A stretch of 42,965 nucleotides of DNA from Gemmatimonadota bacterium (GTDB lineage: Bacteria > Gemmatimonadota > Gemmatimonadetes > Longimicrobiales > Gaopeijiaceae), in NCBI GenBank assembly GCA_022826025.1, contig JAJDVR010000181.1:1-42965 (forward strand), written 5' to 3'. How positions within the stretch are numbered: the stretch's first letter is position 1; every line of letters starts with the position of its first letter. The notes under the pieces were generated by a model, which was given only the letters and a program-made list of their open reading frames with translations, was not told the DNA's origin and made no database searches. Below are positions 1 through 42,965 of the stretch, in pieces. The position numbers and the translations under genes are program-made.

Positions 1-1174
1 CGTCAAGGTGCTCCGCCTCCCGTTGAAGGCGACGCCGTTCCTGGGGGGTCGCGTACAACGTGTGTACCATAGCGCGTTGTTTGTCGGAGGCGGGTCGTAG
101 TACACGACCCAATCGCTGAATCCGCTGCCGTAAACTCGCCGTTGAACTTGCGATGACCGCTACCGCCGTTTCTGGGATGTTCATTCCTTCGTCAAGGGCG
201 CGACAAGATATCAAGACGTCGAAAATGCCGTTGCGGAAGAGACGAAGGTTGTCGCGTCTTACTTCTGGAGACATGCGGGAATGATACAGACAGACGCTAT
301 GGTTCCGCTGCTTGAGGATACCATGAATGGCTTCGGCCGCGCTTACGCGCTCGTGAAATACTATCGTCCGGGCACCTCGGTTCTGTTCAACGATCTTCGC
401 AGCGACAGGGATACGTAGGGTTGCTGTAGCACCGACCGACGCACGCCTCTGAAAGGTCCGTCTCACTTGATCCTCAATGTCGGCGCCTTCATCGGTTCGC
501 CGGCTAAGGAGGATTGCGACACGCTTGGTAAGGCGATCGTACTTGGCTTGCTCATGAGGCAATAGGTCAACCTCTACGTTTACAAGAGTGAACGGTACGA
601 TAATACCATCCCCATAGGCCTGCTGATAATCGTACTCGAAGATGACCTCGCCCAAAACCGGGACGACCCGTTCCTCAAAGCCACTATCATACTCACGGCG
701 CGGGGTAGCCGACAACCCGAGAGCGGCGGTGATGCTTCCGCGCAAAGCCTTGGAGTTTTCAGGGCTACCCGCTCGATGGCACTCATCCACGATGAGCAAG
801 CTTGTGGTGTCGGTGGTGACGGAACGTACAAGACGTCGGCCGGTGTTGATCACGATAATATTGACGACGCGTGGTTCCCCAGCAGATTCTTGGCCAGAAT
901 AGCACGCGATGTCATCGGTAGGTACACCTAAGTCGTGGCGGAGACTAATGTACCACTGGTCTAGCAGGACAACCGTTGGGACAACGATGACTACTCGGCC
1001 ATCCACGTATTTCTTTCGAAACTCTTGCATGCAGAGAAATGCAAAGAAAGTCTTGCCACCTCCGGTTACCACACTAGCAACACCTCGCATCTCTTTCATC
1101 CATTCGGCGAGGGCATGACGCTGCCATCGGCGGGGGGTAATGGAGGCGGTCCAAGGTAGGGTTGGACTAGGCAT
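1..1174 (-). CDS. SF2 (SSL2-like) DEAD/DEAH-box helicase, 3' end outside the window
   Basis: About 390 codons are visible, reading from ATG at 1174 to the left edge without a stop; the C-terminus lies outside. Superfamily II motifs appear in order: Q-region around RRWQRHAL, Walker A TGGGKT (about residues 37-42), DECH (130-133), SATPRR (154-159) and motif VI QRIQRLGRVLR (about 350-359). This is a double-stranded nucleic acid translocase or helicase of the SSL2/Type III Res-like group. The ATG overlaps the 3' end of the upstream methyltransferase gene by 8 nt in a different frame, so the two are probably translationally coupled. Base composition is lower in G+C than in the right half of the window, suggesting transfer. 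The pairing with a DNA methyltransferase suggests a restriction or phage-defence role (inference). A nuclease domain could lie in the missing C-terminus. Confidence 0.85.
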   Translation of the reverse strand, partial: MPSPTLPWTASITPRRWQRHALAEWMKEMRGVASVVTGGGKTFFAFLCMQEFRKKYVDGRVVIVVPTVVLLDQWYISLRHDLGVPTDDIACYSGQESAGEPRVVNIIVINTGRRLVRSVTTDTTSLLIVDECHRAGSPENSKALRGSITAALGLSATPRREYDSGFEERVVPVLGEVIFEYDYQQAYGDGIIVPFTLVNVEVDLLPHEQAKYDRLTKRVAILLSRRTDEGADIEDQVRRTFQRRASVGATATLRIPVAAKIVEQNRGARTIVFHERVSAAEAIHGILKQRNHSVCLYHSRMSPEVRRDNLRLFRNGIFDVLISCRALDEGMNIPETAVAVIASSTASLRQRIQRLGRVLRPASDKQRAMVHTLYATPQERRRLQREAEHLD

Positions 1175-2129
1175 CGGGTTTGAGTTGGTCGGAAGAGGTG
1201 AATCGCCCGATAGAACCCTCAAGGTATGACTTGTCGGGCTCGATTGCAAGCCATCTTCGACCCAGTTCTTCGGCGACGGCTCCGGTTGTATTGCTGCCCG
1301 CGAACGGATCGAGTACCAGGCTGTTCGGGGTCGTTAGGAACTTAATGAAGAACTCAGCGAGTCCGCTGGGCATGCGCGCGGGATGCGGTTGTAACCCGGA
1401 CTCACGGCAGTATTTCAAGTAGGAGGTGTTCGCTTGGGTGTTCGCTTGGGTAATCAGATTTGACGGAATAGCTCCACCGTGGTCCTTGAGAAAGGAGGTT
1501 TGGCCGATGTTGTGCTCGGACGGCCGTCTCCCGGTATTGTAACTCTTGCGCCTTAGGAGACTCTTCATTGCCGAGCTGTAGGGTGTAAGGACGCGCCGAT
1601 TATCGGCGTGTGGGCGATCGGTAAGCGCCATCCACCAAAGATGTGTATAGGCATCCTTGACTCGTATCCGCTCGACGTTCACCCACTGAGCAGGACTTGG
1701 CAGCTTGGCGGGGTTGTGCCACACGAATTGTTGACACAATGTGAAGTTCCCGCGTTCCAAGAAGGCAAGGAGAGCACGGAGGGCAAGCGTGGACATCACG
1801 GGTCGGCCGCGTTCCCACGCGTTGCCCAGCTCAAGAACGATGGAGCCTCTTGGCTGGAGCAGGGCCCTGAAGAGCGGAGCGAAGTCGGCCAGCCACTCAA
1901 TGTAGGCCTCGCCCTGTTCGTTGCCGTAGCGCTTCTTCCTGTTTAGCGGAAATGGCGGTGACGTGAAGATTAGGTCGACCTGCTGCTGTAGCTGCTTCGC
2001 ATACGAGGAGAACTGGAGAACATCCTCGGCCTTGCCAAGCAAGGAACACCCGAGTGGCGTGGCGTGGACAACCGTCGCTTGCATGCTAGCTTTTGCCCGT
2101 CTCCTTGCGTGGAGCAGGTTGATGGGCAC
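1167..2129 (-). CDS. Beta-class DNA methyltransferase (N4-cytosine or N6-adenine)
   Basis: 320 codons from ATG 2129. The catalytic motif IV TSPPF (residues 56-60) precedes the SAM-binding motif I DPFAGSNTTG (274-283), the beta-class order. TSPP(Y/F) is commonest in N4-cytosine enzymes, so m4C is the first guess, but m6A cannot be excluded. A run VLELGNAW and a WHNPAKLP segment fit the interior of this family. An internal ATG at 2084 starts just before the conserved-looking HATPLGCSLLGKAEDVL segment and could be the true start; neither has a convincing ribosome site. It overlaps the helicase downstream by 8 nt. Probable role: modification half of a restriction-like pair, or protective methylation for the helicase-containing effector. 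Target sequence cannot be read from the gene. Confidence 0.85.
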   Translation of the reverse strand: MPINLLHARRRAKASMQATVVHATPLGCSLLGKAEDVLQFSSYAKQLQQQVDLIFTSPPFPLNRKKRYGNEQGEAYIEWLADFAPLFRALLQPRGSIVLELGNAWERGRPVMSTLALRALLAFLERGNFTLCQQFVWHNPAKLPSPAQWVNVERIRVKDAYTHLWWMALTDRPHADNRRVLTPYSSAMKSLLRRKSYNTGRRPSEHNIGQTSFLKDHGGAIPSNLITQANTQANTSYLKYCRESGLQPHPARMPSGLAEFFIKFLTTPNSLVLDPFAGSNTTGAVAEELGRRWLAIEPDKSYLEGSIGRFTSSDQLKPDA

Positions 2130-2323
2130 CAGTCGTTTCCGTCTTCACCTGTGATGTTGTCACCTTGAAGGGCACCTGGAGCTGGAGGGTTCGCACCGGG
2201 ACGCGCCTGCTAGCATCGGTACATGGGGCTTATGGTGAGGAACATCGGAAGTGAGTGCAAGGTGGACCTTAAGGTAACGGCCTTGCCTAGTTGCGCCCTA
2301 CGCCCCGCTTCACGCAATCTGTT

Positions 2324-2510
2324 TCACACCTCACCCCTTCTGCGCACTCCCGTCAACACGAAGGCACGACCCCTGTAGTTGTAGGCTAGCTCCTCATGGT
2401 CGATGTTGGTCACGTACAGGACGATCGCGTGCAAGGGCGTGGACGTGGACCGGGGTTCCACGTCCTCAAAAGCCGGAGTAGGCGGCGGCACCGTGGATCT
2501 CGTCACCCTT
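2324..2510 (-). pseudogene. Remnant of the 3' end of a DUF1501 gene
   Basis: On the minus strand the sequence reads a C-terminal segment with LHAIVLY, IDHEELAYNYRGRAF. This matches the intact DUF1501 C-terminus at the right edge of this window ([22 protein letters not shown]). Nucleotide similarity is continuous from about 2345 to 2510 against about 42800-42965, in the same orientation. One extra base in the run near 2432 (gcaagggcg against gcaggtcg) shifts the frame, and an in-frame stop follows upstream. The rest of the gene is absent. A decayed partial copy, not expressed as a protein. Confidence 0.75.
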
Positions 2511-2729
2511 GATGTCACTGCCCCCGCAACACTTGTCTCGCGACGGAGCCTGGACGCGAGACGCTGGATGCGGGAGCGGGCGCGACGCTCGTTAAGGGGC
2601 GCGCGTTCGCGGTCCCCCACTCCACAAGCCAAGGATCGACCACCACGGATCGACGATCCGCCATGATCTTTGTCCCGGTCCGTGTAGTGCGCGCCCAGCT
2701 GAAAGCGCTTGCTTGGGTCGAGACCGCGC

Positions 2730-2999
2730 TCAGACAGCGTACTTAGGATCGATGCTCGACCAGTCTAGGGTGACCCCCTTCAGTGTCGTCGCGATCTGGG
2801 CCTTTTCCATGGGATGAGCCGCATCGTCCTCGAACAAGCCGCCGTTGAACCACTCCAAATCCTCGAACCCCACTTGACCTCCGGTGGAACATTCCGTCGA
2901 CGAGTTTCGCCAGCGCCGCAAGCTACTCGGGCTGCCGGCGCGGGTGCTCTAGCATGCGGGTGAACATGTCGTCGGGGAGCAGGCCCACGTCCTCGGCGA
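2730..2999 (-). pseudogene. Remnant of an MmeI-like (type IIL) DNA methyltransferase
   Basis: Fragments read AEDVGLLPDDMFTRMLEH, then after a stop and a frameshift TGGQVGFEDLEWFNGGLFEDD and LDWSSIDP. These match my memory of the conserved block of MmeI-like and related large methyltransferases (FAEDVGLLP..FTRMLE...TGG..G...WFNGGLFDDD...LDWS.IDPSI). The piece ends at a stop directly after DPKYAV, where the family normally continues IFGTLFERGL. Both catalytic and target-recognition domains are missing. The upstream end is joined directly to an IS3 orfA remnant near 2998. Dead gene. Confidence 0.65.
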
Positions 3000-3159
3000 C
3001 GATCTCCGACACCCGCTCGACGCAACACCGCTTCCACAGCCCCACCGAGCTCGAGTGCACCCCGTACGCATTGGCGACCTGCCGCGGCGTCCTGTCGCCC
3101 GCCAGCACCTCCAGCACCACCTGTGCCTTCAGCTTGGGCGTGTACCTCCGTCTCGCCAT
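2998..3159 (-). pseudogene. IS3-family orfA transposase remnant
   Basis: Reads MARRRYTPKLKAQVVLEVLAG...GVHSSSVGLWKR, the N-terminal helix-turn-helix of IS3-type OrfA proteins. About 54 residues remain of roughly 90-100, then the frame runs without interruption into the MmeI-like remnant (AEDVGLLP). No orfB and no inverted repeats are visible next to it. The chimeric open frame extends 2923-3165. Confidence 0.6.
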
Positions 3160-3440
3160 GTCCACCGCCTTCGGTTCTGCCAGGTGCTACCCTGAGCAGC
3201 CTCGCTCCCGGAGGTCAACTCCACAACAGTGGGGTGCTCTGGATTCGGGGGTCAGATCCCTGGCATGAGTGTAAGGCTCTCGTACACGTCTGGCGGCGAC
3301 CAACAGCTCTATAAGTCGCACACCTCGTCCGCGCGGCGCGTCGTCCCCTCCGAGGGCTTGTGCTCTGACGGGCTCCAGCGGCATGATGTGTAAGCCTCGG
3401 CACGTCACGTCCGGTCTCGTCAATAGTAAGTCAAACCTTG
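3160..3440. other. Spacer without recognisable gene
   Basis: Only short overlapping open frames on both strands. None has a recognisable domain, a ribosome site or a plausible partner. Probably decayed sequence between the IS3 remnant and the helicase operon. Confidence 0.5.
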
Positions 3441-6347
3441 TCATGTCCGGTCATGCCGACCGAATAGCTCTTCGAAAGTCGGCGGCCTGCCCGTGTGGGT
3501 GGCCCTTGACGATGTCGGTGGCTCGAACTCCGGTTCGGCATCAAGGACTCCCAAGAACACAAGCTCCTTCCCCACCCGCGTGATCATGTGGTTCTCGGGC
3601 GTGATCACGAATTTCCCTCCGCGCTTAAGCTGGAAGACCTGGGCAGCCGCCGTCGTAACCTCGACGTTGGCTATTCGCTGGCGCCCGTTCCGAGTCTTCT
3701 TGAAAGGTCTGCCCGATGCGTCCACATGGTATTCCTTGCCCGCATAGGCGCCCGGATACGGATCACCGGGCGTGAGGTCGCCGACGTCGAATTCGGGAAC
3801 AGTCTCTTCTTCCCATCCTGATTCAACGTCCGGAGGATGGCCCTCGCGCCAATCGCCTCCAGGCGACCCCGGGTCTGCCGGTGGGGACCAGTGAACCCAG
3901 CGAATCTGGCTGGACCCCAGTTGCTCCGCCCAATCGGTACCGTGGAAGATCCGCTCGTCCGTCGTGTCCCGTACGTAGATGACGTATAGTTTGGCTGCGC
4001 TATTCTTGCCAGCCGCGCGTCGTAGGATCCGGCCGGTCGTCTGTATGCGTTGGCGAACGGAACTGGAGGAGGCCCGAATGATTCCGACATTGGCGGCGGG
4101 AACATCGACACCCTCCACCAGGGCCTTCACAGAGAGCATCACGTTTGCCCAGCCCTCCCGGAAAAACTCCATCGAGATCTCGTTCCACAGGGGCTTCGAT
4201 CGTCCCGAGTGATACATGACCGCACGAAAAGCTTCATTCCACAGAAGGCGGGCAAGTTGATTGTTGATCTGTCGCTCCACCTGGCTAAGCTGATGGGCCT
4301 TCCGCCCATCCATTGGCGCAACGACCTCCTGAACGTTTTCGATGCGTTCGTCAAAGACGATGATGCGGTCTTCCTGGCCATCGCCGCGGACCGCGTGTTT
4401 CACCACGATATCCAGATAGGCCCACTTCCTGTTTCGCGCTCGATAGACGAGCTCCTTCCTCTCCCGGACGGCCTCGAAGTACTTGGGGATGGCGGGATCG
4501 GGTCTCTCGTCGCCATGAAGGATCGTGTGAAGGCGTGCGAAAAACGGCCCTGGCATGGCGTCGATTCGCGGCCCGTACCGTTGGCGAATCTTCTGCAGGG
4601 CGGTCCGAATACGCTTGCTGTATGCCTCGTATTGGGCACGCTCTGATGTGCCTAGTTCAACGCCCACGTAATAGACCTCGAAGGGCTGGACGACACCGTC
4701 AGATCTCGCCTGCTGATAGGTGTATTCGTAGGCTAGGGACCCCAGCTCCAACAACAGCGGGTCGCCGGACTCCTCAGAGTTCTCCCCTCTGCTCGCTTGG
4801 GAGGAGTCCCCCAGCGTGGCGGAGAGTCCGAGGCTGAAATCGTAGCGTGCGCCGAAGGCCCGACGGAATGCTCGGCCGCGGTATCGATGGCATTCGTCCG
4901 CAATCAGGAGATGAGGCGTGTTCGAGGGCAGGCTCGCCGCGTCTCTTCGGAGCTGATCATCGAGGATCGCCGAGTTGATGATGTTGACGACGATTCTCCG
5001 GCCTTCAGCGAACTTGTCCCTGTGCCCATCACCACGGAGCCCGATGTCATCCGGCGGGACCCCCAGCAAGCGGACAAGCTCCATGACCCACTGGTACATG
5101 AGGACCTTGGTGGGCACGAGGACGGTCACGCGGAGTTCGGGGTGCGACTTCAGCAGCTGCTGGACGGCAAGCAACGCCAGGAAGGTCTTTCCCGCTCCCG
5201 TAACGACTTGGAGAACGCCTCGACGTCCAGCGTCGGTCCAGCAACGGAGCGCTTCCGACTGCCAACGGTAGGGCGCCAGAGATGGGGCGAGCGAGTAGTC
5301 GGGTCCTTCATGCTTCAGTTTGAGAAGCGCCCGACGTGACAAACGCGCCCCCGAGGAGTTCAGACTCAATTCCGCCTGTTGCACCTCCCCGTCGGCGAGG
5401 TGGTCCCGTATTCGGACGAGCTTTGCCGCGTTACGGACGTTCTCGACCCGGCGTCCGACGGAAGTCCCGTAGTCGGCGATCTCGGACCTCAGGTCCGCCA
5501 AGGTCTGTTGGCTGCGGTCGATCTCGTCGCGGATCTCAGACCTCAGGGACGCCGAGTAGCGGTTCTTGAAGAGCCGGTCGCGAGTCTTGCGGATCCGGGC
5601 CCGTCTTCCCTTGCCACCACTCTCTCTCCACATGAAGAGTTTCGTCAGATCGATCCACTGGGATTGGTCGAGTACGTCGGTGGACAGGGGGTCGATCGTG
5701 GCAAGGATGCGCTCGATTCGGTGATAGGTATCGCGTTTCCTCAGGCTGGGCCGACGCCTCCTTCCACGCGAGGTGACGACTCGTTTTCTGCCTTGGACTT
5801 CGACCCACTCCGCCAACTCCATAATGCGAAGCGTCTCTCCTACGGTGCGTGCCCCATGTCGATCACCACCGTCGTACCGACCGGTTCCACGGACCTGATC
5901 GATCTTCAAGTGGTCCCAGAGCTGCGTTATTCCCAAGCCCGTTTCGGCGCCGTCGAGGGCAGATAGCAGGTCGTAGGCAAGCTGAAGGCCATCTGGCCAC
6001 CACCAGCACCACTTCAAGATCGTCTTGTCGACGTACTCCCTAAAGCCATCGCGCGAGCCATCCCACGTCCCATCCCAGGAAAACCGTCCGAAGGGGAAGG
6101 GATCGGGCGGCAGAATACGGTGCCCCGAACGCCCCAGGAATCCGATGCCGGCAAGGTTGGAAACAAGCTTGGCGACCATCCCTTCACTGTAGGGCCGGCC
6201 GTCCTTCTCACGGATCAGTTCTTCCCGGACCAACCTCCTGAAGTCCTCCGCCGTGGGTTCAGATAGAGAGGCCTTGTAACACACCCAGTACTGTTCCCTG
6301 TCGCGTGGCATGGGGTAGAGGGTCGGAAGTCTGACTCCGCGGGACAC
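3441..6347 (-). CDS. SSL2-like SF2 helicase with N-terminal extension and C-terminal shared module
   Basis: 968 codons from GTG 6347, chosen because GGGAGG lies about 10 nt upstream and the start sits 4 nt past the stop of the preceding gene; ATG 6311 is an alternative without a ribosome site. Residues 1-360 form an unrecognised basic and partly winged-helix-like region. The helicase core has Walker A TGAGKT (about 383-388), DECH (484-487), SAT (509-511) and motif VI QRIQTTGRILR (766-776). Its motif VI region resembles the helicase at 1-1174. The tail (about 868-935) reads Y.GKEYHV..SG...(IANVEVTT)...LKRGGKFVITPENHMITRV..ELVFLG and matches the module repeated in both upstream genes. Last gene of a tight three-gene operon. 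Likely an ATP-driven nucleic-acid translocase that acts with the two small proteins (inference). Confidence 0.85.
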   Translation of the reverse strand: MSRGVRLPTLYPMPRDREQYWVCYKASLSEPTAEDFRRLVREELIREKDGRPYSEGMVAKLVSNLAGIGFLGRSGHRILPPDPFPFGRFSWDGTWDGSRDGFREYVDKTILKWCWWWPDGLQLAYDLLSALDGAETGLGITQLWDHLKIDQVRGTGRYDGGDRHGARTVGETLRIMELAEWVEVQGRKRVVTSRGRRRRPSLRKRDTYHRIERILATIDPLSTDVLDQSQWIDLTKLFMWRESGGKGRRARIRKTRDRLFKNRYSASLRSEIRDEIDRSQQTLADLRSEIADYGTSVGRRVENVRNAAKLVRIRDHLADGEVQQAELSLNSSGARLSRRALLKLKHEGPDYSLAPSLAPYRWQSEALRCWTDAGRRGVLQVVTGAGKTFLALLAVQQLLKSHPELRVTVLVPTKVLMYQWVMELVRLLGVPPDDIGLRGDGHRDKFAEGRRIVVNIINSAILDDQLRRDAASLPSNTPHLLIADECHRYRGRAFRRAFGARYDFSLGLSATLGDSSQASRGENSEESGDPLLLELGSLAYEYTYQQARSDGVVQPFEVYYVGVELGTSERAQYEAYSKRIRTALQKIRQRYGPRIDAMPGPFFARLHTILHGDERPDPAIPKYFEAVRERKELVYRARNRKWAYLDIVVKHAVRGDGQEDRIIVFDERIENVQEVVAPMDGRKAHQLSQVERQINNQLARLLWNEAFRAVMYHSGRSKPLWNEISMEFFREGWANVMLSVKALVEGVDVPAANVGIIRASSSSVRQRIQTTGRILRRAAGKNSAAKLYVIYVRDTTDERIFHGTDWAEQLGSSQIRWVHWSPPADPGSPGGDWREGHPPDVESGWEEETVPEFDVGDLTPGDPYPGAYAGKEYHVDASGRPFKKTRNGRQRIANVEVTTAAAQVFQLKRGGKFVITPENHMITRVGKELVFLGVLDAEPEFEPPTSSRATHTGRPPTFEELFGRHDRT

Positions 6348-6351
6348 TCTT

Positions 6352-7170
6352 CTAGGCCTCCCGCCCGTCGTCCTCTGGTGGATCGGACTCGAATGCTGTC
6401 CAAGGAGGCGCGCCGTGGTCGAACTCGGCGAGCCTTCCGATGTACAGGGGACGACAGCCCTTGGTAGCCTCGATGCGTTCCCGGAGCAGTCGAAGCGTCG
6501 CGTACGCCCGTGCATCCCAGAGTTGCTTCAGTTGCGACCGCTGAAGAAGTCGCAACCGGGTTCTATGGTCCGGGTTGATACCACCGTCGGGGACGTTCAT
6601 CCACACGCAACGGGACTCCGTGATGTAGATTCGGCCTCCGCTAGGCCGTAGGTCCAGACAAGCCGAGAACAGCTCGGGATACTCGCGCGTAGACGAGAAG
6701 ACGTAGCCACGCGACTTCCATTCGAGGCGGTTCCGCACCTGGGAGTTGGGCGACACACGCCAATACTCGCCGTGCATGAACGGGAGTCCGGTCCAGTACA
6801 TTCCCCGAGTCAACGTTGCCGGTGCGTTCTCGATGCCGGGAAAGACGAGGTCGCCTTCGTAGATTCCTACGTACCGGGGTTCCCACCAAGTGCCCCCGCC
6901 CCTCTGCACCTTGGTAATCACTGCCCCGTGTGGGGTAACCCGGAAGGAACCGTTGTGTCCCTTGATCGCGCGAACAGAGTCGGCCAGCCGCCGTGGATAG
7001 GGTTCGGCTCGGACGCTTAGCGGGTCACGTTGCCAGCCCACGTACGTTAGTCCCCCGCCGCGACGCACCCTGTACTGACTACCGCGGTAGGGGGCTGGCC
7101 AGGGTTCACCTGGCCTAACGGATCGGATCTCACCGTTCGCGGCCTGTACGTTGATCGGACGGGATTTCAT
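6352..7170 (-). CDS. Unrecognised beta-rich protein with two copies of the operon's shared module
   Basis: 272 codons; ATG 7170 overlaps the previous stop (ATGA) and is preceded by GGAGGAAA. I do not recognise a named family. Two module copies are visible. Copy 1 (about 28-103) has YRGSQYRV, then NGSFRVTPHGAVITKV and WEPRYVGIYEGDLVF. Copy 2 (about 131-192) has HGEYWRVSPNSQV, then SGGRIYITESRCVWMNV. Both match the repeats in the gene upstream and the helicase tail downstream. No signal peptide or membrane segment, so probably cytoplasmic. A basic helical stretch (about 200-245) follows the repeats. Pattern of Gly, aromatic and beta-strand residues suggests a small beta-barrel or sandwich that binds a shared partner (nucleic acid, or each other). 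Function unknown. Confidence 0.75.
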   Translation of the reverse strand: MKSRPINVQAANGEIRSVRPGEPWPAPYRGSQYRVRRGGGLTYVGWQRDPLSVRAEPYPRRLADSVRAIKGHNGSFRVTPHGAVITKVQRGGGTWWEPRYVGIYEGDLVFPGIENAPATLTRGMYWTGLPFMHGEYWRVSPNSQVRNRLEWKSRGYVFSSTREYPELFSACLDLRPSGGRIYITESRCVWMNVPDGGINPDHRTRLRLLQRSQLKQLWDARAYATLRLLRERIEATKGCRPLYIGRLAEFDHGAPPWTAFESDPPEDDGREA

Positions 7171-8000
7171 CGAGTTTCCTCCCGATCGAGGGCATCTTCG
7201 ATCTCCGCGAGTGGATCGAACGGCGCCGGCGCGTTGTCCTCCATCGCCCCTCCGTACTGCGACAGGAAGGCCATGAGGTCGGCTTCCTCCCCGGGGGTGA
7301 GTGGGGCGGAGAGATCAATTGCTTCATGTAGAGTGAATCCGCCCGAGTAGTCACCAAGGAATACGGGTAGGAGCGCCACGTTGCGCATCTTCACTTCGAT
7401 GAGCCGTTTCTGGAGATCTGTGAGGGCCTCGTACTGGTCCTTCATCCCCCGCGGCAACGGCTGTGGCGCGATGAGAGCGAGTACCTTGCCGTTCTCCGTG
7501 ACTCGTATGGAGCCCCCTTCGGGCTTCACCTGTCGGAAGCGAGCCTCGATGTCAGCAGGCAACGTCTCCCGGGTCTGCTGCCACACGCCATCAACGGAGT
7601 TCTTCCACCACAGGCGCCCGTTCTTGTAGGAATACCGGGCACCATCGTAGAAGGAAGGCCAGAGCCCGAGCGGTAGGACGCCGGTCCCCAGTACGTCTAG
7701 GGAGCTAAACTCCAACGGAACATTGTAATCAGCGACATAGACGGGCTCCCAGCCACTCGGCATTCTCGTAAGGACGGCGCCGGTCTCGGTAATGCGGAGA
7801 CTCCCGCCCTCCGGCCTAAGCGAGAGGTAGGCCTCGGAGACCTCACGAAAGCCGGCGGTGGCCGCGACCCTCACGGTCGCCATGTTCTGGCGGTCAGGAA
7901 GCTCCCACCAGAACTCGCCATTGGGCTTGCAGTGGTACTTCGTACCTCGGTAGTGCTCATCCCACCCGTCTCCGCGTTTCAAGATTCGCTCTTGCGTCAC
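7167..8000 (-). CDS. Unrecognised beta-rich protein with two shared modules, first gene of helicase operon
   Basis: 277 codons from GTG 8000, with AGGAG 9 nt upstream. Module copy 1 (about 17-90): YRGTKYHCKPNGEFWWE, MATVRVAA, EGGSLRITETGAVLTRM, then WEPVYVADYNVPLEF. Copy 2 (about 118-178): YDGARYSYKNGRLWWKN, then EGGSIRVTENGKVLALIA. The C-terminal 90 residues are mostly helical and acidic (LTDLQKRLIEVKM; LTPGEEADLMAFL). No known family recognised; no signal peptide. Its stop overlaps the start of the next gene, so the three genes are almost certainly one transcript. Homology to the tail of the helicase argues the three products recognise a common ligand or assemble through this module (inference). 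Confidence 0.75.
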   Translation of the reverse strand: MTQERILKRGDGWDEHYRGTKYHCKPNGEFWWELPDRQNMATVRVAATAGFREVSEAYLSLRPEGGSLRITETGAVLTRMPSGWEPVYVADYNVPLEFSSLDVLGTGVLPLGLWPSFYDGARYSYKNGRLWWKNSVDGVWQQTRETLPADIEARFRQVKPEGGSIRVTENGKVLALIAPQPLPRGMKDQYEALTDLQKRLIEVKMRNVALLPVFLGDYSGGFTLHEAIDLSAPLTPGEEADLMAFLSQYGGAMEDNAPAPFDPLAEIEDALDREETR

Positions 8001-8737
8001 CTACTTGATCTCCTGGTCAATTGGGACCCCTTCGGGATGCGAAGTGCCCTCCGCGGGCAGATCACGCGCATCCAGTTTCCTTCAGCGGTGAGACCCCCGT
8101 CCAGCCTGGTATCCGTCCGCGTGCTCAAAACCGCCGTGCTCCATGACAGAGGTTTCGCGCGCCCGCAATCTAAGCCCATCCTACAGCAGCGGCAGGGCGA
8201 GGGTGGGCATGTCGTCCTCGAAACCGGCCCCAAGCCTGCATCATCACCTGGCGCGCGGCCGCACCGGTCATTCGGCAACTTGCCACGGAGATCGACTTCG
8301 GGTCCCCCAGAGGGCTTGGCGCGCCGGTGGCGATAGCGCTTTGAGATGACCTGGACGGATGCTACAGGCGTTGAGAGTGATCTTCGAGGGACAGGGCGGG
8401 TTCCGTGAGATGGGGCCGCCAGAGGATTAGAAAGGCTGGGGGGATGAACAAATCCCGCAACATCCATAACAGGCTGAGGGCAGAAGGCCATTTGCTTTCT
8501 GTGAGCACCCGTGTTACGCTTGTTACGTCAGGCGTGACGGCAGGTGCTCGCATCTGTCTCCATGCTTGGTGAGAAGCAAACGGCGGGACACCGGCCCTCG
8601 GCTTGGGGAAGCTGGTCGGTGCCCCGCCCAGACACAGGAGGCGCTGGCCCGACCGGGATTGGCCATCCCAACCGAAACGCCGTATGCGTCGGTGCATACA
8701 AGGTACCCTCCATGGCCAGAAGGGTCAAGGAATAGTC
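8001..8737. other. 737-bp stretch without intact gene
   Basis: Lies between the divergent starts of the helicase operon (8000, minus) and the small coiled-coil gene (8738, plus), so it must hold both promoters; I could not pick convincing boxes. The only recognisable content is an antitoxin-gene remnant at 8261-8330. Open frames here are short and look like noise. Confidence 0.5.
8261..8330 (+). pseudogene. Remnant of a DUF433-type antitoxin gene
   Basis: Seventy bases align with 17153-17221 inside the antitoxin gene of this window with few mismatches and one inserted base. It reads APVIRQLATEIDF before the shift; the intact gene reads the same residues. Nothing flanking it matches the rest of that gene, so this is a small leftover of a second, related toxin-antitoxin locus. 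Confidence 0.75.
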
Positions 8738-9202
8738 ATGGTGACAAATCGAGAAGCGTTTGAGCAGGTGATCGCGTTCTACAAGAAGCGCCATCGTGAA
8801 TTGCAGGAAAGGCATCATGACGCTTCCATCGAGGTTGCACGGCTTGAGGGTTGGCTGGATGAGTGTGAGAAGATGATTCAAGAACTGAGGAGTGATAGGA
8901 AGCTTGCATCGGAGGAAGGACCCTATGCAGAGTTCACATCTACTCCATCAGCTATCCGTGCTTTTCTGAGTCATCACTCCCCATCAGATCTTGATACCAT
9001 CATAAGGGGAATTCTGGAGGGTGGGTTCAAGACAGAATCTACGGATTTCCGGCAGGTTGTGCGGATGGCTCTTCGACGGATGGGGCAGAGAGGCCAAGCT
9101 AATCAAGATGGACGAGGAGACTGGTTTCTGGCAGATGTAGTAGTAGTAGATGCGGAAGATATCACTCCCTCGAACCTCCCAAGGCAGGTAGCTCCCCTGT
9201 AG
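8738..9202 (+). CDS. Small coiled-coil protein of unknown function
   Basis: 154 codons from ATG 8738, with AAGGA 6 nt upstream; the open frame extends further 5' but that part lacks sense. Residues 1-55 are strongly helical and charged (FEQVIAFYKKRHRELQERHHD, ARLEGWLDECEKMIQEL), a likely coiled coil. Residues 75-145 (SPSDLDTIIRGIL, DFRQVVRMALRRMGQRG, GRGDWFLAD) look like a winged-helix or other small DNA-binding fold. G+C is visibly lower than in neighbouring genes, a sign of transfer. It stands alone between mobile debris; no partner is evident. Confidence 0.6.
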   Translation: MVTNREAFEQVIAFYKKRHRELQERHHDASIEVARLEGWLDECEKMIQELRSDRKLASEEGPYAEFTSTPSAIRAFLSHHSPSDLDTIIRGILEGGFKTESTDFRQVVRMALRRMGQRGQANQDGRGDWFLADVVVVDAEDITPSNLPRQVAPL

Positions 9203-9280
9203 GTAGTCCCCCCGGCTCCGCCAATACTGCCTGTACAAGTACGGTATTCCCCTGACACCCGGCCTCATCGAGGTCAGGTC

Positions 9281-10095
9281 CTACGCTGCCTTCCTCACCT
9301 CCTTCCTGGCCGCGGGTCTGCGGGTGCGCTTCCGGGCGATCCCGGCCTTGAAGACCGCGTAGGGCGTACGTCCCTCCATGCCGCGGCCGCGGGGCTCGCT
9401 GTCCTCCAGCTGCAGGAAGAGCTCGCAGGGGTGCTTGTCCGGCCGGCCGCAGTACTCGAACTCGTTGTCGCTCAGGATGGTCTGGATGGTCACGCTGTGC
9501 TTCTCGAAGAAGGGCAGCTCGTGGTTGTTCAGGACCTGGACTGCGCTCCGGCATCTTCGAGGTATAGAGCCGCGCCCAGACGTGGCGGCTGAAGCAGTCG
9601 AGCACGGTCTGGACGTAGACCTTGCCGACGCCCTTGAGGGTGCCCGCGAAGAAGGTGTCCACGGCCACAAGCTCCTCGGTGGCGTGGACTTCGATGTGGC
9701 GCTCGCCGAACTCGGGATCTAAGCGCTCGAGTGCCTGGATCTGTTCCTCGGTGAGCTTGATCTTGCGGTTTGCGGACCGGCTCCTCCAGCCTCTGAGCAT
9801 CAGCTCGTCGGGCCACCCGCTAGGGCCCCATGGGTCAGATGCTTGAGCGCATGGGCCACGATCGCCTTCTCGATCGGTGGTGCGACCCCTGTGCGGATGC
9901 GGCGCCTTCGCGCCGGGCATCCGGGTCGAGCAGCCCCTCGGCGCCGTGCACCTGGAAGTTGCGGCGGATCTCGTAGAAGTGCTGCCGGCTGTAGCCCACG
10001 ATCCGGCACGTCTTCGAGACGTTGCCGAGTTCCTGGGCCAGTTGTAGCAAGGACAGCTTCCTGCGCGCTATCTTCTCTGCCTGGACGGTGGTCAT
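9281..10095 (-). pseudogene. Decayed IS481-like transposase
   Basis: The first part (ATG 10095) reads MTTVQAEKIARRKLSLLQLAQELGNVSKTCRIVGYSRQHFYEIRRNFQ, the helix-turn-helix of IS481-like transposases (here paraphrased from several short runs). Reading then changes frame at least twice: the DDE-domain start (VDTFFAGTLKGVGKVYVQTVLDCFSRHVW) and the later part (SDNEFEYCGR, then GRGMEGRTPY) lie in different frames. Between LFLQLED and GRGMEGRTPY the usual 60-odd residues, including the region of the catalytic Glu, are missing, as is part of the linker after the helix-turn-helix. Terminal inverted repeats were not identified. Inactive. Confidence 0.75.
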
Positions 10096-10269
10096 TCTGG
10101 TTCTCCTCCGTGGTTGTTGAGTTGACTCGGCCCTCTTCTCAACTAACCTCGGCGGGGCCGGTCTGGCCACCGTCCCCTTCGGAGGACATCTGTCAAGTGC
10201 CTACTGTTCTACAAAAGACAGGCTTATCGTAATAGTCGATCAGCAAATTCAGATTCGGTGCGCCAAGCC

Positions 10270-11646
10270 CTATTCTGACCATCTGGATAGCTGGCTAAAG
10301 TGCGCGAATCTCGTAGTACCGTACTTCGCTGTCCAGAGTTCCTCAGGGAAGTCCAGGCACGGACGACATTGTAGGGACCGTCCGCGATGCACGGACAGCA
10401 CCTGCTCGATTACGTCGAGCTTCGCCTCGACGTAGTTTGGAGCCCCTGGAACGGGACCGAGCGAGAGCTTGTCGATTTCAACCGCCAGTAGGCCGGCAGC
10501 AGCAGCAGACTGAAAAGGCAAGGACGCGTGAACAGTCTCCGCCTCACCCGGAGCGGATTGGATCTCGACCGGTCCCTCCGCGCAAATGGTGGGCGCCACT
10601 TGAGCCTCCAAAGGGAAACGGCATTGGAGGCAGTATCCAGATCCAGGCGCATGTGCCCCGAACGCTACGCCCCAATCCGAATCTGTCGTGGCCTGCAACG
10701 TCAGCGGGAGGACTGCATGCGCCATCTCTGCCCATACCTGATCTTCATTCGCGAGGGCCAACGCCAAGTCAAAGTCGCCAACGCGATAATCCTTGCTGGC
10801 GTATTCCGCCCACTTCGACGGGACGGGACGGACTCGGAGTGTGGGGAAGCACTCCACAGCCCGGAGCACGGCATCAGCCTTCGGCGTTTCTTGCGGATGA
10901 GCATCCTCCAATCCGAACAGCAGCGAGCGGTCCAGGTTCTCGACTTTCGCTACGTCGTGATCCACGACCAGCAGGTCGGCTCGTGCGCCCATCAGACCGA
11001 GGAAGTAAATGATGTTGGAACCGACGGCCCCTGCACCGACCTGCAGAACGTTTCCAAGCTTCGGTGGACGAACAGGCAGTGTTGGCCGCTCGCGACTACG
11101 TGGGGCACCGCCTACGGAATGATTCCACGTGTCCCATCGAAGTTCCGGCGGTCCTGCTACCGGAAGCTTCCACGCCTCCCGGAACACTCCACCGACGCCC
11201 AGTGTTACTGCGAACAAGAGCACCGACGTGATGGGTGTCGAGGAGGGCGCAGGCGAAGGACGCCGGTTACAGATCGCTACCCACCCATCGGCCCAAGCCG
11301 TGAGCCCGTTGGGCGACGAGGTCGCGCTAGGCCCTATGGTAAGGGACGGGCCAAGGGGAGGTGTGTCCAGCCATCGAATCTCAAGAAACGGGTTTGCTGT
11401 CCTCACCGCTGTTTCAACGGCCATCGCCAGTGACCCGGTCCGTTCTTCGGGGAGGTGGACTGATAAGTTGGGTACCCATCGAGCAAGTAGGTTCGCCGCC
11501 GCGATTACCGCAGGACGGGCGGCCGAATGGCGCAGGGCTGCCCGCTGAACAACTAGGCCGACCTCCTCCGTGGGACAGGAGCCGCCAAAGCCAAGGCGTA
11601 AGGCGCGATCACCCCGACGTGCGAGGAACTCCTGTTCAGAAATCAA
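10270..11646 (-). CDS. E1-like ThiF-family activating enzyme of a ubiquitin-like system (BilD-like)
   Basis: About 458 codons if it starts at TTG 11646, which overlaps the JAB stop as TTGA; the frame is open further upstream to 11763. Residues 1-195 are an N-terminal domain of unclear fold. The Rossmann adenylation domain starts at VLQVGAGAVGSN (about 204-211), followed by VDHDVAKVENLDRS (ATP and Ubl C-terminus binding). Two CxxC pairs (YCLQC and QCRPC) probably bind zinc, and the Cys in APTICAEG is a candidate thioester residue. Last gene of the Ubl-E2-JAB-E1 operon. Expected reaction: ATP-dependent adenylation of the processed Ubl C-terminus and transfer to the E2. Order and gene set match the Bil anti-phage system, in which a ubiquitin-like protein is conjugated to phage structural protein. 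Confidence 0.85.
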   Translation of the reverse strand: MISEQEFLARRGDRALRLGFGGSCPTEEVGLVVQRAALRHSAARPAVIAAANLLARWVPNLSVHLPEERTGSLAMAVETAVRTANPFLEIRWLDTPPLGPSLTIGPSATSSPNGLTAWADGWVAICNRRPSPAPSSTPITSVLLFAVTLGVGGVFREAWKLPVAGPPELRWDTWNHSVGGAPRSRERPTLPVRPPKLGNVLQVGAGAVGSNIIYFLGLMGARADLLVVDHDVAKVENLDRSLLFGLEDAHPQETPKADAVLRAVECFPTLRVRPVPSKWAEYASKDYRVGDFDLALALANEDQVWAEMAHAVLPLTLQATTDSDWGVAFGAHAPGSGYCLQCRFPLEAQVAPTICAEGPVEIQSAPGEAETVHASLPFQSAAAAGLLAVEIDKLSLGPVPGAPNYVEAKLDVIEQVLSVHRGRSLQCRPCLDFPEELWTAKYGTTRFAHFSQLSRWSE

Positions 11647-12146
11647 CGACGATGGTCCACTTCGGCTGGGAGAATCTGTAGATGACCCGAATGCTCCCCG
11701 ACCGGTATGAACCGATAGAATCCACCCATGAAGCGGTGGACACCCCATGTCGAGGGCTTCCAATCTCCTGCAGCAAAGTCGGGTACCACGATGGAAATTG
11801 CCCCCTCGAACGGACTGAATGTGAGAAAGTCATCCCCCTCCGAGTGCCGCGCAGGTGATCCAGGTGGATGGGAGTGCGCTTGACCCAAGAGTACGATTCC
11901 GTGGCTCGTCAGGGTCTCGATGACCTCCGAGTTCGCCTCGATCGAGGTCTCAATGCGCCTATAGGATGCATCCGCTCGTGGGACGATCAGGGTGGTGACG
12001 GTGCCCCCTTGGCCGTCCTGCACTCCTGCCCAGTAGACCAGACCTTCTGTCTCTTCGAAGGTCTGAAGTAGCGCATGTGTCCGGAGAGCCAGTTGGACTG
12101 GGACCCGCACCGGCTCATACCGGTCCGGTACTGGAGTACCGCTCAT
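11643..12146 (-). CDS. JAB/MPN (JAMM) isopeptidase of the ubiquitin-like system (BilC-like)
   Basis: 167 codons from ATG 12146, which overlaps the E2 stop (ATGA) and has GGAGGAG just upstream. The JAMM zinc motif is clear: upstream Glu near residues 31-34 (EETEG), then GQAHSHPPGSPARHSEGDD (H91, H93, S102, D105). Such proteases trim the C-terminal tail of the Ubl to expose the diglycine and can remove it from targets. The Ubl here ends GGGVNV, so processing is required, consistent with this gene being in the operon. Probably cytoplasmic; no signal peptide. Confidence 0.87.
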   Translation of the reverse strand: MSGTPVPDRYEPVRVPVQLALRTHALLQTFEETEGLVYWAGVQDGQGGTVTTLIVPRADASYRRIETSIEANSEVIETLTSHGIVLLGQAHSHPPGSPARHSEGDDFLTFSPFEGAISIVVPDFAAGDWKPSTWGVHRFMGGFYRFIPVGEHSGHLQILPAEVDHRR

Positions 12147-12601
12147 CTCCTCCGCCCCTTGTAGGTACCGAAGTGGTTGTTGATGCTCGCGAAAATGTGG
12201 TTCAGCATCCCCCCGATGTCCTCTGTCCCCGGGTTCGAGGCCCAACCGCTGAACTGCCATTTCTTGTGGAGCCCGCTGTGCTCGCGGTAGGTCTTCCTAT
12301 TGAATCGCGCGCAGATGCAGGGATGTTTGTGGAAGCATGTGGGGTATGCGGAGAGCGTTCCGGCTTCTCCAGTTTCCGGGTCCAAGAATTCTACGAACGG
12401 CGGGATCGCGCGGTATCCATCGAAGTTCATCTCGACCACGTATTCTTCTTCGTCAACGCGAGACGCGCCGGTGACGCGGATGCTCAGGTCCGCCTCGGTC
12501 AGCATCGAGGCGTCCACGTCCAAGCCGAACAGCTCGATGATGGGCTTAGCGCGCTGCAGTTCGACCTGGACGTGATGCAAACTCACTTCCGCCGGCACCA
12601 T
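12143..12601 (-). CDS. E2-like conjugating enzyme (BilB-like)
   Basis: 152 codons; ATG 12601 shares a base with the Ubl stop (TGATG). The order beta-strand rich N-terminus, then YPTCFHKHPCICARFNRKTY (around 86-105) fits a prokaryotic E2 fold, where HPxx.xxC carries the thioester cysteine; C97 or C95 is the candidate. The following KWQFSGWASNPGTEDIGGMLNHIFASI resembles the helical end of E2 proteins. Sequence identity to classical E2s is too low to judge by eye, so the call leans on position between a Ubl and a JAB/E1 pair. Expected role: accepts Ubl from the E1 and passes it to target lysines. Confidence 0.75.
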   Translation of the reverse strand: MVPAEVSLHHVQVELQRAKPIIELFGLDVDASMLTEADLSIRVTGASRVDEEEYVVEMNFDGYRAIPPFVEFLDPETGEAGTLSAYPTCFHKHPCICARFNRKTYREHSGLHKKWQFSGWASNPGTEDIGGMLNHIFASINNHFGTYKGRRR

Positions 12602-12909
12602 CAGACGTTGACACCGCCGCCGGTGAGCACTAGCTCGTCGCCATCCTTCAACTTCAAGCTCGCCAAGGGACGGTCGGGATCGAGTTGCTCACCCGAGGCC
12701 TTCTCCACCAGCGCGTACTCCCCGGCCCCGGTCAGTTCGAAGCGCTCTCGCACTGCATGGATGACCTCCTCGACCTTCGTCGTTCCGAGGAACTCGAAGG
12801 TGTCGGTGCCGCGAGTGGTGCTGATCACGAGGGAGATTTTCTCGTCGGGCTTCGTCGGATCCTCTGGCTTCATCGGATCCTCTGGCTTCGTCGGATTCTG
12901 TGGCTTCAT
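12601..12909 (-). CDS. Ubiquitin-like modifier with Pro/Lys-rich N-terminal repeats (BilA-like)
   Basis: 102 codons from ATG 12909 with AGGAG 8-9 nt upstream. Residues 1-23 are tandem six-residue units (KPQNPT, KPEDPM, KPEDPT, KPDEK). Residues 24-99 form one beta-grasp domain (ISLVISTTRGTDTFEF, LDPDRPLASLKLKDGDELVL). It ends TGGGVNV, so a C-terminal tripeptide or so must be cut to expose glycine. Classical BilA proteins carry two beta-grasp domains; this has one plus a flexible tail. First gene of the operon, divergent from the XRE gene. Confidence 0.82.
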   Translation of the reverse strand: MKPQNPTKPEDPMKPEDPTKPDEKISLVISTTRGTDTFEFLGTTKVEEVIHAVRERFELTGAGEYALVEKASGEQLDPDRPLASLKLKDGDELVLTGGGVNV

Positions 12910-12919
12910 CGGATTCTCC
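12848..12919 (-). repeat. Four tandem 18-bp units at the start of the Ubl gene
   Basis: Units of the form ggcttc(g/a)tcggat(c/t)ctct repeat four times on the plus strand. Three encode the KPxxP(T/M) units; the last covers the start codon and the Shine-Dalgarno sequence, so unit number could change both the tail length and the initiation region. Confidence 0.8.
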
Positions 12920-12975
12920 TTCCCGGGGCGTTTGCGCCCTGAACCAGGGTGATATACGTTGCAGCATTCTCGTCT

Positions 12976-13035
12976 GCTGCGACGGCGTATGGGGCAGGGG
13001 CACGAAAAACGGCCCATATGACGCCGTATGGAAAG
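12976..13035. promoter_or_regulatory. Candidate XRE operator in the divergent Ubl/XRE intergenic region
   Basis: Between the Ubl start (12909) and the XRE start (13086) lie two direct copies of a (g/c)cgtatgg element (12984-12992 and 13023-13031). The second forms a dyad CCATA-N8-TATGG (13014-13031). The position between an XRE-type regulator and the operon fits a repressor site. No footprint evidence. Confidence 0.4.
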
Positions 13036-13085
13036 ATACTACGTTCGCATAGGTAGCGCAACCCCCGGAGGAGGGACCCGTCCAC

Positions 13086-13448
13086 ATGCCGAATCCCAGT
13101 GTCTTCGGTGACCGACTCCTCACCGCGCGAGCGAAGCGTGGAATGAGTCAAGCAACGTTAGCTGCGAAGACGAGGCTGCCGCCCGCCGTAATATCGCACT
13201 TCGAGACCGGCGTGCGGCAGTTTCCGTCGGCGGACACGCTGGTGAAACTGACCGACGCCCTACAGGTCTCGAGCGACTACCTGCTAGGACGTACGCCGGA
13301 CATGAGTCCACGAGGCGGCGAACTGGAAGTGCTCTGGCGAAAGATCGGGATGCACGAAGCCTCGGACGATGAGATCGCGACCCTCAAGGCTGTCGCTAGA
13401 GCCTTGGTCGCGCAGAGGAAGCGAGATGCCGAAGTTAAGGGGAAGTGA
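13086..13448 (+). CDS. XRE-family helix-turn-helix regulator
   Basis: 120 codons from ATG 13086; GGAGGAGGGA about 11 nt upstream. Residues 7-68 are a typical XRE domain (FGDRLLTARAKRGMSQATLA, VISHFETGVRQFPSADTLVKL, DYLLGRTP), followed by a helical tail. The ImmA/IrrE-type protease gene overlaps its 3' end, the usual repressor and anti-repressor pairing seen in mobile elements and stress-induced defence loci. Divergent from the ubiquitin-like operon, so it may control it. Confidence 0.9.
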   Translation: MPNPSVFGDRLLTARAKRGMSQATLAAKTRLPPAVISHFETGVRQFPSADTLVKLTDALQVSSDYLLGRTPDMSPRGGELEVLWRKIGMHEASDDEIATLKAVARALVAQRKRDAEVKGK

Positions 13449-14268
13449 TGTCACGCGGTGTCGGCGCACAGCTCGGGCCGTCCTAAACGAATGCGACGTA
13501 CGCGCCCTGCCAATCAATCCTGAAGAGATCTGTCGAAAAAAGGGAATCCAATACTCTCACGAGACCGAGTTGCCCCCCGGGTGCTGGGGTGCTTTGGTCC
13601 GAGAGAATGGCAATTTCGTCATCCTCGTGTCCGCGAGTTGTCCAACGGTGGGACACCGACGCTTCAGCGCCAGCCATGAGCTCGGCCATTACCATCTGGA
13701 AGGTCACCTTGCGGCTTTGCTGTCATCGGGGACTCACTACTCCAGTCCTCCTCACAAGGCTACGGAACCGCTCGAACTCGAAGCCAATGTCTTCGCGGCG
13801 GAACTGCTGATGCCAAAGCCCCTGATCAGTCCGATCATGAACGGTGCTGACATCGGTCTCGCCTCCGTGCGGGTCATCGCTAACCGCTGCGAAACATCTC
13901 TGACGAGTGCGGCAATTCGCTACGTTGAGCTTACCCCAGACCCAGTCGCGATCATTGTGTCCCATGAGGGAACGATTGAGTTCTCCTCTGTCTCCTCCTC
14001 GTTGTGGAGTTATCCCGGTGTGGCTCGGCGTAAGCCTCAACGAGGCGATGACCTGGTGCGCGGAACGGCAGCCTACCGGCTGGCGAGGTCACCGGCGAAG
14101 GTAAGGAGCGTCGCCGAGGATTCGGACACAGCCAGCTTGGATTTCTGGTTCCCCGGGTGTGAACCGGGAGGTGAATTGGTCGAGGAATCCGTGGGACTAG
14201 GTCGCTACGGGCGAGTCCTCACAGTCCTTTCGACCGTGGAGTTGCCGGACTTCGAGGATTGGCGTTGA
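13426..14268 (+). CDS. ImmA/IrrE-family zinc metallopeptidase
   Basis: 280 codons from ATG 13426 with AGGAAG upstream, overlapping the XRE gene by 23 nt. Zinc motif HELGH at 84-88 (SASHELGHYHLEGH), with a third ligand Glu at about 119 in LEANVFAAELLMP, the diagnostic block of the family. A C-terminal domain of about 130 residues lacks motifs I know; it could sense a ligand. In related pairs the protease cleaves the XRE repressor after a trigger such as DNA damage, switching on the neighbouring genes. Here the nearest target is the divergent Ubl operon (inference). Confidence 0.9.
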   Translation: MPKLRGSDVTRCRRTARAVLNECDVRALPINPEEICRKKGIQYSHETELPPGCWGALVRENGNFVILVSASCPTVGHRRFSASHELGHYHLEGHLAALLSSGTHYSSPPHKATEPLELEANVFAAELLMPKPLISPIMNGADIGLASVRVIANRCETSLTSAAIRYVELTPDPVAIIVSHEGTIEFSSVSSSLWSYPGVARRKPQRGDDLVRGTAAYRLARSPAKVRSVAEDSDTASLDFWFPGCEPGGELVEESVGLGRYGRVLTVLSTVELPDFEDWR

Positions 14269-14381
14269 GGAAGAGGGCATCCCACTTAAGTTACCGCCGC
14301 CGTTTCTCTTACAGCCCTTAACGATCCGTCAGCCGAGAGCATCCACTCTCGACCGCAACCATCACCAACCGGAACACCCCC

Positions 14382-15356
14382 ATGCCAAAGAACATCGTCG
14401 TGTGCTGCGACGGCACGGGCAACGAGTACGGCCCGAACAACACCAACGTCGTGAAGCTGTACGAGGCGATCGTTCGCGACGCGGACCAGGTCGCCTTCTA
14501 CGATCCGGGCGTCGGCACCTTCAGCTTTCTCGGCAGGACACTCGGACGGCGGGTGGGCCGGACGCTGGGGAAGGCGTTCGGCGCCGGGCTCCAGCAGAAC
14601 ATAGAGGATGCCTACCGTTTCCTCATGGACCGGTACGAGCCGGGGGACAGGCTGTTCCTGTTCGGCTTCAGCCGCGGCGCGTTCACCGTGCGCGCGCTGG
14701 CCGGGATGCTGAACCTTTGCGGGCTGCTGCAGAAGGGCAGCCTCAACCTGGTGCCGTACGCGTCCCGGATCTACAACGACCGCGCGCGTCACGGGATGGC
14801 GCCCGGGTTCAAGCGGACCTATGGCCACGACTGCCGTCCGCATCTCATCGGCGTGTGGGACACGGTCGGCTCGATGGGCTGGTTCTGGGGCCGGAAGTTC
14901 TTCGATTCAACGCTGAATCACGATGTGAAGTACGGCTACCACGCGGTCTCCATCGACGAACAACGCAAGAAGTTCCCCGCCAACATGTGGCGCGAGGACG
15001 TCAAGGCCGATCACCAGACGATCGAGCAGGTCTGGTTCGCCGGCGTCCACTCCGATGTCGGCGGCTGGTATCGCGATGCCGGCCTCTCCGACATCGCATT
15101 GGAATGGATGCTGGACAGGGCGCGGGCCCGGGGCTTGCGCCTGAGACCGCACTGGCGCCGCAGGCTCTCACCCGATCCTGCGGGTCGCCTCCACGTCTCG
15201 AGAACCGGCTTTTGGCGGCTGTGGGGGCCGGCGCCGCGAGCCATCCCCGAAGGTGCGCTCATCCATAGGAGCGTGCTGGCGCGCATGGACGATCCCGCGC
15301 TGGGGTACGCGCCCGCCAACCTGCCCGGCCGGCATACGGTTGTCGGTGGTCGCTAG
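14382..15356 (+). CDS. DUF2235 (Tle1-like) alpha/beta hydrolase
   Basis: 324 codons. Opening KNIVVCCDGTGNEYG, nucleophile elbow GFSRGAF (Ser 97) and WFAGVHSDVGGWY are the hallmarks of DUF2235, a family that includes type VI secretion phospholipase effectors. The segment HLIGVWDTVGSMG also fits. No signal peptide. No immunity gene or secretion apparatus lies nearby, so an effector role is not supported; a phospholipase or esterase role in defence or housekeeping is open. Its stop overlaps the stop of the convergent ATPase gene (CTAG). Confidence 0.88.
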   Translation: MPKNIVVCCDGTGNEYGPNNTNVVKLYEAIVRDADQVAFYDPGVGTFSFLGRTLGRRVGRTLGKAFGAGLQQNIEDAYRFLMDRYEPGDRLFLFGFSRGAFTVRALAGMLNLCGLLQKGSLNLVPYASRIYNDRARHGMAPGFKRTYGHDCRPHLIGVWDTVGSMGWFWGRKFFDSTLNHDVKYGYHAVSIDEQRKKFPANMWREDVKADHQTIEQVWFAGVHSDVGGWYRDAGLSDIALEWMLDRARARGLRLRPHWRRRLSPDPAGRLHVSRTGFWRLWGPAPRAIPEGALIHRSVLARMDDPALGYAPANLPGRHTVVGGR

Positions 15357-16522
15357 TCGGGCATCGCGCGCAACATGTATTGATCAAACATGGGAACGGT
15401 GAACGCCGTTTCTCCGTGAGCAGGACTCCAGATCATCCCTTTCCGGATCAGGCCCGTGCGGATTGGTCCTGCCGAAGTAACCGCAACCCCTAGCTCTGCC
15501 GCTACTTCCCCTGAGCGGTGTGGACCTGGGCCGAGTTGCGCCATTGCCCTCAGATACTCCTGCTCCCTGGGCGTGAGGCGGTCGAAGCGAACGCGGAAGA
15601 AGCTCGCGTCCAGAGCGGCAATCACCCTTTCCCTGGCCGACTCGACATCATCGAGGGTCACCGGTGATTCGGAAGCGATGTTCCAGCAATGCGCTCCCCA
15701 CTCCTGAAGAAAATACGGATAACCTTCGGTCTGATGACCGATCTGTGACAGCGCGTCATCTTCGATTTCGGCTCCCGCCTCCTCGATCGGCCCTCGAATG
15801 GCCTCTGCTATGGCATTCTCGTCGAGTGGACCAACCTCGGGGAAATCGAACAGACGTTCCGCGTAGCTCTTGGCCTCGCCAGCTACCGCTGCCAGCTGCG
15901 GTAGCCCAGCACCGAACATGATCAGCGGTAATCCCTTTTGGCTAATCCGGTGCAGCGCAACGATGAGTGCGCCCAAGTCTTCGTCTGACAGGTATTGGAC
16001 CTCATCCACAAGGAGGGCTGCCGGTTTGTCGGCGGCTTTGGCCGCTTCACCGACGGCGACCAAGAGATCCGTAAGGTCGGTCTCGAGATCGCCGGAAGCG
16101 GCTAGACCCGGCTCTGGCGTCACGCCTACCTCAAACTCTGCGTAGGAGACCTTGAATGCGCTGGCGAAATTCCGGAGAGCGCCAAGGGCTCGGTTGCCAA
16201 GGACGCGGGCCTTCTCGCGGCCGCTAAGTTGATAAAGGAGACGGGCGAGTTTGGGGACGATGAGATCTGCCAGGGGACGCCTCTCCGGGGCCTCGATCAG
16301 GGCGGTCAGGTACCCCGCAACATCCGCCAGGTCTCCGATGCGGACGAGAAGGACGGTCTTGCCAACGCCTCGAAGGCCGAGAAGCATCATGCTCTTCGCG
16401 TGTCGGCCAGCTTGGATTCGTCGTAGCGCGATATCCGCCGACACAAGCAATTCGTTGCGACCGGCCAAGGCTGGAGGCCGAGATCCCGCTCCGGGTGCGA
16501 ACGGGTTGGCAATCGGATCCAT
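15353..16522 (-). CDS. AAA ATPase with C-terminal winged helix
   Basis: 389 codons from ATG 16522, with AAGGAAG 6 nt upstream. Starts with NPFAPGAGSRPPALAGRNE, the usual opening of AAA_16/ORC-like ATPases; Walker A GLRGVGKT (49-56), Walker B LLVDEVQYL (about 170-178), sensor region PLIMFGAGLPQL. The last 80 residues (DRLTPREQEYLRAMAQLG ... SGEVAAELGV) form a winged helix. Stand-alone ATPases of this group are common in accessory DNA; partner and substrate unknown. Convergent with the DUF2235 gene and divergent from the antitoxin gene at 16745. Confidence 0.85.
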   Translation of the reverse strand: MDPIANPFAPGAGSRPPALAGRNELLVSADIALRRIQAGRHAKSMMLLGLRGVGKTVLLVRIGDLADVAGYLTALIEAPERRPLADLIVPKLARLLYQLSGREKARVLGNRALGALRNFASAFKVSYAEFEVGVTPEPGLAASGDLETDLTDLLVAVGEAAKAADKPAALLVDEVQYLSDEDLGALIVALHRISQKGLPLIMFGAGLPQLAAVAGEAKSYAERLFDFPEVGPLDENAIAEAIRGPIEEAGAEIEDDALSQIGHQTEGYPYFLQEWGAHCWNIASESPVTLDDVESARERVIAALDASFFRVRFDRLTPREQEYLRAMAQLGPGPHRSGEVAAELGVAVTSAGPIRTGLIRKGMIWSPAHGETAFTVPMFDQYMLRAMPD

Positions 16523-16744
16523 CGAACTTCCTTTGAGAGAGTTAGGTCGAGTTAGATGCATCTAAGGCTAGATCCTGTCGAACTGCCACTAACTCTGTCA
16601 AGATGCTGGTTCTTGGTAAAGCTTGCGCTTGAGCGCGTCGCCAAGCGGTTACCTTTCTCGCATGCCTATATGTCCTTATCCTTGCGGGCCGCGCGGCCGT
16701 TCGGGCCTCGCTGCCCCCCCATCCATCCGGGAGGTACGCCAGAG

Positions 16745-17431
16745 GTGACCCAATCGTCCTTCCCCGTTCAACTGGATCGTCCGTCCTATCCGGCGGCCGA
16801 GGCCGGCCGTCTGGTTGGGCTTACCCCGACCAGGGTGCGGCGCTGGCTGGGCGGGTACGGCTACAGCTACGGTGACGCCGTGCGTCACCAACCCCCGGTG
16901 TTGCGTCGTGGCGAGACCGGCTCGTACGCGTCCTTCCTGGATCTCGTGGACCTGCTCTTCGTGAAGCGGTTTCTGGATCATGGCATTTCGCTGCAGAAGG
17001 TGCGCCGTGCACTTGACGAAGCCCACGAGATTCTCGGGACGAACCACTTCGCAAGGCAGTCGTTTTTTACCGACGGCGCGAACATCTACCTCGAAGTTCG
17101 AGAAAAGGGAGACGCGATCCTGGAACTGCTCTCAGATGGGCAGTGGGTGATCGCACCGGTCATTCGGCAGCTCGCCACCGAGATCGACTTCGCGTCCCCG
17201 GAGGGCTTGGCGCGCCGGTGGTTTCCCTTGGGCAGAGACAGACCTGTCGTGCTTGACCCTTTCGTGTCGTTCGGTGCGCCTACGGTCGTCGGGCACGGCG
17301 TGAAGACCGCCAATGTTCACGATCTCTTCGTTGCCGAGAACGAGAAGCTCGCGGCGGTTCGCGCCTGGTGGGACCTTGCGGAGAGTGAAGTGGAGGCGGC
17401 GGTTGAGTTCGAACGCCGCGTGGCGGCATGA
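16745..17431 (+). CDS. MerR-like/DUF433 antitoxin
   Basis: 228 codons from GTG 16745, preceded by GGGAGGT about 10 nt upstream; the open frame starts earlier (16556) but the 5' part has no matching sense. Residues 10-95 are MerR-like (YPAAEAGRLVGLTPTRVRRWLGGY, LVDLLFVKRFLDHGISLQKVRRAL). The C-terminal part (VVLDPFVSFGAPTVVGHGVKT, VHDLFVAENEKLAAVRAWW) is DUF433-like, found in antitoxins paired with DUF5615 PIN-like toxins. Start and stop of the pair overlap as ATGA. A 70-bp piece of a related gene lies at 8261-8330. Confidence 0.85.
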   Translation: MTQSSFPVQLDRPSYPAAEAGRLVGLTPTRVRRWLGGYGYSYGDAVRHQPPVLRRGETGSYASFLDLVDLLFVKRFLDHGISLQKVRRALDEAHEILGTNHFARQSFFTDGANIYLEVREKGDAILELLSDGQWVIAPVIRQLATEIDFASPEGLARRWFPLGRDRPVVLDPFVSFGAPTVVGHGVKTANVHDLFVAENEKLAAVRAWWDLAESEVEAAVEFERRVAA

Positions 17432-17810
17432 GGTTCTTCGTTGACAACAACCTCAGCCCGCAGTTGGCGAACGGAATGAAGGCGTTCGGCGAAGACGTCA
17501 TCCACATCACGGAGATCTTCCCCCATAACACCGATGACACTGAGTTTTGCCGCGTGTCGGCTCAGAGGGTTGGTTCCTCGTTACACGCGATAACCGAATC
17601 CGCTACCGACCTGCGGAGCGAGCCGCCCTGAAGGAGCACCACGTCGGGGCGTTCTTCATGGGGGGCAAGAACCGCAATCGGTGCGAACTGATTCAGCAAC
17701 TCGTCCGCAATTGGCCGCGGATGAAAGAGTTCGCTCGCAAGACCCCGGTGCCGTTCGCATTTCAGGTCCCGCCCTCCGGGACCAAGTTCCGGCCCCTGCC
17801 TTTGAACTGA
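17428..17810 (+). pseudogene. DUF5615 PIN-like toxin, frameshifted
   Basis: Starts at ATG 17428 overlapping the antitoxin stop. Frame 1 reads MRFFVDNNLSPQLANGM and DVIHITEIFPHNTDDTEF (PIN-like, with the catalytic-type Asp in FVDNNL), then leaves the family sense at about 17545-17550. The frame beginning 17547 continues it (VGSEGWFLVTRDNRIRYR, HHVGAFFMGGKNRNRCELIQQL) to a stop at 17810. One T missing in the TTTT run near 17545-17548 would join them. Either the toxin is inactivated, or a sequencing error is present; no canonical -1 slippery heptamer is seen. Confidence 0.75.
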
Positions 17811-17856
17811 CGCGGCAAGCTCCCCCTCCGTGACTGATGGCCGGGGCGAGAATCCT

Positions 17857-17896
17857 GATATCGCCTTCGCGCCGATGGACATCGCTCAGGTCACCC
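17857..17896 (+). repeat. 40-bp inverted near-copy of part of the PLD-like gene
   Basis: Plus-strand bases here read DIAFAPMDIAQVT and match the minus-strand coding sequence at 21745-21784 (EIAFVPMDIAQVT) at 37 of 40 positions. The copy overlaps the last codons of the helicase gene (stop at 17886-17888). It looks like the end of a lost, oppositely oriented PLD gene copy. Confidence 0.85.
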
Positions 17897-20800
17897 TGGG
17901 CGGTTGCAGCGATATCCGAAACTGATTCAAGTCCACCTCGTCGGCATCCTTGTCCCGCACGCGGCGCAGGTACTCGACAAGGTCTTCCTGGCGGGGCTGC
18001 CCGAAGGCCAGGCGGTAGACGGCGAGGCTGCCGAGCAGACGGCGAAGCTGGTCCACTTCACTGCTGAAGGGAAGCATGGGAACACGACGCTCCACGCGGG
18101 CGTCGCCATGCTCGAAGATCCAGTAGGGTACAAGATCGCTGGACTCCGGTGGACGCTCGTCCCTAGCGCGCCGGAACAGGACCTTCCACGGATCGCGGGC
18201 GGCGTATGCACCTCCGTTTCGAGCCCTGCGATAGGCGTCGTCGCCGTACCGTTCTGCCACGTTCTTGCGCACCGCGTGGCCCTTGTAGCGATGAACACGT
18301 CCCTCGCGTTGCTCCAGGTCCACGGGATTGCGCGGCAGGTTCCAGTGGTAGACCGCGTGGCAGTAGGTGTGGAAATCGAGGCCCTCCTGACCGATTGAGG
18401 TGGTGGCGAGGATGAAGGGCCGGAACGGCGAATTGAACGCCTTCCTCACGGTGTCGGCGCGCTGGACGCTCTCGCCGCGCTCGCTCTGCAGGTCCCCGAA
18501 ACGAAGCGCGAAACGGGTGCGCATGTTGAAGGGACTCATCTCGATCGGGGTGCCGGGCCCCGCGCAGCGGATGTCGTCGATCCGCACTTGCGACGTGCGT
18601 ATGGATAGCGCCTCGACCATCTCCTTGGAGATGCCGACCACGCGATCCGTAGCCGAATGGCCCATCAGCCCCAGCGATTCCTCCAGCACGTGCGCGTACT
18701 CGTCGAGCACCGCCTGGAGATTCCCGGCGAGGGCGTAGCGCAGCACCAGCTCCCAGTACCGGGTGTGGTGGTCATGTGGCGGACGCGGCGTCTGCGTCGT
18801 CCGTTCCTTCAACTCGTCCTCGAGGGCCCGGACCAGGGAGATGCACTCGGGCATGTTGAAGGTGCCGCGCAGGCCATGGGCAATGCGAGACGCCCCGGCG
18901 AGCAGCTCCGGTGAAGTCGGCGGCATGTCGGCGATGCGCCGGAGCGCCCGGTGCGCGCAGACGCCCGGGCCAGCGAGCGCCACCAGAGCCAGCACTTGAA
19001 AAAGGTCTTCGGGCGGTGTGCCCATAGGCTCTCCGAGATCCGGTTGCCCGGCTATTGCGCGACCGAACTCGGCGACGTGCCGACGGAATCCCCGGTTTCC
19101 GGCACGACCGGAGGTGGCGGAGGGCCAGCCGTCGTCGGCGCTCACCCAGTCCCGGACGCCCGGATGGAGCACGTGGTCGAGCATAGCGGGCGCGACCCAG
19201 TACCAGCGCTGGTCCGTCTGGCCAGCCCGGACCTCGCCAGGCGCATCCGCGCGGACGACGACGCCGGCATCTTGGAAGCGTCGTCTCAACCGCTCCATCA
19301 CCGCCTTGAGAGCCTCACGGGACGTAACGGGGGCTCCGCGTTCCCCGGCAAGGCTCAACGGATCTCCAGCTTCGGAAAGCGACGGGCTGGGGTAGAACAG
19401 CGGCAGAATGTTCATTGCCCCCGGTCGGTCCCGTTGCGCGGAGTCGCCTCCGTGCCGCGGTTCGCCCGAATCCCTGCTCATGGGAAAGTCCAGCAGGCGG
19501 GCGCGGGAGCGGTGGAGTTCCGAGTAGACCGGGTGGTCCGCGCGGCCCGACTCCCGCTCCAGCATGAGGCGGCTGACCTCGTAGGAACAGAGCGCGGCAA
19601 TGGCGTCGGGCACCACGTTCCAGGACGAGAAGACGAGAGCCTTGGTGGTCTGGCCTGTGTCGGCGTACGGACCGCCGGGCTCCAGGTACGGCAGCGCGGG
19701 CGGCATCCACAGCCACTTCCACTGCCCCTGACCCACCGTCTCATCCAGCAGCTGCCGCAGACGGGGGTTGGCAGGCTCGATCGGGGCATACCGCTCCACG
19801 GCGTCCCGCTTGAGCAGCGAGGCGTCCCCGTCGCGCACGGCCTCGGTCAGCTCAGGCGGCGGATCCGCGACTCGGTCCCTCAGCCGCTCTTTGAGCTTGT
19901 AGTCCCGCATCACGTTGAGCAGGAAGGGGGCCGACTTCCAGTACTGCATGGGGTCGCGGGCGTTCAAGCTGGCGGCCACGCGGTAGACGGTGCGCGCCTG
20001 GCGAAGGTCCTCGGGCCGGAGCGCGGGCTCGGACGGGCGTCCGCGAAGCATGCCATCGCTGTCGGCGGTGGCCCGCACCCGCTCGGTCCGCACCATGAGA
20101 CGCAGCAGGCGGCCTTCGAGATCGCGGCGCGCCTCCTCCATTTCGAGGTTCCCGGCGGCACCGTCGAGCAGCCCAAGACGGTACCGTCGGATAGCCGCGT
20201 GCAGCCCCCGCATGGTCTCCTCGTCGTCTTCGCAGAGGAACCGGCAGGTGCGCAGGAAGTCAGCGTAGTGGTCCTCGCCGTCTTCGCCGTAGAGGGTCAG
20301 CATCTTGTAGGGCGTGGCCGACAAGAGCAGGACCCGGGTGCGGAGGCCCGCTTCGGGAGCGGCCCGGTCGTAGTGGAAGTCGAGGAGCTGGCGGGTGAGG
20401 CGGGCGGCTGGGCTCTCGGAATCGAGGAGGCTGCGGAAGCGCTGGAACTCGTCCAGGATGATCAGGTCGGGCTCAAGCGCACGAATGCAGATGCCTGCGA
20501 GCATGCCGCGCAAACGGCCGACCATCCAGTACTGGTCGCACGACTCGCCCCGCGCGAACGCCTCGCAAAAGTCCACAAGCCTGCGGTAGAGCTTGCCGTC
20601 CTCCAGGAGCCGCGCGAGGAAGGCATCGGTGAGGCCGTCGTCGACCGTCGGCAGGTTCCACCGCATGTGCCAGCGGTAGCTCTTGTCTCCGACTCCGCAC
20701 TGGAGGAGCCGGTAGAGGCCGTACCGGTTGAGCGCGGGAGCGATTCGAGGCAGCGTGCGGATCGGCTGATGGTCGGTCGTCCTGTGCGGCTTGGTCGGCC

Positions 20801-21302
20801 GGGTCCACGCTAGGGCAGGCCGCCCGCGCGGGTGGCTGAGCCGCTTGAGCATCTGCCACAGGACGAGCCGCTCCTTGATGACTCCACCCCGGTTGGCCCG
20901 CGTGGTGTTGAGCGATGTGCTCGGGGTCAGACTGATGAAGTTGACCTTGTGCGCATTCAGGTTGCGCACGTGCGCCGGAAGCAGCGTAAGACGCGACGGC
21001 AGCACCGCGTGCGGAAGCCCCTCGACGCTCAGCCGCCGGACGTTCTGGCGCGCGATCGACTGGTTGGAGCAGATGTATACGATGTCGATCCGGCCCACCC
21101 GGTCCCAAAGGTGCTCCAGAGTCCGGGCGACGATGCCGCGGGCAACGAGGGTCTTGCCCAGCCCCACCTCGTCGGCGACCAGGAATCGGTGGGCAGGGTC
21201 GTCGTCCAGCCAGAGGCGATTGAAGACGTAGTCCACGGTGCGGCGCTGGAAGTCCTTGAGGATGCCGAGCGCCTGGTCCGCGCTGCGCCGGGGATCGCTC
21301 AC
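17886..21302 (-). CDS. SNF2-like SF2 helicase of the DUF6361-PLD operon
   Basis: 1138 codons from GTG 21302; GTGA overlaps the PLD stop and GGAGG lies 7 nt upstream. Motifs: ADEVGLGKT (43-51), DEFQRF (284-289) in the DEAH position, LLSATPYKM (326-333), VFSSWNVV (motif IV-like), then SIGQEGLDFHTY and QREGRVHRYKG (motif VI, about 998-1008). The long spacer (about 350-900) is typical of helicases in defence operons such as DISARM, but no drmA/drmB partner is visible. Its partners are a PLD-like and a DUF6361 protein. Likely ATP-driven translocation on DNA that directs the PLD-like nuclease (inference). The extreme C-terminus overlaps the 40-bp inverted copy, so the native end may be altered. Confidence 0.85.
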   Translation of the reverse strand: MSDPRRSADQALGILKDFQRRTVDYVFNRLWLDDDPAHRFLVADEVGLGKTLVARGIVARTLEHLWDRVGRIDIVYICSNQSIARQNVRRLSVEGLPHAVLPSRLTLLPAHVRNLNAHKVNFISLTPSTSLNTTRANRGGVIKERLVLWQMLKRLSHPRGRPALAWTRPTKPHRTTDHQPIRTLPRIAPALNRYGLYRLLQCGVGDKSYRWHMRWNLPTVDDGLTDAFLARLLEDGKLYRRLVDFCEAFARGESCDQYWMVGRLRGMLAGICIRALEPDLIILDEFQRFRSLLDSESPAARLTRQLLDFHYDRAAPEAGLRTRVLLLSATPYKMLTLYGEDGEDHYADFLRTCRFLCEDDEETMRGLHAAIRRYRLGLLDGAAGNLEMEEARRDLEGRLLRLMVRTERVRATADSDGMLRGRPSEPALRPEDLRQARTVYRVAASLNARDPMQYWKSAPFLLNVMRDYKLKERLRDRVADPPPELTEAVRDGDASLLKRDAVERYAPIEPANPRLRQLLDETVGQGQWKWLWMPPALPYLEPGGPYADTGQTTKALVFSSWNVVPDAIAALCSYEVSRLMLERESGRADHPVYSELHRSRARLLDFPMSRDSGEPRHGGDSAQRDRPGAMNILPLFYPSPSLSEAGDPLSLAGERGAPVTSREALKAVMERLRRRFQDAGVVVRADAPGEVRAGQTDQRWYWVAPAMLDHVLHPGVRDWVSADDGWPSATSGRAGNRGFRRHVAEFGRAIAGQPDLGEPMGTPPEDLFQVLALVALAGPGVCAHRALRRIADMPPTSPELLAGASRIAHGLRGTFNMPECISLVRALEDELKERTTQTPRPPHDHHTRYWELVLRYALAGNLQAVLDEYAHVLEESLGLMGHSATDRVVGISKEMVEALSIRTSQVRIDDIRCAGPGTPIEMSPFNMRTRFALRFGDLQSERGESVQRADTVRKAFNSPFRPFILATTSIGQEGLDFHTYCHAVYHWNLPRNPVDLEQREGRVHRYKGHAVRKNVAERYGDDAYRRARNGGAYAARDPWKVLFRRARDERPPESSDLVPYWIFEHGDARVERRVPMLPFSSEVDQLRRLLGSLAVYRLAFGQPRQEDLVEYLRRVRDKDADEVDLNQFRISLQPPRVT

Positions 21303-23122
21303 GGGTCTGCCTCCAGCGCGGCTTCGAAGGTGGCCCACAACTGCATGAACTCGCCGGGGATGATGTCGTCGGCGTCCCCCGCAAGGTCCGACTCGCGCAG
21401 GTGTTTGATCAGGCGACGCACCGTGTCCAGTCGCGCGGGGTCCTGGCAGTAGGCTCGCGTCATCTCTTCGAGCAGAGGAAGGGAGCCGAAGCCGGAGCCT
21501 CCGGCGCCCGCTCCCGAACCCCCGTTGATCGTCCCGCCGCCATCCCGCGGAGCTCCCGTGTCGAACGTGCCCAGAAGGAAGAGGATGTAGCGCAGGAAGC
21601 CGCGCTGGTCGCGGACTATTCGGCCCGCGATCTCATCGTTGCGCTCGCGAACGGGGAGTCCGTCGACAGGGAGGCACAGAACAAAGACCTCCGGTGCGAC
21701 CTCGGGATCCTTTTTCCTGAAGCAGACTCTGAAGGCGACGAAGCGGGTGACCTGCGCGATGTCCATCGGCACGAAGGCGATTTCGCCGCCATTCAGAAGA
21801 GGTCGACCGTCAGCTGCGTGCTTGCGTGGCAGCGTAATGGGCCAGACGCTGACCTCAAGGTCGGACGACAGATCGATCGGGCCGGCGCTGCGGAGGCGGA
21901 GATGCCAGCGGTTTCCGCCGTCGCCGTCTACCCGGTGGCAGATCAGGCGCAGGTCGGCGGCCGCAACCGCTCCGCAGGCATCCTCGAGGATCCTCTTTTT
22001 CCCGTCGAGGACCGGATCGGGGCCGGGGCCGTCCGGCGGAACGAAGTCCTCCAGTAGCGTCTCGAGTCCGTCATCGCCCAGCAACGTCTCCGCCGTTCCG
22101 AGCGCCTCCGGACGCCCGACCAGTTCCGCCATCACCTCCACGCCGCCACTCCCGTGATGCGTGGCGTTGATCGACCCCACAAACAGCCGCGTCCGGCCAG
22201 CGACCTCGCACAGGTACACCTTCGCGTGGAGGCTGTCGTCCAACAGCTCGCTCAGGACCAGGCAGCGCTCGAAGCGTTCCATCGCGGCAGGCGCCTGGTG
22301 GTGAATGCGCGCCAGCTCCTCGGGGCGCGAGACAAGTGTCGGTGGCGAGTCGCTCCGGCGCGCCATCTCGAACAGCACGTTCGGCGTACAGAACGGCGAC
22401 ATCACCACCAGCCGCCGCGACCTCGGAGGCCGCCACTCCTTGAGACCCGGGCCGATGGCGTGCAGGCGGAACGCGTCCACGTGACCGGGAAGCTCCCAGA
22501 CGGTGCGCTCCACGTCGCCCGCCAGCTTCGCGATCTGGGCGGCGCGGGGCTCGGGCAGAGCCGGGGACATGCGCGGTAACGCGTGCAGCAGCGCCACCAA
22601 CTCCGCGTTCTTCGGCACGGCGTCGCCTCGAGCATGGCCTTGCGCCATCACGGACACGTCCCACGAGTGGTCGCCGGTCAGATTGCGGGACATGACGGCC
22701 AGGCGGATGAGCGGGCCCGCGCCTCCGTCCGCATTGCCATCATCCGCCGACACGAACCGGAGCACCCACACCTTGGGGTGAAAGATGCCGCCGTCGCGGG
22801 GCACAGCCGCATGCAGCGAGTCTTCCAGCATGGAGTAGAGGATGTTGCTCCGCCGGGGCGGGTGTATTCCGCCGCGCTGATGGAAGATCGTGATCCGGTC
22901 GGTCGTTTGTCGCAGTCCGTACAGGAGCGCCACCGGGTCGGCGAGGAGCTCGCCATCGGGACGGTCTCCCGCGTGGAGAAGCAGGTGCAACGGCACGCCG
23001 AGTAGCATGTCCAGGTTGAGCGAGTACGTGAGCGCGACCGCGCAGTCGAAGCGACAGCCCGGCGGCGGGGTAAGCGCCCGCGTGTAGAGCGTGCGGTCCC
23101 GATGCGGATCGAGCAGCGTCAT
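21299..23122 (-). CDS. Phospholipase D-like (HKD) protein of the DUF6361 operon
   Basis: 607 codons; ATG 23122 overlaps the DUF6361 stop (ATGA). Two HKD-type half sites: FHPKVWVLRF followed by MSRNLTGD (about 114-151), and LHAKVYLCE followed by LFVGSINATHHG (about 300-325). The Asp of each HxKxxxxD motif is not in the classical position, as in many nuclease-like PLD proteins of defence systems. The C-terminal half (about 380-600) carries an unassigned beta-rich region (EIAFVPMDIAQVT) and a Gly-rich loop. Probable nuclease component. A near-copy of 40 bp of this gene is found inverted at 17857-17896. Confidence 0.85.
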   Translation of the reverse strand: MTLLDPHRDRTLYTRALTPPPGCRFDCAVALTYSLNLDMLLGVPLHLLLHAGDRPDGELLADPVALLYGLRQTTDRITIFHQRGGIHPPRRSNILYSMLEDSLHAAVPRDGGIFHPKVWVLRFVSADDGNADGGAGPLIRLAVMSRNLTGDHSWDVSVMAQGHARGDAVPKNAELVALLHALPRMSPALPEPRAAQIAKLAGDVERTVWELPGHVDAFRLHAIGPGLKEWRPPRSRRLVVMSPFCTPNVLFEMARRSDSPPTLVSRPEELARIHHQAPAAMERFERCLVLSELLDDSLHAKVYLCEVAGRTRLFVGSINATHHGSGGVEVMAELVGRPEALGTAETLLGDDGLETLLEDFVPPDGPGPDPVLDGKKRILEDACGAVAAADLRLICHRVDGDGGNRWHLRLRSAGPIDLSSDLEVSVWPITLPRKHAADGRPLLNGGEIAFVPMDIAQVTRFVAFRVCFRKKDPEVAPEVFVLCLPVDGLPVRERNDEIAGRIVRDQRGFLRYILFLLGTFDTGAPRDGGGTINGGSGAGAGGSGFGSLPLLEEMTRAYCQDPARLDTVRRLIKHLRESDLAGDADDIIPGEFMQLWATFEAALEADP

Positions 23123-24294
23123 GCGGAAGCCGCCAGCCCTTCACCCAGCTCCCGCAGGAACCCGCGCACCACCGTCCAGCGGTAGCTCAGCCGGTAAATC
23201 CCCGCCCCTCCCCGCCACTCAGCCAGCATCTTCTCGTTGCGGAAGCGCGAGCGCACGCCTTTGAGTGCCTTCTCGCGGCGGCGAACCAGCTTGGCCGCAG
23301 CGGAGGCGCCCGCTGGGGCGCCATGCACGCGCGCATCAAGCTCGCCCGCCCGGACGAGCGCTATCCACTCGCTCACGAACGCCCTCGTCCCGTGGTTGAT
23401 CCGCGTGCTGCGGGTGACGGTCGCCCAGAAGTCGCCCACCGACCAGCCTGCCAGCGCCGAATGATCCAGTCCCCGCAACCACTTCGCCAGCTGGCCCTCG
23501 TAGTCGGCGACCTTGTCTTCGCTGCCCGCCCGTTCGCGCCCCCGCGTCCCGGCATGAACCCTCCGCGCCAGCAGCAGGTTGTAGAGCACCGGCGCGCCGT
23601 AGATCACCTCGGAGAACAGGCGGGCATGCTCCAACTGCGCCTTGTGCTCAGGCGCAAAACCCGCGTAACCCGGATGCTCCCATACGAAGCCGCACCCGTC
23701 CGCTTCCCCGGCGTTCTCCGCCCTCACCTGCCTGAAGAGGTGCGCAAGCAGGCTTTGCGGCAGCGACTGCGCCACCCGGTCCTGCAGGTACTCGGCCTCC
23801 GTTGCAGTGAGCGACAGCGTGTCGAGCTTCGGGAACCCGCGAGGGGGCGCCGGCAGCCCTGCGTGCCACGTCCGCGCCCCGTTGCCGCTGCCGGCGGCGC
23901 GCACCCGCAGCCCCCACGCATCGCCCAGTCCGAAGTACCAGCTCGGAATCCCCTTGAGCCTGCGTCTGGAGCGCCTTCCGTACACGCCATCCTCGCTCGC
24001 CTCCCACAAGTGCTCAAGCACGTCCAACTCGCGCTCCCTACCCAGTTGCCAGAAGTCGCGGCGGGGCATCCCCTCCCGTTCCAGCGCGCGATAGACCCAC
24101 GGCACTATGAGCCAGAAGCGCAACCGCGTCTGGGCGGTGTTGGTTCCGGGGAACAACAGGTTGGAGAAGGCGTCGCGGATCGTGCCCAGTCCCATCTCAT
24201 CGCGGGATCCCGGCTGGTTGAAGAGGCCAAGCAGCTCGTGGGCCCGATCGCGGGCTTCTTGATCCTGGTCAATCCAGGCGAGGGTGAAGGTCAT
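23119..24294 (-). CDS. DUF6361 family protein
   Basis: 391 codons from ATG 24294 with GGAG 7 nt upstream. The N-terminus (LAWIDQDQEARDRAHELL, DEMGLGTIRDAFSNLLFPGT, QTRLRFWLIVPWVY) matches DUF6361 as I know it. Biochemical function is unknown. First gene of a three-gene overlapping operon with PLD and helicase genes, which suggests a specificity or sensor role. The preceding M50-like gene on the same strand ends only 22 nt upstream, so promoter placement is uncertain. Confidence 0.85.
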   Translation of the reverse strand: MTFTLAWIDQDQEARDRAHELLGLFNQPGSRDEMGLGTIRDAFSNLLFPGTNTAQTRLRFWLIVPWVYRALEREGMPRRDFWQLGRERELDVLEHLWEASEDGVYGRRSRRRLKGIPSWYFGLGDAWGLRVRAAGSGNGARTWHAGLPAPPRGFPKLDTLSLTATEAEYLQDRVAQSLPQSLLAHLFRQVRAENAGEADGCGFVWEHPGYAGFAPEHKAQLEHARLFSEVIYGAPVLYNLLLARRVHAGTRGRERAGSEDKVADYEGQLAKWLRGLDHSALAGWSVGDFWATVTRSTRINHGTRAFVSEWIALVRAGELDARVHGAPAGASAAAKLVRRREKALKGVRSRFRNEKMLAEWRGGAGIYRLSYRWTVVRGFLRELGEGLAASA

Positions 24295-24316
24295 GGACTG
24301 TCTCCGTCCCTAATCG

Positions 24317-24967
24317 CTATGGCAACAGCCACGGCCCAACGTAACCCAGGTACAGCCCCGTACCGGCGACCGCACCCGCCAGCATCGACACGACCGCCAC
24401 CGTGCGCTTGCCACGCGGCAGGTACCTTGCCAGCCACGCGCCCGAGATGGCCACGACGAGGAGGCCGAGCGCGACGAGGAGCTGTACCGGGATGCCCGTG
24501 AGTGCCGCAACGCGGACTTCGTCGTAGCTGGCCACCGGATCGTGGCCCAGGAGGACGCGCACGCCGTGCACGACCCCGACCAGGATGCGAAGCGGAGACA
24601 GGTAGCCGATGGCGACCAACACGGGGTAAGGGTGCCACCGCGCGCAACCGTAACAGCAGGCCGCGACCATGGCGTACGTAACAAGCGGACCGCCGGCGGC
24701 CGCGAGCGCCACGCCCCAGACCGGGGCGACGGCCGCGGCGGCCGCAAAGTCCTCGCGACCGACGGCGTCCCAGAACTCCTGCGAATCCCAGGTGACGGTC
24801 TCGTAGTGCAACGCCAGATTCGGGACATCCATGGCGAGATACACCAGGTAGTGCCCGAGTTCGTGGAGCAATATGCCAAGCGGGGCGGCGGCGAATCCGG
24901 CCAGCAACCATTTGAGGAGAAGGGCCCTTCGCGAGTCGGGGGCGGCACCCGTCAACGTCCCGTCCAT
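24317..24967 (-). CDS. M50-like integral membrane protein with HELGH
   Basis: 216 codons from ATG 24967, overlapping the upstream gene by 16 nt. The sequence carries LLHELGHYLVY (zinc motif at 35-39) inside the first membrane segment, and several further hydrophobic segments (LVTYAMVAACCYG, LLVALGLLVVAIS, AGAVAGTGLYLGY). Such small site-2-protease-like or DUF3267-like proteins sit in the membrane; the second metal-binding motif of true M50 proteases (often an NPDG or SxxxG segment) is not obvious. Function unknown. Confidence 0.65.
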   Translation of the reverse strand: MDGTLTGAAPDSRRALLLKWLLAGFAAAPLGILLHELGHYLVYLAMDVPNLALHYETVTWDSQEFWDAVGREDFAAAAAVAPVWGVALAAAGGPLVTYAMVAACCYGCARWHPYPVLVAIGYLSPLRILVGVVHGVRVLLGHDPVASYDEVRVAALTGIPVQLLVALGLLVVAISGAWLARYLPRGKRTVAVVSMLAGAVAGTGLYLGYVGPWLLP

Positions 24968-25983
24968 AGCCGGGCGCGCTCCAGGAACACCGCCGGGTCT
25001 TCGCGCCACTCCACGTAGCCGAGCTCGCGGTCGCGGGTAAGCCAATTCAGCTTCTCGTCGATGCAGGCCAGTAGTTCCGGCTGCCCGGCGTCCAGCGCGA
25101 AGCCACCGTGTTCGGCGAGGGTGTCGAGCGCGGAGACCACGAAGCTGCCTTCGGACTCGTAGGCGGTTTCGCTGTTGCCGATCGCGCCTCGCGCGACTGC
25201 ATCGATGGCTTCGTCGCGCAGAGCCTCCAGGAGCTCCTGCACGCCCGTAGCGTGGACGACCTGGGGCATCGAGTCGGACGGCGGATGGATGTGCGTCCTC
25301 CCCTCCAGCACCGCAGACGCTCTCGCGGCGGTGATCACATAGGCCGCCGTGCCGTCAGCCACCACCGTCCCCCCCGGAGTGTCGATCCGCGTGCCTGCGG
25401 CCAGGACGCCGTCGTCGTCGGCAAGGCCCGTGAGCTGGAGGAAACGCGCTTCACCGGTCGAACTCCTGAAAACACCGACCAGCAGATCCCGGGTCAGCCC
25501 GTCGTAGGACGAGAAACGTCCTTCGTCGCCTGCACGCACCAGCAGCGACTGGCGAAAGGCGATGTGGCCGGATGTGAAGGCCACGGCCACCTCTCCGGCG
25601 TGGTCCCGGGTTCGGGAATCGAGAATCGAGATGCCGCCGCCCACGATATCGATATCCGGCGTCGATGGGAGCAACCATATATCGGGCCATTCAGCGACGG
25701 GACTCCGTTCGAAGGACAGCCGCGCCCCCTCCATCGCCTCCATCGCCGTGAGCAGGTCCGCCTCGTAGCCGAGGTGGGTGTGGAACCCCGGAGAGGCCGG
25801 GTCTTCGTCGGCGCTGTAGCTCACGGGCGGGTAGTACGCGTAGAAGGCCGCGCGGAGAGGCTCGCCCGCAGGTGTGCAGGCATCGGCGAGCTGTTCCGGC
25901 TCCGCGACCCAGCAGGCCGAACCGAGGAGCACGATGCCAGGGATGGCGACCCGCAGCAAATGAATGGGTTTCGCAATATCCAT
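24952..25983 (-). CDS. Family 3-type solute-binding lipoprotein
   Basis: 343 codons from ATG 25983 (an upstream in-frame start at 26004 is possible). A lipobox LLGSAC follows a hydrophobic signal (about residues 10-24). The mature part has the pattern of periplasmic amino-acid binding proteins: LRAAFYAYYPPVSY, GYEADLLTAMEAMEG, GGISILDSRTRDHAG, DGTAAYVITAARASAVLEG. No permease or ATPase genes are beside it, so it may be a sensor or the binding partner of a transporter elsewhere. Confidence 0.75.
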   Translation of the reverse strand: MDIAKPIHLLRVAIPGIVLLGSACWVAEPEQLADACTPAGEPLRAAFYAYYPPVSYSADEDPASPGFHTHLGYEADLLTAMEAMEGARLSFERSPVAEWPDIWLLPSTPDIDIVGGGISILDSRTRDHAGEVAVAFTSGHIAFRQSLLVRAGDEGRFSSYDGLTRDLLVGVFRSSTGEARFLQLTGLADDDGVLAAGTRIDTPGGTVVADGTAAYVITAARASAVLEGRTHIHPPSDSMPQVVHATGVQELLEALRDEAIDAVARGAIGNSETAYESEGSFVVSALDTLAEHGGFALDAGQPELLACIDEKLNWLTRDRELGYVEWREDPAVFLERARLWTGR

Positions 25984-26013
25984 GGTCACCCCGCGGGTTC
26001 CCAAAGCTCGATC

Positions 26014-28218
26014 CTACTTCGGCCCCGCCGGCAAGTGCTCCAGCAGATACCGCACCATCAACATCCGAACATGTACCGCCGTCCCCTCGCCTTCCGACAG
26101 TCCGTGGTTCCGGTTTGGGTAGGTGAAGTAGTCGAACGTCTTCCCGAGTTCCACCAGCCGGTCCACCAGTCCCTCGACGATCTCCAGGTGCGTGTTGGTT
26201 TCCCCGGTTCCGTGAATGATGAGCAGGTCCCCCTCCAGCCCTTCCGCATAGTTGATGGGCGCGGAGACGCGGTAGCCGTCCGGGTTGGTCTCCAGGGTCT
26301 CCATGTAGATCTCCTGGAACCATGCGTTGTAGAGGTGCGGCTGGGGCTTGGGGACCACGGCGATCCCCACGTGGTAGACATCCGGCTTGCGAAACAGCGA
26401 GTTCAGGGTGTTCGATCCGCCGCCGCTCCAGCCCCAGATCCCCACTCTGGACACATCGACGTAGGGAAGCATCCTGCCCAGTTCCAGCACGCCCGCCGCA
26501 TGCTCCTCCGTCGACTGCACGCCGATCGTCGGAAAGGGCGCCCTCCGCCACGCCGCACCCTTCGGCGCCGGCGTGCCCCGGTTCTCGATGGACACGACCA
26601 GGTACCCGAGGTCCGCGATGGCGCGATGGTAGTTGTTCCGCGTCGACCACCGGTCGAGGACGGTCTGCCCGTGCGGTTCCCCGTAGACGTAGATGAACAC
26701 CGGGTATTTCGCGCCGGAGTCGAAGTCCCGCGGCTTGATCATCCACGCGTCCATCACTATGCCGTCCCCGATATCCAGCTCCAGAAACTCCGTGGGGCGG
26801 GAGATCGTGGCCTCGGCCCGCCGCCGGAGCTCGTCGTTGTCCTCCAGAACCCGCACGACGCGGTGGTCCGGGAGGCTGATCAGGGCGGTGACCGGCGGAG
26901 TGTCGAATGTGGAATATGTGTGAAAGGCCCACCGAAGGTCGGGAGAGAAGTCGTAGAAGTGGGTTCCCGGCTGGTCCGGGGGCGTGACCCGCTCGGGCTC
27001 TTCCGCGCCGTCCAGCCGGACGCGGTAGAGGTAGCGCTGGGTGGCGTTGTCGGGCGAGGCGAAGAAGTAGAACCAGCCATCTCCCCCATCGACCTCCCCG
27101 TGGGCAACCGGCCCGCGCTCCATGACGTCGCCGGGCCCCGGGGTCAGGAGCCGTTCCTCGCGCCCGTCGCGCGAATAGACCCAGGAGTGGCGCCACCCGT
27201 CCTTTTCGGTCAGGAAGAGGAAGGAGTCGCCCCCCCGGATCCACTCCAGGCCGGCGTTCAGGCGATAGCTGGCGACGACCCAGGCCGGATCGGACTCGTG
27301 GTAGATCCGGTCGACCTCACCCGTGTTCACGTTGGCGATATAGAAGTCCCGTTCGTCCCGAAACCGGCTGAACTGCTCCACCAGCAGCTCCTCGGAGTTT
27401 CCGGCCCAGCTCACCTGCCCGAGATAGAAGCCCTCGGTCGGGGAAGGGATGGAGATCCAGCGGACTTCCGTGCCCTCGGCGTCCACCACGCCCACCCGGA
27501 GCCCGGCGATGGTCTCGCCCACCCGAGCGAACCGGACCTGCCGGAGCTCGGGATAGGAGGGATCGGTGGGGACCAGCATGGACCTCATCCGCACCCCGGA
27601 GGCGTCGGACTGGACGAAGGCGACGCGGTTGCCGTCGGGACTCCACACGGCGCGGCCGTTGGAGACGGATTGGGCGGTGGTGTGGGTCAGGCGGGTCGTC
27701 TGAGCGGCCGCGAGGTCGTGGACGTGAAGGTCGCCCTCACGGCTGAAGAGGATGCGGCCTCCTTCCGGGGAGATGGCGCTTCCGGGACCCGCCTCCACCC
27801 TCGTCAGCGTGGAGGTGGCGGGTTCGAGCATCCAGTAGCCGTCGGTGTCAGTCCGGAGGAGCGCCCACGTGCCGTCCGGGGCGAACTGGTAGTCCGAGAT
27901 GCTCAAGGGCTCCGAACCACCGGCTGGCGTGAGCTGGGAGAGCGAGGCGAGGACGGTCCGGTTGCCGCTGGCGGCATCGTAACCGATCAACTCCGGCTGC
28001 GACGCGCCCGAAGGGGTCTCGAGGGTCGTGTATCCGGATCCGTCGGGCAGCCAGTTCGCCTGGAATGACCGGGCGTCAAAGTCCCTCGCCTCGAAGATGG
28101 AACGGAGGCGCGCTTCCGTCTCCGCGGGGACCTGGCAGAAAGCCGGAGATGGGAACAGGGTGGGGACGCCGAGGATGCCAAGCACCCAGAGGCTCCGAAA
28201 AATCCGTCTCGTGGTCAT
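26014..28218 (-). CDS. S9B (dipeptidyl peptidase IV-like) secreted peptidase
   Basis: 734 codons. Signal peptide MTTRRIFRSLWVLGILGVP...AFC, then a beta-propeller domain (about 30-470) and an alpha/beta hydrolase domain. Nucleophile in GWSGGGSN (Ser about 598), His in NRNHGLSEG (about 705). In the position where DPP4 proteins have DDN, this protein reads HGTGETNTH (about 669-677), so the usual acid residue is replaced by Glu or Thr. A role in peptide catabolism in the periplasm is expected. Ends just upstream of the binding lipoprotein gene on the same strand. Confidence 0.9.
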   Translation of the reverse strand: MTTRRIFRSLWVLGILGVPTLFPSPAFCQVPAETEARLRSIFEARDFDARSFQANWLPDGSGYTTLETPSGASQPELIGYDAASGNRTVLASLSQLTPAGGSEPLSISDYQFAPDGTWALLRTDTDGYWMLEPATSTLTRVEAGPGSAISPEGGRILFSREGDLHVHDLAAAQTTRLTHTTAQSVSNGRAVWSPDGNRVAFVQSDASGVRMRSMLVPTDPSYPELRQVRFARVGETIAGLRVGVVDAEGTEVRWISIPSPTEGFYLGQVSWAGNSEELLVEQFSRFRDERDFYIANVNTGEVDRIYHESDPAWVVASYRLNAGLEWIRGGDSFLFLTEKDGWRHSWVYSRDGREERLLTPGPGDVMERGPVAHGEVDGGDGWFYFFASPDNATQRYLYRVRLDGAEEPERVTPPDQPGTHFYDFSPDLRWAFHTYSTFDTPPVTALISLPDHRVVRVLEDNDELRRRAEATISRPTEFLELDIGDGIVMDAWMIKPRDFDSGAKYPVFIYVYGEPHGQTVLDRWSTRNNYHRAIADLGYLVVSIENRGTPAPKGAAWRRAPFPTIGVQSTEEHAAGVLELGRMLPYVDVSRVGIWGWSGGGSNTLNSLFRKPDVYHVGIAVVPKPQPHLYNAWFQEIYMETLETNPDGYRVSAPINYAEGLEGDLLIIHGTGETNTHLEIVEGLVDRLVELGKTFDYFTYPNRNHGLSEGEGTAVHVRMLMVRYLLEHLPAGPK

Positions 28219-28252
28219 GGAGACCTCCAGCTCATCCCAATAGGTTCGAATC

Positions 28253-28615
28253 TCACGCCCCGGGTTCCCAAAGCTCGATCGCGTTTCCTTCGGGGTCGTG
28301 GATGCGGGCGAAGCGACCGATGCCCTCCATCTTCATTTCGTGGCTGACCTCGATATCCGCGGACTTCAGTTGCGCGATCATCGCGTCCAGATCGACCACG
28401 CGGAAATTCAGCATGAACGCCTTGTCCGCCGCGAAATAGTCCGTGTCGGCACCGAAGGGTGCGAAAACCGTGACCCCGGACTCGGTCACCCAGGGCGGCA
28501 TCTCCATGTTCGTCGGCGCGGGATTGATGCCAAGGTGATCCTGATACCATTTCGCAAGTCCCTTCGGGTCCTGTGCCCGAAAGAAGAACCCGCCGAATCC
28601 CTGAACGGTTTGCAC
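28253..28615 (-). CDS. VOC (glyoxalase/bleomycin-resistance-like) protein
   Basis: 120 codons from GTG 28615 (AGAGGA upstream); the frame is open to 28768 but that part overlaps the neighbouring gene. VOC signatures: GFGGFFFRAQDPKGLAKWYQDHLG, then FNFRVVDLDAMIAQL and RFARIHDPEGNAIELWEP. The final Glu of IELWEP is a typical metal ligand. Substrate cannot be inferred. Confidence 0.85.
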   Translation of the reverse strand: MQTVQGFGGFFFRAQDPKGLAKWYQDHLGINPAPTNMEMPPWVTESGVTVFAPFGADTDYFAADKAFMLNFRVVDLDAMIAQLKSADIEVSHEMKMEGIGRFARIHDPEGNAIELWEPGA

Positions 28616-28722
28616 GCTACGTCCTCTCGATGATGGGCTGCACGATCTGCGCTTCGGGGAGTGTCGTGGAGTGAAGCCTTCTGCGCCAGATGGGTCCTCG
28701 ATCAACCGCGACAACGGCTGCT

Positions 28723-29466
28723 TCACACGAGTTCGGCGAGGCTTTCGGACCGCGGCAGCGCGATCCATCCCTCCGCGGTGGCCAGCGCGCGATCCGCGGG
28801 GCGAATCGGATCGCAGCGGTCGATGTGAGCCGCCCGAGCGACGAGAGCCGCCACGAGTGCATCAAGCATATCGTCGGAGGCCTTGCACCGGGCCCAATCG
28901 TTCCGGGAGAGCGCGAGCCAGTCAGCCGTCCGCTCGGCAAGATCAGTGACGAGCCGGGCCCGAACTGCTGACCCCTTGGTGCCCTTGTAACCGCGCGAGG
29001 GAAACTCCCAGACCGAGAGGGCCGCCGCAGGGTACACTTCGACGAAGCGACCGTCGCCGCTTCGATCAATGGTTTCGCCCTTTGCCGCCATCTCCGCGAG
29101 CAAACGGACGGCTCGCATGGCGGGCACCGCGATCAGATCCGACGAGACGCTGAGGGGCCACCGGCCCAGCTTCTCCCGCACGACCTTGTCCGTTCTTCGA
29201 AACCGAAGCTCACGAACCTCGGCAGAAGGCCAGACGGTCGATGCCGAGTATTGGGCAACCGCTCGCGCGAAAGGCACGGGCCAACCGAAAGGGGCGTCGA
29301 TACCGATCTTGTCGGCACGCCCGAACAACTCGTGCAGGTCGGAGTCGGTCGCTCCCATCGCGAGGGCCTCGACACGCGCCGAGCAACGATCCCAACGAAC
29401 CAGGCAGGTGGCGGTCCGCTTCGGCTGCGACGCGAGATCGACACCGAGAGTGACCATTGGTGTCAC
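28723..29466 (-). CDS. DUF429 domain protein
   Basis: 247 codons from GTG 29466, with GGAGGG about 8 nt upstream; ATG 29457 is an alternative. TLGVDLASQPKRTA and IGIDAPFGWPVPF are the two conserved Asp-containing blocks of DUF429, an RNase H-like fold family often described as predicted nucleases. VEVYPAAAL and CKASDDMLDALVAALVAR (acidic C-terminal block) also fit. Function unproven. The VOC gene starts about 110 nt further down on the same strand. Confidence 0.85.
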   Translation of the reverse strand: MTPMVTLGVDLASQPKRTATCLVRWDRCSARVEALAMGATDSDLHELFGRADKIGIDAPFGWPVPFARAVAQYSASTVWPSAEVRELRFRRTDKVVREKLGRWPLSVSSDLIAVPAMRAVRLLAEMAAKGETIDRSGDGRFVEVYPAAALSVWEFPSRGYKGTKGSAVRARLVTDLAERTADWLALSRNDWARCKASDDMLDALVAALVARAAHIDRCDPIRPADRALATAEGWIALPRSESLAELV

Positions 29467-29867
29467 GTCTTCGCCCTCCAGGGCAGCGACAACTGAGCGT
29501 AGTCGGGTAGATCGTTTCCGCGCAGGGTGCGCGGTTTCTCGGAGTCACCCATCGGTCAGTCCTTTCCAAGAGCCGTCTCGCCCGCTGAGTATGCCAAGCT
29601 CGCCATGGAGTGCGGCGATGTCGACCTCGCCGTCGGAAAGGAGTGGTGTCCTCCACGTCCCTCGTTCGTCGCCCTGACCGCCGGCAGATTCCTCGTTACA
29701 ACGACCTCGGCTCGCCCGCAAGGGAGCGGGCCCTCCTTCGAGGTCGGTTGCCGAGCCGATCAGCTACGCGAGGTGCATGGAGCCTCGGCATGGGATCGAG
29801 TGCCAGCGAAGGACTCTCCAAGCTCCTCGATCTTCCGGCATTGCAACAGATAACCCAATGGGTTACC
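29467..29867. other. 400-bp spacer without recognisable gene
   Basis: Separates the minus-strand DUF429 gene from the plus-strand toxin gene, so it should contain two divergent promoters. Open frames present (e.g. 29527-29853) show no known domain and no start signal. A perfect palindrome lies at its right end (29851-29865). Confidence 0.5.
29851..29865. promoter_or_regulatory. Perfect 15-bp palindrome at the toxin start (candidate operator)
   Basis: TAACCCA-A-TGGGTTA, arms of 7 with one central base, ends two bases before the ATG at 29868. This is the position of autoregulatory operators in RelE/HigB-HigA modules. Confidence 0.7.
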
Positions 29868-30215
29868 ATGAATCGCATGCAGACCGTCGCCGAGACCCCG
29901 ACCTTTTCCCGCCAAGCCGACAAGCTGTTCAGTGAGGACGAGAAGCGCGAACTGATCGACTATCTGGCCGGGAATCCCTTGGCGGGCGACGAAATCCGGG
30001 GCACGGGCGGAGTCCGAAAGGTGCGATTCCGAGCCATGGGCCGGGGAAAGCGGGGAGGTGTCCGCGTGATCTACTTCTACGCAGGCGAAGGAGTGCCGAT
30101 CTATGCGCTTCTCGCCTATTCGAAGTCCGATCAGACCGACCTGAGTCCGCGGGAGCGGCGAGCGGTGGCCGCACTCGTCAAGGCGATCAAGAGCTTGAGA
30201 GAGGAGAAGCGATGA
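29868..30215 (+). CDS. RelE/HigB-like type II toxin
   Basis: 115 codons from ATG 29868 (ATG 29877 is the alternative). FSRQADKLFSEDEKRELIDYLAGNP, GVRKVRFRAMGRGKRGGVRVIYFY and LLAYSKSDQTDLS are typical of RelE-fold HigB-like mRNA interferases. Gene order toxin then antitoxin, with the ATGA overlap at 30212-30215, is the HigBA arrangement. No Shine-Dalgarno before 29868; the palindrome occupies its place. Expected action: ribosome-dependent mRNA cleavage. Confidence 0.87.
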   Translation: MNRMQTVAETPTFSRQADKLFSEDEKRELIDYLAGNPLAGDEIRGTGGVRKVRFRAMGRGKRGGVRVIYFYAGEGVPIYALLAYSKSDQTDLSPRERRAVAALVKAIKSLREEKR

Positions 30216-30502
30216 GTACGTTCGGAGAAGACCTGATCCAGTCCCTGAACGAAGCCTTGGCCCACAGTAAGGGCGAAGGCCCCGCCATCGTTCACGCCCC
30301 GGTGACCCCACGCGAGGTCCGGGAACAGGCCAAGCTGACACAGTCTCAGATGGCAACCCTGATGGGTATGAGCCTGTCCGGCTACCGGAAATGGGAGCAG
30401 GGAACACGCCGCGTCAGCGGCCCGGCGGCGACGCTTCTGCGCATCATCCAGCACGAACCCGCCGCGGTCAGGCGTGCACTGCTGGCGTCGCCTGCGCCGT
30501 AG
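30212..30502 (+). CDS. HigA-like XRE antitoxin
   Basis: 96 codons; start overlaps the toxin stop. The helix-turn-helix TPREVREQAKLTQSQMATLMGMSLSGYRKWEQGTRRVSGPA (about 31-72; given here as one known block of the HigA2/XRE type) is followed by a short tail. Expected to bind the toxin and the palindrome upstream, giving autoregulation. Confidence 0.87.
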   Translation: MSTFGEDLIQSLNEALAHSKGEGPAIVHAPVTPREVREQAKLTQSQMATLMGMSLSGYRKWEQGTRRVSGPAATLLRIIQHEPAAVRRALLASPAP

Positions 30503-30590
30503 ATGGGCCCTCAGCCATGCAGCAGCTGAAGGAACTCATCGAGCCACAAGCGGGGCAAGTCGGGCGACATTCGGACAGGGAGATCCGGGA

Positions 30591-31445
30591 GTGAACCGCT
30601 ACGACGCATATGACCCTTTCGCGCGCGTCTACGACCAGCATTGGGGCTTCTTTGCGACGAAGGCGTATCCGATCCTCGAACATCTGGTTTGGGAGCACCT
30701 TCCGCCTGGATGCCCGGTCCTGGATCTCTGCTGTGGCACCGGCCAGCTCGCCGCCGAGCTGTCGCGGCAGGGATACCGCACAACGGGCCTGGATGGCTCT
30801 CAAGGGATGATCGAGATCGCGAAGAAGAACGCCCCGGACGCGGACTTCGTCGTCCGGGACGCCCGCAACATCGCCTTGCCCGGCAGGTTCTCGGCGGTTC
30901 TCTCGACCTTCGACAGCCTGAATCACGTGATGAGCCTGGACGAGTTGGAACAGGTGTTCCAAAGCGTATTCGCCGTCCTGGAAGGTGGTGGCTACTTCGT
31001 GTTCGACCTCAACATGGAAGAAGGCTTCCGGTCCAGATGGCGCGGTTCGTTCGAATTCATCGAGGAGGATCACGTCTGCGTGGTTCGATCTTCACACGAT
31101 GCCAGCGAGAAGACCGGACGGCTGGATGTCACCCTGTTCGAGATGAAGGGGTCAGGCTGGGTGCGGACCGATTTCCCTCTGATTCAACGCTGGTATGAAG
31201 AACGTGAGATCAGAGAACGACTGCGAAGGGCAGGATTCGAAGAGCTGCAGTCTTTCGATGAGAGCGAACCCATCGTAGAGGGCGCGCTGCACGAAGGCAG
31301 AATGTTCTTCGTCGCAAGGAAGCACGACGCCCATCAGCCCCGCGGCGAAAGGCGCCCCGATGTCCTCAAGGAGAGGGTCACCGTCCGCGACGGCTTCTTC
31401 GATCCGTTGCCGGAAGAGGAGCTGAAATCATGGGAGAGCGAGTAA
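30591..31445 (+). CDS. Class I SAM-dependent methyltransferase
   Basis: 284 codons from GTG 30591 (GGGAG upstream). N-terminus VNRYDAYDPFARVYD; SAM motif VLDLCCGTGQLA (about 43-54), then TTGLDGSQGMIEIAKKN and ARNIALPGRFSAVLSTFDSLNHV, the small-molecule methyltransferase pattern. Substrate unknown. Its 3' end overlaps the lipoprotein gene by 16 nt. Confidence 0.87.
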   Translation: MNRYDAYDPFARVYDQHWGFFATKAYPILEHLVWEHLPPGCPVLDLCCGTGQLAAELSRQGYRTTGLDGSQGMIEIAKKNAPDADFVVRDARNIALPGRFSAVLSTFDSLNHVMSLDELEQVFQSVFAVLEGGGYFVFDLNMEEGFRSRWRGSFEFIEEDHVCVVRSSHDASEKTGRLDVTLFEMKGSGWVRTDFPLIQRWYEEREIRERLRRAGFEELQSFDESEPIVEGALHEGRMFFVARKHDAHQPRGERRPDVLKERVTVRDGFFDPLPEEELKSWESE

Positions 31446-32788
31446 CCTCGCAATGCGGACCGCTCCGGCACGACTTCTCCGTCCTGCCGGTACGCCGCAC
31501 AGTTCCTGCCTCGTGCGCGCTGGCGTTGCTCTTGGCCCTTGGCTGTCAGGAGGCACCGGAGCCTGGCCAACGCCACGACCCCGACGCAGATGCCGCGCCT
31601 GTAGCAGTAGCCGATTCCGCAGGCGTGAGCATTGCCACAATCCCCAACCTGCACGCCCTCGACCTTCCGGAACTCGGCCTGACGCTGCTTCACTCCACGA
31701 TCGACGATCTTGACCTGGTCGAGGTGGTGGGTGCGGTTCTACTGCCCGATTCGTCGCTGGTCATCGCAGACAAGGCCGCGCCCAACATCAGCTTGCTGCG
31801 TCCGGACGGAAGCCTGCGGGCGCAGGTGGGCCGGGAGGGAGAGGGTCCGGGCGAGTACACCGATATCTCGCGCATCGGGCTCACCGGCGATGGGTCGCTG
31901 TTCGCCTATGACCGGGCCCTGCGCCGGTTCACGTTCCTCGATCGCGAGGGCGGCGTCATCGGGGTCCGGCGAAGCGGATGCACCGTCGCGACGGGAGAAG
32001 CCGATCCCCTTGCGGATGTGACCGAGCAGGGCTTCATCGGCGTCCTCGAGACCCGGCCCGATCTCCCTCCGGGCGTGCAACGCGGTCCGCTGTTCATGGT
32101 GGCCTGTGCCGGCGCCGGAGCATCATTCGATACGCTGGGCGAGTGGGCGGGCAAGGAGCGCTACGTCGCATCGAATCGGTGGATCGCCGTCGGATTCGGG
32201 CGCACGGCACTGTACGATGGACGGGGAGACCATGCGGTCGTCGGCACGAACGACTCGCTGGATCTGACGCTGTACGAGGGGACGACCGTGCGTACCAAGG
32301 TCCGTGGCGGCTCTTCCATGCGGATGGTGACCCCGCGGGAACGCGAGGAATGGACCGACCTGTACCTGGACATGTTCCCCGAGGTCGCCCGGGCGGACCG
32401 GCGGAGGAGATTGGAGCAATCAGAGGTCCGGGACGTCTATCCGGCTTTCGGGTCCATCAAGGTGGATGCCGGTGGCAGGATATGGATCGGAGACTACGCG
32501 AAGCTGTCGGCCGAGCAGCGGCTGTGGACGGTTCTCGGCGCGGACGGAACGCCGGTCGGCTCCGTTCGTCTTCCGGTCTTCCGTCCGGATTGGCTGCAGA
32601 TCCGTGAGGGCTCGATCACTGGGCGGGCGCTTGTCGAGTGGGAAGTCACCATCCCGAGCCCGGTCCACGAGTTGCTGGACATCGCCGGCGATCGCATCGC
32701 GGTATTGCGCAAGGATGAGTTCGGTCGCGAGTTCGTCGAGGTGTACGAGGTGGGAATGCCCGGGGAGGAGACAGCCCCGCCACACTAG
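31430..32788 (+). CDS. Six-bladed beta-propeller lipoprotein
   Basis: 452 codons. Hydrophobic signal with lipobox LLALGC (Cys 39), then ADSAGVSIATIPN and repeats of the type PDSSLVIADKAAPNISLLRPDGSLRAQVGREGEGPGEY, GLTGDGSLFAYDRALRRFTFLDREG, characteristic of the six-bladed propeller family frequent in Gemmatimonadota-like and Bacteroidota genomes. Probably periplasmic or outer-membrane anchored; ligand unknown. A shorter start (GTG 31502) would still keep the lipobox. A second family member lies at 37274. Confidence 0.8.
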   Translation: MGERVTSQCGPLRHDFSVLPVRRTVPASCALALLLALGCQEAPEPGQRHDPDADAAPVAVADSAGVSIATIPNLHALDLPELGLTLLHSTIDDLDLVEVVGAVLLPDSSLVIADKAAPNISLLRPDGSLRAQVGREGEGPGEYTDISRIGLTGDGSLFAYDRALRRFTFLDREGGVIGVRRSGCTVATGEADPLADVTEQGFIGVLETRPDLPPGVQRGPLFMVACAGAGASFDTLGEWAGKERYVASNRWIAVGFGRTALYDGRGDHAVVGTNDSLDLTLYEGTTVRTKVRGGSSMRMVTPREREEWTDLYLDMFPEVARADRRRRLEQSEVRDVYPAFGSIKVDAGGRIWIGDYAKLSAEQRLWTVLGADGTPVGSVRLPVFRPDWLQIREGSITGRALVEWEVTIPSPVHELLDIAGDRIAVLRKDEFGREFVEVYEVGMPGEETAPPH

Positions 32789-32796
32789 CTCGGTCA

Positions 32797-34053
32797 TTAA
32801 GCGCCGAAGCGCAGCGCCCGCGCGAGCTCCTCGTGCTCGAACGCCGACTCCATGCGATCGATTTCCCGTCGGCTCCCGCCGAGTCGCGCGGCGACCTCTC
32901 GCCACTCGGAGACCGCCTTCCCTGCCGCGCCCGCGATCCGTCTCGCCTGCTTCGGGCCCAGGCCGTAGTACTCCGCGGTGGCAAGCGCCTGGTCCAGCGA
33001 AGCGGTGCCATCGAATTCGTCGATGTACGTCGTGAGGACCCGGGGGCTCACGTCCGTCGGCACGGGATTCAGATCGTAGGCCGGTGAGAGCCGCCAGCCC
33101 CTTCCGATCTCGTAGAGGAATCCGTGGTTCCGCAGATGATCGTCGGTGTTCGAGATGAGGACGCTGAAGACGACGCGTCTCCACAGCTCGGCGAGGTCGG
33201 AGCGTGCCGCCGCTCCATGACTCCGCAGCGCATCGGCCAGCTCCAGATACGACCGCCGCTCGTTGTCGCGGGCATCCAGCATGCTCATCGCCGAGAGAAA
33301 CGGCATCCGATGGCTTCCCTCGCGGTCGAACCGCTGAAGAACCAGGATTCGCCTTCCGGCAACGCTTTCCAGTCGCCATGCGGGGACCCGCATCCCGGCG
33401 CGCTTCGCGAGCGCGAGCGCGACTCCTTCCCAGAGCACGATGTCCCGGTCGTCGTCCGTGCCTGGGAACTTTGCAAGCGCCAGCTCGCCGTCGTCGTCCC
33501 TGACCGCGGCCTTGGGCCGTGTGCCGCCGAGGGAGGATCCGGGACCGACCAGCAGGCGAAGATCGTCGTCCTTCTCACGCCGGCGGAGTACCCTCCTCGA
33601 GGCCGCCATCAGCCGCCGAAGATCGACCAAGGGAGGAACGCGCACCGCGCCTGATTCGGCGAGAAAGGGCCCTTCCCACTGCGTCGAGAACCTGAGCGCG
33701 CCGATGCGGATCTCGTCGTCCACGCGAAGAAGGAAATCGGATTCGAAGAGGGTCCGTGGCGCTCGCCCTTCCAGCCTCGCCCGCCTGACTTCGGCGCGGC
33801 GGAGGAGAACCCGGCCCCAGCGGTCCGGCGCCGAATCGCCGAGGGATCCGAAGAGCCTGCCGCGCGTGTGGTAGGGGCCCGGTCCAACCGTCAGCGCGGG
33901 CTCGAGGGCGAAGCGCAGGGGGTGGTCCATCCACGCCGCATCGTACTCGAACGACGCGCTCTCGCGGCCGCCGCGAACCCGAATCCACAGCCGGCCGGCT
34001 CGTATGGGCTCACCCCGCAGATCGACGTGAACCAGGACGGGTGTGTCCATCAT
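32797..34053 (-). CDS. hipA: HipA-like Ser/Thr kinase toxin
   Basis: 418 codons; its start overlaps the stop of the antitoxin gene (34050-34053). N-terminal domain (SASFEYDAAWMDHP; GRLFGSLGDSAPDRWG, about 32-80) and kinase domain: SSLGGTRPK (173-181; the Ser-containing Gly-rich loop), catalytic SNTDDHLRNHG (301-311) and metal-binding SPAYDLNP (323-330). Expected to phosphorylate a translation factor (glutamyl-tRNA synthetase in E. coli HipA). Intact as far as can be seen. Confidence 0.92.
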   Translation of the reverse strand: MMDTPVLVHVDLRGEPIRAGRLWIRVRGGRESASFEYDAAWMDHPLRFALEPALTVGPGPYHTRGRLFGSLGDSAPDRWGRVLLRRAEVRRARLEGRAPRTLFESDFLLRVDDEIRIGALRFSTQWEGPFLAESGAVRVPPLVDLRRLMAASRRVLRRREKDDDLRLLVGPGSSLGGTRPKAAVRDDDGELALAKFPGTDDDRDIVLWEGVALALAKRAGMRVPAWRLESVAGRRILVLQRFDREGSHRMPFLSAMSMLDARDNERRSYLELADALRSHGAAARSDLAELWRRVVFSVLISNTDDHLRNHGFLYEIGRGWRLSPAYDLNPVPTDVSPRVLTTYIDEFDGTASLDQALATAEYYGLGPKQARRIAGAAGKAVSEWREVAARLGGSRREIDRMESAFEHEELARALRFGA

Positions 34054-34424
34054 CCCGCACCCTGGCCGTCGGCGCCCGCAGGACGCGTGTCGCCCCTCCG
34101 ACGCTCGGCCGCGGGCACGCGCACGCGCTGAGGCAGGCGCTCCTCCAGCAGATCGAGCCCGATCCCGTCCCGGCTGCGGTCGGCCAGCTCCGAAATGCCG
34201 TCGTGCATGCCGAGGACGAACAGGACCGTGGCGTACATGCCCATGGAGACGCCCGCATCACCCTGTTCGATCTTGTGCAGCGTCGTGCGGCTGATCAGCG
34301 CGCGCTCGGCCATCGTCGATGCGCGGATGCGGCGCCGCAGCCGGGCGTCCCGGATGTCGCTGCCCAGCTTCCTGAGGATGCGCCGGACCGGAAGCGGCAG
34401 CGTACCGCGGATGTAGGAGGGCAT
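34050..34424 (-). CDS. hipB: HipB-like helix-turn-helix antitoxin
   Basis: 124 codons from ATG 34424 with GGAGG a few bases upstream. HTH segment SDIRDARLRRRIRASTMAERALISRTTLHKIEQGDAGVSMG (about 22-62 of the protein; two shorter blocks here) is XRE-like, with a Pro/Arg-rich tail. The Arg-rich C-terminus is longer than in E. coli HipB. Two inverted repeats upstream may be its operators. Confidence 0.85.
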   Translation of the reverse strand: MPSYIRGTLPLPVRRILRKLGSDIRDARLRRRIRASTMAERALISRTTLHKIEQGDAGVSMGMYATVLFVLGMHDGISELADRSRDGIGLDLLEERLPQRVRVPAAERRRGDTRPAGADGQGAG

Positions 34425-34435
34425 CTGATGTACCT

Positions 34436-34481
34436 TTACCGTTCAGTAACGCAAGTGTGAAAGCCGTTATCGTACATGATA
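34436..34481 (-). promoter_or_regulatory. Two inverted repeats upstream of hipB (candidate operators)
   Basis: TTAC-N6-GTAA at 34436-34449 and TATC-N6-GATA at 34468-34481, centres 32 bp apart, lie 12-57 bp upstream of the antitoxin start. E. coli HipB binds TATCC-N8-GGATA, so the design is similar but not identical. Confidence 0.5.
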
Positions 34482-34605
34482 CGGGACGGTATGACAATCC
34501 GCACCGCGACGGACAACTCCTTCTCACGCGCCGGTCTCGCGGAGAGAAGCCGTCTCTGCCAGATTCAGACTCGCTCAATCCACGAACCGCCGAAAAGGGA
34601 GCCCC

Positions 34606-36351
34606 ATGGCGCTGCCAGCCAGCCGATCCGGTCCCGCTGTTCGATTCCAACCCGACGAGAATCCCGGCTGGCCGGTCACCGTCGGATTAGCGCTGCAGTA
34701 CTGCCTGCTGACCGTGGGGCCGATCGTTCTGACCGTCGCGATCGTGGTGCGGGCGGCCGGCCAGAGCGAGCTCTTTCTGTCGTGGGCGGCGTGCGCGGCG
34801 CTGCTGGTGAGCGGCATCGCGACGATGGTCCAGGCCAGGCGCGTGGGACGCCTCGGGGCGGGATACATCCTGCTGATGGGCACGTCGGGGGCCTTCATCG
34901 CGGTGGCGGTGACGGCGCTGGTGCAGGGGGGGCCGGCGCTGCTGGCGACGCTGGTGGCGGTCTCGGCGGTGTTTCAGTTCGCGCTGGCGTCGCGGCTGTC
35001 GCTGCTGCGGCGGATCATCACGCCGACCGTCGCGGGGACGGTGATCATGCTGATCGCCGTGACGGTGATGCCGCTGATCCTCGACTTGATCGGGCAGGTG
35101 CCCGAGGGGGTGGCGCCGGCGGCCGGCCCGGTCACGGCTGCGGTGACCCTCGGCGTCACGATGGTGATCGTGCTGCGCGCCTCCGGGGCGATGCGGCTGT
35201 GGGGTCCCGTGATCGGGATCGTGGCCGGGAGCGCGGTCGCCGGCTTCTTCGGCGTGTTCTCGTGGGATGCGGTGGCCGCAGCCCCGTGGTTCGGACTGCC
35301 GCTGGAGGGCTGGCCGGGATTCGACTTCAGCTTCGGGCCCGTGTTCTGGGCGCTGCTTCCGGCGTTCGTGTTCGTCACCCTGGTGGGGGCGATCGAGACC
35401 ATCGGCGATGCGGTGGCCGTGCAGCGCGTGTCGTGGCGGAAGGAGCGGGCCACGGACTTTCGCGGGGTGCAGGGGGCGGTCATGGCGGACGGCCTGGGCA
35501 ACCTCCTCTCGGGATTGCTCGCCACGGTTCCCAACACGACCTATTCGAGCAGCGTCGCGATCGTGGAGATCACCGGCGTGGCCGCGCGGCGGGTGGGCGT
35601 CGCCATCGGCGTCGGGTTCTGCGCGCTGGCCCTGCTCCCCAAGCTGGTGGCGGTGATCCTCTCGGTCCCGGACGCGATCATCGGCACCTACCTGATCGTG
35701 CTGATCGCGATCCTGTTCGTTCTGGGCATGCGCATCGTCGTAGCGGACGGCATGAACTATCGGAAGGCGGCCATCGTCGGGGTCTCGTTCTGGGTCGGCT
35801 ACGGCTTTCAGAGCGGCGGTCTGTTCATAGACCGGATGACCCCGTTCTTCGCCGAGATGCTCGGGAACGGCATGACCTCGGGCGGGCTGACGGCGCTCGC
35901 GCTGTCGGCGTTCGTCGAGCTCGCCGGCCCGCGCCGCAAGCGTCTGGTGACCACGCTCGACGTGGACGCGCTGCCCGGGATCAGGGAGTTCATCGAGAGC
36001 TGCGCGGCGCGTGCGGGATGGGACGGCGACATGCTCAAGCGGGTGCACCTGGCTTCGGAGGAAGCGCTGGTGAGCCTGATGGGGGACGAGGACGGCGCCG
36101 ACGGCCCGGCCCGGCGGCTGCGACTCGGCGTGCGTCTCGAGCGCGGGGCCGCGGAACTGGAGTTCCTCGCCGCGCCAGGGGAAGGGAACCTGGAGGACCG
36201 TATGGCGCTGGCCGCGGAGCAATCGGTCGAGATCGAGGCCCAGCGCGACTTCTCGTTGCGGCTGCTGCGGCACCTGGCCGGGTCGGTCCGACACCAGAAG
36301 TACCACGATACCGACATTCTCACCGTGCGGGTGGAGGCTCCGGCCGCGTAG
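34606..36351 (+). CDS. NCS2 (SLC23-like) nucleobase permease with extra C-terminal domain
   Basis: 581 codons. Residues about 25-430 have the NCS2 fold pattern of many membrane segments, with AGYILLMGTSGAFIAV, FVTLVGAIETIGDAVAVQRV (the conserved ET.GD region) and NTTYSSSVAIVEITGVA. Expected substrate: a purine or pyrimidine base, driven by protons. After about residue 445 a soluble domain follows (LASEEALVSL, RLRLGVRLERGAAELEF, FSLRLLRHLAGSVRHQKY) that resembles histidine-kinase-type ATP-binding (SpoIIAB-like) domains. Classical NCS2 proteins lack this; a regulatory fusion is likely (inference). Confidence 0.85.
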   Translation: MALPASRSGPAVRFQPDENPGWPVTVGLALQYCLLTVGPIVLTVAIVVRAAGQSELFLSWAACAALLVSGIATMVQARRVGRLGAGYILLMGTSGAFIAVAVTALVQGGPALLATLVAVSAVFQFALASRLSLLRRIITPTVAGTVIMLIAVTVMPLILDLIGQVPEGVAPAAGPVTAAVTLGVTMVIVLRASGAMRLWGPVIGIVAGSAVAGFFGVFSWDAVAAAPWFGLPLEGWPGFDFSFGPVFWALLPAFVFVTLVGAIETIGDAVAVQRVSWRKERATDFRGVQGAVMADGLGNLLSGLLATVPNTTYSSSVAIVEITGVAARRVGVAIGVGFCALALLPKLVAVILSVPDAIIGTYLIVLIAILFVLGMRIVVADGMNYRKAAIVGVSFWVGYGFQSGGLFIDRMTPFFAEMLGNGMTSGGLTALALSAFVELAGPRRKRLVTTLDVDALPGIREFIESCAARAGWDGDMLKRVHLASEEALVSLMGDEDGADGPARRLRLGVRLERGAAELEFLAAPGEGNLEDRMALAAEQSVEIEAQRDFSLRLLRHLAGSVRHQKYHDTDILTVRVEAPAA

Positions 36352-36446
36352 GGTTCACGGCCCGGGATGCGGTGGACGCAACCTCGCTTCCCGGACATCC
36401 CTGACGAGCTTCTTGCCATTCTCTTGCCCATCACCTAAAAAATTAG

Positions 36447-36452
36447 TTGACA
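36447..36452 (+). promoter_or_regulatory. Consensus -35 hexamer upstream of tonB-like gene
   Basis: TTGACA sits after an A/T-rich run (taaaaaattag) 64 bp before the ATG at 36516. No good -10 box at the usual spacing, so tentative. Confidence 0.3.
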
Positions 36453-36515
36453 GATCCGCTCTAGCTCTCCATCGTACCAAACGGTGTTCTTCGGCCCGCT
36501 TGACGAGGAGAGACG

Positions 36516-37202
36516 ATGAGCGACTACGAATCCGTACAGGTGCAGGAAGGCCCGCCTCCGGCGACGGCGAACGACCGCTTCAAGAAGTCGTTCGACACCT
36601 GGTTCTGGGGATCGGTTCTGGTCGCGACCGCGGTTCACTTCGTGATGTTCATGTTCTGGCCGAGCATGACGGCGGAGGACGTCTCCTTCGACTCGGAGGA
36701 ACTCGTGGCGATCGAGCTTCCGCCCGAGATCGAGATTCCCCCGCCGCCCCAGGCGATCAGCCGGCCCGCGACCCCCGTGATCGCGGCCGCCGACATCAGC
36801 GAGGACATCACGATCGCGCCGACCACTTTCGAGGACAATCCGGTCGAGGAGCTGCCTCCGCCCCCTGACGAGGAGGCAGTTGACATCTCGGCGGCGCCGT
36901 CGTTTACGCCCTACACGGTCCGTCCCGACCTGAGAAACCAGCGTGAAGTGGAGCGTGCGCTGGAGCGGGAGTATCCTCCGATCCTGCGTGATAACGGTAT
37001 CGGCGGGAGAGTGACCGTGCACTTCTTCATCGACGAGGAAGGGATCGTTCAGAACACCCTCGTCGCGGAGACCTCGGGACACGCTTCGCTCGACGAGGCA
37101 GCGCTGCGCGTGGCCAACGTGTTCCGGTTCACCCCGGCGCTCAACCTGGACAAGGTGGTCCCGGTGTGGATCTCGCTTCCCATCACGTTCCAGACGCGCT
37201 AG
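36516..37202 (+). CDS. tonB: TonB-family energy transducer
   Basis: 228 codons; GAGGAGAGACG upstream. One membrane segment (WFWGSVLVATAVHFVMFMFW, about 29-48), then a Pro-rich periplasmic linker (ELPPEIEIPPPPQ, ELPPPPDEE) and a TonB C-terminal domain (LEREYPPILRDNGIGGRVTVHFFIDEEG, LRVANVFRFTPALN). Transfers proton-motive-force energy to outer-membrane receptors. ExbB/ExbD are not adjacent. Confidence 0.9.
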   Translation: MSDYESVQVQEGPPPATANDRFKKSFDTWFWGSVLVATAVHFVMFMFWPSMTAEDVSFDSEELVAIELPPEIEIPPPPQAISRPATPVIAAADISEDITIAPTTFEDNPVEELPPPPDEEAVDISAAPSFTPYTVRPDLRNQREVERALEREYPPILRDNGIGGRVTVHFFIDEEGIVQNTLVAETSGHASLDEAALRVANVFRFTPALNLDKVVPVWISLPITFQTR

Positions 37203-37273
37203 TCGCGTCGCCCGGAGCACTTCAAGTATGATAGGCTCGTCGATCCAGCCACCCTGCTGAAGGAGCGTCCGGA

Positions 37274-38467
37274 ATGCCGATTACGAGGCTGAGCCAACTG
37301 GCAGTGGGGAGCTTCTTCGCGCTCGCCACCCCGGCCCTCATGGCCCAGGAAGTGATCGAGCTTCCCGCCGAAGACCGCATCCTAGAGGCGGACTTCGAGG
37401 AGGTCTACCGGGTGGGGTCCCTTGATGGCGAGGATTGGGAGCAGTTCAGCCGGGCCTTCGCGGTCGGCTTCGGCCAGTCGGGCGACCTGCACGTGATGGA
37501 CGACCAGGGCGGACGCATCGTGGTTGTGAGCCGGGAGGGCGAGTTCGTCCGCGAATTCGGGCGGATTGGCGACGGGCCCGGGGAGTTTGCCGGGAGTACC
37601 AACACGGCCGTCGGATTCACGGTGCTCCGTGACGGGCGCTCGGTGGTGTTCGATCCGGGTCACAGCGCGTTCCAGGTGTTTGCGCCGGACGGCGAGTTCG
37701 AGCGCTCGGTGCGCATGCCCGGCACCTCATTCTACGGGATCCGGAACCTGTTGCCCGCCAGGGACGGCCGGAACGTCATCACGACAAACATCTCGGCTTT
37801 CGGCATGGGAGGCCCCGCCGGCGGACCCGAACCATCGTTCCGCCCCATCTACCGATTGGTGCTGACCGGCGATGAGGCCGTGCAGGACACGGTGATCCGG
37901 GCGTGGCGCCCAGCGGGAGACCCGGACGGCTTCGGGCCGGAGCTGGTGGCCGGGGCGCTGCCGGGCGGTGGGCTGGTCTACACCGACTCCTCCGCCTATG
38001 CGATCAAGGTGGCGATGGGAAACGGGGAATTGACCCGGGTGCTCACCCGGCCGTTTCGGCCCGAACCTGTCACCGGCCGCATCCGGGATCGGGAGATCGA
38101 GCGCCAATTGGAGGAAAACGAGGAGCGCACCGCCAGGTTGAATTCTCCGGTCCCCACCGCCGCGCTAGCCGAAATGGGCCGCCGACGCATCCAGTCCATG
38201 GAGTTCTACCACGAGGTGCCGGTGGTCCGCGACCTGCAGACCAGCTGGGAGGGCACCATCTGGGTGCTTCGGCGCGGGGAGGAACCGGCCAGCGATGGCC
38301 CGATCGATGTGCTGACCCCGGACGGCCGCTACATCGGGACTTTCGCTGCCGGCGCGACCGGGTTGCCCGACGCCTTCGGCCCGGACGGGCTGGCCGCGTT
38401 CATCGAACGTGACGAATTCGACGTGAGGAGCGTGGCGGTGCGGCGACTGCCGGCCAATGTGAGGTGA
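37274..38467 (+). CDS. Secreted six-bladed beta-propeller protein
   Basis: 397 codons; AAGGAG 11 nt upstream. Signal peptide ending PALMAQEV, then propeller repeats ([66 protein letters not shown]). Same family as the lipoprotein at 31430 but without a lipobox. Function unknown; possibly surface recognition. Follows the TonB gene by about 70 nt. Confidence 0.8.
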
Positions 38468-38747
38468 CGCGCGCAAAGCCACAGGCCCTGATTCCCGTGC
38501 TCCTCTGGCGCTGGGGCCGCCGACCCCCATCAGACCTCAGATGAGTTAGTTGGAGTCAGGCCCGGCTAATCTCCCCCGCGGCACCGAACGACCCCATATC
38601 CCGTCCCCAGGCTCAGGTGGGGACCCTCTTCCCATCGCAGGAACCTTTGCGACCCATGGCGACTACTACGGTCGTCAACTAGTGCGGTAGTCGTACCGGC
38701 GGGCGCGCGCTGCGCCACGGGTCGCTGCCCAACTCCAAAGGAGAGCG
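38468..38747. other. Intergenic region before the BlaI/M56 cluster
   Basis: 280 bp without a gene on either strand. Its right part contains two 14-bp dyads (38662-38691) that resemble those in front of the BlaI gene; the start of the secreted protein is at 38748. Confidence 0.6.
38662..38691. promoter_or_regulatory. Candidate BlaI operator pair 1
   Basis: Two 14-bp elements, ACTACTACGGTCGT (38662-38675) and ACTAGTGCGGTAGT (38678-38691), start 16 bp apart. Both share the ACTA...GGTnGT frame with the pair at 39656. They lie 57-86 bp upstream of the ATG at 38748. Confidence 0.6.
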
Positions 38748-39629
38748 ATGATGAAGATGACACTGATGTTCCTGACGGTGCTCGGCATGGCCGGGGCCGG
38801 CTTCTCCGCGTCCGCGGACGGCGGGGAAGCTCTGGCACCCGGTTTGCAGGAGCAACAGCCGGCGCAGGAGAGCGCGGACGCGGACAATCTCTACGATCTC
38901 GTGAAACAGGCGCGTGCCGACCTCCGCGAGATGCGCGTGAGGGCGGGGCTCTCCGCCTACGCGTCCAGACCGCAAATCGGCCGGCGCGAGAGCCACGAAG
39001 GCGTGGAGGGTGCCGGCGAACACAGCGGCCGGGAAGGTCGCGCCGAGGGGGGCGAGCATGGCGCGAGCAGGCCCGGAGGTGATGAGGAGGAAGGTGCCTA
39101 CATGTCGAAGATGACGAAGCAGGACGAGCTCTTCGCGAACGGGGCTCGTCTGGTTCTGGAGTTCGATCCGGCGACGCAGGTCTTCGTGGGCTCGGTAACG
39201 AACAGCACCGCGCGGACCCTCCCGCAGGTGCGCGTCGAGGTCCATCTGGACAACGGCACGGAACTCGGCCCGACCAGGCGCATCGATGTCGGTCCGGGCG
39301 AGACCGTGCCCGTCGAACTGGGAGCCTTCGGGAACGAGTTCAGCGCGTGGGTCAGTCACCCCGAAGCCGGCGTCGAGGCGGGCCACGGCGCAGGTGGAGA
39401 AGAGGGCGGGGAAGGCGCCGCCGGGCATGGCGGGCGCGAAGGGCGCGGCGAACACGGAGGCGGCGAAGGCGCCGTCGAGCATGGCGGACGCGAAGGCCGC
39501 GGCGAACACGGGGGTGGCGACACGGCCCGCCCGCGCGACGCAGCCTACCGGCCCGTGTACAACCAGCTCCAGATCCTGCGCGGCGAGATGCATGCGTTTC
39601 AGGTCCACCTCGCGGCCAGGTCGGGGTAA
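38748..39629 (+). CDS. Secreted Gly/His/Glu-rich protein with FxLYD-like domain
   Basis: 293 codons; GGAGAGCG upstream. Signal peptide (MMKMTLMFLTVLGMAGAGFSA), an Ala/Glu helical segment (about 40-70), then a Gly/His/Glu-rich linker, a beta-domain (about 134-204; LVLEFDPATQVFVGSVTN, VEVHLDNGTELGPT) and a second Gly/His/Glu-rich stretch with two perfect-frame 18-residue repeats. The beta-domain closely resembles the lipoprotein at 41283. His content suggests metal binding in the periplasm (inference). Probably controlled by the BlaI-like protein of the cluster. Confidence 0.7.
   Translation: MMKMTLMFLTVLGMAGAGFSASADGGEALAPGLQEQQPAQESADADNLYDLVKQARADLREMRVRAGLSAYASRPQIGRRESHEGVEGAGEHSGREGRAEGGEHGASRPGGDEEEGAYMSKMTKQDELFANGARLVLEFDPATQVFVGSVTNSTARTLPQVRVEVHLDNGTELGPTRRIDVGPGETVPVELGAFGNEFSAWVSHPEAGVEAGHGAGGEEGGEGAAGHGGREGRGEHGGGEGAVEHGGREGRGEHGGGDTARPRDAAYRPVYNQLQILRGEMHAFQVHLAARSG
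39408..39515 (+). repeat. Two 54-bp in-frame tandem repeats
   Basis: Units 39408-39461 and 39462-39515 encode GEGAAGHGGREGRGEHGG and GEGAVEHGGREGRGEHGG. Copy-number change would lengthen the His/Gly/Glu-rich segment without shifting the frame. Confidence 0.85.
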
Positions 39630-39655
39630 GGAGCAACTGGAGGAACCCGTGAGCG

Positions 39656-39684
39656 ACTACCCCGGTAGTAACTACCTCGGTAAT
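39656..39684. promoter_or_regulatory. Candidate BlaI operator pair 2
   Basis: ACTACC-CC-GGTAGT (39656-39669, perfect 6+2+6 dyad) and ACTACC-TC-GGTAAT (39671-39684) start 15 bp apart, 30-58 bp upstream of the BlaI-like start. The MecI/BlaI family binds comparable dyads (TACA..TGTA) and autoregulates. Confidence 0.7.
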
Positions 39685-39713
39685 CGTCCCGGATCCACAT
39701 CGACGGGGAGCGT

Positions 39714-40103
39714 GTGATGAAGCGGAAGCGGCAACTGGGAGACCTGCAACTCGCCATCATGCGTGTGCTCTGGGAGCGCGGCGAGGCCCCGGCCATCGAG
39801 GTTCACCGGGCGCTCTTTGAAGAGCGGCGCCTCGCCGTCACGACGATCAAGACGATGCTGCGCAAGCTGGAGGAATACGGGTGCGTGGAACACCGAACGA
39901 ACGGACGGCAGTTCATCTACCGGCCCGCGATCGCCGAAACGGACGTCCGCAGGAGCATGGTGGCCGACCTGGTGACGCGGTTGTTCTCGGGTGACAGCAC
40001 GGCATTGGTCAACCACCTGGTCCGATCCGGCGAAATCGACCCGGACGACCTGGAGGATCTGAAGGCGATGGTGTCCAGCAAGCGGAAGGGGGAATCCAAA
40101 TGA
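39714..40103 (+). CDS. BlaI/MecI/CopY-family repressor
   Basis: 129 codons from ATG 39714 (ATG 39717 also possible). QLGDLQLAIMRVLWERGEAPAIEVHRAL, LAVTTIKTMLRKLEEYGCVEHR and GRQFIYRPAI form the winged helix; VRRSMVADLVTRLFSGDSTALVNHLV is the dimerisation part. Overlaps the M56 protease gene (ATGA). Repressor of the operon and likely of the gene at 38748, released when the M56 protein is triggered. Confidence 0.92.
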   Translation: MMKRKRQLGDLQLAIMRVLWERGEAPAIEVHRALFEERRLAVTTIKTMLRKLEEYGCVEHRTNGRQFIYRPAIAETDVRRSMVADLVTRLFSGDSTALVNHLVRSGEIDPDDLEDLKAMVSSKRKGESK

Positions 40104-41290
40104 CGGCGTGGCTGCTTACCTTCCTCATCCACAGCACTCTCTGGTGCGGCGCTGCCTGGCTGGGCCTGCGTCTCTTCCCCGGGGCGCATGCGCGGCTGAG
40201 AGAAACGATCTGGCACACGGCGCTCGCCGCCAGCCTGATCACTCCGACGGTCCACTCCGCGACCTCGTGGGATTCTGCGTTCTGGCAGCTCCCCATGCCC
40301 GCGGTCATCGCTGCCGAGGAGCGCCACTCCCAGGGCGAACCGGGCCACCGGGACGGCGTGGCTTCCGTATTCCCGCCATCGAGCGAAGAAACCCACACCG
40401 CCGAGATGGCGCTCCCTCCGGGCTGGCTGGCTTCCGCGGGCACCCTGTGGGTCGTGTTCGCCGGGGGATTGCTCGCCTTCTACTTCCTTCGATTGGGGAC
40501 ACTGCGGCGTCGCCTCAGCGAGCGGGAGCCGGTCACGGATCCGCGGGCCTCGCGCGCGCTGGCCGCACTCAGCCGCAGGGCGTCGCTGGCGCCGGTGCCC
40601 CGCCTGACGGAGAGCGACAACCTGGGCTCCGCCGTCGCCCTCGGCGCAGGGACCGGCCGCGAAATCTGCGTGCCCGTGCGCGCACTCCATGAACTGGACG
40701 AAGAAGAGCTCCGTGCGCTTCTCGGCCACGAGGTCGCGCACCATCTGCGCGGCGACCCGATCCGGTTGGCCATCCTGAACGTTCTCCAGGCGGTCTTCTT
40801 CTTCCAGCCGCTCATCCGGCTCGCGGCGCGCGAGATTCGATCCGCCGCCGAGGAGCTGTGCGACGACTGGGCGGCCAGCCAGGTCGACGACCGGTTCGCG
40901 ATGGCGAGCTGCCTGGCCGAAGTGGCCGGGTGGGTGGTCCGGAGGGACCGGCGCACCCCGGTTCCATGCATCGGCAGGCGTCGCTCACAGCTGGAGCGGC
41001 GCGTTCGGAGGCTGATGGCCGGACACGGTTCACCCCGGGCGTCGTCGTCTCCCTGGCGGCGCATGAGCGCGGTAGGCCTTCTGATCCTCGCCCCGTCGGT
41101 CGCCCCGGCGGTGGCACCCGCACCGGAAGCGCCCCATGAGGACCAGCAGGCCGTCGAGGGTGCGCGACCCGGGGAACACGAGCGGCTGCGGGAACGCGCG
41201 CAGCCGCGGGAGCACAGCTCTTCCACGAACCTCGAGCACGACAACGACAGCAACCAGCACGAGAACCACGAAGGAGAGAATCATGACTAG
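40100..41290 (+). CDS. M56 (BlaR1-like) membrane metalloprotease with His-rich tail
   Basis: 396 codons. Membrane segments at the N-terminus, about 108-130 and about 345-360, zinc motif LLGHEVAHHLRGDP (HEVAHH at 210-215) and a distal block RSAAEELCDDWAA. After the last membrane segment the tail (about 355-396) is only about 40 residues, rich in His, Glu, Asp and Asn (EHERLRERAQPREH, EHDNDSNQHENHEGENHD) and lacks the penicillin-binding sensor of BlaR1. It could sense a metal directly (inference). Its 3' end overlaps the following lipoprotein gene by 8 nt. Confidence 0.87.
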   Translation: MTAWLLTFLIHSTLWCGAAWLGLRLFPGAHARLRETIWHTALAASLITPTVHSATSWDSAFWQLPMPAVIAAEERHSQGEPGHRDGVASVFPPSSEETHTAEMALPPGWLASAGTLWVVFAGGLLAFYFLRLGTLRRRLSEREPVTDPRASRALAALSRRASLAPVPRLTESDNLGSAVALGAGTGREICVPVRALHELDEEELRALLGHEVAHHLRGDPIRLAILNVLQAVFFFQPLIRLAAREIRSAAEELCDDWAASQVDDRFAMASCLAEVAGWVVRRDRRTPVPCIGRRRSQLERRVRRLMAGHGSPRASSSPWRRMSAVGLLILAPSVAPAVAPAPEAPHEDQQAVEGARPGEHERLRERAQPREHSSSTNLEHDNDSNQHENHEGENHD

Positions 41291-41669
41291 ACATACAGCA
41301 TACCGTGCCGCGATCCTGGCTCTTCTGGCCATTGGGGTGGCCGCCTGCAGGGACACCTCCACCGAACCGGGCGAGTCGGGCACGCGTTGGAATGCGGACC
41401 AGACCGCCAGCGATACCCGCCGCGGCGTCGACCTGGTCATCAGCTACAATCCATCAAGCCGGCAGTTCAACGGCACCGTAACCAACACGACCAGCGCGAC
41501 CGTCACCGCCGTGCGCGTCGAGATTCACCTCTCCAACGGAACCGAGCTCGGCCCGACGCCCAGGGTTGACCTTGCGGCGGGGGCGAAGCAGTCTGTCACG
41601 CTGGACGCGTCCGGTCAGAACTTCGACTGGTACGCCGTGCATGTCGAGATCGGTTCATCGGGAGGGTAG
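41283..41669 (+). CDS. Small lipoprotein with FxLYD-like domain
   Basis: 128 codons from ATG 41283, with AAGGAG just upstream; lipobox IGVAAC (Cys 22). The domain (about 50-120) reads VDLVISYNPSSRQFNGTVTN, VRVEIHLSNGTELGPTPRV and closely parallels residues 134-204 of the protein at 38748. It lacks the His-rich linker. Same transcript as the BlaI/M56 genes. Role unknown; possibly the partner that binds the signal molecule. Confidence 0.75.
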   Translation: MTRHTAYRAAILALLAIGVAACRDTSTEPGESGTRWNADQTASDTRRGVDLVISYNPSSRQFNGTVTNTTSATVTAVRVEIHLSNGTELGPTPRVDLAAGAKQSVTLDASGQNFDWYAVHVEIGSSGG

Positions 41670-41680
41670 GGAGTTCCACC

Positions 41681-42307
41681 ATGAGACAGCCGCTCGCCCT
41701 CGTTCTCTGCGCATTCCTGCCGGCGATCTCCGGCGCCGACATCCAGGCGCAGGAGAGAACCACCGATCTGATCCTGGGAGCCGGAGCGACCATGGGCCTC
41801 GCGACAGATGAGGAAGCCACGGAGAGCCGCATCGGACGCAATCTCTCGGGAGGAGTCTCCCTGCGGGTGATCGACATGATCGGCCTGCGGGTGGAAGCCG
41901 GCTACATCGAGAAGGGCGCCGGGGCGGAGGTCAGCGAGGGCGGCGCGGCTGGTCAGTTGAATATTGAGATCGATTATCTCGTGCTGCGTGGTCTGCTCGA
42001 GATCGGCGGCGACTTCCATGTCCTCGCCGGCGCGAGCGTGGGGCGCGACAGGCGATGCAACGTGGCCATCGACGTTTCGGTCGGAGGGATCGACATGTCG
42101 AGCGATCAGAGCTGCGACGAGATGGGAGTCGACACGAACACCGATGTCGGGATCACCGCCGGGGCGGGCTACAACGTCGGCCTCGTTGGCGTCACGGTGC
42201 TGTTCACCGAGGGCCTGACCGAGATCTTCGCCGGCGGCGACGCACCGGAGGGCCGCAACCGCACCATCTCCCTGGTCGGATCCGTCCGCATCCCGTTTGC
42301 CGGATAG
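41681..42307 (+). CDS. Small outer-membrane beta-barrel-like protein
   Basis: 208 codons. Signal peptide ending ADIQAQE, then alternating-residue strands with Gly and aromatic positions (DLILGAGATMGLAT, SLRVIDMIGLRVEAGYIEKG, YLVLRGLLEIGGDFHVLAGASVG, VGVTVLFTEGLTEIF) ending SLVGSVRIPFAG, typical of PorT/OmpW-like 8-strand barrels. Last gene of the cluster, 11 nt after the lipoprotein gene, so probably co-transcribed. Confidence 0.7.
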   Translation: MRQPLALVLCAFLPAISGADIQAQERTTDLILGAGATMGLATDEEATESRIGRNLSGGVSLRVIDMIGLRVEAGYIEKGAGAEVSEGGAAGQLNIEIDYLVLRGLLEIGGDFHVLAGASVGRDRRCNVAIDVSVGGIDMSSDQSCDEMGVDTNTDVGITAGAGYNVGLVGVTVLFTEGLTEIFAGGDAPEGRNRTISLVGSVRIPFAG

Positions 42308-42355
42308 CCTTTTTCGGGCTGCCGGCAGGCGGGGGCGACGTTCCAGGGGATAGCC

Positions 42356-42748
42356 TCAGCCTCCACCCCTGTTCAGCACCACCGCAATCAGCGCTCCGGC
42401 CGTCCCGTTGTTCACAACCCCGATCAGGGTGTGCCCGCCGACCGTGGCGAGCGTCTGCACGTCCTCCATGGTGGCGTAGCCCATCAGCGCCGTGCCCAGG
42501 CCCAGCAGGGCCCCGAACACGGCCCCGGCCTGGAAACCCTCCCAGCCGCTGACGACACCCCTCCAGCTCAGGACGAGGGTGAGGACCGCGGCATAGAGGA
42601 GTTCGCCCAGGCCCAGCGCCCACCAGACGGGTGTCGCTCTCGAAACCTCGTTGGCGAAGAAGTCCTCCAGAAACCCGTAGAAGACGCCGCCGACCACGAA
42701 GAGCGTGACCGCGCCCGCGACCGTTGCCAGCAGGAAGTTCCTGGTCAC
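42356..42748 (-). CDS. Small four-helix membrane protein, unknown function
   Basis: 130 codons. Hydrophobic segments at about 7-25, 40-60, 73-92 and 103-124 (LLATVAGAVTLFVVGGVFYG, ALGLGELLYAAVLTLVLSW, AGAVFGALLGLGTALMGYA, GGHTLIGVVNNGTAGALIAVVL). No motif I can assign; it looks like a DUF1761-type protein. Minus strand, just downstream of the DUF1501 gene. Confidence 0.6.
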   Translation of the reverse strand: MTRNFLLATVAGAVTLFVVGGVFYGFLEDFFANEVSRATPVWWALGLGELLYAAVLTLVLSWRGVVSGWEGFQAGAVFGALLGLGTALMGYATMEDVQTLATVGGHTLIGVVNNGTAGALIAVVLNRGGG

Positions 42749-42764
42749 GCGATGGGCTCCCGGT

Positions 42765-42965
42765 TCACGCGATGATGTCGTGAATCACCTCGCCCGCCAC
42801 ATCCGTCAGCCGGAAATCACGACCACTGTAATTGTAGGTGAGCTTTTCGTGGTCGATGCCCATCAGGTAGAGGATGGTCGCGTGCAGGTCGTGGATGTGG
42901 ACCGGGTTTTCCACGGCCTTGAAGCCGAAGTCGTCGGTGGCGCCGTAGGTCATGCCGCCCTTTAT
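42765..42965 (-). CDS. C-terminus of a DUF1501 protein (5' end beyond the window)
   Basis: The last 66 codons are in the window, and the frame continues past its right edge. Conserved tail [41 protein letters not shown] (shown here as adjoining short runs) and [18 protein letters not shown] matches the DUF1501 family, which is sulfatase-like and usually sits next to DUF1553 genes. A decayed copy of the same end is at 2324-2510. Confidence 0.85.

Follow-up and report, generated by a model that had tools for sequence, protein, structure and literature searches.

A mobile three-gene helicase cassette sharing one protein module in 2+2+1 copies, a candidate defence system of Gemmatimonadota and haloarchaeal plasmids

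PbeABCD is a system centred on a CxC ABC-ATPase and DndE, and XPB-Bax1 is a helicase-nuclease pair. Hachiman (HamA-HamB) and DISARM (Drm) place an SF2 helicase with unrelated partners in defence islands and resemble the locus described here only in the way they work. The same applies to Druantia III (DruH-DruE), which is reported to pair an SF2 helicase with unrelated genes within defence islands (PMC13192584, PMC13316683). PbeABCD is described as halting the replication of viral DNA with no cleavage being visible (PMC6459918).

We analysed a 42,965-nt stretch of a Gemmatimonadota genome (contig JAJDVR010000181.1, hereafter the window), in which three adjacent genes, termed A, B and H, lie on the minus strand. 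The same three genes were found in three other Gemmatimonadota genomes (L017, L019 and L020) and on five haloarchaeal plasmids (L012 to L016), and a very divergent version of them was found in a fifth Gemmatimonadota genome (G083). The features in the window are as follows.

3450..8025, minus strand: A-B-H cassette, the sole high-identity block (88-90% nucleotide) common to the window and the fetched stretches of L017, L019 and L020
7167..8000, minus strand: gene A, an acidic protein of 277 aa (pI 4.9) with two module copies
6352..7170, minus strand: gene B, a basic protein of 272 aa (pI 10.0) with two module copies, paralogous to A along most of the protein
3441..6347, minus strand: gene H, 968-aa SF2 helicase with an XPB/PbeA-like core and a GTG start
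5313..6347, minus strand: N-terminal region of H, about residues 1-345, no family match
3948..5300, minus strand: helicase core of H, about residues 350-800, with GAGKT, DECH, SAT, EGVDVP and RQRIQTTGR all present

The tight packing claimed by an earlier sequence-only reading of this DNA was confirmed, with the A stop and B start overlapping as ATGA (7170-7167) and a 4-nt gap between the B stop and the GTG of H at 6347. The N-terminus of H, MSRGVRLPT, is also present in three close relatives and the upstream extension of its frame is closed one codon before the start in L019 and L020, so the longer ATG ORF of H (to 6515) was unsupported. In the five haloarchaeal loci, H was read from the upstream start of its open frame, with which the annotated start agrees in one case (L015). 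A scan for promoters and terminators found none. The dN/dS ratios relative to the window were 0.15–0.18 for A, 0.15–0.19 for B and 0.20–0.24 for H, and purifying selection acts on all three genes.

H had been called an SSL2-like helicase, rightly so because its closest solved structures in the PDB were those of archaeal XPB/Rad25 (E 5e-21). Its core matched ResIII (4e-19) and Helicase_C (3e-8) in Pfam, and helicase motifs I, II, III, V and VI (GAGKT, DECH, SAT, EGV[DN][VA]P and R.[RK]IQ[ST].GR) were intact in all 10 H proteins, with the W-Q element pattern before motif I missing in G083 only. An RESGGxG motif in the N-terminal region was invariant in nine H proteins; the divergent helicase of G083 does not have this region. 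Unlike XPB/Rad25, H carries both this extra region and a C-terminal module, and it scored 43.6 bits against the XPB repair helicase equivalog NF045503, under the curated cut-off of 610. Its partners also differ from that of XPB-Bax1, as window A and B matched no Pfam or PADLOC model, including DUF790 (Bax1). The membership of H in SF2 alone leaves the substrate unsettled and there was weak similarity to the cores of Mfd and LGP2, from which one might suppose that the motor acts on RNA or transcription complexes, with the modules binding RNA or RNA polymerase. We consider this very unlikely, given that the best-scoring families (XPB, PbeA and type III Res) are DNA-directed.

The core of H is of the same lineage as PbeA, which it matched in PADLOC at 1e-52 over only profile positions 247–628 of 672, and like PbeABCD the locus is a multi-gene cassette found in archaea and bacteria. 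H also matched NCBIfam TIGR04095 (DNA phosphorothioation restriction enzyme) at 2e-39, where its 135.8 bits were under the curated cut-off of 600. On the other hand, the H.K....D (PLD/HKD nuclease) motif was present in none of 10 H proteins, with no PLD match in Pfam for the four scanned, and the C-terminal end of H is a module not described in any of the searched libraries. Neither an ABC-ATPase nor a DndE partner was recognised, A and B matched no Pbe profile, and the 17 other window ORFs had no PbeB, PbeC or PbeD among the matches listed. Given the missing PLD motif and Pbe partners, we conclude from these comparisons that A-B-H is not PbeABCD. H scored weakly against HamB of Hachiman (4.5e-5, PADLOC), but A and B matched no partner profile of Druantia, Hachiman or DISARM. 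A text search of the open-licence literature, including the accessible parts of PMC6459918, PMC10853773, PMC12988326 and PMC11026444, returned no named system of this design.

The sequence-only reading had proposed that one module occurs in five copies, two in A, two in B and one at the C-terminus of H, and these were located as follows.

7707..7973, minus strand: module copy A1
7329..7664, minus strand: module copy A2, in which a segment, probably helical, is inserted ahead of the last strand
6841..7113, minus strand: module copy B1
6412..6795, minus strand: module copy B2, whose insert is longer
3522..3767, minus strand: the H copy of the module, at the C-terminus (residues 861-942), module HMM i-E 8e-18 with a profile that contains this copy

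The copy on H is thus at the C-terminus as proposed, at residues 861–942 instead of about 868–935. The module itself is real but, as delimited here, larger than the 65–75 residues first given, measuring 82–91 residues in A1, B1 and the H copy and 112–128 in the second copies, which are longer because of the segment, probably helical, that precedes their last PVYVG strand. A crude propensity average, the sole basis for describing the module as beta-rich, gave the secondary structure E-E-E-H-E-E-E.

We measured the relatedness of the copies with two chance tests. With the single window sequences and 1000 shuffles per pair, only 0–2 shuffles scored as high for A1-A2, A1-B1, A1-B2, A1-H, A2-B1 and A2-B2 (six of 10 pairs) and B1-H was matched by 20, while A2-H (330 of 1000), B1-B2 (341) and B2-H (573) were not significant. 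With family profiles and 20 column shuffles per pair, A1-A2, A1-B1, A2-B1 and A2-B2 scored 79.7, 82.9, 77.1 and 67.1, and A1-B2, A1-H, B1-H and A2-H scored 45.3, 43.2, 39.6 and 37.2, respectively, all eight far above control maxima of 14.7–18.6. B1-B2 was weak (24.4 versus 16.5) and B2-H was not significant (20.3 versus 20.8). Profile-profile alignment therefore supported rather than refuted the relatedness of the copies, and since 8 of 10 profile pairs stood far over their shuffled controls, the five copies are, as judged from these alignments, one connected family, though B2 and H do not match directly. The family profiles of A and of B each found the H tail copy at E 4e-6 and matched one another with Prob 99.5 and E 8e-23. 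The two pairs that are not clearly related directly would be the argument for repeats arising by compositional coincidence, a reading that is already refuted at the sequence level by the shuffle controls, by module columns conserved from bacteria to archaea and by a divergent operon having been found with the module profile.

The module had no convincing match in Pfam, NCBIfam, PADLOC or the PDB, and among 32 module copies compared with the first three libraries no family was matched by more than one copy, so that the suspicion of an uncharacterised family was borne out in these libraries. Gene A had no match in Pfam, PADLOC or NCBIfam, and its one PHROG hit (E 0.017) was to a group of unknown function. 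Several look-alikes were rejected. The designed 'Cake' and related PDB proteins, with whole-sequence E down to 8e-7, were sums of short repeated pieces in which no stretch passes alone, and PDB matches to CBS-domain proteins, calsequestrin and others, none better than E 0.16, were due to chance. One of the 32 copies reached E 0.0013 to TIGR03984, the model of Csx19 (type III-D CRISPR), but in six profile comparisons with three Csx19-type sequences, one of which (G179) was itself under the family cut-off, none scored above shuffled control maxima. TIGR03984 searches in 10 genomes or records brought no module copy over the cut-off; this follow-up also took in the Synechocystis Csx19 and plasmid relatives.

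The module genes and the helicase recur together outside the window, as had been predicted, and the module count was exactly 2+2+1 in all 10 loci. This includes the G083 operon, in which the helicase gene comes first and which was found with a module profile not containing G083. The cassette was present in 5 of 394 genomes of the class, and beyond these five the module was not reliably found in overlapping sets of 394 (class), 395 (phylum, with an earlier profile) and 121 (family) genomes. An earlier class search counted four, not five, of 394 after dropping G344, whose match to gene A (E 1.2e-5) was a false positive in a frame that reads as a KdpB-like P-type ATPase and is out of the counts. 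Matches in G173, G185, G286 and G298 (E 1e-3 to 8e-3) were at the chance rate for 394 genomes and were dropped, leaving the five. No stray copies were detected in 1797 frames of ten neighbourhood stretches (E 0.1), except for the tail of H itself, cut on the overlapping stretch L018, or elsewhere in 405 window frames (E 1). None of the 772 open frames of six other helicase loci matched the module at E 10 with default filters. Five short-pattern scans of viral contigs found no relative, and phage records had no match to gene A, the only gene searched there.

The claim that the three genes form one unit was upheld by the same composition and a shared DNA block across loci. Single blastn blocks covered window positions 3460–8025 in L017, 3450–8021 in L019 and 3452–8021 in L020, and the sole further window match was a 172-base stretch at 71% with L019 (9232–9395). 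Cassette identity was 88–91% between genomes of two families, and the shared block ends at the A start and the H end with different flanks, Bil-like genes in the window versus CBASS in L017, L019 and L020. By DNA comparison, L013-L015 share exactly A-B-H. The cassette thus moves from context to context as an exact unit of 4.57 kb.

These contexts are rich in defence genes. In the window, Bil-like genes lie upstream of the cassette and ZacABC further on. An SMODS cyclase and a SLATT_4 effector (CBASS) are found directly upstream of A in L020, and by homology also in L017 and L019. An Mrr-type nuclease and a DrmD-like SNF2 protein, with homologues in L014, are encoded in L012, an annotated Piwi (Argonaute) is near the cassette in L013 and an annotated type I R-M system in L015, and G083 has Shedu SduA nearby. 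By family hits or annotation, a defence gene was close by in 7 of 8 contexts, two of which (L012 and L014) have operons of one kind; by our reading, 2 or more of the 6 control helicase loci had such a gene as well. As the three genes travel together, usually beside known antivirus genes, the cassette is probably an antivirus machine of a new kind, for which the evidence is circumstantial.

Alternatively, A-B-H might not be autonomous but an accessory cassette that plugs into the adjacent defence system (CBASS, Bil or nuclease-SNF2 operons), for example by delivering or amplifying its effector. A starts 0–76 nt downstream of the frame for the CBASS effector, in the same orientation, in L017, L019 and L020, and 10 nt after a 375-aa gene in L015 and L016, which share a five-gene block, and B is in an operon with the nuclease gene and the SNF2 helicase in L012 and L014. 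The 375-aa genes upstream of A in L013 and L015 are not homologous by BLASTP. However, the partner differs in almost every lineage, and in the window about 2.3 kb with transposase-like remnants (read from ORFs) lies between the cassette and the Bil-like genes. No single partner thus appears to be required, and we regard the accessory role as a minority possibility.

The kinship of H with archaeal XPB/Rad25 and the location of the haloarchaeal copies on plasmids could alternatively point to a complex with which mobile elements repair DNA or restart replication, and not to a defence system; here an XPB/Rad25-like helicase would work with two clamp-like partners. This appears unlikely given the patchy occurrence despite the high identity between two families, the adjoining defence genes in most contexts, and the XPB cut-off and Bax1 results described above.

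We therefore favour, at roughly even odds (about 0.5), the reading of A-B-H as a horizontally mobile system of three genes that is self-contained and most likely acts against viruses or mobile elements, with an XPB/PbeA-like motor H, paralogous adaptors A and B, and a tail module on H for docking or assembly. A and B, coupled in translation by a start-stop codon overlap in most loci, would form a complex that binds H by module-module contacts and positions or gates it on invading DNA. H would then use ATP to translocate on, or remodel, this DNA, the presumed substrate of its motor. As no nuclease is recognisable in A, B or H, the outcome may be a replication block without cleavage, or a hand-over to a nuclease from neighbouring genes. 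A shared assembly role of the module is plausible. A more specific and quite unlikely proposal is that the 2+2+1 count reflects a single physical structure. In it, the five homologous modules of A, B and the H tail would close into a pseudo-five-fold ring or clamp, with the helicase tethered by its own fifth module, and the ring would have to be completed before the motor could load onto foreign DNA or be released on it. This would represent a motor-plus-hetero-ring defence architecture, built on a domain family missing from libraries and common to bacteria and archaea.

If the favoured reading is true, a three-gene motor system with a strict module count crosses the divide between bacteria and archaea as an exact cassette, and its module family is one that the searched libraries of families and structures do not contain. 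Its relation to PbeA also matters for a question open in the literature, how Pbe-type helicases halt viral replication without visible DNA cleavage. The haloarchaeal copies are on sequenced plasmids of named strains, Haloferax lucentense and Natrinema pellirubrum among the hosts, making defence and nuclease-free action directly testable.

Several observations weigh against the favoured reading. In L012 and L014, B lies 6–7 kb from A in another operon, so tight coupling of A and B is not universal. In the module tree, B1 copies did not form one clade and the small-protein copies of G083 stood apart, and the tailed helicases clustered with weak support (73/56) in their tree. A and B have opposite charges in the four close bacterial versions and are both acidic in the five haloarchaeal versions.

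The window constitutes an entire contig (G000:C118) out of 287 in the assembly, and its closest named relatives are Gemmatimonadota metagenome bins. The cassette consists of two small proteins, A and B, and a helicase, H:

8000-7167, minus strand: gene A, 277 aa
7170-6352, minus strand: gene B, 272 aa, with an ATGA overlap with A
6347-3441, minus strand: gene H, 968 aa, with a GTG start 4 nt after B

The N-terminus of H is common to three close relatives, and in two of these Gemmatimonadota loci, L019 and L020, its frame is closed one codon upstream of the start. H is an SF2 helicase (Pfam ResIII 4e-19, DEAD 3e-13 and Helicase_C 3e-8) in which motifs I, II, III, V and VI are intact; the nearest solved structures were archaeal XPB/Rad25 (5e-21) and the nearest defence profile was PbeA (PADLOC 1e-52, core only). 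The dN/dS values of A, B and H were 0.15-0.24 relative to the window and 0.11-0.33 over all pairs, and against L020 they were 0.32 for the H tail alone and 0.26 for the H N-terminal region. This N-terminal region (window 5313-6347) is uncatalogued and carries a RESGGxG motif that is invariant in nine H proteins. The window proteins A and B have pI values of 4.9 and 10.0, respectively; the acidic-A/basic-B contrast is found in four close bacterial versions and is lost in haloarchaea.

The sequence-only reading had claimed that one module occurs twice in each small protein and once at the end of the helicase, and this was borne out, the H copy being placed at residues 861-942. Single-sequence shuffles gave strong support for 6 of the 10 copy pairs and moderate support for a seventh, and profile comparison against column-shuffled controls clearly supported eight pairs, with B1-B2 weak and B2-H not significant. 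The A and B family profiles aligned over 209 columns, most of their length (probability 99.5%, E 8e-23), and each of them found the H tail (E 4e-6, probability 87%). All nine closely related H proteins, from bacteria and haloarchaea alike, have the tail, which scored i-E 1.5e-18 to 1.4e-14 against a module profile that includes six of those nine tails. The five modules are almost certainly homologous. Their consensus starts with Y..G..Y/S, continues through a W(W) strand and a P..L helix to GGs.R[IV]T..G.V.T, and ends in a VYVG strand, and a crude propensity average gave the secondary structure E-E-E-H-E-E-E. When 32 module copies were compared with Pfam, PADLOC and NCBIfam, no family was matched by more than one copy, and a PDB search with the module gave no credible match. 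In a PHROGs scan of the window A, B and H, A matched one family of unknown function (E 0.017) and B had no match. Csx19 was considered as an identity for the module and rejected.

tblastn searches with A and with B each returned five plasmid records, the identical haloarchaeal set both times (Halorhabdus, Natrinema, Haloferax, Halobaculum and Halalkaliarchaeum), and in all five a tailed helicase directly follows A or B. A related helicase was found in 21 plasmid records, among which the five cassette plasmids ranked best and the other 16 were absent from the A or B matches. No module match was found at E 10 in the 772 open frames of six control helicase loci, four taken from the 21-record list and two from a separate search. 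Among 394 Gemmatimonadota class genomes, gene A had four real matches including the window's own genome; one further match was a false positive and was removed from the count. The module profile detected a divergent operon (L048) in another genome, G083, where the helicase gene comes first, encoding 720 aa with one module copy at the C-terminus (1.8e-6 with the profile before the G083 copies were added), and is followed by overlapping genes for proteins of 226 aa and 243-294 aa (the range reflecting an uncertain start), each with two copies. The G083 helicase is without the RESGGxG N-terminal region and carries extra residues after its module instead. With G083 included in the profile, exactly five copies per genome were found in 5 of the 394 class genomes and in 3 of the 121 genomes of the family.

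The module count was 2+2+1 in all ten loci, which represent about six lineages because the four bacterial A-B-H cassettes agree at 88-94% and two plasmids have a common 96% block. Gene order was contiguous A-B-H in seven loci and helicase-first in one; in the remaining two, from Halorhabdus and Haloferax (L012 and L014), B lies 6-7 kb away, sharing an operon with genes for a nuclease and an SNF2 helicase. A, B and H very probably form one functional unit.

The long DNA common to the window and the L017, L019 and L020 stretches was one block only (88-90% identity), extending from 3450/3460 to 8021/8025 in the window; it begins no more than 25 nt ahead of A and stops slightly short of the end of H. 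The flanks around it differ: those of the window carry Bil-like genes together with transposase-like remnants, those of the other three a CBASS cyclase with a SLATT_4 effector (by profiles in L020 and by homology in L017 and L019). Between the haloarchaeal L013 and L015, the DNA in common was exactly A-B-H, at 70% identity. By ORF reading, transposase-like fragments flank the window cassette on both sides (2324-3165 and 8025-10170), and window 9232-9395 matches L019 at 71%.

In the module tree, the A1, A2, B2 and H copies each formed one clade spanning bacteria and archaea, and the module positions therefore seem to predate the split of bacterial and haloarchaeal A-B-H. The G083 helicase copy adjoined the H clade (85/76). 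Since the B1 copies do not form one clade and the four small-protein copies of G083 stand apart on long branches, the tree does not tell which G083 small gene is A. The tailed helicases clustered in the helicase tree with weak support (73/56).

H resembles a motor of the PbeA or XPB type, and its helicase core is of an already known kind. Membership in PbeA- or XPB-type systems fails wherever testable, because the PLD motif is absent from all ten H proteins, no Pbe partners were recognised and H scores far below the curated TIGR04095 and XPB thresholds. Neither the module family nor the combination of a motor with two adaptors matched anything searched, and no published description of the design was found in open-licence papers concerning it or the organisms that carry it.

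The constant 2+2+1 count, the paralogy of A and B and the module at the end of the helicase suggest a complex that would be held by module-module contacts. In it, H would hydrolyse ATP to move along DNA, the substrate its XPB, PbeA and type III Res relatives suggest. PbeABCD has been described as stopping the replication of viruses with no visible DNA cleavage (PMC6459918), although other authors argue for cleavage by PbeA (PMC10853773). Given this precedent and the lack of a recognisable nuclease in A, B and H, we favour a replication block via DNA remodelling or hand-over to the nuclease of a neighbour, neither ranked over the other. This specific mechanism is tentative. A role in defence is likely, and we put the overall statement on the cassette at a probability of about 0.5.

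A defence gene was found nearby in seven of eight contexts, which is suggestive and no measured enrichment, as the same held for at least two of the six control loci (L062 and L065, by our own reading). About 2.3 kb from A, the window gives ordered matches to Bil-like A-D profiles (E 0.025 to 9e-11). The four consecutive minus-strand genes at 10270-13017 resemble BilD (ThiF/E1, PADLOC E 9e-11), BilC (JAB, 7e-7), BilB (6.5e-4) and BilA (ubiquitin-like, 0.025), and probably represent a Bil-type ubiquitin-like conjugation operon. The same island encodes ZacC, ZacB and ZacA, another defence system (17886-24294, minus strand; PADLOC bits 1090, 505 and 338). The context of the L017, L019 and L020 group is CBASS; in L020, an HTH-helicase, a SMODS cyclase and the two-transmembrane SLATT_4 effector (10644-15292) immediately precede A on its strand. 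G083 has a Shedu SduA_C (39.1 bits against a cut-off of 27), and record annotation alone gives a Piwi protein for L013 and a type I R-M system for L015.

L012 has a Mrr-type nuclease and a DrmD-like SNF2 protein that fall short of DISARM cut-offs, and L014 has homologues of both genes, its nuclease being annotated in the record. The conserved operon (L012 4849-11814, L014 4431-11862) encodes the SNF2 helicase (DrmD/DpdE-like in L012), an unknown protein of 1095-1245 aa, the nuclease (Mrr-type in L012) and B, and runs divergent from A-H. The one neighbour of this kind in L016 is a weakly nuclease-like protein, judged so from its L015 homologue (95.6% identical). A five-gene block 96% identical between these two plasmids, with different flanks (L015 8497-16661, L016 8497-16663), encodes a 597-aa protein with a weak NERD/Card1-like nuclease match, a 375-aa protein, A, B and H.

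At window 2-2129 on the minus strand, we also observed a DNA methyltransferase and a second PbeA-like helicase, which is cut by the contig end so that its C-terminus, the possible tail site, lies beyond it; this helicase grouped loosely with the tailed helicases (82/84). A methyltransferase 46-48% identical to that of the window lies downstream of H in two further stretches, L018 and L021.
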